This document shows positions 1-64,000 of a DNA stretch of 64,000 nt, one piece after another. This stretch comes from Chrysophaeum taylorii. Lineage: Eukaryota > Sar > Pelagophyceae > Pelagomonadales > Pelagomonadaceae. Under the pieces are notes generated by a model. That model was not told where the DNA came from. It worked only from the letters and a program-made list of their open reading frames with translations, and searched no databases. Position numbers and translations under genes: made by a program. Where the stretch lies: NCBI GenBank assembly GCA_029834535.1, contig JAQMWT010000444.1, forward strand, positions 1-64,000. Reading direction: 5' to 3'. Each line of letters opens with the position of its first letter. The stretch's first letter is position 1.

Positions 1-202
1 CGCCTCGCCGACGAATTCTCTGCCCCATTTCGCTATTGTAGCCGATACGAACTATGTGTTCCTGTTGGGGAGGGCGCGATATACGAGTCTTAGGAGCCAC
101 GTGGACTATCCCCACGATCGGATCGGTTTTTTATCGAACCCAAGTCGTATCGGGCGCAAGAAGATTAAAGTTAAGATGAACGAGTCGATGCACCCATCGT
201 GA

Positions 203-3200
203 CCTTTCGATCATTACGATCGAGATCCGATAACGGTACCGATTTACAATCATCAACACGATGCCTTCCGGCAGAGTCTCGACCTGGTCGAGACTCGAGT
301 TTACGCTCGTTTTAGCACGATTAAAGATATCCGAAGCCCGCCGCCGGAACGTACGGTAGCCTTGGCTACGCGGGGACATGCTACGACCAAATTCTCCCCA
401 GCTCCGGGAGAAGCCGCGCAGGAAGTAGTTGCTTATGCTGCGCGCACGCTTCAAATCGAGCCCGGTCGAACTTACAATCTACCGGTTATTTTGTCGAAGC
501 CTATGGAAATGGGACAGGTTTTCGTCGCTACGTTTGCTGAGAACGAGCAGTTGGGAGTTGTCGAAGGAATGTGTTCTTCTTGTGAAGAGCACGACCGGTC
601 CGCTGCTCGGGTGGCGGTTACTGCCACGGAAGAAGTGCCGACGGTCGTCACTCAAGGCGAAGTCCTTGCGATTGGCGGTATCGTTAGGTACGAAGATGAG
701 TTGAACGTCTCTACGATCAACGAACTTACGAAAGAATGTGAAGAAGGATACGACAAGGGGAACCTTTCTTTTACCGTTTCTGTCGCTAGTCACTTGACGC
801 GATGCGACGAATCTCCCCCGCCGATGCTGCTGAGCACGGTGCAGAAGGACACTACGACCGCTATGGCGGACAAGTCCACCCTCAAACGACCCGAAGGCAG
901 CGACGATTTCGCTCGAAGGTCAGAAGAAGATGAAAAGAAATGCCGCGAGATCACCGAAGCGGAGATCCGCCGCCGATACGAAAAGGTTTATTGGCTTCCA
1001 ATCACTTATCGCAAGGTTGTGATGCTGTTCATTGGAGCCGGAGCCAGTACTTTAGGTCTCCAACGAGCCAACGAAACGTGTGGGGCGTCGTTTCGAGTCG
1101 TGTTAGCACTCGATGCGTCGGATACCGCCAACCAGATACACCACAAGAATTTTCCGAACATTCCTGTGGTGCAGCACACACTGTGTGGTCGCTATGTTAC
1201 AACCTTACGGTCGATCGAATCTTACTTACCCTACGCGGAATGGTCGTCGTCGATGTGTCTCGCGTCGCCACCCTGCGTACACTCCGCTCTGTGCAACTTG
1301 ACCTCCAGTGATGTTGGGACAGGAGTCACCGCTACCCACTGGACGATGAAATTATGCAAAATGGCTGGTTTCTTCATGTGGTTGATAGAGCAGGAGGCTT
1401 CGATTATTTCTTACGTTGCACGTTTGCACCCTTACGTTTACGTCGTCAATTTGTACGACATAACTCCCAGTTTGATGAGCTGTCGCGTGCGATTGTTGGT
1501 TTCGAGCCATCCGCTCCATTTGCGCGCTGTCCCAAAGACTTGCAAGAATATGCAGCAAGAGTTCGCCGCAGCACTTGGCTACGCCGACGAACGACATTTA
1601 CTTCAGATGAACAATTTAGGATCATCACGAGCCGCGACAGACGCAGCTTACACCGTTGCGCGTGTCCCGCTTCGCGTAGGACCGCACCGTTCCGATTACA
1701 GATCTCTGAATCTGAAAATGACTTCGGAGTTGCTGACTATGCCCCTTGATTTTGATTGGGCCGGCTTCTCCAGGACGACATCGTTGAAACACTTGGCGTC
1801 CGTCGTGCCACCAGACACGATGACTTTATTAGTACTCGATCTGCACAACTCTGTGACCAAGGATTTTCACCTGAGCGGCGAAGCTTTGCCGTCAGCGTTG
1901 AGTCCTGCAGACCGACCGTTTGATTATTATTCGCAAGTTGATGAAACCACCCTTCGTCACGTACAAGTTCCGCTGTTAAACACGCGCACACGTGTCGTAA
2001 GATGGGTGTCGACTGATGATCTCCAAGATCGCACTAAATGGAAACCTCCAGAGGTACCGTTGATTCCGCCTGTAACAGATGAGCCGGGGACGTCTCATGC
2101 TTCTTCTGCTGGCCCCCCCCGACAACCAAATTTGGACGTTCCGCCAGATCCTGAGCGAGATCGGGAACCGAAGATTAAGAGCGAGCCGAGTGTTCGTGTC
2201 AAAGGCGAGAGGATCAACAAAAGCCACCCGGAAGTGAAACTAAAATATGAGCAGAAGTTCGATGTGCCATGGAAAGATGCGCCGCGCGATGCTGAGGGTG
2301 CACCGCTGCCGCAAACTCCCGAGCATGTCAAGGATAACGAAGCAATGAAAGTTAAAATTCATACGAAGGAAGAAGTTGACAAGGTTGTGCAGGAGCTGGG
2401 AATTCCTGACAATCCGCACTTAGATGACGAGGCGAAACTGATGCTCCGTCACTGTGTGCAATATTCTTGGGCCTTTTTCGACCCGATTATGAGACCTGTA
2501 GACTCACCTCCTGTGTCTCTACGATTCAAAGACGCGAATCCGCGACCGATTAAGATGACACCCTACCGATTGACGCCTGCGAAGCTCGATTGTCTCCGCA
2601 AGCAGATCAGCGAGTGGTGCCGGGATGGAGTCATTCGTCCGGCCAACTCACCTTGGGGCTTTCCTGTGTTGATGCTTCCGAAGAAAGGAGCTGAGATTGG
2701 AACGTCAAACGCGCTCCGTGCTGCAGTCGACTTACGTCAGCTCAACGATCAATTGGTCAATGACAGTTGGCCGAACATTCGACAAGACGATGCTTTAGCT
2801 TTTCTCGCCATGAGACGATGGCGGACATGCATTGATATTAGATGGGGATACCACAACCTTCGTCTGGATCCGGCAGCGCAGGACGCTGTCACGATGGTTA
2901 GCCCACTTGGCGCTCCTAGTTTCTTGCGATTACCTCGAGGTGTGAAGACGGCCGGAGCTCTTTTCTGCAAGCAACTGGCGAGCGACCTTTCGAAATGGAT
3001 GTATCAAGACTTGGTTGCGTTTGTTGACGATATTATGATGGGATCCGACGATCTTCATCGACATTTACAAGGTTTGATCGAAGTGATGTGTCATTTGGCA
3101 CAGAGAGGGTACAGCGGTCGAACCGCGAAGTTCCACCTTCTCAGGGATGATATAGAATTTCTGGGACACATTTCTACCCCAGAAGGCTTGAAGCCGAATC

Positions 3201-5644
3201 CGAAGACGCTGGAAGCACTGCAGAAGATGCCGATTCCAGGTACTTTACCGAATACTTCCCCGACGACCCAGATACGCTCTTTCATCGGCATGAGTAATTA
3301 CTGCCGGCGATATGTGAAGGGCTACTCGAAGATCGTAGAACCGCGGAGACGACTATGCCTCGAAGGTGTAAAGTTCGAGTGGACGCCCGAGTGTCAGAAA
3401 GCTTGGGATACGATTATTGAAGCTTTGGTTGATTCCCGTGAAGTCTACCACCCCGATTATGATCTGCCTTTTCAGATCCGATCCGATGCTTCCAAAGATG
3501 GACTTGGAGCATATCTCTTCCAGATTGTCGAAGTCAAGGACAATGCCGGAAAAGTGACTCGAGAAGAACGAGTGGTTGAATATTGGAGCCGAGCTGTGCC
3601 GAAGGAGATGCGCAATTACGAGCCCCGTCGGCTAGAGCTGCTGGCAGTTATACTTTCTCTAGAGCACTTTCGAGCCTACATCGAAGGGCACCGTACTGTT
3701 TTGGAGACCGATCACCGAAATTTGACGTTTTTACGTAAGGCGACGCACTCGTCTGGGCAGCTTGCTCGGTGGGCGATGCGCCTCGCCAATTTTGACCCTG
3801 AACTTGGTTACAAGCCGGGAAAGTCACCGGGAATGAGTATCCCTGACTGTCTCTCCCGCAACCCGATAGATCATGTCATCGAGACTGACGAGTTTGGAGA
3901 ACCTTTGAACCACGCGTATTTGGTGTTCCAAGAGCTTCCCCGACCTGTTGATGACCGAGGAGTTCCCGCCTCCGACTGCCACTTCATAATGTCGTTTATT
4001 ACGACCGAACTGCTGGAAGATGAGGAAGAAAATCCTGAAAAGGATCCGATGAGATTGGCTACGTCTCACGCTACGAGACAACGTCGGAAGAACCGTGCGC
4101 GCGATGAGCCACAGATCTTCAAGGACGCAGCCGCTTACAAAGATTATATCGATAAGATACCCGATAATATGACGCTCGCTGAGATCGCACGTGAGCAAGA
4201 ATCTGATGCTACGTGCGAGGATATTCGCTACCGAATGGCCCAAGGTCAGACGCCGCGACGTTCCCGAGCGAACGAACGATTCGAAGTCGTTAAAGACGTT
4301 CTTTGCCGAATTTCTGCTGATTTGCACCCGATGATTGTGGCCCCTGCTACGTTGCGCAAGCGCATTATTCGACTCTACCATGACACTCCGGTTAACGGTG
4401 GTCATATGGGACGTCACAGTACTGTCCAGGCTATCCAAGAACGATTTTGGTGGCCCCACATGTCAAACGAAGTTAGAGTCTTCATTGCTGAATGTTTAGT
4501 TTGCCAGAAAGCTCGTACGCCTGAGCCGAAACGAGCGGAACTCTTGCAGCAGCCTGTCTACGATGGTGATGGTGCTGTTCTTTGCATGGATTTATTTGGA
4601 CCCTTGCCCAGCGCTGGTCCCGAGACGTATCTTTTAGTATTTTTTGATCCGTTCTCGCATTTCTTGATTCTGGGTGTTTTGAACGATAAGACTGCTGAGT
4701 CTGTTCTCGAGTCTTTTTTCCTTAACATTCTCCTCAAGGGCTACTTGCCCCAGATGATTCGTACCGACAACGGTAAAGAGTTCGTGAACAAGTTGATGCG
4801 CGAGTTTTGCCATCTCTTCAACACACGATACCAAACTACGATTCCCTATCATGCCCAGTCGAACCCGGCTGAGCGTGTCAACCGATTTATCAAGGCCTTC
4901 CTCCGTGCTTGCCTTCAGGGCCGGAACATTGCGGATTGGCCTGACTTTGCTCATTATATTGCGTTTTGCTACAACCGCAAGTTTATTCCAGGCACGCAGA
5001 TTTCTCCCTCTAGACTGCGCCTGAACCGTCAGCCGATGCTACCGACTGACTACACGCTCATGGATTTTGATACACGATTATTGCCGAAGACTCGCTCTGA
5101 TGCAGTCGCCGAGACTCGCGAACGATTGAAATATTATACGAAGATCGTCCGCGAGGCTCGTGATAAAGCTTCGAAGAAACAACGATTGGCTTACAATGCT
5201 GATCATGTTGATGTTGAATACAAGGAAGGATCGCACGTTCTGCTCTACATTCCTTTCCTTCAGAACAAACTTCGACCGGAATGGCGAGGGCCGTTTATTA
5301 TCAAGGAACGCCTTTCCCCGGTCACCTATAGGATTGAGTCTCTCGACTCTCCGCCCGAAGAACGACGCGTTCATGTTAGTCAGATCACGCCTGTGATGGT
5401 ACCTCCGATCGTTGATCAAGCCATCCGCAAACCCGAAGAAACCTTCCGTAATGATTATCAGTACGGTAAGTTTGCTGTTTTCCGGATTCCTGACCGGAAG
5501 CGCTCCGATTGGCGCCAGAAGATTTATGTTGCTGAAGTTTACGAGCCTTACGATCACCAAAATGATCGTGTTGCTCTACATTTCTATTCTGATTTGGGTC
5601 CGAACGATGATGTCGCTTATTTCAAACCGACTTCTCACCTTTAG
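203..5644 (+). CDS. pol: Gypsy Pol polyprotein with embedded DNMT-like domain
   Basis: Makes the enzymes for retrotransposon reverse transcription and integration. Residue numbers count from the TTG at 362. A PR-RT linker lies at about 28-110 and a DNMT-like domain at 207-440. An acidic/proline linker follows at 560-700, then RT with FVDD at 887-890. RNase H has D1042, E1092 and D1117. Integrase has a zinc-binding H1340/H1348/C1378/C1381 set and catalytic D1410, D1469 and E1504, then a GPY/F-like segment at 1636-1660. A further C-terminal extension at about 1690-1745 is also present in the second Gypsy copy; I do not recognise it. The frame is open upstream to an in-frame TGA at 200-202, beyond which protease-like sequence continues to the window edge. 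The stop at 5642-5644 (TAG) is probably premature: the same frame runs on to TGA 5843-5845 and that tail resembles the tail kept in the small Gypsy at 8999-9217. The element is therefore probably inactive. Confidence 0.92.
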   Translation, partial: PFDHYDRDPITVPIYNHQHDAFRQSLDLVETRVYARFSTIKDIRSPPPERTVALATRGHATTKFSPAPGEAAQEVVAYAARTLQIEPGRTYNLPVILSKPMEMGQVFVATFAENEQLGVVEGMCSSCEEHDRSAARVAVTATEEVPTVVTQGEVLAIGGIVRYEDELNVSTINELTKECEEGYDKGNLSFTVSVASHLTRCDESPPPMLLSTVQKDTTTAMADKSTLKRPEGSDDFARRSEEDEKKCREITEAEIRRRYEKVYWLPITYRKVVMLFIGAGASTLGLQRANETCGASFRVVLALDASDTANQIHHKNFPNIPVVQHTLCGRYVTTLRSIESYLPYAEWSSSMCLASPPCVHSALCNLTSSDVGTGVTATHWTMKLCKMAGFFMWLIEQEASIISYVARLHPYVYVVNLYDITPSLMSCRVRLLVSSHPLHLRAVPKTCKNMQQEFAAALGYADERHLLQMNNLGSSRAATDAAYTVARVPLRVGPHRSDYRSLNLKMTSELLTMPLDFDWAGFSRTTSLKHLASVVPPDTMTLLVLDLHNSVTKDFHLSGEALPSALSPADRPFDYYSQVDETTLRHVQVPLLNTRTRVVRWVSTDDLQDRTKWKPPEVPLIPPVTDEPGTSHASSAGPPRQPNLDVPPDPERDREPKIKSEPSVRVKGERINKSHPEVKLKYEQKFDVPWKDAPRDAEGAPLPQTPEHVKDNEAMKVKIHTKEEVDKVVQELGIPDNPHLDDEAKLMLRHCVQYSWAFFDPIMRPVDSPPVSLRFKDANPRPIKMTPYRLTPAKLDCLRKQISEWCRDGVIRPANSPWGFPVLMLPKKGAEIGTSNALRAAVDLRQLNDQLVNDSWPNIRQDDALAFLAMRRWRTCIDIRWGYHNLRLDPAAQDAVTMVSPLGAPSFLRLPRGVKTAGALFCKQLASDLSKWMYQDLVAFVDDIMMGSDDLHRHLQGLIEVMCHLAQRGYSGRTAKFHLLRDDIEFLGHISTPEGLKPNPKTLEALQKMPIPGTLPNTSPTTQIRSFIGMSNYCRRYVKGYSKIVEPRRRLCLEGVKFEWTPECQKAWDTIIEALVDSREVYHPDYDLPFQIRSDASKDGLGAYLFQIVEVKDNAGKVTREERVVEYWSRAVPKEMRNYEPRRLELLAVILSLEHFRAYIEGHRTVLETDHRNLTFLRKATHSSGQLARWAMRLANFDPELGYKPGKSPGMSIPDCLSRNPIDHVIETDEFGEPLNHAYLVFQELPRPVDDRGVPASDCHFIMSFITTELLEDEEENPEKDPMRLATSHATRQRRKNRARDEPQIFKDAAAYKDYIDKIPDNMTLAEIAREQESDATCEDIRYRMAQGQTPRRSRANERFEVVKDVLCRISADLHPMIVAPATLRKRIIRLYHDTPVNGGHMGRHSTVQAIQERFWWPHMSNEVRVFIAECLVCQKARTPEPKRAELLQQPVYDGDGAVLCMDLFGPLPSAGPETYLLVFFDPFSHFLILGVLNDKTAESVLESFFLNILLKGYLPQMIRTDNGKEFVNKLMREFCHLFNTRYQTTIPYHAQSNPAERVNRFIKAFLRACLQGRNIADWPDFAHYIAFCYNRKFIPGTQISPSRLRLNRQPMLPTDYTLMDFDTRLLPKTRSDAVAETRERLKYYTKIVREARDKASKKQRLAYNADHVDVEYKEGSHVLLYIPFLQNKLRPEWRGPFIIKERLSPVTYRIESLDSPPEERRVHVSQITPVMVPPIVDQAIRKPEETFRNDYQYGKFAVFRIPDRKRSDWRQKIYVAEVYEPYDHQNDRVALHFYSDLGPNDDVAYFKPTSHL
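980..1681 (+). other. C5-cytosine DNA methyltransferase-like domain inside Gypsy Pol
   Basis: Residues 207-440 of the Pol frame follow the order of C5-DNMT motifs. Motif I is at 219-234 (MLFIGAGASTLGLQRAN), with a motif II-like acidic strand end at 246-253 (VVLALDAS) and the NFP-type segment after it. Motif IV has the catalytic Pro-Cys in SPPC at 302-305. A motif VI-like segment at 358-363 reads VYVVNL where ENV is usual, so the glutamate is lost. A GY element followed by a motif VIII-like stretch is at 406-435. The family methylates cytosine through the motif IV cysteine. Here the cysteine is kept but the motif VI glutamate is not, so activity is doubtful. No target-recognition region is clear. 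The assignment rests on motif order, not on a database search. Confidence 0.72.
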
Positions 5645-5845
5645 CACCGCAACCTCAAGCCCGAGTTCAAGGACGTTGAAGGTCGAAGTTTCACCGACAA
5701 GTCCCGAATTTCCTCCAACACAACTCCTTGTGTCACGGATTTCGCTCCGCACGAGATTGATGTGTTGATACCCAAGTTTACTTTGCGCAGTGGCCGAGTT
5801 CCTGAACCGGTCATCACCCGCGTTTACCAGAAGATTCGTTCATGA
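5645..5845 (+). pseudogene. Tail of Gypsy Pol beyond a premature TAG
   Basis: The Pol frame continues for 66 codons after the TAG at 5642-5644 and ends at TGA 5843-5845, shortly before the polypurine tract. It contains HEIDVLIPKFTLRSG, matching NEIDVLVSNFGLHSN in the small Gypsy element at 8999-9217 at the same distance from the LTR. That shared tail indicates the real Pol C-terminus. Confidence 0.72.
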
Positions 5846-5911
5846 GATGCTCGTAAGGCGAAGCCGCGCTCCTCGCGCTAGCACCTCGCTGGGGCAGCTC
5901 GAATTCTTACC

Positions 5912-5921
5912 AGGGGAGTCC
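5912..5921 (+). promoter_or_regulatory. Polypurine tract of Gypsy 1
   Basis: The purine run AGGGGAG lies directly before the 3' LTR. This is where plus-strand DNA priming occurs in LTR elements. Confidence 0.6.
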
Positions 5922-6257
5922 TGTGGCGGCAACTCCCGCCTCCTAAGGCTTACCCCTCTTCTAGGGCCCCCCTTATCAGGGGCACCCTGCTCCGTTCTGA
6001 TGATGTCAGTGTTCTCTACGACATCATCTTCCTTTTCCGTGACATGCGTCACCCTGATTTCTGTTTTTCGATATACCTTGATCATAAAGCAACAGCCGAT
6101 CCTCAAGTTGTGAGGACCAGGCACGGAAGTTGCTTGTGGTCGTGTGGCGGGAGAACGGCCATCCTCGTCCGGTGACTCCACCAAGGGCACGGACGCGAGC
6201 GGCGAGCCAGGATTCGAAGGCACGCCAGGTAGCCCCTAAAATTCTCCTTACGCCACA
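5922..6257 (+). repeat. 3' LTR of Gypsy 1
   Basis: The repeat starts TGTGGCG and ends CGCCACA, a 7-bp inverted terminal match, giving 336 bp. The first ~30 bp match the 5' LTR start of Gypsy 2 at 57206, and the two diverge after that. The right boundary rests on the terminal inverted match alone, since the other LTR of this copy is outside the window. Confidence 0.78.
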
Positions 6258-6461
6258 ACACACCCCGGCCCCTGAATTTCGGTGCGCTTAGGTGGGTCTT
6301 AATTGTATATCTGTTCTAATTTCGTTTTATTCAAGGGGCAGCAAAAAGAGCAATCCCCGACACCACGTAGGTAGGTAAGTGCCCCCGCTAGGGCCGGATT
6401 CAAGTTTTTATATTACAAAAAAAAAATTTGATTTCGTAGCGATTTCGGTCGTTAGGAGGCG

Positions 6462-6906
6462 ATGAGAGGTACTGACGGCGCGCCTACGCTTGGTCGCGCG
6501 ATGGCGCAGCGCCCAGAGTACGAAGTGGGCCGCTCGCGTGTCGATGTGACCATGGTCTCCGTGCCGAACGCTTGGCGCCAGGGCGCAACCCGCGCTGCGG
6601 AAGTTCTACTTGCCGCCGACACTGGGGAGTCGCCATTGTGTCGCAGTCGATGTCGACTTCGATCAAATGGCTGCGGCCGGCGTGGACATGTTCTGGCCGC
6701 TCGGTGAGTTTGTGGGATTGAGTGGAGTTGACGCGGGACCGCTGACGATGAAGAAGACCAAGAGTGTCGTGGCGCTGGTGACTTCGTGGACTTGGTGGAC
6801 GATCCCGTACGCGACATCGAGGCATCGTTAGAAGAAAGTGGCAGCATGGACCGCAAGCAGCGGACCGTCGTGGACGCTAACAACCAGGCAGTTAGTATGT
6901 GTTAAT
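6462..6906 (+). pseudogene. Unrecognised ORF of element E (copy A)
   Basis: The first ~50 codons match the intact 123-codon frame on the minus strand of copy B (28849-29220), beginning M-R/S-GTDGAPTLGRAMAQRP. In copy A the frame breaks near 6650. A second frame further on (around 6760-6900) reads DLVDDPVRDIEASLEE and ends at TAA after a Ser-Met-Cys tail. A GTGAGT at about 6704 could be an intron donor linking them. I do not recognise the product. It converges with the zinc-finger-like frame on the other strand. Confidence 0.4.
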
Positions 6907-6948
6907 GAAGGGAAGCGGGTCCGGCCAGGGGAGGCCGGCGCACAGGAG

Positions 6949-7599
6949 TCAGCGGGCCGGGAGCTCCCCTTGGACTTCCGCGAACGAGGTCTCGGTCCCG
7001 CCGTTGTTGTCGAGTCTTCTGGTAGCATCGAAGCAGAGCCGGACGCGGCGGGCAACAGCAAGAGCGACACGATCTTGAGGAGGATGGCTTGCAGTCGAAC
7101 CCGCCTCACCGGACGACAATGCGTCGTCGTCGCCGCAGAGGTCGACGACGACGTTGTCGTCGTTCATTAATTTATCACTCATGAAGTCCTTGTCCTCGTC
7201 GTCGAATTCGTGGGACTCAGCCAGGGCCGGGGCCTCGCCCGACAAGGACGCGATTGGTTGCCGATCTTGCGTGAGAACGTCGTCGTCGTCGGCGTCTTCG
7301 TCGTCGTCGTCCCCGACATCCTTCATCTCCTCATCATCACGAGCGCCACCTAATGGAACCGTGGCCGGTTCGCTCACTGCGGTCGATTCGTTAACCTTAG
7401 GGCGTTTTGGTTGCGGCTGGAAGAAACTTGTGATCGAGCGCGCCGCAGTCGTCTTCTTCGCCGGCGAGTGCTTTGACTTAATATGTTTGTCGCAGTGGAA
7501 CAGAGACGCCGTCGTGCTGGTGCCGTCCGCGGCGTTCGACTCGCCGAAATCACTGGACGTGCACCCGGACTCGCAGCATCTGACCCTACTGCTCGTCAC
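6949..7599 (-). CDS. Zinc-finger-like acidic protein of element E (copy A)
   Basis: 216 residues. The N-terminus has CCESGC followed by FHCDKHIKSKH, a possible BED/C2H2-like metal site. A short SITSFF motif follows; it resembles a PCNA-binding PIP box without the usual leading glutamine. Then come a basic patch (KRPK), long Asp/Glu runs and a polar C-terminus. The same protein is encoded inverted in copy B at 28130-28788, conserved in frame over most of its length, which supports real coding. The function is unknown; DNA binding within a transposon is an inference from the zinc-finger-like start. Confidence 0.5.
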   Translation of the reverse strand: MTSSRVRCCESGCTSSDFGESNAADGTSTTASLFHCDKHIKSKHSPAKKTTAARSITSFFQPQPKRPKVNESTAVSEPATVPLGGARDDEEMKDVGDDDDEDADDDDVLTQDRQPIASLSGEAPALAESHEFDDEDKDFMSDKLMNDDNVVVDLCGDDDALSSGEAGSTASHPPQDRVALAVARRVRLCFDATRRLDNNGGTETSFAEVQGELPAR

Positions 7600-7619
7600 T
7601 TCAAAAGTTACGGTTTAGC

Positions 7620-8022
7620 GCCATGCACTCAAGCCTTTTCCCAGTCCGACTTCGTCGCATTTACACAAAACTTTGAACCCGCGGCCACCGGCGGCCACGT
7701 CGCCTGCTTCTTTCCCTTCTCATAACCGCAACAAGGCAGCTCCGCGCTCATCTGGCACATTTGGCCAGCGCTGGGGCCAGCCTTCGAAACCTGCTTAGCC
7801 GATTAGGGTTAGCGTTGACTTATAATTAGAATCAGTAGTATGTACGTAGAGAGGTAGGTAGGTAGCTGCCGGAGGGCGGATTTTGAAAAATCGACGTGGT
7901 GTTAAGGCTGCTTTTTTTGTTGCCCCTTGTTTTATTTCGATAATACCCATATACCCACACATAAATAATCGGAGGCAGAGAGCCCATTGATTAGTGTCCG
8001 GTGTCCTCATATACTGAAAAGT
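7620..8022. other. Spacer with the right end of element E
   Basis: Apart from the inverted end of element E (about 7850-7975) I see no gene here. The last 4 bases, AAGT at 8019-8022, are the left target duplication of the next element. Confidence 0.5.
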
Positions 8023-8458
8023 TGTGGCAATAACGCCCATTCCCCCACTTGCCTGCCTGCCACATGACTTACCCTGGTTGTTGCCCTGGTTCTGACCTTG
8101 CAATTATGGGGGGGGGTGTCATCTTGACACCCTCACCTGCGCTTCCACTGAACCCAATGTACCAGGTATTTGTGTTGCTTTCTTGCTGTCTTCTTGATAT
8201 TACCCTCATTTGATTGTCCGATTTCGTGATGGCGTGAGGTATTACGCTGAGATCGGGCGTGTGGTGGTTTCACCCGCGGTTCGGGTTGGGAGGACCGACC
8301 TTTCGGCGCTCCTCGTCTACAGGCCCGTGATTCCGGACTGGCTCCTGTCGGTCCGGCCTGGCTCCCATGCTCGGGAGAGGTCTGAAGTTAGTTAGTTCGT
8401 TAGTTGTTGAGGCCCCCGGTCCGGCCAGGAGGGGCGGGTATCTGAGACAACCACTACA
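8023..8458 (+). repeat. 5' LTR of small Gypsy, with inserted SINE-like fragment
   Basis: Starts TGTGGCA and ends CCACTACA. It is ~105 bp longer than the 3' LTR because a SINE-like 3' fragment sits at about 8300-8402. A related solo LTR lies inverted at 14169-14503. Confidence 0.87.
8300..8402 (+). repeat. SINE-like 3' fragment (copy a)
   Basis: The sequence CTCCCATGCTCGGGAGAGG plus a TTAGTTAG tail is shared with the copies at 18330, 26420, 37421 and 48581. It is absent from the partner LTR at 9218-9548, so it inserted after this Gypsy copy did. It is heavily 5'-truncated. Confidence 0.75.
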
Positions 8459-8459
8459 G

Positions 8460-8476
8460 TGGTCTCAGAAACGGGA
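8460..8476 (+). promoter_or_regulatory. Putative primer-binding site
   Basis: TGGTCTCAGAAACGGG begins 2 bp after the 5' LTR. A start with TGG complements the CCA end of a tRNA, as expected for minus-strand priming. I did not match it to a particular tRNA. Confidence 0.5.
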
Positions 8477-8998
8477 ATCGATAGTCCAACTCCCGGACTA
8501 TCGATCTCCTGTTTTTCGGCGGCGAGTCGGTTCGCAGCGGTTGAGTGAGCGCAAAGCCGACGTGTTGGTAGGCGGTTTCGAAGGATCGGAAGAGCGATTG
8601 AGGCTCTTTACGTGAATCGGAATAAACGGTCGACGGATTACTACTCGGACGTTGAGCGGATTTTTGTGGGTCTCAAGACAAAAGGCGAGCCCAGGAGACC
8701 AGCCACAGTCTCCGAAAAGAGGCAGATAGAAGGCCGGAGAGACCAACCATAGTCTCTGAGACCAACCATAGTCTCTGGCGAGGCAAAAGGCCTGTGCCGT
8801 GTAAGTCCGTCGCACCGGTCAACCGCGCGAGTCGAACAGTAACCGGCAAATTTTGCTGCTCGACGAGAAGGTTTGGTGTTCGAGATAGCCGTTGATATCC
8901 GAGAGAAACCGCACCATGGAAACTAGAGGAGACTGACGTTTGTTTTGCGACCGCTTCTGCTGAAGAATTGCGCTTAAGACCCGAAGACAAAGACCACG

Positions 8999-9262
8999 AT
9001 GGAGGTAGATTCACTCGCCTACGAACGAATATGGACGGCTGTGAACCTTGTGCCTGACTTTCGCCTGAATGAAATTGATGTCCTCGTCAGTAACTTCGGC
9101 CTCCACAGCAACAAAGTTCCTGCTGATGTAGCTCACCGAGCTTATCGTACCATTCGTGAGCGTGACCTTCGTCACCCTTTGAAGTCGAGGACGACTTCAT
9201 CTCAAGTAGGGGGCTTATGTGGCAGTAACGCCCATTCCCCAACTTGCCTGCCTGCCACATGA
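8999..9262 (+). pseudogene. Remnant of Gypsy Pol C-terminus
   Basis: An 87-codon frame from ATG 8999. Its middle (NEIDVLVSNFGLHSN, then a Pro-Ala, a Tyr and IRERD) matches the last ~35 residues of Gypsy 1 Pol beyond that element's TAG. The frame then runs through the polypurine tract into the LTR, so its final ~15 codons are not original coding. Everything upstream of this tail (Gag, PR, RT, INT) is deleted. Confidence 0.65.
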
Positions 9263-9548
9263 CTTACCCTGGTTGTTGCCCTGGTACTGACCTTGCAATT
9301 ATGGGGGGGGCGTCATCTTGACCCCCTCACCTGCGCTTCCACCGAACCCAATGTACCAGGTATTTGTGTTGCTTTCTTGCTGTCTTCTTGATATTACCCT
9401 CATTTGATTGTCCGATTTCGTGATGGCGTGAGGTAGTACGCTGAGATCGGGCGTGTGGTGGTTTCGCCCGCGGTTCGGGTTGGGAGGACGGGTTGTTGAG
9501 GCCCCCGGTCCGGCCAGGAGGGGCGGGTATCTGTAGAAAACCACTACA
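9218..9548 (+). repeat. 3' LTR of small Gypsy
   Basis: 331 bp, TGTGGCAG...CCACTACA, close to the 336 bp of the Gypsy 1 LTR and with the same TGTGGC start. Confidence 0.87.
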
Positions 9549-9594
9549 AAGTACTCAAAACGGACGCCGAAACGGACATTATTGTTATTACAAA

Positions 9595-10140
<546 letters not shown>

Positions 10141-10178
10141 ATGTTTGTCTGTCTGTCTGTCTCTCTGTCTGTCTGTCT

Positions 10179-11441
<1,263 letters not shown>

Positions 11442-11880
11442 TTAAATGTCGACTGCTAAGAGGGGTGTGTGTGTGGGGAGCATGAAGGATGTGGGTGGGT
11501 TTGTGGGGTATGAGGGATGTGCCTGACGGGCGGAGATAAGTTCGCGGGACCTAGTCGGGGTCATCGCCGAGTCGTGGGGCAGGCGAAGAGAGGACGGGCC
11601 CCGCCCGTAGGTCGTACGCATGCTGCCGCCGGACGTATGTGCGACGAAGGGTGACGTCCTGCTGGGATCGGGCGGCCTGGGTGGGGTTCCCCGAGGCGGC
11701 GACATGGGTGAGGGCGGTGAGGGCACAACGAGCCCGGCCTAATGCGTTGGCGATCCCCCACTCACGGTAGATGCGGCGAGTTTGGGCCGCCTTTGCCTCT
11801 GTGAAGTTGGCGCAGCCGCTTGCCACCCAGGTTCGCGCAGCGATGCGCTCTGCGCATGTTTGGGCGAGAGCACTGTTTGT
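11442..11880. repeat. Extra module between microsatellite and helicase fragment
   Basis: 11442-11520 (TTTAAATGTCGACTGCTAAG, then GTGTGTGTGGGGAGCATGAAGG) recurs in Helitron copy 7 at 55974-56020 and 56137-56190. The remaining ~360 bp to 11880 are unique in the window and show no recognisable gene. Confidence 0.55.
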
Positions 11881-11925
11881 CCCTCGATTTAGGGTAAGGA
11901 TCAGGTAGGCCCGCGAGCCAGGCAT

Positions 11926-12498
11926 TCATCCTCCAAGCCGTCTACGGCGACCTCGCGGACTATTTCCACGACCCGCGGCGGCTCTTTCAGCGCGCCATTC
12001 TCACGCCCCGTCGAAACGATGTTGTCGATGCTGACAACGCGCGCATGACCGCGGCCTTTTTTTCCCGGAGACGAGGCGTCGGAGTTCTTTTCGGCCGACT
12101 AGGTTGGGTCGGAAGCCGACGCCTCGCTCTTTACAGTCGAGTTTTCAACTCCCTGACAACCAACGGCATGCTGACTTTGATCGCGAGCTTAAAGTCTTCG
12201 CAACCTCGACCCGTCGCACGGCCACTGCAACGGTACCAGATACATGATCGATCGTGTCGTGTCACCGAGGCTCCTCCAACCTGTATCCCTTAAGGCCCGC
12301 CGACGCCAAACGATCAACAAGAGCCAGGGCCAGACGCCCCGCGAGGTCGGCGTCCTCTTGCCCAAGCCCGTCTTCTGCCACGTCCAGCTCTACGTGCCTC
12401 TCTGTCGATCGGCAACCCCGAGGTTATCCTCTTCCGGGTCGACGACTCCACCCTACCCCACACGTGCTGCGCAATACCGATAAGCCCCCTCCCGGCGT
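11926..12498 (+). pseudogene. Helitron Pif1-like helicase C-terminal fragment (copy 5)
   Basis: In pieces across frames it reads PRRLFQRAILTPRR, then a Leu-Asp-Pro-Ser/Cys-Asn-Gly-Thr-Arg stretch, INKSQGQT and PKPVFCHVQLYV. These correspond to late SF1B helicase motifs of Helitron Rep-Hel proteins, which unwind DNA during rolling-circle transposition (family knowledge). The N-terminal helicase motifs and the HUH Rep domain are missing, and the frame is broken at least three times, so it is not functional. Confidence 0.8.
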
Positions 12499-12499
12499 C

Positions 12500-12896
12500 T
12501 ACACGCGCACTGTAGGTGAGCTTACTGGGCCAGGTGAACTTACTGGGGTTTGAGATTGGGACTAGGTGAACTGAGTGACCAGGTGAACTTACTGGGACCA
12601 GGTGAACTTACTGAGGGTTTTAGAGTAAACTCAAAGGTTAGCGGCGTGTGCGGATCAAAGCAGCTTAGATTGGCGGAGGCGAGAGCGACGAGCTCGAAGG
12701 AGTGGGTGTGAGCTAGGTGAACTTACTGACCAGGTGAACTTATATGAAACTTACTGGGACCAGGTGAACTTACTGGGGTTAGAGATTTGGACTAGGTGAA
12801 CTTACTGACCAGGTGAACTTATATGAAACTTACTGGGATTAGGTGAACTTACTGGGGTTAGAGATTGGGACTAGGTGAACTTACTGGCCTGCACTT
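12500..12896 (+). repeat. Helitron subterminal GTGAACTTACTGG repeats
   Basis: Many variants of AGGTGAACTTACTGGGACC occur between the helicase stop and the 3' end, interrupted by a conserved ~110-bp piece containing CAAAGCAGCTTAGATTGGCGG. The same block is present in every Helitron copy. Such subterminal repeats could be transposase-binding sites (inference). Confidence 0.7.
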
Positions 12897-14168
12897 GTGG
12901 CGCTCTAATCGCTTTCACGATTTTATTTTTTTGTGCGTCCGAACCTAGCCGTTGACAATTTTGAATTGTGGCGTGCGAGCCGTTGCCAAGAACGACGGGA
13001 AAAGATTCCGAGGTCGGTCGAATATCTCGTGCGAGCCGTTGACAGCTTCTACCTGCGACAAACACATACTGCATCGAAAATTGCGCCGTTATGTCGGAGC
13101 CGTCGGCTTTTCACTTTTTCTTGAGTCTTGAGGAGCGCGCCCTTGAACATTCCAAGAACGATGCTCATGCGTCAGATTCATAATAACGTAGCACTTCAAG
13201 GTTTGACCAATTCGAGTAACAACTCCCAAGAATTCCGAGAACAATGGAAAGCCTGAAATTTTAATTGTTTCGTCGTAGCCGTTGTCTGCGTCGACGGACT
13301 TCGCGTGAACGCAGCAGTTCAAGCTTCGAACAGAAAACATAGAGCTGCCGACGTCTCAGGAACTCGCGGACCAACGAGAGCGCCTCCTCAAAAAAGGAAG
13401 GCGCGATCGTGAGAGACACGCGCGGGCGCGCGGCGAAGAGGCTGCGACTATGAGGGCGGCGACCACGCCCCCGCAGCTGGTGATCCGGTACTATTTTGTT
13501 CGCAGCCATTCTCTTTGCTCTCGACGAAAAAAGTCACACCAAACTACTGCGCACCTCACGTCGCCACCTCCCCACGAGGGTAAAATAAAACCCTTGACTC
13601 TTTTCACCCTTTCGTGAAAGGGTCAGCCGTGCGGTTCGGGAAACGGAATGCAACGGCCGAGACACCAACTACGACCGAAGCCATAGACGACAATGCTCTC
13701 GCCATCACCGCCGAAACTGGTGCGGTATATGAATTCGAGGATGACAACCAGGTCGGGGATGACAAACGAGATGCTCGCACACGCCTGCGTTCTGACGCGA
13801 ACCCTCGCGACGCTAGCGCCATAAGCACACTCGACGCGAAGCGGCGGCCGTAGTTCCCGTATATATGAAGCTGCGCATGCTGAATCTAGAGTGCCCGAAC
13901 TAGTGTAGCATTCAGGAGTAAACTCAAAGCCTACAATTGTAACGGCATGCGCTGATTAAAGCACGTGCCTCAAGGGCGTACATAGGTATACGGGGTCTAC
14001 GGATACATGACATCAACAGTGGTCTACGTATCAGTAGAGCTCTACATGACATCATAAAAACGAGATACTCGCACAAGTCTGCGTTGTGCCGCGAACGCTC
14101 GCGATGCTAGCGCCGTAAGCACACTCGACGCGAAGCGCCGGCCGTACTTTCCGTATATATAAAGCTGC
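12897..14168. other. Intergenic DNA with a ~110-bp duplicated segment
   Basis: 13757-13870 and 14051-14168 are near-identical (shared GCACACTCGACGCGAAGC, then a CCGTATATAT stretch). No recognisable gene: the short frames at 13089-13853 match no family I know. The duplicate at 13860-13885 preserves the uninterrupted target of the solo LTR at 14169. Confidence 0.55.
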
Positions 14169-14503
14169 TGCAGTGGTAACTCAGATACCCGCCCCCTCTT
14201 GGCCGGACCAGAGGCCACAACAAGCACTTTTTCCCAGTCCGAACCGCGGGTGATACCACCACACGCCCGACCTCAGCGTAAACGCTCACGCCATCACGAG
14301 ATCAGACAATCAAAATGAGGGTAATAGCAAGAAGACAGGAAGAAAACAATTCAAATGCCTGGTACATTGGGCTCAGTGGAATAGCAGGTGAGGGTGTCAA
14401 GGTGACACCCCCCCCCACAATTGCAAGGTCAGTACCAGAGCAATAAGCAAGGTAAGTGGCAAGTAACAGGCAGGTAAGTGGGGGGATGGGCGTTACTGCC
14501 ACA
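14169..14503 (-). repeat. Solo LTR of the small-Gypsy family
   Basis: The reverse complement starts TGTGGCAGTAACGCCC and ends in ...CCACTGCA, aligned along its length to the LTRs at 8023 and 9218. CTGC lies on both sides (14165-14168 and 14504-14507). The empty site, AAGCTGCGCATGC, survives in the duplicated segment at about 13870-13882, confirming a 4-bp duplication. It arose by LTR-LTR recombination or is an isolated LTR. Confidence 0.88.
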
Positions 14504-14720
14504 CTGCGCATGCCATCGTTAGGGTCACGGGCGAATGACGTCACTCACAATGTCCCCTAACACTCCCCCCAAACCTGCTTCTAAATCTAACAATACATGC
14601 CGCGTTAGAGTCGACACATGAATAGAGCTATACTTCTACATATCATAATCCTGTATATCATAAAAATGCAGATGTATGGGTACTGGAAAAAAATGTGAAG
14701 TCTGCGCCTCTCAACTCGTT
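14504..14720. other. No feature seen
   Basis: AT-rich sequence with no reading frame or repeat I can name. Confidence 0.4.
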
Positions 14721-14724
14721 ATTT

Positions 14725-15985
14725 TAAGGGATCGGTCCAGTTTGGTCAACAAGTTTGGTCTATTTCTTTCGAGTTTGCTCGATTTGATGCATGTTTCAGG
14801 GAAAATCCACAAGTTTAGTCACTTTCACTAGAAATTTGATCAGTTAAGTTTGCTCTCTCCGAAGTTGCATTAAGTTTGATCAATCAACCCTTCAAGTTTG
14901 ATTAATAGCCTTGTAAGTTTGGTCAACAGTTTGATCACTACTCCTCAAACTTCGACGGTATTGACCAAACTTTGGCTTTTAAAATCGAACTTAAGGAGGC
15001 TTTTAAGGGGGCGCGTGAGCGCTTTTGGTGCGAAAGTGCTTTAAAAACGAGAGCTAGGTTGTGCAGCTACGCAGAATCTACCGTGGCGTTACACGCACGG
15101 CATGGGCACCCCCCAATGACCGCCTTAGAAGGAGATCCTAAGACAGCGCGGCGATACGCAAGGAGAGCGGGCAGCGACGCGCGGCCTTGAGAGCAGATTC
15201 CCACGGCTTGGCGTACTTAAGCTGGGCACATTCTCGTACCTTCCATCGTTCGTAGAAGCCACCCAAACCGCGACTCACCACGGTGGTGTTGCCGTGGTTG
15301 TACGTCATTCTTCAGCAACAAGCGGACATCGGACAGACTTACATGGTCTGCGTGAGACGGATCACCCCATTCTGCATCCCAAAATCCGAGAGGGAGCGCG
15401 TCTTTGATAATCGACTCGGGGTCGAGAACGCGAAACTCGACGACCTCGAGAAACTGCGCGCGCAACGCCCCTGGCGCACCCAAAGATTGTAGTCCCACAC
15501 TTGTGCGGGACCGTACAGGACCACGTTCAGGAGTTCCTCACCGTCGCGTACCCGATCCGGAGTTAGCTGTCCAGCTTGGACATGGGACGGCAACGCGAAC
15601 ACGTGCCGTTGCGCCTGCATAAACAACTCGCACGACCGTAAGCGAACACTTCCTTATCCTCCTCATCGCGCATATCGACAACCCCGCCCCGCCGCAAGAT
15701 CTTCCGCTGCTGCTGCACCGTCGAGCACTGTACGAGAAAGTCGGCAAATAAAAGCTGCGGCGCGAAGGGATGTCAAGACGTCGACATCCTCTCTCCGGAA
15801 GGTCGCTGACACCACCCCTGTAATTCTAACCCAGTCATCAGTACGAGTCTCAAATATGACAAGTTTGATATGATTGTTCGAAATTTGATCACACCAAATT
15901 GAATTCGGTTTGATCACAAACAGATGCAAGTTTTGTTACTAATATGCAAGTTTGATTACTGGAATTGAAGTTTGATCACAAGTGC
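14725..15985. repeat. AT-rich blocks of AAGTTTGATCA-type direct repeats
   Basis: Two blocks (14725-14970 and 15845-15985) contain roughly 15 variants of AAGTTTGRTCA, nearly all in the same direction, flanking ~870 bp of GC-richer DNA. They may be subterminal repeats of an unrecognised transposon, although end inverted repeats and a target duplication are not evident. Confidence 0.45.
15217..15640 (-). pseudogene. Unrecognised protein remnant
   Basis: Two overlapping minus-strand frames: 15339-15626 (ends at 15626 with MFMQAQRHVFALPSH) and 15217-15498 (contains KDALPLGFWDAEWGDPSHAD). Their amino-acid composition is protein-like and one seems to continue the other after a frame change near 15490. 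I do not recognise the family. It lies between the AAGTTTGATCA blocks and could belong to that putative element. Confidence 0.3.
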
Positions 15986-16099
15986 AGAGCATTAGCAAGC
16001 AGTGGTAAGTCACCTGGGGGACCATCCCGTCTCATCATGAACGTCTGGAAGTATTTAATTCGGGGAATGAAAAGGTATGTTCCCTATATCCTCAGAACA

Positions 16100-18058
16100 C
16101 GACAGGCGGCATCTAGAACTACACGAGAAAGGTAAAGTGTATAGTGCTACATACCTCGGGACGCGCTAGACCATGATGATGAGCGTAGGCACAAATCAGA
16201 TTACGATTTGATTGTGTAGAAAGGAATAAGAAGGGTAAGGAAGAGATCACGTTCTCAACGGACGGATAAGGGTAAGAGGCAGCAGATTTCTCTGCACCCC
16301 CTCGAGATGTCTTAAGCGCAAGGTGCGACTGTAGAGCATTTCTTGAGAAATATGATGATGAAGAAAAAAGAGGGAATACAGTCTTGATGGTCGCAGAGGT
16401 CACGTACGAAGCATCAAGAGTATAGAAGGGTCTTGGGACTTGGACTCGGACTTGGTGGAGCTGAGAGTCGATTTGACCCTTTTGAACAGAACATTAAGAA
16501 ACACAGATACAACAGACAGTGTGTTAGGATTATCAATCATCGTCAGCTTCTGCTGTAAGGTGGTGAACACCAATAGCTGAATGATGTGGTGCCAAGAGAA
16601 GGGTGAGTGCAAGTATAGCATTCAGTATGGATGGCGACAGAGAATGTAGTTGAAAGGTGTCCAGTCGGTTTTCCAAAAAAAAAAGGTTGGACTTGGCGAA
16701 CGAAGATAGAAGAGTCTTCAGATTCACATGAGAGCGGACGGAATGCTCTGATGCATGAGAGCAACTTGTCACGTAGATGAAGGAGGTGATCGTCCGGGGA
16801 GGAGTGGTTGGTAGCATGTTGATCATGAGCGGTGACTGTTAAGCGAGACAACAGCTCTGTGATCTTGTACAGTGTATAAGTAACACGCGGGTGTTGGCTG
16901 TAGGAGGGAAGAGCCGGTTCTCCAGGGAGGTGATTGAAGCAATGGCAGCCTCGGTAATGTAGATTCGAAGAGTTTCCTGGAGTTGGTCGACTTGTTGGCA
17001 CAAGAAGTCGGAATCAGCAAGCGAAGCAGAAGGCGTAGGTAACGGTGGCGAAGATATCTCCAGAGTAGCGTCTAGCGTGGAGTGTGGGTAGTTTAACGAC
17101 GTTTCGGTCAACGTTAAAAAAAAAAGGGTTGCAGGAAGCCTTAATGTTCTGCCTGAACATAAGTGTGGCCGAACATTACATCCCGGTGTGATAGCGGTTC
17201 TGTATCATCAGAGGATGATGCGTACTTGTTAAGATGTTGTACACGCGATCGAGCAACAGTAGTAATCAAATGCTGAATGGATAGCTTGCATAGCCTGAGC
17301 TTTGCGACTCTGTGTTCGAACACGAGTCACAAGTAAACTGATAGGTGTTGTGATAATGGGGATGTGACCATTCTTCTTATGGTCGTCCATGTTGAGGTGA
17401 CTCAGCACTTCAGTGGGGAGTTCACGAGGTGTTTGTGCCTTGGAACAGTACGTGGTCGAGACTAGGAAAGTCGGTTGTCCACGATCATTGAGGCACTGCG
17501 CAAAAAAAAAAAAAGAAAGCGACAAAATGAAACGTTCGCGGTTGGGGCATCCGTAGCAGCCAATAGAAGCAATAGCAGGGGCAGCTTCCCAAAGTATAGT
17601 AATGGGTAAGCGCATGGACATGAATGTGGTCAGGTCTACAAACAATGAAAAGTCAGTAGACTCATAGGTCAGTGTGAGTTCCACTCGCATAAAAGAAGAG
17701 AGAAATGGGGTGTCAGGGACACGGAAGTTCTCAAGGAGAGAGATTCCTCGCTTGTAAGCAGCATAGTCAATACTGAGGCCGTTCTGGAACGTCGTCAGCG
17801 ACCGAGGTGAGATATGCACGGCTAGTGTCGGTGCAAACGCAGCAGCCAGTGTGGTTGCAGTTGTAGCAGTTATGGTTCGTTGCTTTTTGCGATAACCTGG
17901 GGGGAGGTTCGGCCGTGGAGAGCGAGAAAGGATTGTCCTTCAACCGACTAGTGAGATGCCGCGGCCACGGGAGTGTCAAGAAGAGACATGAACAACACTC
18001 GCCCGTGTACAAAAATTGTGGCAAAATAAGGTAAGGCCAGGGCTAGTTTAACGGCGCT
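16100..18058 (-). other. AT-rich DNA downstream of a Copia RNase H
   Basis: Several Ser/Thr/His-rich minus-strand frames overlap, the longest being 17229-17819 (196 codons). The frame of that ORF is open upstream and has a protein-like stretch (PRSLTTFQNGLSIDYAAYKR). No domain is recognised; it follows the end of the Copia Pol at 18082. It could be a retroelement 3' region or chance open frames in C-rich sense DNA. Confidence 0.3.
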
Positions 18059-18081
18059 GCGGTCACTAGAGTTAGGCATCT

Positions 18082-18329
18082 TCAATCCTGTAAAGGATTG
18101 TCGTCAGAGGCATGATGCATACCGAGTAGAGAGCGAAAGGTAGAGAACTCAGCAGCAAGTGGCTTTGTAAAACCATCCGCCACGTTCAGCTTGCCGGGAA
18201 CATGATGGACTCGTATTTTCTGTAACGAGATGTACTCACGGATTTTAAACCACCTGGTCGACAGTGCCTTGGATCGAGAGGACCCATCTGGGTTATTAGA
18301 GGTGTGAATAGCGGCAGCATTGTCAGACA
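18082..18329 (-). pseudogene. Ty1/Copia RNase H, C-terminal fragment
   Basis: Reads SDNAAAIHTSNNP, then SSRSK, HHVPGKLNVADGFTKPLA and FSTFRSLLGMHHA: the last third of a Copia RNase H with its usual Asp-Asn and Asp-(Gly)-Thr-Lys-Pro landmarks. The N-terminal part is missing where a SINE-like tail begins at 18330. The complementary N-terminal half lies at 25985-26420 on the other strand. Copia RNase H removes template RNA during reverse transcription (family knowledge). Confidence 0.87.
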
Positions 18330-18673
18330 ACTAACTAACTAACTAACTTCAGACCTCTCCCGAGCATGGGAGCCAGGCCGGACCGGCAGGAGCCGGTACG
18401 GAACCACAGAGGAAAATCACGCAGCTGGGGCAGAGGCGAGGGACGAGGACGGACTTGTTGATGGTGGACCGCCACTGCGCGCGGTCTTGTGCGAGGTCGT
18501 GCAACGCGTCGCAGTCCGCGGACGTGTTGGTCCACGAACAATCGACCTGTCCGTCGCGTTCTGCCCAACCGAGCGAACCCCATCCCAGCGCGGACTTTCC
18601 GGGTGCTAACCGGCCACCAGCCCGGGAGGCGAGCAGGCACCGTCTCACTCCGGGACGGCCGGGGCCGCCGCTT
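18330..18673 (-). repeat. SINE-like element (copy b)
   Basis: Reads on the minus strand from 18673 to 18330, ending in a (TTAG)4-like tail after AGGTCTGAAG. About 344 bp; it lacks the first ~35 bp present in copies c and f. It splits the Copia RNase H frame. No target duplication found. Confidence 0.75.
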
Positions 18674-21600
18674 GGATGCCACCAACCCCACCCAAGATGC
18701 TTCATTGCATCTTTCACCTTCCCCATTCATCACCTACCTTCGTCCCCTTCCGAACAAACCTCCAATGCCTCTCTCCCGATTCTACCCGAGTACCATCACC
18801 ACCTCCACGGATGCCCCGGACCCGGTTCTCCTGGTTCACCGCCCACTCCGCCTTTCTGTTCTCGACCCCCCGCCGTCTCTGGCCCCTCCTCCTCTGCCAA
18901 ATCACTCTTCGCCTCTCTGGCACCCACAGTCCCACTTTGCACCCGCTCGCCTCCTTGGCCACCTGGTTCATACCAACTCGACCACATCCCCGCGTTCGAG
19001 TTGCGGGGGCTTACATCCAACACCGGCGACCGTACCCCTACCACCGGCGACGTTCTCCACGTGCAAAGTCACACCAAGAAACAAGACCACCAAGATAAAG
19101 ATTCGACAACGTCGGAATCAGCAACAGACAGCTCTGACTACGATGGTAACGAACACCATCACGCTGCCACGGGATGTGTCAAGGCTTCCTCTCTCTTTGG
19201 GCGCAATGGCCCAGACAGCAGCCCTGATGACGTGCAAAGCGAAACCAAGAAGCAAAACAATGTAGATCAAAAGTCGACAAATTTCGAATTATCGACCAAC
19301 AGCTCTCTCCCTGATGGTCATGATCACCATCATGCTGCCAAGACATGCACAAGGGCTTCTTCTCTCTTCGGGCACAACGGCCCAGGAAGCAGCCTTGCCG
19401 ACGGAACGCCAAGCCACCTCGTTCCCACGGTCGACAAGTCAACGAACAAGACACTTCGAGATGTTCCCGAGTATTACGCCTACATCGACTATGGCAACCA
19501 CAATCAAGGTCCATGGTCTCAACGTCTTCAATGCCCCAGGCAACAGAGCTGCAGGCTACTGACGACATCCTCTCGGATTCCGCCCTCTGGTCTGATGCGT
19601 ACAGTGAAGAAGCAAGTCCAACTCCACTTATCTCGGAAATGGTCTCCCCGACCATGCTCAATCAACCACCTGATCCACGAGCCATCACCCATGCCCCCGC
19701 TATGCCGCATCCACAAGGACAAGCCACGCTGTCGATTATCCCACGGTCACCATACTCGCAGGAACTCACCGCACCTGCAGGTCTCAGTTCAGATTCACCA
19801 GGTACTCCCGCCTTGTTCGACATCTCCCGATCAGTCGCCCCCGGTCACTTCAAAGCTGGCTCCACCTCGCTGTCTTCTCTCTCCGCAGACAGACACGCAC
19901 TGCCGCCCACAAGCGCTCGCTGCTGCACCCACCATCCACCTTCTCGGCCGGATGCACTGGATGGCACTGCTCAGCAGGTTGCATGGACCCATCTGCGATC
20001 ACCATGTTGCGATTCGATGGATGTCGCCGCACGTGCAACAGTCACGGCACATGCTCGCCCGCTCTCCAACTCACAATCAGTGGACGCACTCCTTTCGGAT
20101 GCCGACCCTTATGTCTCACCGCGACCAAGTTTCTGGCAAGCCTCCCCCATGGCCGCAGTCGTAGACATTGATTTCGAGAGTTATGAACGCCGCGGTCAGC
20201 CGCAAACTGTGCACGCTTCTATTGCGACAACTTCGGTTCTTTATGTCCGCTTGCATGGCTCTCTTCTGGACGCCACACGCCTACGCTGCCTCCAGAAAAT
20301 CAATGTTGCGCTCTCAGGAGACATTATCCGCGCGCACTGCACAGACTCGCTCCACCTGAACCGCTTCCGTCAGCATTTTCGCATAACAGGAATGTACGAC
20401 GAATCTTCCATGCCAGCTGCCGGCTCCACCGAAGACATGCTCAATCGCCACGCACGATGCCTCCCTCAACAGCGTCTTGTCGCTCTGCACGTCACTCCTC
20501 ATTCGAGGACACAAGTCATATGCCCGCACCTTAGAATGCACTATACGGCTATGGGCAACCCTAGTCACTACGGCACTCGCTGCTCTGGTCCCCGCATCTC
20601 CGCCATTGAGGATGCACCCAGCATGACTGACCCTTCCATCGCCCTTGGCTCTACTGCACTGACGCACTATGACCCCAGCGAACTCGCACTCTCCTTCGGC
20701 GATCCCCCTTTTTGATTTCCCGTACTGGACCCCACGCATTCCAGGCCGGATATTCTCCCCCACGGGATCTCAGCTCATGCACCCATCTGCACTACCTCGC
20801 AGACAGGTCGGCCGCGCGCCACACCCATTCTGGCACTGATTTCGGAACACTCGCATCACGCGATTTGGCTCTTCTTGGAGCATGACCCGCTTCTCGATGC
20901 TCTCCGCGTCACCGCCTTTGACACCAAGACACTCGTCATTTCCACCTACGCTCCGCGCCGCCATGTGCCTCGCGACCTTCCGATCACCAACATAAGCCGC
21001 CCGCGCCTACACCTAGTCGCGCTCGCCTTACAAGGGCGTATTTCGATTGGTGACCTCACAGGTCTTTCGAAGCATTTCCCGACGTCCGACTTTGAACTTA
21101 CGAGTCACTTTATGGCAACCCGCAATGCCAAGACGTCTGATGCTACGCGACCATGTCTCTGGAACTCCCCAGCCACAGAAACTGCCAGACAAGAAAGCAC
21201 TCAGCTCCCCACAGCTGCTCAACAGCGACTTCTAGTCTCGCACATAGCAATGACTACTATCTCGCAGTCTCTCACGGACAAGAAGACGAAAGACAAGACA
21301 ACAACGGCCAGCGACACCAGTCAGCCCACTGATGTAGCAGACGAGACAATGCAAACCAGCTGCACAGCACGGTTCCATACTAAGCAGACTATGCCCAGGT
21401 CCAACGCTCAATCGCTCGACCACGCACACGTTCTGTCACCCGACCTTGCACTGCTACTGGCTCCTGTCTCACTCACAGCTGACGCACCCCATCAGATTTA
21501 TCCGTCTTTCATACATGTCCCGCTTGCAGAAGCACCATTGCAGGACGCACAGGCACATCATGAAGATACAGGCAAGCGCACCGCGACTACGCGCACTACC

Positions 21601-24205
21601 GTATTGCGCCTATCCGATCACGATGAAATGAAGCTACAGCAACGCTCGCTCTCTTCGCCTCTGGAAGACAAAGGCCGCCTTCCAGCCTCCCAGGCACCTG
21701 ACCCGCCCCTGCCGCTGCAATCCGCGCCAGCACAGACGATCTCGCCCCCTTGCATGACTACTGATCAGGCACTAGCCAATGTCAGCACTCGCCAGAGGTA
21801 TACGCGCCCGCTGGACTCTTACCAGCACGGCTACCTCAGCCAGGCAGGTCACTGCACCACCTCGGTCTCCCTGATACCAGGTCGATGCATCGCTCATTCG
21901 CGACCACTGCATGTCATCTATTGGACGACTATGATCTCGAGCACGAACTCATCGCAACGCTTGAATCACACCCAAGTAGGAATCCTACTTTGGAGCCACC
22001 TCGGCCAATCCCACAGGAACTTTGGCCACCAGACGACACCCACACGCTCATGGTTTCCTCAATGGCTTCCCCCATAGCTCTTGACTGCAGCAGAGACAAG
22101 ATGCAACCATCCCATGCGACTATACCCGCGTTATCGTCTGGGACACCAGCATTTCCTTCATGTCGGATGTTTAGGCTCGTGGTACCGCCATATACGGCAA
22201 CCAATATCAACGTGGACTGCGTTCCACCCTCGTCTCTGAGCGTTACCCCCGACATGCTGCTTCCGGCACCGTTAGCCAGTCCCATCACGTCTGATTCAGC
22301 TCCCATCGCCTTGTATGACGTGTACGTCATATTCCGATTACTGCCCAGACACGGCACAGGCTCCGGCGCACTCGCGACGGCATGCTCGCCGCTCCTCTCG
22401 GTTTAGACTACCCACATAGCGCCATTCTCATGGTACACTCACAGTCAACCGAGATGCACGCTCGCTTGTTGCACAGTACGATGCCCGAACATCTATTTTT
22501 TCAGGTTCAACACAGCACTGTCGTTTCAGTCACCGCTAACACGCCCCCTCCGACCGCCGCCCGGTTCTGCGCTCGTTCCGCAACCACGGTCTCGCCGCCT
22601 CACCGGCAATTCGAAGATTTCACCAAGTTCAAATTACGAGGGCGCATTCCTTTTTCCCCGCCGACAAGACCCGTTACGGTTCGTATCAGTCACGTCGCCT
22701 GTGGCTACTCTGGCTACATCGGGACTCACTTCAAGTCACATACGGAAGCCTCTCTTCCTAAGGACCTCCGTCACACGACAAGACCTGATGAGCACTCGTC
22801 GTTACTCCCCGCTTCAACGCGATTCCCGACGATTTGTGATGACACTAAGTTTTGTCATCAATGCAATTCCGAGCCTCCGACGCTCTTCTGTCAGCTTTTT
22901 TCAGGTTACATCCCTCAGGTCACAGCTCATTCGGTTCCACCCTGTGTGCTACCACATGCAAACGAAGTTCTGTCATGCCAACGCCACATGTCGCAGTTAT
23001 CGCCAGTCTCGCGCAAAATATGCCCGCCACTAAATGATAGCCGCACGCAGAATCCTTTGCTCGCCTCTTCTAACGTCCCTCCCAGCACTATGCTTGACGT
23101 TGAAGATCAACACTTCTATGGTTCGGTTACAACACGACTTCACGCGAGATCCTCGCCCAGTTCTGTTCACGTTTTGCATCTGTCGACATTACCGCCAGAA
23201 GTCCTCAGCTCAGATTGCACTCGCATATTATGCTCTTATGACGCACCCGGCTCGCTCCTCTCCGTTCACACTGCAGGTTCCACTTTGCAGAGCGATGAGC
23301 TCACCGGCCTCTATTGCGATTCGCACCCAGTCGATATTCTCCGCAGCACCCGCGAGGATACCCCCAATCTCCACAGGTTGGACACGCGCTCTGCTCTCAG
23401 CATTCAACCGACTGTCGCTGCCGCACACCGCATGCCCCACCCAGTTGTGTTATGAATCAAGGGAAGTCAATTGCCATGCCTATCTCTTCCTTTATTTCCG
23501 CACACTCGTTGCCAGCCACAGTCTCGCATGACTCATTCTTATCGGACAGTCCTCACACTATGTCAGTTGTCTCACATCAGATTCACTCTTCGGACATCTC
23601 CCGTCCACAGACTCGTCCTCTCTTGAAACACACGCTCCCTCCGCGTTGTATACTGCACAGCTCCCGCATGTCGACACCACCCTTCTGTCGAATGTCTCAA
23701 AATTCAGTCACTGCACAATCCACCAGGGGTGCACCAGGCTCACCCGCGCTTGTACTTCAAGGGAAGTTTGATTCTGGTGAAGACGACTCCGGACATGAAA
23801 TGAATTCTGGATCAGTCGATTGTCACGACTCAGGATTACCTGGCCGAATAGAACACGACCCTCCAGTCCAACACGAAGGATGCGATTCCGACCATGCCTT
23901 CGAAGTCAGCTCTCCCACAGGCCAGGTCAATGTCTTCGCACAGTCCATCGCCTTCAGGCATTTACCCCTGTTGACTGACTCTTCTGCACAGGACGCACGT
24001 CTGCATCCACCAACATACGCGACACACTCGCAAACTTCAGTCCCAGTCCATTCATCCATTGATGATGGCAAATGGCAACCTCCACCAGACCACAATTCCA
24101 GGTCTACAGCCAAAACTCGGGACTACCGACAAAACTCTAGCATCCAAATCAGAGAGAAGCTTAGCCGAAGGCTTTTGAGTGAGCATGTCAGAGTGAGGAA
24201 CGTCT
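18674..24205 (+). other. 5.5-kb C-rich, G-poor block with overlapping open frames
   Basis: The plus strand is poor in G and rich in C and A, which removes TAG and TGA and leaves long frames in more than one phase: 18455-20164, 19345-20715, 20875-22077, 22382-23455 and 23314-24207. Two imperfect ~175-bp repeats at 19070-19415 encode HHHAA and SSLFGxNGP motifs in the first frame, the best hint of real coding. The products are Ser/Pro/His/Thr-rich with no recognised domain. The flanking Copia pieces on either side are encoded on the minus strand, so the strand bias flips at both edges. Confidence 0.4.
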
Positions 24206-24790
24206 GAACTGCGAATGTTGAGCTTATGCTCGGCGAGCATTTTATTGATCTTGGCTGCGACATTCATGGTGAGATGACCAGCGGACACATTGTAATGCAC
24301 GTCGATACCAAGGAAGGATCGAACATTGTCGTGCCAGGTACCTTTGCCATATTCTTTCTCCAGGGCACTACGAAGAGAAGTGATTTGGCAGTGTTAGTAC
24401 CGGTGATCAAAAGATCATGACTGAGACGGATTGAAGAACCCATCTGTTGATAGAACGACCCCAACTGATGTAGAGACAAGTGTTGACTTGCGAGCGATTG
24501 AACTCTTGTTGTCGAAGGAACGAGTCAAGCTTTACGTTCCATAACAAAGCTGACTGTTTTAGGCCATAGAGAGCCTTGACGAGTCGTAGAGCTAACTTGG
24601 ACTCTGGGTGGTTCTTTTATATCTGCTGAATGAGGTTCTGCGATACACGAATCCCTCGAGGCAAATCGATCCAGACCGGGCGATCGAGCGCCGATTGGAT
24701 GAAGGCTAGTCGAACGTCCGCGTGCGCGACTGGGAGCTTATGCTTCACTGCAATTAGATCCACGTAAAACCACTGTGCTCCTGGTAGAGA
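24100..24790 (-). pseudogene. Ty1/Copia reverse transcriptase fragment
   Basis: The minus strand reads HADVRLAFIQSALDRPVW, LVKALYGLKQSALLWN and later DLLITGTN and RSFLGIDVHYNVSAGHL. These are the RT palm and thumb landmarks of Copia elements. The YVDD catalytic box is degraded to a Ser-His-Asp before LLITG, there is a TAA/TAG near 24617, and several frame changes occur. The frame stops near 24100, where the C-rich block begins, so RNase H does not follow as it should. Confidence 0.85.
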
Positions 24791-24820
24791 ATGATGGCAG
24801 TGGTAGTGCTGCCCTGACGC

Positions 24821-24870
24821 CCTGTCCCTAACGACACAAAGAGCAGCACGGTGTTCGACACAGCGATTTT
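24821..24870 (+). repeat. Dispersed LTR-like 50-bp repeat (1)
   Basis: CCTGTCCCTAACGACACAAA, then GCAGCACGGTGTT and ACACAGCGATTT. It is shared with 47704-47753 (same strand) and inverted with 32809-32864. Probably part of an LTR of a Copia or DNMT-element family. Confidence 0.55.
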
Positions 24871-25984
24871 ATTGGTGATTGGGTGTGAGAGTGATAAGAG
24901 GGGGGGGGGGTACTAAGCCTAAATCAAATTTTCTATCTCTACGCCCTCGCAGATTGAACTCGGGAAGAGCGAAAATCTGGACAAACAAAACAAATGTCTG
25001 GCCAAAGACAAATATAAGTTGAGTTGTGAGGAAGCGTGTGATGAGAAGTGTGCGAAGTGCACGAGAGAGATAGAGTAAAGCGGAGTAACAGGGGAGTGTA
25101 ACCGAGAAAGGAGAAAGAGCGCAAAGTAGAACACGGAATAGACTGAAAGGGGAAACAAAGTGAAAGGGAGAATGCAAGAGGAGGAGGCGAGTAATCGAAA
25201 AGGAAGAAGAATGAAAGAAGATGCTAAATGGGCTAATCGCGAAATATGGCGAATGCAGTACTAGAGATGAGATCATAATCTTGTTCGGTGACGGATGAAT
25301 AAAGGATTGAAGCGACAATATCGTGAAGAGGATGTTAGATGCAATGTAGGCAGAAAAATGGTGATGTGTATAGAAATAAGCGAGTGTACTAGTGTCATCG
25401 TGGAATACGAGAGTTGCATGCATTAAGTCGTGGGTGTTCCATGATGTAGAATGACTGTGCGTGTGGTGGATAAATCCTAAGCGGCTGAGGGATCCTCGTA
25501 GTAGAACGGGTGGTCTAACTGATAACAATGGCAGGGATCATGGGTCAGGCAGTCGTGAAGTGTACAGCAGACCGATGATCGATCGAAAGGCGAATTGTGG
25601 GTGTGGCCATAGGAATGAGATTCTACTGTGACTAAAGTTGGGCTAGTAAGGATGCGACGATGTGACTGAGCGGCAGCGTTATCCCATGAAGAGATATGTC
25701 CATTTGACCGAGTCGGTATCGACATGGTAAGGTAATCGTCGTTGCGACAACGGGTAAGGCGGAGCTGCGCCTGGAAGATGAGAGAACCAGAATTGCCTGT
25801 CACATGCGTGTCGAAGCTGTCGTCCTGAGTGTAGCGTGGGACATCGGAAGCTAAACTGTGAGCGTCTAAAATAACATGCGAATAATCATCGTGTGACGTT
25901 GATATCATAAAGTCGTCTGGGGGTGGCCAATAAAGATTAAACATTGTATAGATAATTTTGTTCTTCGCAAACGTTTTCCTCATT
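24871..25984 (-). other. AT-rich DNA, no recognised gene
   Basis: Two Ser/His/Phe-rich minus-strand frames (24869-25528 and 25477-26067) lie upstream of the Copia RT but show no integrase or Gag motifs. They are probably by-products of the same strand bias. Confidence 0.3.
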
Positions 25985-26420
25985 ACTGTGGCACTAGCAT
26001 CTACTTGTCTGTCACATGTCGCCCTGATATCACACCTCTGTGCAACAAATGCTGCAAAGGCATGCATCCTGACAGAGCAGGCTCATCTTCTGCATTTGTA
26101 TGTTTTATTTCGCTAGATGAAGTGTACGCCGAATGAATCTTTAGATTATTCATCCGACAGCCCCTCCATTACGCCTATCATCCCGCATTTGATCAGCAAC
26201 TACCCCGAATTGCATCATCTTCGTTCCCCTATTATTTGTTTTACTGATGCCAGTTTCGCTGACAATTCTGATCCTAAACTTCGATCTCACTCTGGTGCTT
26301 GTATTTTCGTTTTTGACAATCTCGCATTTTGGTCTAGTAAACGTCAGACTCTCGCTAGAGCACCATGGAAGCCGAACTCATCGCGGGTAGCGCAGCTGCT
26401 GATGAATGCCAATGGTTTCT
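25985..26420 (+). pseudogene. Ty1/Copia RT-RNase H junction, N-terminal RNase H half
   Basis: Reads SIYLSVTCRPDI, then after a frame change KCTPNESLDY, CFTDASFADN and FWSSKRQT; a shift gives STMEAELIAGSAAADECQWF just before a SINE-like tail at 26420. These are the tRPDI and RNase H 'TDASFA...SkRQ..STmEAE' landmarks of Copia. A TAG replaces a codon before MKCTPN at 26114-26116. It carries just the part of Pol missing between the RT at 24100 and the RNase H end at 18329, but in the opposite orientation. Confidence 0.83.
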
Positions 26421-26854
26421 AACTAACTAACTAACTTCAGACCTCTCCCGAGCATGGGAGCCAGGCCGGACAGGCAGGAGCCGATCCGGAATCACAGAGG
26501 AAAATCACGCAGTTGGGGCAGAGGCGAGGGACGAGGACTCGTTGATGACGGACCGCCACTGCGTGCGGTCTTGTGCGAACTCGCGCAAAAGCGTCGCAGG
26601 CCGCAAACGTGTTGGTCCACGAACAATGGACCTGTCCGTCGCGTTCTGCCCAACCGAGCGAACCACATCCCAGCGCGGACTTTCCGGGTGTGTGTGCTAA
26701 CCAGCCAACCTGGGAGGCGAGCAGGCACCGTCTCAACCCCATCCCAGCGCGGACTTTCCGGGTGCTAACCGGCCAGCCTGGGAGGCGAGCAGGCACCGTC
26801 TCACTCCGGGACGGCCGGGGCCGCCGCAGGGAGCAAGCGTGTTAGGCGCCGTCC
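26420..26854 (-). repeat. SINE-like element (copy c)
   Basis: Minus orientation, (TTAG)n tail at the left, head GGACGGCGCCTAACACGC at 26854. It contains a duplicated ~65-bp internal segment (CCCATCCCAGCGCGGACTTT occurs twice, near 26660 and 26739). Its head abuts a Harbinger transposase fragment. Confidence 0.77.
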
Positions 26855-27072
26855 CCGTGGAATGGGCTTTCGGTGATGTGCTCCGCTACTTCGCCTTTGT
26901 CGACTTCAATGATAACATCAAGATGGGCCTTCAGCCCTGCAGCAAGTTCTTCCACGTCGCGACCTTCCTCCGAAACTGCCATGTCTGCTTCTACGGCCGT
27001 GGAACTGCCAGCTACTTCGGCTGCCCCGCCCCAGATCGCTCGGATTACCTCGTATCTCTTAGCGCCATCTAA
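26855..27072 (+). pseudogene. PIF/Harbinger transposase C-terminal fragment
   Basis: An open frame reads VEWAFGDVLRYFAFVDF, LQPCSKFFHVATFLRNC, then GTASYFG and DYL before a TAA at 27070-27072. This matches the end of PIF/Harbinger DDE transposases, including the VEwxF element and a C-terminal NCHxC. The catalytic core is absent, cut off by SINE copy c. Downstream, on the opposite strand, lies a SANT/Myb-like gene, the usual partner ORF in Harbinger elements. Confidence 0.75.
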
Positions 27073-27186
27073 GTATCGTCGGCAGTGTTTTTCATGGAAA
27101 AGGGTTGGAGGGAAAGCTCCGAGGTGATGAGAAGGGAGGTGAAGAGAGGTCTTGTTTGCGGTCTTAGTGGAGAGGGGCGGGGGGGA

Positions 27187-28010
27187 CTAAGACTGGGTCT
27201 TCTGGTTGAACATTGCCATAATGAGTTCCATCGGCTTTGCCTGCACTGCGATTCTGGCCGCTTCGTTCGCTGCATCTTTCTCGATCCGCGCCGTATCCAC
27301 TTCCATCCGCTCCTTCTCCATCTCCGACTTCTTTTCTTCGGCCTCTGCCTTCTTTTCCAGGTACTTGGCAAAAGCCTTCTCGAAATCGCCGTCATCGTCC
27401 CCACCCAGGTTCGTCAAGTCGACCATGGGAGCCGCACGCGACCGGGGAACCTTCGCTCTCTTCTTCTTCGGCTGCCCACCCGACCCGCAATCCCGATCGA
27501 ATTCGTAGTCGTCGTCGTCGTTCTCCTCCTAGTCGCCAGCGACATCCCAAACCCTCATCTTTGCGCCCGTTCGTTGCATGGCGGTGTTCAACGTAGCGTT
27601 GCCGATAGACTCGATCTTCTCCTGCTCGTCGGCCCTCTCTTTCCGCTCAGCGGCCGAGCGGTCTTTATTCTCCTCAGCCTGCCGTTGCTGTTCGACCGTC
27701 TCGTCCAGCACACGCTCGTGCTCATTCACATCCTCCTTGTCATTGTTGCCGTGTCCTTCGCCTCCGCCTGCTCGGCGACAGCCCCGATCCGCTCCTTGAT
27801 CAACCACTTCATCTTTTTCTCGTACGTCGGCTTGGTAACGCCAATGTTGGTGGCCTTGGTGAACTCCGCGCACAAGTCCCCCCACATCTTCGTCCTGTCC
27901 TTCCTCGCGTTTAACGGGTCGAAGGCCACCAAGCTGCGGACGAAGGTCTCCTTGATCTTCGGGTCCGCCAGGTGCTGCTGCTGAACGACAACCTAGACGC
28001 GAAGAACATC
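27187..28010 (-). pseudogene. SANT/Myb-like protein with coiled coil (Harbinger partner)
   Basis: In minus orientation the N-terminal part reads LNARKDRTKMWGDLC and PTYEKKMKWLIKER, a SANT/Myb-like helical pattern. An Asp/Glu-rich and basic middle (QPKKKRAKV, a possible nuclear signal) follows, then a charged coiled coil (FEKAFAKYLEKKAEAEEK) ending at 27187. The frame changes near 27730, and a TAG at about 27528-27530 interrupts an otherwise continuous frame. In Harbinger elements the Myb-like protein brings transposase to the nucleus and DNA (family knowledge). The adjacent transposase end supports the pairing. Confidence 0.6.
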
Positions 28011-28129
28011 TCAAACCGTATCACGACGCCCGCCGTAGCCGTGGGGTCCGATGCTGCGAGTCCGGGTGCACGTCCAGTGATTTCGGCCAGTCGAACGCCG
28101 CGGACGGCGCGAGCACGACGGCGTCTCTG

Positions 28130-28788
28130 TTCCATTGCGACAAACGTATTAAGTCAAAGCACTTGCCGGCGAAGACGACAACATATTTAAGTCAAAGCAC
28201 TCGCCGGCGAAGAAGACGACTGCGGCGCGCTCGATCACACGTTTCTTCCAGCCGCAACCAAAACGCCCTAAGGTGAACGAATCGACCGCAGTGAACGAAC
28301 CGGCCACGGTTCCATTTGGTGGCGCTCGTGATGATGAGGAGATGAAGGATATCGGGGACGACGACGACGAAGACGACGAAGACGCCGACGACGACGACGT
28401 TCTCATGCTAGAGCGGCAACCAATCGCTTCCTTGTCGGGCGAAGCCCCGGCGCTGGCTGAGTCCCACGAATTCGACGACGAGGACGAGGACTTAATGAGT
28501 GATAAAAAAATGAACGACGACAACGTCGTCGTCGACCTCTGCAGGGACGACGACGACGCATTGTCGTCCGGTGAGGCGGGTTCGACTGCAAGCCATCCTC
28601 CTCGAGATCGTGTCGCTCTTGCTGTTGCCCGCAGCGTCCGGCTCTGCTTCGATACTACCAGAAGGCTCGACAACAACGGCGGGACCGAGACCCCGTTCGC
28701 GGAAGTCCAAGGGGAGCTCCCGGCCCCGCTGACTCTGTGCGCCGGCCTCCCCTGGCCGGGTCCGCTTCCCTTCATTAACACATACTAA
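28130..28788 (+). pseudogene. Zinc-finger-like acidic protein of element E (copy B)
   Basis: The 171-codon open part (28273-28788) matches residues ~70-215 of the copy A protein. A further match upstream includes the CCESGC and FHCDK zinc-site residues, but a tandem duplication of AAGTCAAAGCACT...CCGGCGAAGA at 28150-28215 disrupts the frame there. The Asp-rich block is slightly longer than in copy A. Confidence 0.5.
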
Positions 28789-28848
28789 CTGCCTGGTTGT
28801 TAGCGTCCACGACGGTCCGCTGCTTGCGGTCGATGGTGCAACTTTCTT

Positions 28849-29220
28849 CTAACGATACCTCGATGTCGCGTACGGGATCGTCCACCAAGTCCACGAAGTC
28901 ACCAGCGCCCCGACGCTACTGGTCTTCTTCATCGTCAACGGTCCCGCGTCAACTCGACTCAATCCCACAAACACACCGAGCGGCCTGAACATGTCCACGA
29001 CGGCCGCAGCCTTTTCATCGAAGTCGACACCGACTGCGCCGTAAAATGGCGACTCCCCAGCGTCGGCTGCAAGTAGAATTTCCGCAGCACGGGTTGCGCC
29101 CTGGCGCCAAGCGTTTGGCACGGAGACCATGGTCACATCGACACGCGAGCGGTCCTCTTCGAAATCTGGGCGCTGCGCCATCGCGCGACCAAGCGTAGGC
29201 GCGCCGTCAGTACCACTCAT
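28849..29220 (-). CDS. Unrecognised ORF of element E (copy B, intact)
   Basis: 123 codons, beginning MSGTDGAPTLGRAMAQRP and ending with an aromatic TWWTIPYATSRYR. Counterpart of 6462-6906 in copy A, where the first 50 codons are conserved. The last ~40 codons are less protein-like and could lie within an intron, because GTGTGT/GTGAGT occurs at the same point in both copies. Function unknown. Confidence 0.4.
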   Translation of the reverse strand: MSGTDGAPTLGRAMAQRPDFEEDRSRVDVTMVSVPNAWRQGATRAAEILLAADAGESPFYGAVGVDFDEKAAAVVDMFRPLGVFVGLSRVDAGPLTMKKTSSVGALVTSWTWWTIPYATSRYR

Positions 29221-29262
29221 CGCCTCATAACGACCGAAATCACTACGACATCGTTTTTTTTT

Positions 29263-29510
29263 GGGTGATGTAGCTATTAGGGGGGCGACAACGTTGGATT
29301 CTATATGTATTGGGGGGGCGACCTTAAAAACATAGTGTTTTCTTTGGGGGGGCGACCGTCAAAAAAGTGGTGATTTTGGGGGGGCGACCTTAGAAACATG
29401 TTGTTTTTGGGGGGGGCGACCGTAAAAATAGTGGTGATTTTTGGGGGGCGACCTTAAAACCATGCGTCGAAATTTGGGGGGCGACCTAAAAAAAGTGGCG
29501 GTTGAAGAGT
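29263..29510 (+). repeat. Left end of MULE with sub-repeats
   Basis: About six copies of a 35-45-bp unit, each a run of 6-9 G followed by CGACC and an AT-rich spacer. They match the right end 32355-32625 in inverted order. Confidence 0.85.
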
Positions 29511-29570
29511 CGAAAATCCCGTTAGGCCGTTAGTTCAGCCAAGAGCCAACGGAAGTTTCTTCGTCAGCCG

Positions 29571-30235
29571 ATGGCGTCTACGCCGTCGCGGGCGAGCACG
29601 CAGACCCTACAGGAGTCACCTAGTCCACCATCGCCGTCGTCGCCGTCGTCGCCGCCGCCGTCGCCGTCGCGGCCGCAAACTTTTGAGGAATCACCGATTC
29701 CACCATCGCCACCACCACCGGCCCAAACCGATTCAGGAGCGGTTGCGCTGCAACCGCTGCCATGGGAGTCGGAGGAGTCAGTCGACGAGGCGAAGGAGCG
29801 CGTCATCGCGCGTATACTGACAGCTTCAGACGCCGTGACGGTCTTAGGCGCGAGAAAAAGTGTCACTCTTGAAAAGGTGCGTCCCGTCGCATTGACGTGA
29901 CTTCGAAAAGTTTTGACTTGACGCCTCCGCCCCGCGCGCAGGCGCAAGCATTGTTCCGCGACCTCGCGTGGCAGTTCCACGGGGACAAATGGCGAGGCCA
30001 GCGGACGCACGAGGTGATGCAGCGGCTGAACCAAGCGTTACGAATGCTTCGCAGCTACTTCGGAGCGACGCCGCCTCCTCCTGTCGGCTCGTCGTGCGAG
30101 GCTCACTCGGTGTCTACGTCGACGGTTGAGGCTGAGTCTGGTATCGATGATTATGATGATGAATGCGAAGCGGAATCGTACGCGAGTTTTTGCAACCACG
30201 ATGCTGACAAAAACTGCGAGAAGAAGCGCCGCTTA
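29571..30235 (+). CDS. J-domain-like N-terminal exons of the MULE gene
   Basis: Exon 1 (29571-29876, 102 codons) has a Pro/Ser-rich start and then ERVIARILTASDAVTVLG, helix I of a J-domain. A 65-bp GT-AG intron (29877-29941, GTGCGT...CGCGCAG) falls on a codon boundary. Exon 2 continues with AQALFRDLAWQFHGDKW and NQALRMLRSYFG, helices II-III. The HPD motif that activates Hsp70 is HGD here, so classical co-chaperone function is doubtful. The downstream frame ends soon after an A10 run at 30235-30244; shifting there connects to a basic helix (NASKAAYKRRVEEQSRLLF) leading into the transposase part. The join is an inference. Confidence 0.6.
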
Positions 30236-30269
30236 AAAAAAAAAGAGGAAGGAGAATGCGGCGGAAATT

Positions 30270-31687
30270 AATCGGGCTCGTAACGCGTCGAAGGCGGCGT
30301 ACAAACGGCGTGTAGAGGAGCAAAGCCGGCTCCTCTTCGCGAAAGAACGCGGCGTTATCTGGGAGCCTCTGCGCATTTACGACCCGCTCCTCGCGTGCGA
30401 GCTGGTTGTGGGTAATGAGACCGGGAGCGACGGGGCAGCGTCGTTCGAGTTTCGGTGGCAGGCCGAACAATTCGCGCGCGGTCGATCGGCTAATTTGGCA
30501 CCGTGCTCAAAGCTCGCGAATGCAAGCACGACGCCCTCTGTTTAGTTTGCGGTGTGGCGGAGACGGCACGAGCTCGCGCCAGCAAGAAGGCCCGGCGTGG
30601 TGTTAGGGCGGCGACGCCAGACGAAGAGGCCCAAGACGAGTGTCCTTTCGTCGAGATATACCGGCGTTCCCCGACAACCGGCCGCTTCGTCTTGCGAAAC
30701 CACACGGAGCACTCGCGAAGCTGTGCTGCGATCGCATCGAAACGCGGCCGCAGCCCATATTTGGCCCAGCGTCTCGCCCGTCTTGTTGTGCCTGTCCTTG
30801 CCGAGTGTCCCAAAATGACCTCCAAAGGCATCGACACTCTCTTCTCCCCCTTCGACTCGTACAGCTGGAAACTCCCCTTTCTCCGCGAGATCAAGCGCCA
30901 GGCTCTACTCCTTCTTCTCGGCGACCGCCTCGCGGCGCTACAGCGCCTCCCTGCCTTCGCCAAGAAGCTTCGCGACGAGTACGGCTGCCAGGTCAGCATC
31001 TTCTTTTCGGATGCCGCCGAAATGCGAGAGAACCGCAAAGCCTGTGAGGCGTACCAGCACGCCCAGGAGCAGAAGAAGCTGCCCGAGGCGGATCGTGTGG
31101 GTTTCGACCCAAGCACCGTCGACACCTCCGACGTCCAGGACACTGTCAATGTCGATGGCGAGGACGTCCCGGCGAAGTACTACCACGACATGGTCGTCGT
31201 GTCACCTTGGGGCAGGCGGCTAGACGAACATGCCCGCCCCTTCTATCAAATAGATGGTGCGCACTGTGAGCGGAAGGGTGTGTTTTCGTTGTTGGTGCCA
31301 CCTTCGGGCAGGCGGCTCGACGAACATCCCCGCCCCTTCTATCAAATAGATGGTGCGCACTGTGAGCGGAAGGGTGTGTTTTCGTTGTTGGTGCCACCTT
31401 GGGGCAAGCGGCTAGACGAACATTCCCGCCCCTTCTATCGAATAGATGGTGCGCACTGTGAGCGGAAGGGTGTGTTTTCGTTGTTGGTGCCACCTTGGGG
31501 CAAGCGGCTAGACGAACATTCCCGCCCCTTCTATCAAATAGATGGTGCGCACTGTGAGCGGAAGGGTGTGTTTTTGTTGTTGGTGCCACCTTGGGGCAGG
31601 CGGCTAGACGAACATTCCCGCCCCTTCTATCAAATAGATGGTGCGCACTGTGAGCGGAAGGGTGTGTTCTTGTTGTTGGTGCGCGGG
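30270..31687 (+). pseudogene. MULE transposase, N-terminal zinc-finger-like region and first catalytic Asp
   Basis: From 30503 a 463-codon frame has ECKHDALCLVCGVAE and later GRFVLRNHTEHSRSC, a FLYWCH/WRKY-like metal site of Cys and His. A helical region follows, then RPFYQIDGAHCERKGVF, the strand holding the first catalytic Asp of MULE DDE transposases. Upstream coding (WEPLRIYDPLLACELVV, 30355-30410) lies in another frame. The catalytic motif is present five times in tandem (see 31208-31687). After the fifth copy the frame leaves recognisable transposase sequence, so the second Asp and the Glu are missing. Transposition by this copy alone is unlikely. Confidence 0.7.
31208..31687 (+). repeat. 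Five in-frame 96-bp tandem repeats over the catalytic-Asp motif
   Basis: Units start at 31208, 31304, 31400, 31496 and 31592. Each encodes 32 residues around YQIDGAHCERKGVF with only a few differences, and the frame is kept throughout. Confidence 0.97.
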
Positions 31688-31748
31688 ATGCTCGATTGCT
31701 CGGGCGTTGGGGTGCTCGCCTGCGCCTTCCTGAGGTCTTGCGGCCAAG

Positions 31749-32267
31749 TTGGGCTGGGCGCCAACGATGGCGGAAACGACGCGGGGTGCCACCGCGTCGA
31801 AGAAGAAGGGTTCGCTGTCGGCGTCACAGTGGGCGGTGCCGGAGTTCTTCCAAAGGCTATCCGAGACAATGGCTCTGAGGGTCACCAAGGTTGAACTCGA
31901 CGCCGGGCTGGAGGGAAAGGAGTTCGCCACCGAGAAGGAAGCCAAGTGAGCGCACGAGCAGCTCCGGAAGAAGCTCATAAAGGCTCGGCGGTTGCTGGTC
32001 GGCCCGTCGAGACTACGCCCGGAATTCAGCCCTGGGGACCGGATTCCAAGACCGAGCTCCGGGCATCCACTCGGACAGCTACGCCGTGGCTGGGCTGACC
32101 TCGACAGCGAAGAGCGCACCGCTGTCGACGCCACTGTCGAGAGCGACAGGGAGGGCTGCTACAGCGACCTCACTCCGCCGTCGACGGTCGAGGAGCCAGC
32201 GCCCCGGACGACCATGAGCCGTCTCAGCAGCAGCACGAGGGCGCAGTCGAGCTTGCTTCCCGTTTGA
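31749..32267 (+). pseudogene. C-terminal coding remnant of the MULE gene
   Basis: Two successive frames (31749-31946, ending at TGA, and 31992-32264) share helical charged sequence (WAVPEFFQRLSE, EFATEKEAK, HEQLRKKLIKARRLL). It looks like a C-terminal coiled segment rather than the catalytic core, implying a deletion between 31687 and here. No domain named. Confidence 0.35.
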
Positions 32268-32354
32268 AGACCAAGCTGAAGGCGGTCATCAACGAGCGCT
32301 CGTGAGACATACTCAAGATTACAGTATGAGTCTTGATAAGGGTTCTAGTATGCA

Positions 32355-32625
32355 GCAGGACAGCGTCGCCCCCCAAAAACCACCACTTTTTCTACGGTCG
32401 CCCCCCCAATTTCGACGCATGGTTTTAAGGTCGCCCCCCCAAAATCACCACCTTTTTTACGGTCGCTCCGCCCAAAACAACTTGTTTATAAGGTCACCCC
32501 CCCAAAATCACCACTTTTTTAACGGTCGCCCCCCAAAAAACACCATATTATTAAGGTCGTCCCCCCAATACATCCCAATACATACAGAATCCGTCTTGGT
32601 CTCCCCCCCAATTCCTGCTTTCCCC
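32355..32625 (-). repeat. Right end of MULE with sub-repeats
   Basis: Inverted counterpart of 29263-29510: repeated runs of C followed by AA and GGTCG, ending CTTTCCCC at 32625 next to nine Ts. Confidence 0.83.
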
Positions 32626-32808
32626 TTTTTTTTTGTACAATATAAAAATTTGAATCCGGCCCTAGCGGGGGCACTTACCTACCTACGTGGCATCGGGGAT
32701 TGCTTTTTTTGCTGCCTCTTGGCTTAGATATAGAAAATTTGATTTAGGGTTAGTACCCCCCCCATCCTAGGGTTAGCTCTCTTACTTTTTGCACATTTTT
32801 CATTCAGA

Positions 32809-33090
32809 AAAACGCTGTGTTATTCACACCGTGCTGTCCTCGTTGTTAGAGACAGAACGAGGGCGGACTACCACTGCTCTCACTCTGCTGAAGGGTAACA
32901 CAGTTGAAATTGCTGTTCTCTAACACCAAAACCTACAAGCACCCACACGCACCGCCACCCCTGTGCGCGTCCCTCTTTTTAGAGCGGTTTCGTGCGAGTC
33001 AGGGCAGGGTTGCAGCCACGTAGCACCGTTAAACCAGAGGGATATTAATAACTGGGGGGGGACGTCCGTGGGAAGCCAAAAGCATGTGAT
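32809..33090 (+). repeat. LTR end plus polypurine-tract fragment of the DNMT-element family
   Basis: 32812-32925 matches the reverse complement of 47640-47750 (CACCGTGCTGTCCT, then GCTGTTCTCTA). 33029-33081 matches the reverse complement of 43372-43425 (TAATAACTGGGGGGGGA, GTCCGTGGGAAGCCAAAA). The two pieces are the 5' and 3' margins of the element at 43.4-47.9 kb, here only ~100 bp apart: an internally deleted copy. 32926-33028 is unremarkable. Confidence 0.62.
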
Positions 33091-33099
33091 ATATCAAGA

Positions 33100-36000
33100 A
33101 GCGACACTTTTTTTAAACCCTAGTTGCGCTTATCTCGCGCTGACGGCCCACTCCGGCGGCGATGGAGTCGGCGCACCCGGGTCGACGGAGGCCACGGGCG
33201 ACGGGGATGTCTCGACCGATGTCCAGGCTTTCCTCGACAACTTGTTTGGCGACGTTACGACGCGGGAATGGTGAGTTAACCGTCGCGGCGTCGAACGGTG
33301 CCTTTTTTGTAGATGCTAGTATTTGGTCGCGGGCCGCGAGAAATGGGTGAAGAGTGGAACGAAGGCCATCTCTCACTCGTCCATGGTGTGCCCGAGGGCC
33401 TCACCAGCTCCTACCCAGCTTTTGAGGCCCACCTCGCCCGGTGCCGGCCCCATCTGCATCGTGTGTCGAGGCGCAGTGATCTCGGGCCACATATGCGGTC
33501 CAAGGTGCTTGTTTGGGCCTAGCTACGGCTCGCCGAGCTCTTCCGCGTCGTCCGTGGCCCTGTCGTCGGTCGAGACTTCGTGGTCGCTCGCTCGTTGTCC
33601 AGCGTATCATGTTCCGCCAGCAACTTCAAACCGCCGATTCCCAGGTTATCACCGTGTGACTGGTGGTATTTCAGCAAGCTCTCCAAGTCGATCATCCAGG
33701 AGCTGATCCACCGCGGCATCACCGCACACAGCATCGAGCATTGCCGCTCCACAGGTGTATACGACAAGAAGGCCATGTTCTACGTCACCACCATTAACAA
33801 CATGACATACGCGTTCCAGCCGCGGCAACAGTACAAGGTTGAGCGCCTGATCGTCGAGTCCTGGGAGTCGATCCTCAAGGTGCTCGTGGCGCATTCCAAC
33901 GTGGGTGCCACCAGCTCGGTCGTGCGCTTCGACGACAACGTGAGCGAAACCGTGCTCCCGGCATTTCGGGTGCTACTCGAACTCGTCGCCTCGACGATCC
34001 CGTGTGGCTCGGCAGCTGAATTCGTCGCCGCTGTCGCCTGGCTCATCCAAAACAAGGAATTTCCGGAGCTGCGGGCTTGCGTCATGGGCGAGGCGACACG
34101 TGTCGAGCATGGTCCAACTAGCTGGTCGCGCGAGGGCCCATTAGTCTTCCAGCTTGTGACGGCGCTCCCGCCTTCGGCGCGAGCCTGGTGGTACTCGGCG
34201 GAGGCGTTGACCGAAGAATTCCTACGCCGCGGGGCCGACCGCCGACGACATGGATCTGCTCTTCTCGCCTGGCTCTTCGGCGTTAAGGACTGGCTGGAAT
34301 ATGCGCTGCAGTCGCGCCGACAGCACTGCGTTCATCTGGGTCCCGTCGCCGAGCGTCGTCTCCGCCCACCGCCTTCGCCATCAGCTCGACGGCGGCGTGT
34401 CGCGACCGGCGAACTACGCACCCGAGGGCGGGTGCCCATTCCCTCGACCCCTTGTCAAGGCGTGGCGAAACAGGACCAACGCTCAAGCCCCTGCCCCTGC
34501 TCCGACATCACCTGCGCCGACGTTGCCATTGCCCGCCCAGCGCGCCCTGGCAGAAGCTGCCAGCTTTTATACGGTCGATCCCTGGAACTGTGCCTCCCGC
34601 TCACGAGACGAGGCGACCTTTATAATCTACACGCCAGGGGCGATGCAGGTTGCTCGTGCCGCTCGCTTCGAAATCGTCAGCGACGCCGTTCGATTCGAAC
34701 TACGCATCGGCGGGAGACTGGCCTACATGGACTCGGCCGACAGGCCGATTGCCTCGATCGACGACGCCCGAGCGGCCCTTGACGAGGCGGCCAAGGCAAG
34801 GCCGTGCCCGGGCTTTGTTGACGATGGCGACTGCACGGCCGGGTTCACGGTGATGGTGTCGAAGGCGATGCGGTATGCCCCTATGTTGGTTCGGGGTGGC
34901 CGGGATCTCGAGTCGCGCTTTTGTAGGGGCCCTTCCTAGCCGACGTCGCGACGTCGGCGACAGCGCCGACGACTACGCCGACGTCGATGTCGACATGGAC
35001 GTGGTGGATGATACGACCAGCGCCGACTTTGACGCTGCTACTCGGGCTCGCGTCTTGCAACAGCCTCTGAGCCTCTATATTGAGCGCGCGTCTGACCAGT
35101 TCACGTTCACCGCCGTCGATTGCCTTGCCGTCGCCGGGCCCAGAGCTGGTCGTTGCGGACGGTGCTCGAAGAAGCGGGTGTCGATTAATTTGGCGGTCTC
35201 GAACGCCGTTCGGGTCCGCCAGGGCACACCGCCGAGGAAGGCGCCGCGAAACCACTACGCTGATTCTCCAGGCCTCGCGATGCGGGCCATGCGTCGCGAC
35301 GGCGACAGGATTCGCGTGCTTGAGGCTGAGAACGCCCGCCTCAAGCGGGAAGCGTCCAAGCTGCGCCTTAAATGCGGTATCGCCGTCGATGATTGCGATC
35401 AAAACGACCGCCTTGCCAAGCTTTTCCAGATGACAAATGAGCAGGCCCTAAGCATCTTTCCGAGAGACTCGGTCATACGCGCCATCTGGGAGGACCAGAT
35501 CGAGAACATCCACCGGATGAAAAAGAGCGGGAGCCGTCAGGTCTGCCGCTACAGCCCGGTGACGATCAAGGCCGCGGTCCTTCTCTTGGACAAGATAGGC
35601 AAGGAGTCCTACGACGGAGCACGCCAGGTCTTCTTCTTGCCGACGCGGCGCCGCGTTCGCGACTTCACGGGCTTCGCCTTTGCGGACGACGACGGCATCA
35701 TGCTCGGCATGTGCGTTGCCATGTGGAAGTCGGCGAACGAACGCGAGCTCAATCACGGGTGGCAGCGCTGTGGCTGTGTTGCGTTTGACGCCATGTCCAT
35801 CAAGGGCGGCGTCTTCTTCCAGTACCACACAGGCCACATTCTTGGCTTCCCGTGCGCCGACAAAGCCCGCGACACCGTCTTGAACGAGCCCATGGCCAAG
35901 GCCACCATCGACCCCAACGCCAATCCACGCGAGGCCGAACTCGCCACGCACCACCTGGTCTTTTACTTCGTCGGCCTCGGTGCCGACAACATTGCCTTTC

Positions 36001-37110
36001 CCATCGCAAGATTCGCCCTCTCGAGAATTACGGGGTCATTCCTCGTTGACGTTTTCAACAACGTCGTCATCGAACTGGAACGCCACTCCTTCCACGTGGT
36101 CGCCGCAGCCTTTGACGGCGCCGCCAAAAGTCGTGTCTTCGCCAAGACGCTACTTACGCTGCCGGCGTCGAACTTCCTGAACGGCGAGACTGTCGGCTTC
36201 GACGCGTCGACACTTGTGGCGATGCCTCATCCCGTCCTTGGCGAAGCTTTCCCCATCGTTCTCCTCTCTGATCCGCCGCACGCCTGGAAGAAGATTGCCA
36301 GCGCGCTGGAGTCATCCAACCCCAATGCCAAGAAGCGCCAATTGCAGAAGGTGTCGGGCGGCGTGGCACGACCGCTTTGCCTCGAGATGGCCACAGATGC
36401 TTGGTTCGACTTCGAGGGCATCACCGATTGGGGCTCGGCCATCGGCGGCGAAGGTGCGCTCAAGCGCTGCAATTTAACTCGGGAACATTGTCAGAAGAAC
36501 GCATTTCATCGCATGCGTGTCTATCTTGCCGTCCAGGTTGTCAGCGGGACCATGGTGAAGATTATTGATGAGTACTGAGGTGACGACGCGTCTCGAGCCG
36601 ACTTATACAAACGGCTTCGTGACCTCTGCTGGCGGATGGACCGCTTCGTCGACGTCTGCAATGGTCGTCGCGACACGGGGTTCGATAACATTCGGAACCT
36701 AGACGCCAAGGAACTCAAAGAACTGGAGGTTTTTATCGCCTGGTTGGAATCGTGGCACAACGAGATCCGGACACACCAGCATATTCAACATTTCGACGAT
36801 GAGCAGCGGAAGTATGCGTTCTTAGCAGAGGAATGTTTGTATGACATTCAGCTGATCACGAAGGGTACCATCGCCATGGCTCACCACTACTTGCGAAAGT
36901 TCCCTACGGCCATTCTAGACAAGCGTCGTCTCATGCAGGACATCGTCGAGCACCACTTTTGCTCGCGTGCGGCAAGCTGGCGGATCGACACAGAACCCCG
37001 ATGTTCGTCGGTGTAGGAGCGCATTGAGCACCGCCGGCGCCCACCGGGCTCAAGGCGACAACAGCAACTCGGGCCAAGCGCCACTTGTCGTGAATCCCAG
37101 TGCCTCGCTT
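33100..37110 (+). pseudogene. P-element-like transposase gene
   Basis: The best part is 34875-36578. It has a leucine-zipper-like coiled coil (RIRVLEAENARLKREASKL), then SYDGARQVFFLPTRRRVRDF, CVAFDAMSIKGG with the first catalytic Asp, AAAFDGAAKSR, and LLSDPPHAWKKIASAL. These are the order and motifs of P-element/THAP9 transposases. After a stop at 36576 it resumes at 36636-37016 (MDRFVDVCNGRRDTG...HYLRKFPTAI). Upstream frames (33323-33706, 33580-34440, 34500-34939) contain CIVCRGAVISGHICG and CPGFVDDGDC metal-site-like pieces. GTGAGT...TTTGTAG near 33270-33312 may be an intron. The C-terminal tail expected after 37016 is missing, and several breaks are present, so it is probably inactive. Confidence 0.75.
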
Positions 37111-37127
37111 CTCTCCAAACAGCGGTG

Positions 37128-39202
37128 TTATACGTGACTACTAAGTCTCGCCCGCGTCAACTGCGGCGGCTTCCTCCTCATCATCGAAGTAGCTTTGCCA
37201 GGCTTCGGCATCGTCTTTGGCATCTTCAGTGTTGGCGCGTTTGCGATCTTTCGCGGCGTCGGACGCTGCTCGAGCCACCGCCGCCATGCGGTCGCGGTGC
37301 GCGTTTCGATTTCGGTCGGCCGAAGCATACCGAAGGTTGGACATAAGGGTCTTAACAAAGTCGCGACCGCGCATGCGGTGGTATGCTTGGAGGACGAAAA
37401 GGACGAGCTGTTCAATCAACGAGGGCATCCGCCCTCCCGGCGTAGGTTGGCACCTATTCGCCTCCCGGGCGGGCCGGTTGGCAGCCGGAACGTTCGCAGT
37501 GGGACGGGGTATGGCGGGGGGGCGAAGACGGAAGGTTATCGACGAGTTGGTTGTCAGTCACATCGCGGTCTCCTCGTCGCATGGCTACAAGCTTGATGGT
37601 CACTCTCCGCCGACCGACCTTTCGGCGCTCCTCGTCTACAGGCCCGTGATTCCGGACTGGCTCCTGCCGGTCCGGCCTGGCTCCCATGCTCGGGAGAGGT
37701 CTGAAGTTAGTTAGTTAGTTAGTTCAATCAACTTGTCAGACACCTCGAGGCGAAGTGTTTTTGGTCATTGGGGATTGTAGCCTTGAAGAGAGCCAGTGTA
37801 GGTGTGTGCGAGGCGACGACGTCGTGGATGAGCGTGACGAGGCGAGAAGTGTAGGCGAGGACGTTAGCGGTTGTCAGGAGCTTGGCGTAGTTGGCCTCGA
37901 CCGCCCAGACAAAATGGAAAAGCTCGGCCGATGCGTAATTGACGAGCTGCTCTTGCCCCGATAAACGACGAGCACACCGCTCAGCGCGCTTCGCGGTTAG
38001 TTCGATGGAAGGTTGAACCGTTGAGCTTCGGCACTCGTCAGCGCATTGTGGCCGAGCCACTCATTCCAGAACTCGCAACGTCCAGATCGCGGGGCGGCTT
38101 GCTTGACTTTGTAGCAGAGCCAGCCTGCGAGGTAATAGACTAGACCGGCACGGCGATCATCGAGGTCTGGGCGAGCTGGTGGATTTACAGCGGCGAGGTC
38201 CGGGCACTCGTGGTCGGCGAGCATCTGTATGATGGTCTCATAGGTGTCACGCTCGATGAACGAGAACAGCAACGCCGCGCCCGGATAGTCGGCACCGTAG
38301 TACCGCGACATGTGCTCCGAGATCAGCTGATCAGTGGTGAAATCGCGGCGGAATTTCACCTGGAGTTCCATTCGCTTGGCTGTCACTCGGGTCACCATCG
38401 TATCGGCGGCGCGCCACGAAGATTACTCGGCGATGGCCTGGACGTACGATCTGACGAGTTTGGTCAGGTGCGGCGCGACGGCCTCGCGGCACGCCTCGAA
38501 CATGGATAGCGCAGGCCGGTCGCAGCCAGGCAGGCGAGGCTCTTCGGTGCAGAAATTACTGCTAGCGAAGCCATCGAGGATCACCTCAACAACAGAATCC
38601 ACGTCGCCGAGCCTGCCGAAGAGGCTATCCAAGACCTTATGCGTGTCGTCATCGAAGGTCACGTTTACCAGGTCGGGCCTTGTCTTCTTGTAGGCAAAAA
38701 GCTGTCTCGACGCCTGAGAACGCTGGAGGCCGTGCTTGCGGACGAGGCCGTCGAGTTCGGTGTCAACGCCGGCCCTGGGGAGGTTCGTCGATGACCACGA
38801 GTCAAACTTCTGACGAAACAGCTCGGAGAGTTCGGCCTTGGCGGCGGGCGTGATCTGACATGCTCGACCGATGCTCGAAACGGCCAGGTTGGTGTTCTGG
38901 GCCGACGAAGATGGATCGATGCCGGTAGCCATGGCTGCCCGAAGGTATAGGCAACGTGTGACCGCTTCGGTAGTCCCCGATCTGTCGAAAGCGTGACACC
39001 GTTGCCGATCGCGACACCACCCGCGACCCGACCGTTCCCGCCGCGAGGCCGTTCTCGGCCAAATCGGTTCGGACAACCCCAAAGTCGCGTGCACGACGTA
39101 GACGAGGATCTTGGCTACGGCCTGGCGACAACGCCTGTCTTCGGATCTTATAAGGCTGGCGAGCTTGAGCTCACGCCGTCGGGCCTCTGCCTTATTGATA
39201 TA
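37128..39202 (-). pseudogene. P-like transposase C-terminal region, interrupted
   Basis: Successive minus-strand frames (38423-39235, 37997-38398, 37728-38060, 37141-37428) share the composition of one protein. Landmarks: VRKHGLQRSQASRQLFAYKK, GLVYYLAGWLCYKVKQAA (the 'laGfva.K' element of THAP9/P C-termini), SGQEQLVNYASAELFHFVW, and KLIEQLVLFVLQAYHRMRG at the end. SINE copy d interrupts it at 37421-37721; without the insert the frame reads through SDKLIEQLV. Its upstream end is cut by the Helitron array at 39203. It is the kind of C-terminus missing from the convergent gene at 33100-37110 and may be an inverted piece of the same family. Confidence 0.6.
37421..37721 (+). repeat. SINE-like element with target duplication (copy d)
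   Basis: About 301 bp ending in TTAGTTAGTTAGTTA and flanked by GTTCAATCAAC at 37410-37420 and 37722-37732 (the first G is ambiguous with the tail). It sits in the transposase frame on the opposite strand. The 5' half resembles copy e more than copies b, c and f. Confidence 0.88.
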
Positions 39203-40227
39203 CAAGTGCAGGCCAGTAAGTTCACCTAGTCCCAATCTCTTACCCTAGTAAGTTCACCTGTCCCAGTAAGTTTCGTATAAGTTCACCTGGTCAGTAAGTT
39301 CACCTAGCTCACACCAACTCCTTTGAGCTCGTCGCTCTCGCCTCCGCCAATCTAAGCTGCTTTGATCCGCACGCGCCGCCAACCTTTGAGTTTACTCTAA
39401 AACCCTTTACTCTGAAAACCCCAGTATGTTCACCTGGTCCCCGTTTCACCTTGTCACTCAGTCCACCTAGTCCCAATCTCAAACCCCAGTAAGTTCACGT
39501 GGTCCCAGTAAGTTCACCTATAGTGCGCGTGTAGACACCGGAAAGGGGGCTTATCGGTATTGCGCAGCACGTTTGGGTAGGGTGGAGTCGTCGACCCAGA
39601 AGAGGATATCCTCGGGGTTGCCGATCGACAGAGAGCCACGTAGAGCTGGACGTGGCAGAAGACGGGCTTGGGAAAGAGGACGCCGACCTCGCGGGGCGTC
39701 TGGCCCTGGCTCTTGTTGATCGTTTGGCGTCGGCGGGCCTTAAGGCATACAGGTTGGAGGAGTCTCGGTGACACAACACGATCGATCATGTATCTGGTAC
39801 CGTGGCAGTGGCCGTGCGACGGGTCGAGGTTGCGAAGACCTTAAGCTCGCGCTCAAAGTCAGCATGCCGTTGGTTGTCAGGGAGTTGAAAACTCTACTGT
39901 AAAGAGCGAGGCGTCGTCTTCCGACCCAGCCTAGTCAGCCGAAAAGAACTCCGACGCCTCGTCTCCGGGAAAAAAAGGCCGCGGTCATGCGCGCGTTGTC
40001 AGCATCGACAACATCGTTTCGACGGGGCGTGAGAATGGCGCGCTGAAAGAGCCGCCGCGGGTCGTGGAAATAGTCTGCGAGGTCGCCGTAGACGGCTTGG
40101 AGGATCACTGTCTGGCTCTCGCGCCTACCTGATCCTTACTCTCGCGCCTACCTGATCCTTACCCTAAATCGAGGGACAAACAGACAAACAAACAAACAGA
40201 CAAACATCTGTCGATTAGTAGTTAGGA
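39203..40227 (-). mobile_element. Helitron-like copy 1 (array unit, 1025 bp)
   Basis: 3' end CAAGTGCAGGCC (complement of GGCCTGCACTTG) at 39203, helicase fragment at about 39527-40110, short GTTT/GTCT tract, 5' end TCCTAACTACTAATCGACAG at 40227. Five bases (TCACA) separate it from copy 2. Confidence 0.85.
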
Positions 40228-40232
40228 TCACA

Positions 40233-41289
40233 CAAGTGCAGGCCAGTAAAATCACCTAGTCCCAATCTCTAGCCCTAGTGAGTTCACGTGGTCCCAGTAA
40301 GTTCACCTGGTCAGTTAGTTCACTTAGCGCCAATCTCTATCGCGGCATAAACCCACTCGTGCTCACACCCACTCACCCCACTTTGAGCTCGTCGCTCTCA
40401 CCTCCGCTAATCTAAGCTGCTTTGATCCGCACGCGCCGCCAACCTTTGAGTTTGAGTTGTCAAAAAACTCCAGTGTGTTCACTTCACCTGGTCCCAGTTA
40501 GTTCACCTGGACACTCAGCTCACCTAGTCCCAATCTCTAACCCCAGTAAGTTCACCTGGTCCCACTAAGTTCACCTACAGTGCGCGTGTAGACGCCGGGA
40601 GGGGGCTTATCGGTATTGCGCAGCACGTTTGGGGTAGGGTGGAGTCGTCGACTCAGAAGAGGATATCCTCGGGGTTGCCGATCGACAGAGAGGTACGTAG
40701 AGCTGGACGTGGCAGAAGACGGGCTTCGCCAAGAGGAAGCTGACCTCGCGGGGCGTCTGGCCCTGGCTCTTGGTGATCGTTTGGCGTCGGCGGGCCTTAA
40801 GGGATAGAGGTTGGAGGAGCCTCGGTGACAACGACACGATCGATCATGTATCTGGTACCGTTGCAGTGGCCGTGCGACGGGTCGAGGTTGCGAAGACTTT
40901 AACCTCGCGATCAAAGTCAGCATGCCGTTGGTTGTCAGGGAGTTGAAAACTCTACTGTAAAGAGCGAGGCGTCGTCTACCGACCCAACCTAGTCGGCCGA
41001 AAAGAACTCCGACGCCTCGTCTCCGGGAAAAAAAGGCCGCGGTCATGCGCGCGTTGTCAGCATCGACAACATCTTTTCGACGGGGCGTGAGAATGGCGCG
41101 CTGAAAGAGCCGCCGCGGGTCGTGGAAATAGTCTGCGAGGTCGCCGTAGACGGCTTGGAGGATCACTGTCTGGCTCTCGCGCCTACCTGATCCTTACTCT
41201 CGCGCCTACCTGATCCTTACCCTAAATCGAGGGACAAACAAACAAACAAACAAACAGACAGACAAACATCTGTCGATTAGTAGTTAGGA
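40233..41289 (-). mobile_element. Helitron-like copy 2 (array unit, 1057 bp)
   Basis: Same order as copy 1. Its helicase remnant (40569-41165) is the longest continuous one, with FQRAILTPRRKDVVDADNAR at its start. The late motif is eroded (TKSQGQT). A TCACA spacer separates it from copy 3. Confidence 0.85.
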
Positions 41290-41294
41290 TCACA

Positions 41295-42323
41295 CAAGTG
41301 CAGGCCAGTAAGTTCACCTAGTCCCAATCTCTAACCCCAGTAAGTTCACCTGGTTCCCAGTAAGTTTCATATAAGTTCACCTGGTCAGTAAGTTCACCTA
41401 GCTCACACCAACTCCTTTGAGCTCGTCGCTCTCGCCTCCGCCAATCTAAGCTGCTTTGATCCGCGCGCCGCCTACCTTTGAGTGAGTTTACTCTAAAATC
41501 CCTTTGCTCTAAAACCCCAGTAAGTTCACCTGGTCCCAGTAAGTTCACCTGGTCCTAGTTCACCTAGTCCCATCTCAAACCCCAGTAAGTTCACCTGGTC
41601 CCAGTAAGTTCACCTACAGTGCGCGTGTAGACGCCGGGAGGGGCTTATCGGTATTGCGCAGCACGTGGGGTAGGGTGGAGTCGTCGGCTCAGAAGAGCAT
41701 ATCATCGGGGTTGCCGATCGACAGAGAGCCACGTAGAGCTGGACGTGGCAGAAGACGGGCTTGGGCAAGAGGACGCCGACCTCGCGGGGCGTCTGGCCCT
41801 GGCTCTTGTTGATCGTTTGGCGTCGGCGGGCCTTAAGGGATACAGGTTGGAGGAGCCTCGGTGACAACGACACGATCGATCATGTATCTGGTACCGTTGC
41901 AGTGGCCGTGCGACGGGTCGAGGTTGCGAAGACTTTAAGCTCGCGATCAAAGTCAGCATGCCGTTGGTTGTCAGGGAGTTCAAAACTCGACTGTAAAGAG
42001 CGAGGCGTCGTCTTCCGACCCAACCTAGTCGGCCGAAAAGAACTCCGACGCCTCGTCTCCGGGGAAAAGGCCGCGGTCATGCGCGCGTTGTCAGCATCGA
42101 CAACATCGTTTCGACGGGGCGTGAGAATGGCGCGCTGAAAGAGCCGCCGCGGGTCGTGGAAATAGTCTGCGAGGTCGCCGTAGACGGCTTGGAGGATCAC
42201 TGTCTGGCTCTCGCGCCTACCTGATCCTTACTCTCGCGCCTACCTGATCCTTACCCTAAATCGAGGGACAAACAGACAAACAAACAGACAGACAGACAAA
42301 CATCTGTCGATTAGTAGTTAGGA
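41295..42323 (-). mobile_element. Helitron-like copy 3 (array unit, 1029 bp)
   Basis: Helicase remnant at 41617-42200 with INKSQGQT and LYVALCRS. Its 5' TCC directly touches the 3' end of copy 4 with no spacer (42323/42324). Confidence 0.85.
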
Positions 42324-43365
42324 CAAGTGCAGGCCAGTAAGTTCGCCAGTAAGTTCACCTGGTTCCAATCTCTAACCCCAGTAAGTTCACCTGGCCCAGT
42401 AAGTTCACCTAGTCCCAATCTCTAACCCCAGTGTTCGGTGTAAGCCCACTCGTGCTCACGTCCACTCACCCCACTCTCCTTCGAGCTCGTCGCTCTCACC
42501 TGCCAATCTAAGCTGCTTTGATCCGTACACGCCGCTCGCCTTTGCGTCACTCTAAAACCCCAGTATGTTCACTTGGTCTCAGTAAGTTCACCTGGTCACT
42601 AAGTTCACCTAGTCCCATCTCAAACCCCAGTAAGTTCACCTGGTCCCAGTAAGTTCACCTACAGTGCGCGTGTAGACGCCGGAGGGGGCTTATCGGTATT
42701 GCGCAGCACGGGTGGTAGTGGAGTCGTCGACCAGAAGAGGATATCCTCGGGTTGCCGATCGACAGAGAGCCACGTAGAGCTGGACGTGACAGAAGACGGG
42801 CTTGGGGCAAGAGGACGCCGACCTCGCGGGGCGTCTGGCCCTGGCTCTTGTTGATCGTTTGGCGTCGGCGGGCCTTAAGGGATACAGGTTGGAGGAGCCT
42901 CGGTGACAACGACACGATCGATCATGTATCTGGTACCGTTGCAGTGGCCGTGCGACGGGTCGAGGTTGCGAAGACTTTAAGCTCGCGATCAAAGTCAGCA
43001 TGCCGTTGTCAGGGAGTTGAAAACTCGACTGTAAAGAGCGAGGCGTCGTCTTCCGACCCAACCTAGTCGGCCGAAAAGAACTCCGACGCCTCGTCTCCGG
43101 GAAAAAGGCCGCGGTCATGCGCGCGTTGTCAGCATCGACAACATCGTTTCGACGGGGCGTGAGAATGGCGCGCTGAAAGAGCCGCCGCGGGTCGTGGAAA
43201 TAGTCTGCGAGGTCGCCGTAGACGGCTTGGAGGATCACTGTCTGGCTCTCGCTTCTACCTGATCCTTACTCTCGCGCCTACCTGATCCTTACCCTAAATC
43301 GAGGGACAAACAGACAAACAGACAAACAGACAGACAGACAAACATCTGTCGATTAGTAGTTAGGA
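42324..43365 (-). mobile_element. Helitron-like copy 4 (array unit, 1042 bp)
   Basis: First unit of the array in element orientation. Helicase remnant 42656-43238. The outer 5' junction is A|TCCTAAC, consistent with Helitron insertion between A and T. It abuts the 3' end of the DNMT-bearing element. Confidence 0.85.
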
Positions 43366-43399
43366 TATTTTTGGCTTCCCACGGACGCTCCCCCCCCAG

Positions 43400-43678
43400 T
43401 TATTTATATCCCCTTGGTTTAACACTTGATCCCAACATTGGACTTTTTATGATGCCATAGAGGTACCCAAAATTTATTCTCCCTGGGTACGTAAACCATG
43501 CTCCCATGAGCGACCCGGTCCGAGACGTGTTCCAGACAACGAGAGTAGGGAACGACTTCAGGTGGTTGTACGGCTGAGTAAAAGCCAGGAGGTTGAGAGT
43601 GGAATCCATGGAGGCGAAAGGAGTGCCGTTGGCGTCCAGGCCAAGATCCAGGAATGGGACCTTGAGGCGCGATATCAT
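43400..43678 (-). pseudogene. C-terminal region after the DNMT-like domain
   Basis: A 92-codon frame (VPFLDLGLDANGTPFASMD, then PTLVVWNTSRTG) continues the protein after the DNMT motifs and ends just before the polypurine-type sequence. No known domain. It could be the DNMT target-recognition side or an unrelated tail. Confidence 0.4.
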
Positions 43679-44460
43679 CTGACATAAGCGGGCGTTGGCG
43701 GAAATCGAGAGCTGAGCAGCACCGGCTGGTTTGTAAGGGAAGACGGCCTTGTGGCCATAGTACGCGATGGTCGAGAGAGTGACGGTGCCACGAAGGGCGG
43801 GGTCGGTGATCCATAGGTCGTCTGGAATTTGGGGTCAGGGTCCAAAAAAGGGACCATGCTCGGTGGGGAGACGAGCCAGAGAGAGGCGGATATTTCGAGA
43901 TCGCAAGGGTCCGAGGGGTGCCGAGCAAAGACTGCAAGATAGCGGTGCTTGCTGATGGCGTCACCGAAAGCAGAGGCATTGTAGACACCGGAGTGACGGA
44001 AGTAGCCCATGCGTTGGTAATGCTGAGCGAGTTGCGTATATTCGAGGTGGGTTTTAGGGTTCGGAGGAACGTTTTCGACAATGGCGTATGTTGGAAGTGT
44101 ACACCGAACAAAGCGAACTTGCTCCTGGACGAAAAGATCGGCGGTGACAGGGGTGGAGTAGCCACCATAGTCTTTCATGACACTAAGATGTTGACGTGGA
44201 AGGGTGAAGACAGCTATGTCAAATCTCGGCATTCCAACTCTGCCAGTCTGAAGAGCGGCATTGAGTTTCGGAGGTCGCCGAAGTGCTATGCGTCTGGGAA
44301 CGGACGTCGTGCACGAGCACGGAGGACTGGGTTGATCTCGCAGGTGGCCACAACAATGCTCCAGCACGCCCATGGCAAGCGATGTTCCTGATGGAGTCTG
44401 CCGGCAATGATGGTTACGTGGTAGGCGCTGCGTCGAGAGACGCGCGAGATCGCGCTACCA
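43660..44460 (-). pseudogene. DNMT-like domain with motif IV Cys changed to Arg
   Basis: Minus-strand frames give, in order: SGTSLAMGVLEH (motif I-like, different phase), VVATCEINPVLRARARR then FPDA and HFGDLRN (motif II and following), RFDIAVFTLPRQHLSVMKD (motif IV, where the usual PCQ is PRQ), YAIVENVP (motif VI, intact ENV at 44068-44076), and GVYNASAFGDAISKHRYLAV (motif VIII region). The Arg codon is at 44194-44196. At least two frame changes and a TAG at 44286-44288 lie before motif IV. DNMTs need the motif IV cysteine, so this copy should not methylate. The motif order is nonetheless clear. Confidence 0.78.
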
Positions 44461-45169
44461 GAGCGGCGGTCGCAGCAGTGATTCAGTGCGCGGTAGCACG
44501 ATGAAGGCGGGAGTGTTTTGTACTTTGCGAAATCCAGCGAATGCACTTCGAACGGAGCCCATGACCTTCTATGATTTTTATGCCCATCCTCGGAGATAAA
44601 AGTGTTTGACGGCGAGTGTGGAAGCTGACCACACGGTCGAAAGCAGCTGCCGAGTATGATGGCAGAGACAGTAGACCAATGGATTGCCGATGAGCGATAA
44701 CTACAGCAGTGGTTCCAATAATTGTGCTGTAGTCGTGTGGATCCGAAGTGGAGTCCACCATAAGCTCATAAAGGTAGGGTGAATTCGGAAGCGGCGGGTC
44801 CGTGGCCTGTACTTTGAGTGCCTTTATCTGCGACGCCAGCATAACCTGCGCAAGCCTGGTCGGCTTCAACAACAAGGAAGACCAGATATGCTACTTTCAT
44901 GCTGTATCAGTGCGCCAGTGGACGAGACCTGCCGCCTGGATATACGACGGATTGATGCCGATGAGGCCCACCGGGCTGCCAGCCATGTCTCAGTGCCAGG
45001 TCCATAGACCATGCTTATGTGAGCCTTTGCAGAACTTGCCCGGGTGGCCGCAGTGGAGATGAAGCCTCGCGATCAGGCTCGCGAAATAGTCGAGGACGTT
45101 GGGAGTTTATCCAGCAACAGACGAAATGCCTGATTCTTCACTTGTGGGTTGTCGACACAGGCGTCGTCG

Positions 45170-47340
45170 GCAACCATTACCGGAAAAGTCGGCTCTGGTG
45201 AAGGGCCTTGATATAGTCTTGACGCCGTTGGACGTAATCCTCCATTGAATATTGAGGCTGATCAGATTCGGGAACTTGGTCATCGGGTAGATCGAGTTGA
45301 TCATAATTATGGTATAGGAGACCGACTTGAGGATCCACAGAGCCGTCGTCTACAACGTCCCATGCAGCTGCATCATCCGGCGGTGGGTCGGCGGAGAGAA
45401 GCTGGAGAAGCTCGGCGGCGTCGTTATCTGCCTCAGAGAAAAGAATCTCATCGGAGATAGTCGTAATGGTGTTGGTGAGGCGGGCCATGTGGTCTTTGTT
45501 GTGAGTGTTGCGCTTGCCGGCCTCTCAGAGATTGCGGATGGTCTGCAGCTTGCGGCGGACATCACGAAGAGGGACCTTGAACCGTTGGTCAGGGGTATGT
45601 GGTTTGGGGGGATGAGTGTGTGTTGGAAAGGTGACCTTACGGAGGTGCGGGTGTTCGCGTTTGTCAGGGGTGACGGGTGGAACACGAGGCTTTGGCCTTT
45701 GCTTGGAGGGGGTTGTCGGTGGTGCCTTGGGCTTAGGACTGTCATTGATGTCGTAGTACGACGGTGACCTAGGATGAGGGGGCCTGGTGGGCTTTTTCGC
45801 ATGACGGGACTGTTGCTTTTCGCGATAGGCGTGAAGATGTTGGATCAGGGGTTGATCCTCCTCAGGGTGAAGTTGGGCTTGAGTGATGAAGGGCATCGAC
45901 GATGTCGACGTCATCGTGCGGAGAGTCTTCTTCATCTGGTGGGACCTCATCTTCGGGAGGTGAAGCGTCGTCGTCGTCATCTTCGGTAAGGTTGAGACCA
46001 TTTCGTCGAGGGCGGACGCGAGGAGTGTCCTTGGTGGGGAGACGGCCGAAGTCAGTGACGAAGCGAAGAGGCTCAAAGTTGAGGCTTGGGTGGGGCTTCA
46101 AATGAGCCCAAAAGTTGCGTTCAAAGGTGGAGATGACGGTGATGCGGGCAATGGGCTTTGGTGCCAGGTGATGAATTGCCGCTTTGTCTTCGTCGAGAAG
46201 CTGGGAGTCATGTGGTGTGCGAAGGCAGTTGGCGAGACGAGCGAAGCCCTTGATGTGAGTGGGGGCGCGCGAGTGAAGAAGACTCGAGGGGTACTTAAAA
46301 CGGAGTATCTTGTGTATCTCCTCGAGGATGGTGGCGTCGCGGAGTTGAAGCGAGGGGTCGTCGGTGATGGCGTCGTCGGTGATTTGACGGAGTTGCTGTT
46401 GAACATGAAGCATGTAGTCGACGTAGTGAGCGGGCTCGTGGTACTCCGGATTTAATGGGGCTTCCAGGTAGGAAATGGGGACGTAATGTGCGTGGTGGAC
46501 ATGATGTTGTCCAGTGTGCTTGTCGAGCGCGATGCGAACTTGGTGAGCAAACTCGAGACTAATGGGGTGGGTCGACCCAAGCTTGTCGATTTCGTCGTAA
46601 GCGGGATGCTCGACGGAATCGCGGCCGGCGTGCAGGAAGCGGCGGATCAGAGGGTACACGGTCTCACGGAGGTAGACTATGAACTCTGCTTCTTTGTCCT
46701 TCAGATGCGGCTGCGTGATGGGATAGAGCTTCCCCAGCGACTTATTTCTTGGATATTTGTCGTGATCCTCGAGCTCCTTGAGCTTGGCTTTGTAGACATT
46801 CTCGTAGAAGTCCTGGCCGAACGTGCGGTAGACGCCCTGGTAGTATACCTGGTGACCTGGAAAGTCTGGGGGATTGCCGGCAGTGGCGTGAAGTTGTGGA
46901 TCTTTGTCGTACTCGGCGATGCGGTAGCAAAGTAGAGCTTCGCCGAGGTCGTTGGAACCACGCAGAACAGATGCCCACGTGAAGAGGTTCTTAAGGAAGT
47001 ATTGGGTGACGGCGGTCTCTGGCATGAGGTGCTCGGTGAAGAGCTGCAAAACGTGGTAGGATAGCATCTGGGGCGTAACTTGAGCGCCATCCTTCTACTT
47101 GAGGACGGAGCTAGGGGGTCCAGTGAAGGTAGTGGGCTTGGGCTTAGGGGGAGGATCTTGTGGGGCCGGACGGGAGGAGGGGTCGCTGCTGCGACGGTAG
47201 GAGGTGGGTATTGCTCGTGTTGCTCATCAATTTCGCGACGACGGATTCGAGTTGTGCGATCTTGTTCTCCGTTGTGACATTCTTGGCTTTGAGATCAACG
47301 TTTTCAGCTCTGATAGCCTGCATTTATTGATTATGCCGGG
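45170..47340 (-). pseudogene. Gag-like protein of the DNMT-bearing element
   Basis: Starts with a coiled coil (NVDLKAKNVTTENKIAQLES), a Pro-rich PKPKPTTFTGPP linker and a long helical region (longest frame 45862-47067, 401 codons, e.g. FLKNLFTWASVLRGSNDLGE). An acidic and then a basic Pro-rich tail (45525-45900) and a further frame 45177-45488 follow. The 'PF.G...' start followed by a helical domain is typical of Gag. Stops at about 47110 (TAG) and 47328 (TAA) and frame changes near 45890 and 45500 make it a pseudogene. A HCGHPGKFC stretch at 45025-45055 could be a damaged zinc knuckle. Confidence 0.5.
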
Positions 47341-47639
47341 CTTCTTGAGCTGCTATTTCCTGCCGTAGGTCTTCTTGACTACGAGAGCCTATTTTCTTCG
47401 GCCTATTTTCGTCGGAGTTTGCTTTCTCGTCGTCTTACCTTTTCAGACACTGATAGCAGGTTGTTTCGACTTGACTATCGTCTCAGGAACGTCAGAGAGA
47501 AGAACTCTGCTGGAATTCCTGTAGAACTTAAGAGACAAAGTCTGAAAATCCAAGTCTTTGTCCGATACGTCAAACGAAGTTCGACGTTGATCGGAGTGCG
47601 GTTTTACTCTACCGATACCGGACTGGTGCCCGTTACCTA

Positions 47640-47753
47640 GAGAACAGTAATATCACTGTGTTCCTTCGGTAGAGTCGTGCAGCGGTAGGCTGCCCTTTTT
47701 CGTCCTGTCTCTAGCGACACAAGGACAGCACGGTGTTGTTAAACACAGCAATT
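47640..47753 (-). repeat. LTR-like repeat of the DNMT element (2)
   Basis: Matches 32812-32925 inverted over ~110 bp and 24821-24870 directly over ~50 bp. The shared core is GACACAAGGACAGCACGGTGTT minus one end base in places. Likely the 5' LTR end of the minus-strand element. Confidence 0.5.
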
Positions 47754-47799
47754 TCCGATTTCGTAGAGTGTGGTGTGACAATAACCCTAGATGTGACTT

Positions 47800-48407
47800 T
47801 TCTATCTCTATTGAGCTTGCTGGGTTTCTTGCAGTTTGGCAGGCGTTTCCGCCTGAGCCAGCCCCGTCTTGATCGCCAGCCGCCTTGATCGCTAACCGCT
47901 TGGTTGCAATGGAAGACGGTGCCTCCTAAACCTGCGCCTTGCGATGGCATCCGTCCTCACGCGTAGGCTGGCACCTGTTCGCCTTCCGAGGGGGCCGGTT
48001 GGCAGCCGGAACTTCCGCAGCTGGACGGGTTATGGCTGGGGGCAGAAGGAAACGTTAACGACGAGATGGTTGTCAGTCAAATCGTGGTCTCCGCGCCGCA
48101 TGGCGACAGGCGTCAACCTCCCTCGACGCTCCTTTTTCTGCGCCCCTCGTCTCTCGGCCCCGTGATTCTGGAACGGCACCTGTCGGCCCGGCCTGGCTCC
48201 TCGGGTCTGAAGTTAGTTAGTTGTTCCGCCTGAGCTCGAAGTTGGGTCTTCATATCGACGAGCCTTTGCCGTAGAGCTGCGGCTCCTTGCCGTAGAGTTG
48301 CGGTTTCCTGCTGCCGTCGCATCGGCAGAGTCATCTTCTTCTTTGGACTTTTCGACGGCGTGGTTGCGATTTGCTGAAGTGTGGAGCGTGCGGGTGTGGT
48401 GCGTCAA
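47800..48407 (-). pseudogene. Coiled-coil (Gag N-terminus-like) frame split by a SINE
   Basis: Minus-strand frames read MRRQQETATLRQGAAALRQR and then a KTQLRAQAE stretch that stops at the SINE. Removing SINE copy e brings it onto a Pro-Ala-Lys-Leu-Gln-Glu-Thr continuation and a TAG near 47815. It resembles the coiled-coil start of the Gag-like region at 47.3 kb and may be another retroelement remnant. Confidence 0.4.
47859..48223 (+). repeat. SINE-like element with target duplication (copy e)
   Basis: 365 bp with a short TTAGTTAGTTG tail, flanked by perfect 12-bp TTCCGCCTGAGC at 47847-47858 and 48224-48235. It is the most complete copy of the subfamily shared with copy d. Confidence 0.9.
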
Positions 48408-48580
48408 GAAGCGGGGTGCTTCTCGATGGCGTGGCGGTGTCGGGTAAATTGCCTTTCACGACGGCCTTGTCTCGGGGGCATGTCAACACGAGGTGTTGGC
48501 GATCTCCGTGAAGTGAGGATCCTACCGAGGGTTGGCCTATTTCCCAACCTAGTGGACTATTATTCTCTATCTAGGATGGA

Positions 48581-48949
48581 GGACGGCGCCTAACACGCTT
48601 GCTCCCTGCGGCGGCCCCGGCCGTCCCGGAGTGAGACGGTGCCTGCTCGCCTCCCGGGCTGGCCGGTTAGCACCCGGAAAGTTCGCGCTGGGATGGGGTT
48701 CGCTCGGTTGGGCAGAACGCGACGGACAGGTCGATTGTTCGTGGACCAACACGTCCGCGGCCTGCGACGCTTTAGCACAACCTCGCACAAGACCGCGCGC
48801 AGTGGCGGTCCACCATCAACAAGTCCGTCCTCATCCGTCGCCCTGCCCCAACCGCGTGATTTTCCTCTGTGATTCCGTACCGGCTCCTGCCGGTCCGGCC
48901 TGGCTCCCATGCTCGGGAGAGGTCTGAAGTTAGTTAGTTAGTTAGTTAG
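48581..48949 (+). repeat. SINE-like element (copy f)
   Basis: Head GGACGGCGCCTAACACGC, body nearly identical to copies b and c, tail (TTAG)4-5. GGGTTCGCTCGG at about 48698 resembles a pol III B box, but I could not find a convincing A box. No clear target duplication. Confidence 0.8.
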
Positions 48950-49365
48950 GAGATAGAGAGGGGGTGTCCTCACCGGTAGGGAGCAGGTGTACGTCAGCGG
49001 ATGGTTGTCTCTAGCGTCAGTCCACTGTGGACGTGAGACAACTCAGTGAGGATACTAAGTTTTGTGATAACAAGCTGATAGGGTGTGACTAACTGCGAAG
49101 GGTAAGGCCAATTGTCCTAGAAGTAAGGATTTGCCCCCTCTACGCCCAGTGACTCTGATCCCACGCGCCACGGCGCTGGGATTAGCCTAAGCCCCATATC
49201 TCGGGCTGGGCTCTAGTTAGACAGTTACTTTATTAGTTAATAAGTTCTTCATTTCCCTCGCCCTCTTTGAGCTCCTTGCGTCACTCCTTCTTGCCTTGCT
49301 CCCTTCTTCCTACCCTTGCCTCTGATGAGAATGTGCGTTCTTGCTTCATCCGTCTTCCCCCCCGC
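48950..49365. other. No gene seen
   Basis: Unremarkable DNA between a SINE-like tail and a DNA transposon. It ends in CCCCCGC (49359-49365), the left target duplication of the next element. Confidence 0.5.
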
Positions 49366-49743
49366 TAGGGTCGGATAAGGAACTCGGGGGTCCCGCGCCG
49401 GGGCCGAAAATCCCCAAGGATTGGCGGGCTTTTTTGTCCGTCGCCAAGTTGACCCAAAATGGTGCCGATTTTATCTTGGAACGAAGTCCGTAGCTGCCGA
49501 TTTGGCGAATCTACTTGGGAGTGAGGTATTTTGGCGCCTCGGTGGAGGCGGGGGCCTAGGTGGCTCTACTCTGCACGACGCCATCGGCTCCAAATACAAC
49601 AACCGGCGCATCGGGAATGTCCGTAGGCCCAATGAGGGTCGTGTGGGCGTTTAGACGGCGCCTTTTGTTCGCTGGGGCCAGTTCTAGTGTCCTCGTCTTT
49701 CCGGGCGTCCTCGGGAGACCGGCGTCGGGGCCCGCGAACGCAG

Positions 49744-52700
49744 CTATGCGTAGTCGTCGTCGTCGACGTCCATCGCGTCCTCCTCCTCCTCCTCGTCGTC
49801 GTCGTCGTCGTATTCGTTGTCCTCGGACACGAAGCGCCAGGAAGCCGGCTTGGAGCCGTTGAAGAAGGTGGGGCGGTTCGCGAGGAGCCACCCGCTGAAA
49901 CCGTCGTCATAGGAAACGAAGATCCAACCCAGCCCGAGTTTCTTGCGACCGTCCTTGGAGTTCTCGTCGGATACCGCCTCGATGGTGCCGGGCATCCAGT
50001 AGCAGCGCGGGTGCCCCGACAACTCCCAGAGAACCTCGTCGCGTGACCCGACCAACGCCACGTCAATCGTCGGTAGCTTCGAGCGGCCACTCGTTGTCCG
50101 CGTCCGCTTCCTCGGATGGCGAAAGGCGCGGCACTCCTCAACCTTCGCCTTGAGCTCGTCAACGCTCAAGTGCCGCCTCGCGTCGAGTTCGAGACGCTGG
50201 GCCGTCGCGGTCCCGAGCACTGGCAGCTGCCGTCGGCGCTCGCCCGGGACTACCGCCTCGGCGACCAACTCGCGGGAGTTGGTCTTGATCTGCTCGTAGA
50301 CGTACTCGAGGTGCGCGGTGAGGAATTCTATGTTGGCCTTGGAACCGGCCGAGCCGATCGTCGGGTCCTTGCCCGAGGTGTAGGACTTGGGTTTGAGGTT
50401 GCCCATGCCCATGTCGACGACGTACCTGTCGATGTTCTCCTTGAGGACCTTCGACCGCGCAGCGTCGCTCGAGATCTGCTTAAGTGCCGCATCAAGTCGC
50501 TTCTTGACCGTCGAGAGCAGGGTCCTCCCGACGAGGGCCTGCTCGTCGACGACAGGCTTGACTTTCATGGCCTCCTGGGCCTTGGCGTAGTCGTTCACCT
50601 GGCGCTCGAGGGCCTTCTCGACGAACGCGGCGGCGCGACGGCGATGGTGCTCCTTCGCCGCCTCCGCGCGCGCGGCAGCCTGCTCCTTGTGGTTCTGCCG
50701 ACCACGACGAGCCGCCTCCATCAACACTCCTCGAAAGTCGTCGCCGAGCGTGGCGAGACGTCCTCCACCAACTCGATCGCGCATTCGAGCCTTCGTCGTC
50801 GTTCGACCAGCGACCTCGTCGGCGACGCGTCGCCGGCGCTTGGTCGTAAAACTCGTGGCGGCCCGGTCGAACATGTGGTCCCGTTGGCACGCGACGACCC
50901 CGACGCAGTTCACGACGCTCATGTTGACGTAGGAGGCGTTGTAATACTTCAATACGCCAAACTCGCCTTCGACCTCGTTCGAGTTCCGCCGCGCGCCGTC
51001 GAAGGCCCTCCGGAGCTCCGACGTCTGGTTGACCGCCGCGAGGTCGCCGTCGCCGACGTAGCGCATAGACTGCCCCCTCGAACGTGCGGCGCATGCCGCG
51101 GCCCCAGGCCCGGAGCGCGTCGAGCATGGTCTTGGCCTCTGGATCATTGGTGTCAGTCGGAGCGTAGAGCCGCGCCCGAACGGCCGCGACGTCGCGGATC
51201 GTGGACTGGCCGTCGACGGACAGCTTCGCCGACCCGGCCCGCGTCTCGAGGAACTGGGCGTAGGTGGCGATCTCAGTGTCGAAGGCCTCGTAACCGGCGG
51301 TCGCAACGAGTTGTGGATTATCCTGGCAGACTTGGAAGAAGGCATGCACTCGCTCGAGAACGCCCGCCATGTCGAGAACCGACCAACCCTCGAGGGCGTC
51401 CGATGCGGCGAAAAATCGGAAAGGCACCGTGAGCTTGTCGTCGATGATCGCTCGGGCTCGAATGGCTCCGGCGACCTCCTGCGAGGACAAGGTCGAGAAG
51501 AGGTTGTTCCTGAGGATGTTCTGCGGCGCGTAGCTCGCGTTCTCGAGGAACTCGACGAGAAACGGGAGGTTGTGGAAGATGACCCAGGCCGCGTTGGTGC
51601 ACGCGTCCTGCCGCGTCCCCTTGTCCGTGCGGCCGAGCGTGAGGTAGAGCTCCGACGGGTGCTTCTCCTCGAGGAATGCCCGGAGAGGGGTCCCGAAGCC
51701 CTTCCCGTAGCGATCCACGCCCTCGCCGATACACTTGGACAAGGCATGAATGACCTTGTTCAACTCGCCGGTGAGGCGCAGGTGCTTCGCCTCCGAGCTC
51801 TCGATGCTATCCTTCAGCAGCGTGTCGAGCATCTTGGCCTCCTCGGCGGCGCCGCCGTCGAGCCATGTGTTGCCTGCTCAACAAATTGCTGGTGGGACGG
51901 CACGACGTACCGAGATGTCGCTGGCAGTTCCCGTGAAAGACACGAGTCTTCGCGTCGCGCTCGTCTTGCGTCATCAAATTCCACAGCTCTTCCCCGATCT
52001 CCTTCTGCACCGCCGCGAGGACATGCTCCTGGAGCTCGCGGACCGATGCGATGGCGGCGGAGGCGTTGTCGGTAACGATGGCCCGGCCGGCGAGATTCTG
52101 CACGCCGGCGCTGCCGGCGGCCGGGAGCGCCTCCGCAGCAGCGTCGGCTCCGTAGAGCTCCTGGTAAACTTGATTAACGAGCTGGAGCGCTCGATTCAGG
52201 TCACCAAACCGATCGTTGATCGCCTTGGCCTCGCCAGGCGCGCTCTGGTCGGAGATCTCGCTCGCGCCCAGCGTCCAGTTCTCCGTCACGCCGCCGCGTG
52301 TGACGCGAAGTTGGGTAGTCGCGATCTCCTTGCCGTCGAGCGGCGACGCGTCCGTCGCCGCGTCGACGACGTCACCGTATCCCACGGCGAGGGCGACGGC
52401 GGCCTCGTGAAGGACACCCATCTCGGAGCGCAGGTCGCGAATGAAGCGTGCGGACGGGAGCTCCATGTCGCGCACTCGCTCCGGGCCAACGACCGCCTCG
52501 ACGACCGAGACCAGGACCTCGGGGATTTCCGCAGGCGCAACCCGCGAGGCGAGCAGTTTCATACACAGCACCCTGAGCTTCGAGTCCCACGGAGTGCCCT
52601 TGCCGGATCCCTTGCCGGACGGCTTCCGCGGTACCCACACTTCGGCGTTCTGCTTCTCGAGGACCGGGCCTGGACGCGGTCCTCGGCAGCCGCGAGCTTT

Positions 52701-53921
52701 ATCTCCATTTGCTTCGCTTCCTGGTTGAGGGCGGCGTAATTGTTCTTGAGTTGTCGCATGGCCCGAGGGTCCGATTTCTTCAGTCGGTTCCTCTCCCGAA
52801 ACTCGGCCGCCGCCGCAGCCTGTCTCGCCGCCTCGTTCGACTGGGCCTTGGTCGCGTTGAGCTCGTCGATGGCTCGCTGCAGCCTCGCGGCATCGCGGTC
52901 GCGCTGCTTCTCATTGGAGGCCTGGTGGCGTTCGATGCGGACCTGGAGCCGTGCCTCCCGACGTGCGGCATCCCGGACCTCGTCCTCGTACTTCCACTTG
53001 GCCTCGAGACGCGCCGCGTCTGCCTTGGCGGCCGCCATTTCCGCGGCGAAGGCGTCGGCGTGGGCTTCTTTCGTCTCGCGTTCGGCGGTGACAGAGCGAG
53101 AGTGCTGAGCCGTCTTGGCCGCCGTGAGCTTGTCGACCGTGCTCCGGAGTTTCGACACCTCCTTCTCGAGCTCCGAGATCCGCACATTCGAGTCCGACGA
53201 CGACGACAGTGTGGAGATAACCGATGACCCACTCGATCCAAGCGTCGGACGCGCTGGCCGTCCGGGTGGTAGTCGCCGAATCGGGGGTGTCGTTCTCCTT
53301 GTCGGGCTTGGCCTTGACGTGGGAGAACGGGACGCGGATCTCTCCCTGCTGAATCGTTTTCACGTCGTATGACTCGACCCGACACACAGTGTTGTTGTAG
53401 ATTAGGCCCAGGACAACGCCGTTGCCGCCCTGGATGTTGTGCCCCGCCGAGAAGTCGTGCTCGATGAGGACCTCGTCCCCGCTGCGGATGGTTGTCTTGA
53501 GAGTCCTAGTTAGCGACGCGGAGATCCGGGCGAGAACGGCCTTCGCGCCCTTCGTCGTGTGTAGCTTGCTCGGGGTGAAGTCGTCCCGGCACATTTTCGA
53601 GCACACGTAGAACTTGTCGGGCAGCTCGCCCTCGATATTCAGGAGTCGCTCCAGGTCGAGCGGCTGGCCCCTGGCCGTCTCGTCGGCGTCGAGCCTCGCT
53701 ACGCAGCACACGCACTCTCCCCTCAAGAGGTTTTTTCGCCGTTGACGTTTGGCAGCGGGTTTTTTCGACACTTTCGTCAACTCAGCCGGGACCGAAGGGT
53801 CCACAGGGGTTACAGAAGGACCCGGGGCCGACTCTTTGCTCGTTTCGGCCGATTCCATGGGCGGAACGCCGATTTTGTGATTTTGCAGGCCATGTTTGAA
53901 ACACAGCCTGAGACAATCCAC
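49744..53921 (-). CDS. Putative DDE transposase with zinc-binding start, coiled coil and acidic tail
   Basis: About 1350 residues from ATG 53921 (alternatives lie downstream). In order: a Lys/Arg-rich start with CVCC and later CSKMC (probable metal site); a coiled coil (53185-52700, e.g. LEKEVSKLRSTVDKL); a core with TDASPLDGKE (Asp near 52350), VTDNASAA (Asp near 52069) and NSNEVEGEFGVLK (Glu near 50965), candidate D-D-E residues; a basic helical region (RRGRQNHKEQAAARAEAAK); SH3/Tudor-like LGWIFVSYDDGFSGW; and a DDDDDEEEEED tail ending at 49744. A 37-bp GTACGT...GAGCAG intron at 51874-51910 restores the frame to HLGNTWLDGG. Frame changes near 53200, 52660 and in a G5 run near 51080 may be introns, errors or mutations. 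I do not recognise the superfamily; transposase function is inferred from the inverted ends and the D-D-E pattern. Confidence 0.65.
51874..51910 (-). other. 37-bp intron in the DDE gene
   Basis: On the minus strand it begins GTACGTCGTGCC and ends TTGAGCAG. Removing it joins codons to give Leu-Gly-Asn-Thr-Trp-Leu-Asp and removes an in-frame TGA. Confidence 0.7.
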
Positions 53922-53997
53922 TTTTGAATGAGGGTTTCTCGTTTGGTGTTCGAAATGTAGGCTAGGGCCTAGTTTTGAGCTTTCTTATCCGACCCTA

Positions 53998-54392
53998 CCC
54001 CCGCGCGCATATCCTTTTTATTTTTGGTGCTTCCTTGTTTCCTTGCGCTCATCCATTCTGGCTCTTTGAGCGAGCCTGGGAATTGCAAACCATAATAATA
54101 ATAAGTTAGTTCGTCTGGATGGGGTGAACGAGAGTTAACGCCTCGTACCCGCAGTCTTGACAAATGCTCACCCCCACAGAAAGCCGTGCGGCAACGCTCT
54201 CTTCACCGCATAGGGCGCAAAGTGCTCTCATTGGGTAAAAAGTGCTCTTTCGTCGGCGGTGTTAGACCTTAAGGATTCCTAACAACACTTACACCCACCA
54301 AACCTCCTCTGCTCTGCAGACGAAGGTATAACCATGAAGGGCAAATGCAGTAGCCGAAAAGCCATTATACCAAGAAAGGAATCATGCATTTC
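53998..54392. other. 3' flank of the MAN-family gene
   Basis: No gene or repeat recognised. It probably includes the 3' untranslated region of the minus-strand gene that ends at 54393. Confidence 0.45.
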
Positions 54393-54979
54393 CTAGAGAT
54401 CGAGATGCTGGGTAGCTATGATTTCCTTGATGTATTCGTCTTTCTCGACGAAGTTGTCGATCTTGGTCGCAAGTACACCTCGGTCTCGAAGAATGCCACG
54501 AAGTTCCTTGATCCGCATTTTTTTCAGCTTCGCGAGCATCTCTTCGGGGTTGACATGGTCAACTTTAACAGGATATCTGACCGCGCAAATTTCGTCGTTC
54601 TTTTGCTTAAGCTTTTTGCACACGCGGTCATTTGGCATCCTCATAGCCATAGCTTCCGCAACTACAGTCTTTATTGGCAGCATGTAGTAACACATTTTGA
54701 GATCTCGCGCGCCAAGAGTAGGGTTGGGTTTTTCGTTTTGAAGATCACCGCAGTGGGCCTCGATCGCCTCCACGATAGACTGGACCGACTGCTTCTCGTC
54801 AGAATCGACCAAGACATCGACGGCTTTTACTGTCGAGATACAAACCTCGCCTGTGAGACAAACCTCACTTCAGAAAGTTGAGGGTCCTTACACTCCTTCG
54901 CATCGACTTTGGCCGCCGTTAGCCATGGCTGCATGGACGCCAGCGCCAGTGCACCCCAACCCCAGGAAACAGCGAGCAT
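54393..54979 (-). CDS. MANF-like: MANF/ARMET-like secreted ER protein
   Basis: Two exons: 54979-54892 and 54850-54393, joined across a 41-bp GTAAGG...CACAG intron (54851-54891), giving 181 residues, the usual MANF length (~180). Residues 1-26 form a signal peptide (MLAVSWGWGALALASM...). The saposin-like N-domain has six cysteines in the MANF order: ECEVC across the splice, then HC, MCYY, VCKKL and EIC. The C-domain has KKMRIKELRGILRDRG and EKDEYIKEI, the SAP-like fold. The animal CxxC is absent (VLATKIDNF in its place). The protein ends QHLDL, a KDEL/RTDL-like ER-retention tail. MANF proteins act in ER stress and proteostasis (known mainly from animals). This is the only clear host gene in the window. 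Confidence 0.85.
54851..54891 (-). other. 41-bp intron of the MANF-like gene
   Basis: GTAAGG donor and TCTCACAG acceptor on the minus strand. The splice rebuilds a Cys codon (T|GC) and gives ECEVC, the conserved first two cysteines of the family. Confidence 0.85.
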
Positions 54980-54985
54980 GACTAC

Positions 54986-55942
54986 GTCTGTCCCTCGATT
55001 TAGGGTAAGGATCAGGTAGGCGCGAGAGTGAGGATCAGGTAGGCGCGAGAGCCAGACAGTGATCCTCCAAGCCGTCTACGGCGACCTCGCAGACTATTTC
55101 CACGACCCGCGGCGGCTCTTTCAGCGTGCCATTCTCACGCCCCGTCGAAACGATGTTGTCGATGCTGACAACGCGTGCATGACCGCGGCCTTTTTTTCCC
55201 GGAGACGAGGCGTCGGAGTTCTTTTCGGCTGACTAGGCTGGGTCGGAAGACGACGCCTCGCTCTTTACAGTAGAGTTTTCAACTCCCTGACAACCAACGC
55301 ATGCTGACTTTGATCGCGAGCTTAATGTCTTCGCAACCTCGACCCGTCGCACGGCCACTGCAACGGTACCAGATACATGATCGATCGTGTCGTTGTCACC
55401 GAGGCTCCTCCAACCTGTATCGCTTAAGGCCCGCCTACGCCAAACGATCAACAAGAGCCAGGGCCAGACGCCCCGCGAGGTCGGCGTCCTCTTTCCCAAG
55501 CCCGTCTTCTGCCACGTCCAGCTCTAAGTGGCTCTCTGTCGATCGGCATCCCCGAGGATATACTCATCTGGGTCGACGACTCCACCCTACCCCACACGTG
55601 CTGCGCAATACCGATAAGCCCCCTCCCGGCGTCTACACGCGCACTATAGGTGAACTTACTGGGACCACGTGAACTTACTGGGGTTTGAGATTGGGACTAG
55701 GTGAACTGAGTGACCAGGTGAAACTGGGACCAGGTGAACATACGGGGGTTTTTAGAGTAAAGGGCTTTTGCGTGCGGATCAAAGCAGCTTAGATTGGCGG
55801 AGGCGAGAGCGACGAGCTCAAGGGAGTTGGTGTGAGTTAGGTGAACTTACTGACCAGGTGAACTTATACGAAACTTACTGGGACAAGGTGAACTTACTGG
55901 GGTTAGAGATTGGGAGTAGGTGAACTTACTGGCCTGCACTTG
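54986..55942 (+). mobile_element. Helitron-like copy 6, 5'-truncated
   Basis: Begins within the ...GTCTGTCCCTCGATTTAGGG segment, 7 bp upstream of the MANF-like start codon on the opposite strand. Helicase remnant 55059-55645 has the INKSQGQT-equivalent region. Ends GGCCTGCACTTG at 55942, directly followed by TCC of copy 7. Confidence 0.83.
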
Positions 55943-55986
55943 TCCTTACTACTAATCGACAGATGTTTGTCTTTAAATGTCGACTG

Positions 55987-56086
55987 CTAAGAGGGGGGTG
56001 TGTGTGGGGAGCATGAAGTGTTTGTCCCTCATACCCCACAAACCCGCCCACATCCTTCATGCTCCCCACACACACCCCCCTCTTAG
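55987..56086. repeat. Perfect 32-bp inverted repeat
   Basis: Arms 55987-56018 and 56055-56086 are exact reverse complements (arm begins CTAAGAGGGGGGTGTGTGTG), separated by 36 bp. The arm is the module also seen once at 11450-11490 and at 56145-56180. Confidence 0.95.
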
Positions 56087-56101
56087 TAATGGACATATGT
56101 T

Positions 56102-56134
<33 letters not shown>

Positions 56135-56270
56135 TTAAATGTCGACTGCTAAGAGGGGGGTGTGTGTGGGGGGCGTGAAGGATGTGGGTGTGTCTGTCCC
56201 CCGATTCAGGGTAAGGATCAGGTGGGCGCGCGAGCCAGACAGTGATCCTCCAAGCCGTCAACGGCGACCC

Positions 56271-56755
56271 CGCAGACTGCTTCCACGACCCGCGGCGGCT
56301 CTTTCAGCGCGCCATTCTCACGCCCCGTCGAAACGATGTTGTCGACGCTGACAACGCGCGCATGACCGCGGCCTTTTCCCCCCGGAGACGAGGCGTCGGA
56401 GTTCTTTTCGGCCGAATTGGCTGGGTCGGAAGACCGCAGACTATTTCCACGACCCGCGGCGGCTCTTTCAGCGCACCATTCTCACGCCCCGTCGAAACGA
56501 TGTTGTCGATGCTGACAACGCGCGCATGACCGCCACCTTTCCCGGAGACGAGGCGTCGGAGTTCTTTTCGGCCGAATTGGCTGGGTCGGAAGACCGCAGA
56601 CTATTTCCACGACCCGCGGCGGCTCTTTCAGCGCACCATTCTCACGCCCCGTCGAAACGATGTTGTCGATGCTGACAACGCGCGCATGACCGCCACCTTT
56701 CCCGGAGACGAGGCGTCGGAGTTCTTTTCGGCAGACTAGGTTGGGTCGGAAGACG
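56271..56755 (+). repeat. ~160-bp triplication inside the helicase fragment
   Basis: Units begin at about 56271, 56435 and 56595 with CGCAGACTATTTCCACGACC and carry the RAILTPRRNDVV-encoding segment. The triplication is specific to copy 7. Confidence 0.9.
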
Positions 56756-57205
56756 ACGCCTCGCTCTTTACAGTCGAGTTTTCAACTCCCTGACAACCAA
56801 CGGCATGCTGACTTTGATCGCGAGCTTAAGGTCTTCGCAACCTCGACCCGTCGCACGGCCACTGCAACGGTACCAGATACATGATCGATCGTGTCGTTGT
56901 CACCAAGGCTCCTCCAACCTGTATCCCTCAAGGCCCGCCTACGCCAAACGATCAACAAGAGCCAGGGCCAGACGCCCCGCGAGGTCGGCGTCCTCTTGCC
57001 CAAGCCCGTCTTCTTCCACGTCCAGCTCTACGTGGCTCTCTGTCGATCGGCAACCCCGAGGATATCCTCTTCTGGGTCGACGACTCCACCCTATCCCACA
57101 CGTGCTGCGCAATACCGATAAGCCCCCTCCCGGCGTCTACACGCGCACTGTAGGTGACCTTACTGGGACCAGGTGAACTTACTGGAACCAGGTGAACTTA
57201 CTGAG

Positions 57206-57530
57206 TGTGGCGGCAACTCCTGACCGCTAAGGCTTACCCCCCCTCTCTCGAGGCTTGATACCCGTTCAACGGGACACCTTTCCCGATCTTCTTAGTGACA
57301 TCATACCTCTCTCTTGTGAGAAGCATTCTTGCTGTATTCTTGTAGTTTCCTTGCTATCATATTCCATCTCTCCATCTTGTTGAGAGGCTTGGTGAGCGTG
57401 AGCAAGGTGTGTGGCGAGCATACCCGACCCCGAGTCCGTGTTTTCCTCGTTCAGTGAGGTCTAGGACGAGTCGGTGAGTACCCCCTTTGTCACCCGGGGG
57501 TCGGGAAGGTTTTTTTTCTGTGCCGCCATA
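57206..57530 (+). repeat. 5' LTR of Gypsy 2
   Basis: Starts TGTGGCGGCAACTCC, like the Gypsy 1 LTR. The likely end is CCGCCATA at 57530, a partial inverted match of the start, giving ~325 bp. A TGG at 57532 could begin the primer-binding site. The right end is less certain than the left. Confidence 0.65.
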
Positions 57531-57962
57531 CGTGGTGGAGTACACGAGATCGTGCGACTACATCGGTCGCCGACGAGCGAGTGCTGCCGTACGTGTTGTA
57601 TTACGTGGTCCGGATTTGTACGTGAGCCCGGATCAAGCACACGGAGTTCCATTGGACCGGTTTGCGTTGAGAATATACGCGAACGTTGTTTGTGTTCGTA
57701 CGATCCGAGTGACGACGAACACGCGTGCGAGTTGGAAATCGCAGCGCATTCTCCCGAGAATTGATTTTGGTATAGCGGAACGGTGGAAGCTGCTTAGCGA
57801 GTGGGGTCGCTACCCACGGGCATTTTTGAATTGCCAGCGGATTGGAATTCCGTGAGTGCTGTTTTTACAGCGACAGATAGCGTTGTTGGAATCAACGTGA
57901 ATTACTTCGAGTGATCGGATCCGGACGTGTTTCGAGATTCTTGATCGAAATTTGATACAGGT
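57531..57962 (+). other. Gypsy 2 leader
   Basis: Non-coding interval between the LTR and the gag ATG. A 122-codon open frame at 57487-57852 spans the LTR boundary and is probably fortuitous. Confidence 0.5.
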
Positions 57963-60614
57963 ATGGAGATAAACGCAGACGTGCGTGAGGAAGAATCTCC
58001 TCCAGTTCTTCCCGCCGCCCCTGAGATAGGCCGCGAGGAAGGTGAATTAAGAGAGGCCGAGGCAGTCGACGTTGCTGACGTGCCCCCTGATGTGCCTCCG
58101 GATACTGCCATTTTTTCGCCGTTGAGTCCAACGACTCCGGATCGTGGCGAGCGTGTTACTATTGAGCGCGGATCTGCAGCCCGAAGTCGACTTCGTGAAG
58201 ACCTCGAGCGGAGACGTCGCGAAAATGAACGATTAGCTGAGCTTTTTGCTCGTGAAAGGGCTGAAGCGAAAGAGGAAGCGGCTCGACGAGAAGTTGATAT
58301 GCCCAATGATGCATTTCAGCAAGAGACTGAGACCTCGAAGACCCTACGCGAAGAGGTTGAACGATTTCGTCGTGAACGAGATAAATTGTTAGCCGAACGT
58401 GCGCGTCGGGAGAGTAGCTGCGAACGACCCCTGAGTCGACCCGAACCGGAAACGCCCGTGAGGCCGCCTGAACAGGAAAGGAACACTGAAACGGGGAATG
58501 AACCTCCGCCCCGAGTCGATACGGAGAATGAGGGTAGGGCGGACATTGAGAATGAAAGTACGAAAATTTTACGGGAATTATCGCGGGGAATATCGCAGAC
58601 GGTTGCCAACGCCTTCGAAAGGGGCAACTTGAGCCGATCCCATCGACCCACTTCCAGTTTGAAGCCTGATAACTTCAAACTCGTCATCGACGGCCGAGAC
58701 CAACGGCAATTCAATTTGGATTCGGCGGCGATGATGCATACTTTAGCAGATGACCATTACTCGGTCGAGAAATTACGTTACTTACTACCTGTGCATCTAC
58801 GGGACACCGCTGCACCAATTTTTGAGGAACACTTGCAGAAATACGAGGAGCTCTGCGATGAGCTACCACACGGTCCGTCGTTTTACTTGAAATTAGATAC
58901 TGACGATGAAGAGCATGGAGTCTCGGTTCGTCGTATCCGTCGTCTTAACAAGACGTATTGCGACAAGATTTTGGATTATTTTAGATCGACTTGCCGACCT
59001 CCGCGCACGCAGCAGGAGCTACTTGACAAGCTGCGGAAGGTCACCCAGGCTTCAGTTCCGAAGAAGTCTGGGGAGCGGCACGTCCAAACGTATTGTACCA
59101 GATTCCAATCTGAAGCCTTGGAGTTTTGTTCCGTGTCCAGCCGCACGATGGATGATGTCGATATCCTCGACCAGCTTATCAGTGGATTGACGTCCAAGGA
59201 GTTGAGGACCCGTGTGCGGACTATGAGGAGCGGACATCCTGATAGTTACGTGACTTTTAAGTCGATGGTAGCGCTTATTACGCGGCTCGAGAACGACTTA
59301 CGAAAGTTGATGGAGGAGGAGAAGGACCAAGGCCCACCTAATCCGAAATCGAATAAACCGCCGCGAGGGCGGGGAGTTCGAGCTATGGCCTCCGATCAAC
59401 AAGCCAAGCAAGATGCGGATAAACCGTTTGGGAATGCGGATCCGCTGATTTTACGAGATCCTTTTTTGTGGGGCAAGAGAACGCGCCCGCACTGCGGGTT
59501 CTTCTGGACCACCCATGATGAAGATGAACACGGAAGTCGCGTAGTTTGCAACCGCGATCCGGATCGTTACTACTGTGCGATGTGGAAGCGAATTCGTAAG
59601 CAGAAGAAGCAGCCCATATCGCGGTCCGATTGGGCACAGCGTGATGATGCATCTCATGCGAACGCCACGCACGGATCGGAGCCTTCTAATGAAATTCAAA
59701 CGGCCCTCACCGATCTTGGAACCACAATGGCGACCTTGGTGAGCGAGGTCAGAAGCACCAAGGATACTACGTCGTTTTCTACACGACAGCGAGACGGACG
59801 ATCACCTTCTAGACGATCGTCACGCCGACATCGAAGCCAGAGCCCTAATCGAAAAGCCCATACTGCTCAAGACACCCCGAGTCCTTGCCGTCACCGGAGC
59901 TCTAGTCGTAATTCGCGCCGGCGCCGACGTCATCGACATTACGATGACGAGTATGACGGAGGCAGATATCAGGATCGTTCGGGACATTCGAGCGCATCTT
60001 TCGCGTTCCAATCTTTATGCGACGCACCGCCAATGTCGGGGGTTGTCTCTTACCCGACGGCGCGCCCTGCCCGAGTCTCCGATGATGTTGCCGATGTCGC
60101 TGTGACGAGCAGCCATCGTTTGCAACAGGAGCAACATACCACCAACGCTCGGATCGTTCGGTGGCCTTCTACATCGTATGTGGAAGCAATGTCAGATGCT
60201 ACTTGGGATTCTCCGCACTACTGGGAAGACTCAGATTCGGAGACTGACGAACCCATGCCGCAGGTTCCAGTGTCCCCCCATTCGTCAATGTGCATGTCTT
60301 GCAGGGCAGTTCACGATGATGACGTTAGACCTTTTGAGTTGGCGTCGGGGACGACGTCTTCTTTTCCTGCGGGGCCCCCCGAGACCGTTTTAGCCGTTTT
60401 AGCCGATGTTTTAGCCGATACAGTTTTGGTCGCAGCAGAGCAGACCACAGCGGCGCCGATGGGGGGGAAGTTGGCGGGAATGTCCGATTTGATGGGCGAG
60501 AAACGATTACCAGAAGTTCCTATGCTTCCGCTTCCAACTGATGCGCCGGGGACGGCTCATGTTTTTTCTGCTGCCCCCCCGACAATCAAAAGTGGACGTT
60601 CCGCCGGATCCTGA
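57963..60614 (+). CDS. gag: Gag polyprotein with RS-rich tail
   Basis: 883 codons. An acidic/Pro-rich start precedes a charged coiled coil (residues ~70-155, e.g. LEREDL-type heptads around EDLERRRRENERLAELFARE). A helical Gag core lies at ~240-460 (LPVHLRDTAAPIFEEHL, LDQLISGLTSKELRTRV). An atypical Cys/His cluster sits at ~505-545 (PHCGFFW...VVCNRDPDRYYC) instead of a CCHC knuckle. A strongly Arg/Ser-rich segment follows at ~605-675 (SPSRRSSRRHRSQSPNRK), like an SR-protein domain, probably for RNA binding. The last ~30 residues (PTDAPGTAHVFSAAPP) correspond to the pre-RT linker of Gypsy 1, so the DNA between was deleted. The frame then shifts at a C7 run (60575-60581). Confidence 0.88.
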   Translation: MEINADVREEESPPVLPAAPEIGREEGELREAEAVDVADVPPDVPPDTAIFSPLSPTTPDRGERVTIERGSAARSRLREDLERRRRENERLAELFARERAEAKEEAARREVDMPNDAFQQETETSKTLREEVERFRRERDKLLAERARRESSCERPLSRPEPETPVRPPEQERNTETGNEPPPRVDTENEGRADIENESTKILRELSRGISQTVANAFERGNLSRSHRPTSSLKPDNFKLVIDGRDQRQFNLDSAAMMHTLADDHYSVEKLRYLLPVHLRDTAAPIFEEHLQKYEELCDELPHGPSFYLKLDTDDEEHGVSVRRIRRLNKTYCDKILDYFRSTCRPPRTQQELLDKLRKVTQASVPKKSGERHVQTYCTRFQSEALEFCSVSSRTMDDVDILDQLISGLTSKELRTRVRTMRSGHPDSYVTFKSMVALITRLENDLRKLMEEEKDQGPPNPKSNKPPRGRGVRAMASDQQAKQDADKPFGNADPLILRDPFLWGKRTRPHCGFFWTTHDEDEHGSRVVCNRDPDRYYCAMWKRIRKQKKQPISRSDWAQRDDASHANATHGSEPSNEIQTALTDLGTTMATLVSEVRSTKDTTSFSTRQRDGRSPSRRSSRRHRSQSPNRKAHTAQDTPSPCRHRSSSRNSRRRRRHRHYDDEYDGGRYQDRSGHSSASFAFQSLCDAPPMSGVVSYPTARPARVSDDVADVAVTSSHRLQQEQHTTNARIVRWPSTSYVEAMSDATWDSPHYWEDSDSETDEPMPQVPVSPHSSMCMSCRAVHDDDVRPFELASGTTSSFPAGPPETVLAVLADVLADTVLVAAEQTTAAPMGGKLAGMSDLMGEKRLPEVPMLPLPTDAPGTAHVFSAAPPTIKSGRSAGS

Positions 60615-63600
60615 ACCTGAACAGGAGCCGAAAGTAAGGAGCGAGGCGAATGTGCGCGTCGAAGGTGAAAAGATCAATAAGAGCCACCCTGAGGTGAGGT
60701 TCAAATACGAAGAAAAGTTCGATGTGCCATGGAAGGATGCGCCGCGCGATGCGGACGGTGTACCGTTACCGCAGATTCCCGAGCACGTCAAGGACAATGA
60801 TGCGATGAAAGTCGTAAGTCCGAAGAAGGAAGAAGTTGAGAAGGTTGTTCGAGATATAGAAATTCCCGACAACCCGCATCTGGATGATGATGCGAAGATG
60901 ATGTTGAGCCATTGCGTGCAATACGCGTGGGCTTTCTTTGATCCGATTATGAGACCCGTGGACTCGCCACCGGTTTCTCTACGCTTAAAGACGCAAACCC
61001 ACGACCGATCAAGATGACGCCTTATAGGTTGACGCCAGCAAAGCTCGAGTGTCTCAGAAAGCAGATCACTGAGTGGTGTCGCGATGGAGTCATCCGACCG
61101 GCGAACTCTCCGTGGGGATTTCCTGTACTGATGCTGCCTAAGAAGGGAGCCGAGGGCGGGACGTCGAATGCTTTTCGTGCTGCCGTTGACTTGCGTCAGC
61201 TCAATGATCAGCTACAGTTGGCCGAATATTCGGCAAGATGATGCTTTGGCTTTTCTTGCCATGCGCCGTTGGCGGACGTGCATTGATATTCGTTGGGGTT
61301 ATCATAACTTACGTTTGGACGCCGCTGCTCAGGACGCTGTTACGATGGTTAGTCCACTTGGAGCCCATAGTTTCTTGCGCTTGCCTCTAGGAGTAAAAAC
61401 AGCAGGAGCTCTCTTTTGTAAGCAGATGGCTAGCGATTTGCCCACATGGATGTATAAGGACTTGGTCGCGTTTGTCGACGATATTATGATGGGATCGGAT
61501 GAACTCCATTGACATTTACAAGTTTTGATTGAAGTGTTGTGCCATTTAGCACAGCGAGGATATAGTAGACGAACTTCGAAGTTCCACCTCCTCAAGGATG
61601 AAATCGAGTTTTTGGGACATATTACGACTCCGGAAGGCTTGAAGCCGAATCCCAAGACGTTAGAAGCGTTGCAGCAGGTGCCGATTCCCGGTACGTTGCC
61701 CAATACGTCCCCGAAGACCCAGATTCGATCTTTCATTGGTATGAGCAACTATTGCCGCCGATATGTGAAGAATTATTCGAAGATTGTGGAGCCGCTTAGG
61801 CGATTGTGTCTTGAAGGCGTTAAGTTTGAATGGACGCCTGAGTGCCAAAAGGCATGGGACACGATCATCGAAGCTTTGGTGGATTCTCGTGGAGTTTATC
61901 ATCCTGACTACGATCTTCCTTTTCAGATCCGCTCGGATGATTCCAAGGATGGTCTGGGTGCGTATCTTTTCAGCTCGTGGAAATCAAGGACGAAACCGGC
62001 AAGGTGACACGAGAGGAACGAGTAATTGAGTATTGGAGCCGAGCTGTGCCGAAAGAGATGCGGAACTATGAGCCTCGCCGGCTAGAGCTCCTGGCAGTTA
62101 TTCTTTCTCTTGAGCATTTCCGCTCTTATATTGAAGGTCACAAGACGATCCTTGAAACAGATCATGGCAACTTGACGTTTTTACGAAAGGCGAAGCACTC
62201 GTCTGGGCAGTTGGCTCGATGGGCGATGCGGCTCGCCAATTTTGATCCTGAATTGGGTTACAAGCCAGGGAAGTCGCCGGGAATGAGCATCCCTGACTGT
62301 CTCTCTCGCAATCCTGTAGATCATGTCATCGAGACGGACGAGTTTGGTGAACCCTTGAACCACGCGTATCTAGTGAGCCAAGAACCTCCTCGTTCTGTTG
62401 ATGATGAAGGAGTACCTTTACCTGGGTGCCATGTCATTCTGTCGTTTGTTACGACTGAGTTGCCTGTGGAGGAAGAGGAAGAAGACCTCGATGATCCGAT
62501 GCAATTGGTCACGTCTCATGCTACGAAACAACGTCAGAAGCAACGACTTCAGACCCAGCCTAGTATTTTCCGTGATGCCGATGATTACCAAGAGTACATC
62601 GACAAGATTCCGGATAATTTGACTTTGGAAGAGATAGCCAAAGAGCAGATCACTGATGCTACTTGCGAGGACATTCGTTATCGCATGGCTCAGGGCCATT
62701 CTCTTCGTCGGTACGGAGCCAATTATCGCTATCAAGTGGTGAAAGGAGTTCTCTACCGTGCCGCACCCGACTTGCACCCGATGATAGTCGCACCCCGAAC
62801 TTTACGGACGCGCATCATCCGATTGTACCATGACACACCTCTCAATGGTGGTCATATGGGTCGTCAAAGTACAGTGCAGTCGATACTTGAACGTTTTTGG
62901 TGGCCCTACATGTCTAATGAGGTGGGTGCTTACATTGCTGGTTGCATAGTGTGCAAGAAAGCTCGTACGCCTGAACCAAAGAGAGCAGGTCTGCTTCAGC
63001 AACCGGTGTATGATGGTGATTGTGTCGTCCTTTGTATGGATTTGTTTGGACCTTTGCCCAGTGCTGGTCCCGAGACATATCTCATCGTTTTTTGATCCAT
63101 TTTCTCATTTCTTGATTCTTGACGTACTACACCATAAGACTGCTGAGTCAATCCTCGAGTCTTTTGTCGCGAATATATTACTCAAAGGTTATCTACCTCA
63201 GAGGATTCGTACCGACAATGGGAAAGAGTTCGTCAACAAGTTGATGGAAGAGTTTTGTCATCTTTTCAATGTTCGGTATAGTACCACGATTCCGTATCAT
63301 GCTCAGGCTAATCCTGCGGAAAGGGTCAACCGCTTTATCAAGGCTTTCCTCCGTGCGTGCCTTCAAAACCGCAAGATCACGGAATGGCCCGAATTCGCGG
63401 AGTACATTGCTTTCTGTTACAATCGTAAATATATCCCGGGGACACAGATCTCACCTTTCATGCTTCGTCTTAACCGGCAGCCTTTATTGCCAACCGATTA
63501 CACAATCATGGATCTTGATGTCCGCCGCCCGCCGAAAACTCGCTCCGATGTTGTGGCAGAGACTCGCGAGAGGCTGAAGTTCTATACCGCTACGGTGAAC

Positions 63601-64000
63601 GAAGCTCGTGAGAAGGCTCTTCGTAAACAACGTCTCGCCTATAGTGCGGACCATGTTGATGTGGAGTATGAAGAAGGTTCACGTGTTCTGCTCTACATCC
63701 CTTTTCTTCAGAACAAGCTTCGACCGGAATGGCGCGGTCCATTCGTTATTTTGGAACGCTTGTCCCCGGTCACTTACAGGATTGAGTCTCTTGATTCTCC
63801 TCCCGAACGCCGTGGTCGATCGAGCTGTGCCCAAGCCCAAGGAGACCTTTCGGGATGATTACAAGCATGGTAAGTTCGTTATCGTTCGGATTCCGGATAA
63901 TAAACGGTCCGATTGGCGAAAGAAGGTTTATGTCGCTGAAGTTTATGAACCCTATGATTTTGTGAATGATCGAGTCGCTCTGCATTTCTATGCTGATCTC
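60590..64000 (+). pseudogene. pol: Gypsy 2 Pol remnant (RT, RNase H, integrase)
   Basis: Compared with Gypsy 1, the frame is broken at a C7/C8 run (about 60578), a 1-bp loss near 60988, an 8-bp loss near 61215, a CGA-to-TGA stop at 61510-61512, a 1-bp loss near 61972, a 1-bp loss in a T-run near 63090, and a change near 63810. Within the pieces: FVDDIMMGSDEL (RT), RLELLAVILSLEHF and ETDH (RNase H), the integrase HHCC region (NGGHMGRQST, CIVCKK), MDLFGP, RTDNG and NPAERVNRF, and the shared C-terminal extension (KKVYVAEVYEPYD) at the window edge. It cannot make a full enzyme. Confidence 0.9.

Follow-up and report, generated by a model that had tools for sequence, protein, structure and literature searches.

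The Ty3/Gypsy element that opens the window (the whole 64,000-nucleotide stretch of DNA analysed here) encodes a Pol polyprotein that, as read from its sequence, holds a domain derived from C5 cytosine methyltransferases (MTases) between the PR-RT linker and the reverse transcriptase (RT). This placement, proposed earlier in an initial annotation, is upheld by profile matches and by the order of the Pfam domains. Taken as a whole, the evidence makes it reasonably probable that the MTase was captured, has been kept by selection, and acts on the element's own nucleic acid. Retrotransposons carrying C5 MTases are already known from two published host lineages. The new aspects here are the host lineage (within the open-licence PMC literature), an MTase without a clear class, and a second MTase-carrying family alongside the first.

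Pol of the first Gypsy copy in the window (copy 1) is a single unbroken reading frame of 1760 amino acids, in which Pfam finds RVT_1, RNase H, H2C2 and rve in Gypsy order. The remnant ahead of it shares the frame of Pol, is truncated where the contig starts, and contains one stop. The features of this copy are as follows.

2..361, + strand: what is left of the protease region (its C-terminal part), with the beginning of the PR-RT linker (translation, alignment to the L048 frame)
362..5644, + strand: Pol frame of copy 1 (open reading frame list, Pfam)
974..1690, + strand: C5-MTase-derived domain, approximately Pol residues 205-443 (profiles, Ka/Ks)
1016..1060, + strand: motif I (SAM binding), VVMLFIGAGASTLGL, FIGAGA in the window copy (alignment)
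1262..1291, + strand: motif IV, ASPPCVHSAL, with the catalytic Cys codon at 1274-1276 (alignment)
1379..1405, + strand: motif VI, WLIEQEASI, with LIEQ at 1382-1393 and the Glu codon at 1388-1390 (alignments)
1475..1507, + strand: motif VIII, MSCRVRLLVSS, with R-V-R (alignment)
1601..1630, + strand: possible motif X, LLQMNNLGSS, tentative (alignment, by eye)
2711..3172, + strand: reverse transcriptase, PF00078, with F-V-D-D-I at 3020-3034 (Pfam)
3455..3793, + strand: RNase H, PF17917 (Pfam)
4343..4852, + strand: integrase, H2C2 zinc domain and rve core (Pfam)
5922..6257, + strand: 3' LTR, TGTGGCG...CGCCACA, 336 bp (alignment; ends by eye)

The C-terminal limit of the MTase-derived domain was estimated from a trough in Ka. 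Motifs I, IV, VI and VIII follow one another in one Pol frame within 980..1681, much as the initial annotation had described, and motif VI sits right behind predicted strand 5 of a weak structural model (pLDDT 44). Only about 31 residues separate motif VIII from the possible motif X, and thus no target recognition domain of normal size lies between them. PF00145 profile coverage is absent where this domain and motifs IX-X would be expected, and the QMNNLGSS stretch is at most what represents them. A longer family frame (L048, 2672 amino acids, one end open) reads in order as gag-like, protease-like, PR-RT linker, MTase, RT, RNase H and integrase, with its protease being a by-eye reading that has no Pfam match.

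The MTase ancestry of the domain was evaluated with the DNA_methylase profile (PF00145, cut-off 22 bits), a search that the initial annotation had proposed. The window copy stays below this cut-off whether the segment is taken as 980-1681 (13.9 bits, E 0.037), 974-1759 (17.6 bits, E 0.0027) or 860-2060 (18.8 bits, E 0.0012), and its match spans motifs I-II only. Searches of solved structures with the window segment alone gave human DNMT2 as the best match at a nonsignificant E of 0.44-0.47, and with a profile DNMT2 was again nearest, followed by DNMT1/DNMT3, at an E (0.035-0.037) that is likewise not significant. When the predicted domain model was compared with known folds, the first Foldseek matches were C5 MTases with DNMT2 at the top, and the top VIA-align match was a dehydrogenase. 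Such results could be taken to mean that the motifs are a chance likeness within a fast-evolving PR-RT linker, given that the window segment on its own is under the Pfam cut-off, the structure matches are insignificant and the fold test is weak.

Although the evidence from the window copy is thin when taken alone, its relatives settle the matter. All eight aligned family members, the window copy included, have PF00145 matches with E no higher than 0.1 (the best being 2e-05), and the cut-off is exceeded by the relatives L035 (22.9 bits) and L057 (23.8 bits). A profile of the domain built from the eight members finds a single match among 6170 candidates, P0001 (75 bits, E 1.2e-15), which itself scores 30.5 bits against PF00145 over model positions 6-120, equivalent to motifs I-VI. 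Adding P0001 to the profile brings in P0002 at E 1.6e-3, a protein that is a cytosine-5 methyltransferase according to its source and scores 178.6 bits against PF00145. Furthermore, hhalign pairs the family profile A3 with P0002 at 96.7% probability (E 4.4e-10), aligning their two motifs I with each other and likewise their two PPC motifs. In a control with 1000 shuffles (five proteins, 200 each), the top shuffle reached 13.9 bits and the second 7.2, compared with 75.4 for P0001 and 25.7 for P0002. The same control with the family profile gave 8.0 bits for L051, a free-standing host MTase gene, and -1.2 for the second-family member L054; the host gene L052 is unreported. Given the P0001 match, the PF00145 scores and the hhalign result, a chance resemblance is regarded as refuted and is hardly credible; the Ka trough across the segment also speaks against it. 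On these alignments, the domain almost certainly descends from C5 MTases.

Other searches for relatives returned nothing. A whole-Pol protein search (residues 190-480), confined to proteins of polyprotein length, gave no match at E <= 0.01 among 3027 candidates. Similarly, no relative was found among the pattern-matching stretches scanned in viral_contigs (60 with A3, 30 with A2) or in genome_contigs (12 with A3).

Conservation of the catalytic residues among genome relatives, also raised by the initial annotation, was assessed in 41 distinct rows derived from 51 segments, in which the window had been counted twice and five loci fetched twice. These came from 59 sequences searched, of which eight (L051-L058) were unused, the L057 match being incomplete and the other seven having no match. 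All 41 rows carry the Cys of motif IV, the Glu of motif VI and, in motif VIII, the first Arg, and the set conserved in the family consists of FSGAGG, PPC, LIEQ and R-V-R. The claim that motif VI had lost its Glu is thus mistaken, since the residue is kept within LIEQ in the window copy as well. DNMT2 has ENV as its motif VI. A BLASTP alignment of P0001 with L035 (170 columns, one single-residue gap) sets A-E-N-V on I-E-Q-E, and MAFFT places I-E-Q of the window copy opposite A-E-N in P0001 and F-E-N in P0002, with Glu invariant in the three-way alignment. A VVNLYD stretch at 1442-1459, 18 residues beyond motif VI, was perhaps taken for motif VI in the earlier reading.

The window copy does depart from the family in motif I, where it reads FIGAGAS and most relatives read FSGAGG. 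Its Ile is Ser in 37/41 rows, and the second Gly is retained in 40/41, with Ala in the window copy only. The altered motif I has probably cost this copy its SAM binding, while its Cys, Glu and Arg remain. By its sequence it is a decayed family member, with a damaged motif I and a truncated protease. The earlier suggestion that the copy may be dead therefore remains reasonable, on other grounds: the Ala in motif I and the truncated, stop-containing protease region support it, but the supposed loss of Glu does not.

The family is abundant in the genome (G000, 70.8 Mb). At least 104 scored matches to a 400-residue piece were obtained among 1121 candidates, and at least 146 to the L035 domain among 954 candidates; both counts are lower bounds that favour well-kept copies. 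The domain is stop-free in 119 of the 146 listed copies, a list that favours good ones. At least two subfamilies share the domain and are about 77% identical across 400 residues. Ka/Ks was calculated by NG86 on observed sequences, comparing L045 with six copies of the ~77%-identical subfamily. The MTase core gave Ka 0.064-0.072, Ks 1.17-1.39 and Ka/Ks 0.046-0.061, next to ratios of 0.016-0.033 for RT (four copies), 0.018-0.041 for RNase H (six copies) and 0.105-0.154 for the stretch ahead of the MTase (five copies); because Ks is close to saturation, the ranking of these ratios is all that is safe. In sliding windows of 60 codons (L045 versus L035 and L032), Ka is 0.05-0.13 at Pol residues 200-459, 0.19-0.40 upstream and 0.12-0.20 downstream. 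Comparisons with the broken, 84-87% identical copies L041-L044 gave Ka/Ks of 0.07-0.26. The window copy compared with close copies gave 0.15-0.24, and 0.22-0.53 for RT, fitting relaxed constraint after insertion. There is every indication that the family maintains its MTase domain by selection. To say that the element once carried an MTase, as the initial annotation did, is correct as far as it goes but understates the case, because the family retains the domain under purifying selection.

With this conservation, it is likely that the domain is still catalytic within the family, judging from the retained motifs. A noncatalytic role, in which the MTase-derived domain would serve as a scaffold or as a nucleic-acid- or SAM-binding module of Pol, is a comparable idea to DNMT3L. 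Motifs IX-X and the target recognition domain are not recognisable, motif VI is I-E-Q instead of E-N-V, and motif I is damaged in the window copy, all of which would suit such a role. It nonetheless appears unlikely, since the Cys, Glu and first Arg persist in every row across two subfamilies that otherwise differ at many positions.

In the proposed mechanism, a Ty3/Gypsy Pol first acquired a C5 cytosine methyltransferase domain, which sits after the PR-RT linker and ahead of RT. After cleavage of the polyprotein, the MTase domain would remain with RT in the particle, where it might use SAM to methylate cytosines of the element's own nucleic acid. The likeliest target would be new cDNA prior to integration. 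A copy so treated might reach the host already marked and evade recognition as foreign, or it might be silenced early and so be tolerated. Methylation of the element's own cDNA is proposed by analogy with the elements described by de Mendoza 2018 (PMC5890265), and this choice of substrate is put at slightly short of an even chance; the lack of a CpG-deamination signature in the copies counts against it, as it does against the initial annotation's idea that the element may mark its own DNA. What the sequences show is the domain's ancestry, architecture, conservation and selection, whereas its catalysis, substrate and benefit to the element are inferred.

The nucleic acid modified might instead be RNA, either the genomic RNA or the tRNA primer, with the domain acting in the manner of DNMT2. 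DNMT2 is the nearest solved structure by sequence and the first by Foldseek, carrying the PDB label of a tRNA methyltransferase, and there is scant space for a DNA target recognition domain. The copies are also free of CpG decay: no excess of CpG transitions was found among 30 copies, which amounts to no CpG-deamination signature, and C/T differences sorted by the next base were highest before T on one strand (0.13), with no consistent context. The sequence matches to DNMT2 are not significant (E 0.035-0.47), however, and other C5 MTases follow close behind it in the fold search, leaving an RNA target rather improbable. RNA methylation has been raised for a LINE-borne type, of which the tested copy gave no DNA methylation in yeast, according to that work (PMC5890265).

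The 3' LTR of copy 1 is preceded by a purine tract, CAGGGGAG. The far end of the window holds a second copy (copy 2, 57206-63997), which belongs to a sister subfamily and is without PR and MTase.

57206..57530, + strand: 5' LTR of copy 2, TGTGGCG start and CGCCATA end, 325 bp (alignment; ends by eye)
57963..63997, + strand: gag-like reading frame of copy 2, then RT-RNase H-integrase (alignment, Pfam)

The 5' LTR of copy 2 matches the 3' ends of the L031-L038 subfamily. The coding alignment of this copy skips from residue 443 to residue 1397 of the L048 frame, in which the MTase begins at about residue 1052. No pair of LTRs within one locus was found in seven single loci, and only a tandem array was seen in L044.

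A second repeated family with a C5 MTase is represented by L053-L056 and L058, and by a fragment in the window.

43520..44579, - strand: broken, frameshifted second-family fragment (alignment)

The family accounts for at least 98 PF00145 matches (728 candidates, 86 scored), some of which are pieces of one copy. PCQ and ENV are intact in all four aligned copies, and L054 scores 34.9 bits against PF00145. In the window fragment, PRQ replaces PCQ at 44176-44208, changing the catalytic Cys to Arg, and ENV is kept at 44056-44082. The MTase is in frame with an rve-like integrase core (E 0.0021; 18.7 bits, cut-off 32.6), and no RT was found between the two. RVT_2 placed no Copia RT beside the family: of at least 150 RVT_2 matches, none of those listed falls on the same strand within the 5 kb that follow a listed MTase copy; the nearest listed match is about 5.5 kb away, on contig C613. 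A 410-residue reading frame (45862-47094, - strand) upstream of the window fragment has no Pfam match and may be its gag.

Both families are repeated elements that combine a C5 MTase and an integrase or integrase-like core in one frame, but the second keeps PCQ and ENV whereas the Gypsy family has PPC and LIEQ. No similarity between the two MTases is detectable (hhalign probability 0.8%; -1.2 bits), which suggests, on sequence comparison, that they were captured separately. Free-standing C5 MTase genes, L051 and L052, are present in the genome as well. Labelling L051 as a DNMT2 gene would be a guess and was dropped, as was describing the host as a pelagophyte.

Some other features of the window and genome can be recorded. 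Five overlapping reading frames run along 18455-24207 (+ strand); no Pfam match was found in the four scanned (18455-23452; the fifth is 23314-24207), and the faint matches (26%) linking this run to the second MTase family may reflect composition only. Another frame at 34875-36578 (+ strand) has a TNP-like RNase H transposase domain (PF21787, 39.2 bits). A very long repeat of a short unit, reading SVCLSVCL, occupies 10141-11445, and the AT skew is -0.74 in the 10-12 kb bin. Contig C696 of the genome holds at least eight of the listed RVT_1 matches and could be an organelle genome with many group II introns.

Certain features of the genome bear on the host. A neighbourhood of rbcL and cbbX marks red-type plastids, and the RuBisCO of peridinin dinoflagellates is a nuclear enzyme of form II. 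In this genome, rbcL and a nearby cbbX lie on one contig, and light-harvesting genes give 84 matches. Since this rbcL-cbbX arrangement is indicative of a red-type plastid, the host probably falls outside the published lineages, being neither a charophyte nor a peridinin dinoflagellate.

The parallel drawn by the initial annotation with published retrotransposon MTases is supported by de Mendoza 2018 (PMC5890265), which describes C5 MTases in LINE and DIRS elements of Symbiodinium and in a Gypsy element of Klebsormidium, under purifying selection. Some of these enzymes give de novo CG methylation, the yeast test being taken up in that paper's discussion. Another paper states that, in streptophytes and dinoflagellates, some DNMT3 members lie within "LTR Copia and DIRS" elements (PMC12344493). 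The closest counterpart is KnitGypsy-Dnmt3 of the charophyte Klebsormidium nitens, in which, as described, a C5 MTase similarly lies within a Gypsy LTR Pol frame and is under purifying selection with key residues kept. It differs in having a Dnmt3-grouped domain and DIRS-style repeats, whereas the LTRs here look ordinary, a comparison made by description. No Dnmt3 affinity was found for the window family, whose nearest class, DNMT2, is a nonsignificant match drawn from structure matches alone. SymbioDIRS-Dnmt3 and SymbioLINE-Dnmt are, from their description, also high-copy retroelements with C5 MTases, and Symbiodinium likewise has more than one MTase-bearing element class per genome, but these are tyrosine-recombinase DIRS and LINE classes in another host lineage. 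DNMT2, the tRNA (cytosine-38-C5) methyltransferase, aligns at motifs I and II, and at IV in the window-segment search, but is a free-standing protein and its sequence match is not significant. Within the portions available of the open-licence PMC literature (e.g., PMC9998398, PMC12477816, PMC3145265, PMC6338049, and papers holding PMID 29632298), no element of this type was found in any further lineage.

Methylation is a host weapon against transposons, and transposons that carry the enzyme themselves present an open puzzle. A further lineage, and two such families in one genome, suggest that capture is recurrent and probably useful, and the many copies offer material for testing catalytic need and substrate. 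It can be proposed, tentatively, that in one algal genome with a red-type plastid two unrelated integrase-bearing retroelement families independently captured different C5 MTases and keep them, and that the Gypsy enzyme forms an orphan class whose target recognition domain is minimal or missing, modifying the element's RNA or cDNA and leaving no trace of CpG deamination. If this is true, methylation of nucleic acids would be something that algal LTR elements have repeatedly and convergently made part of their replication.
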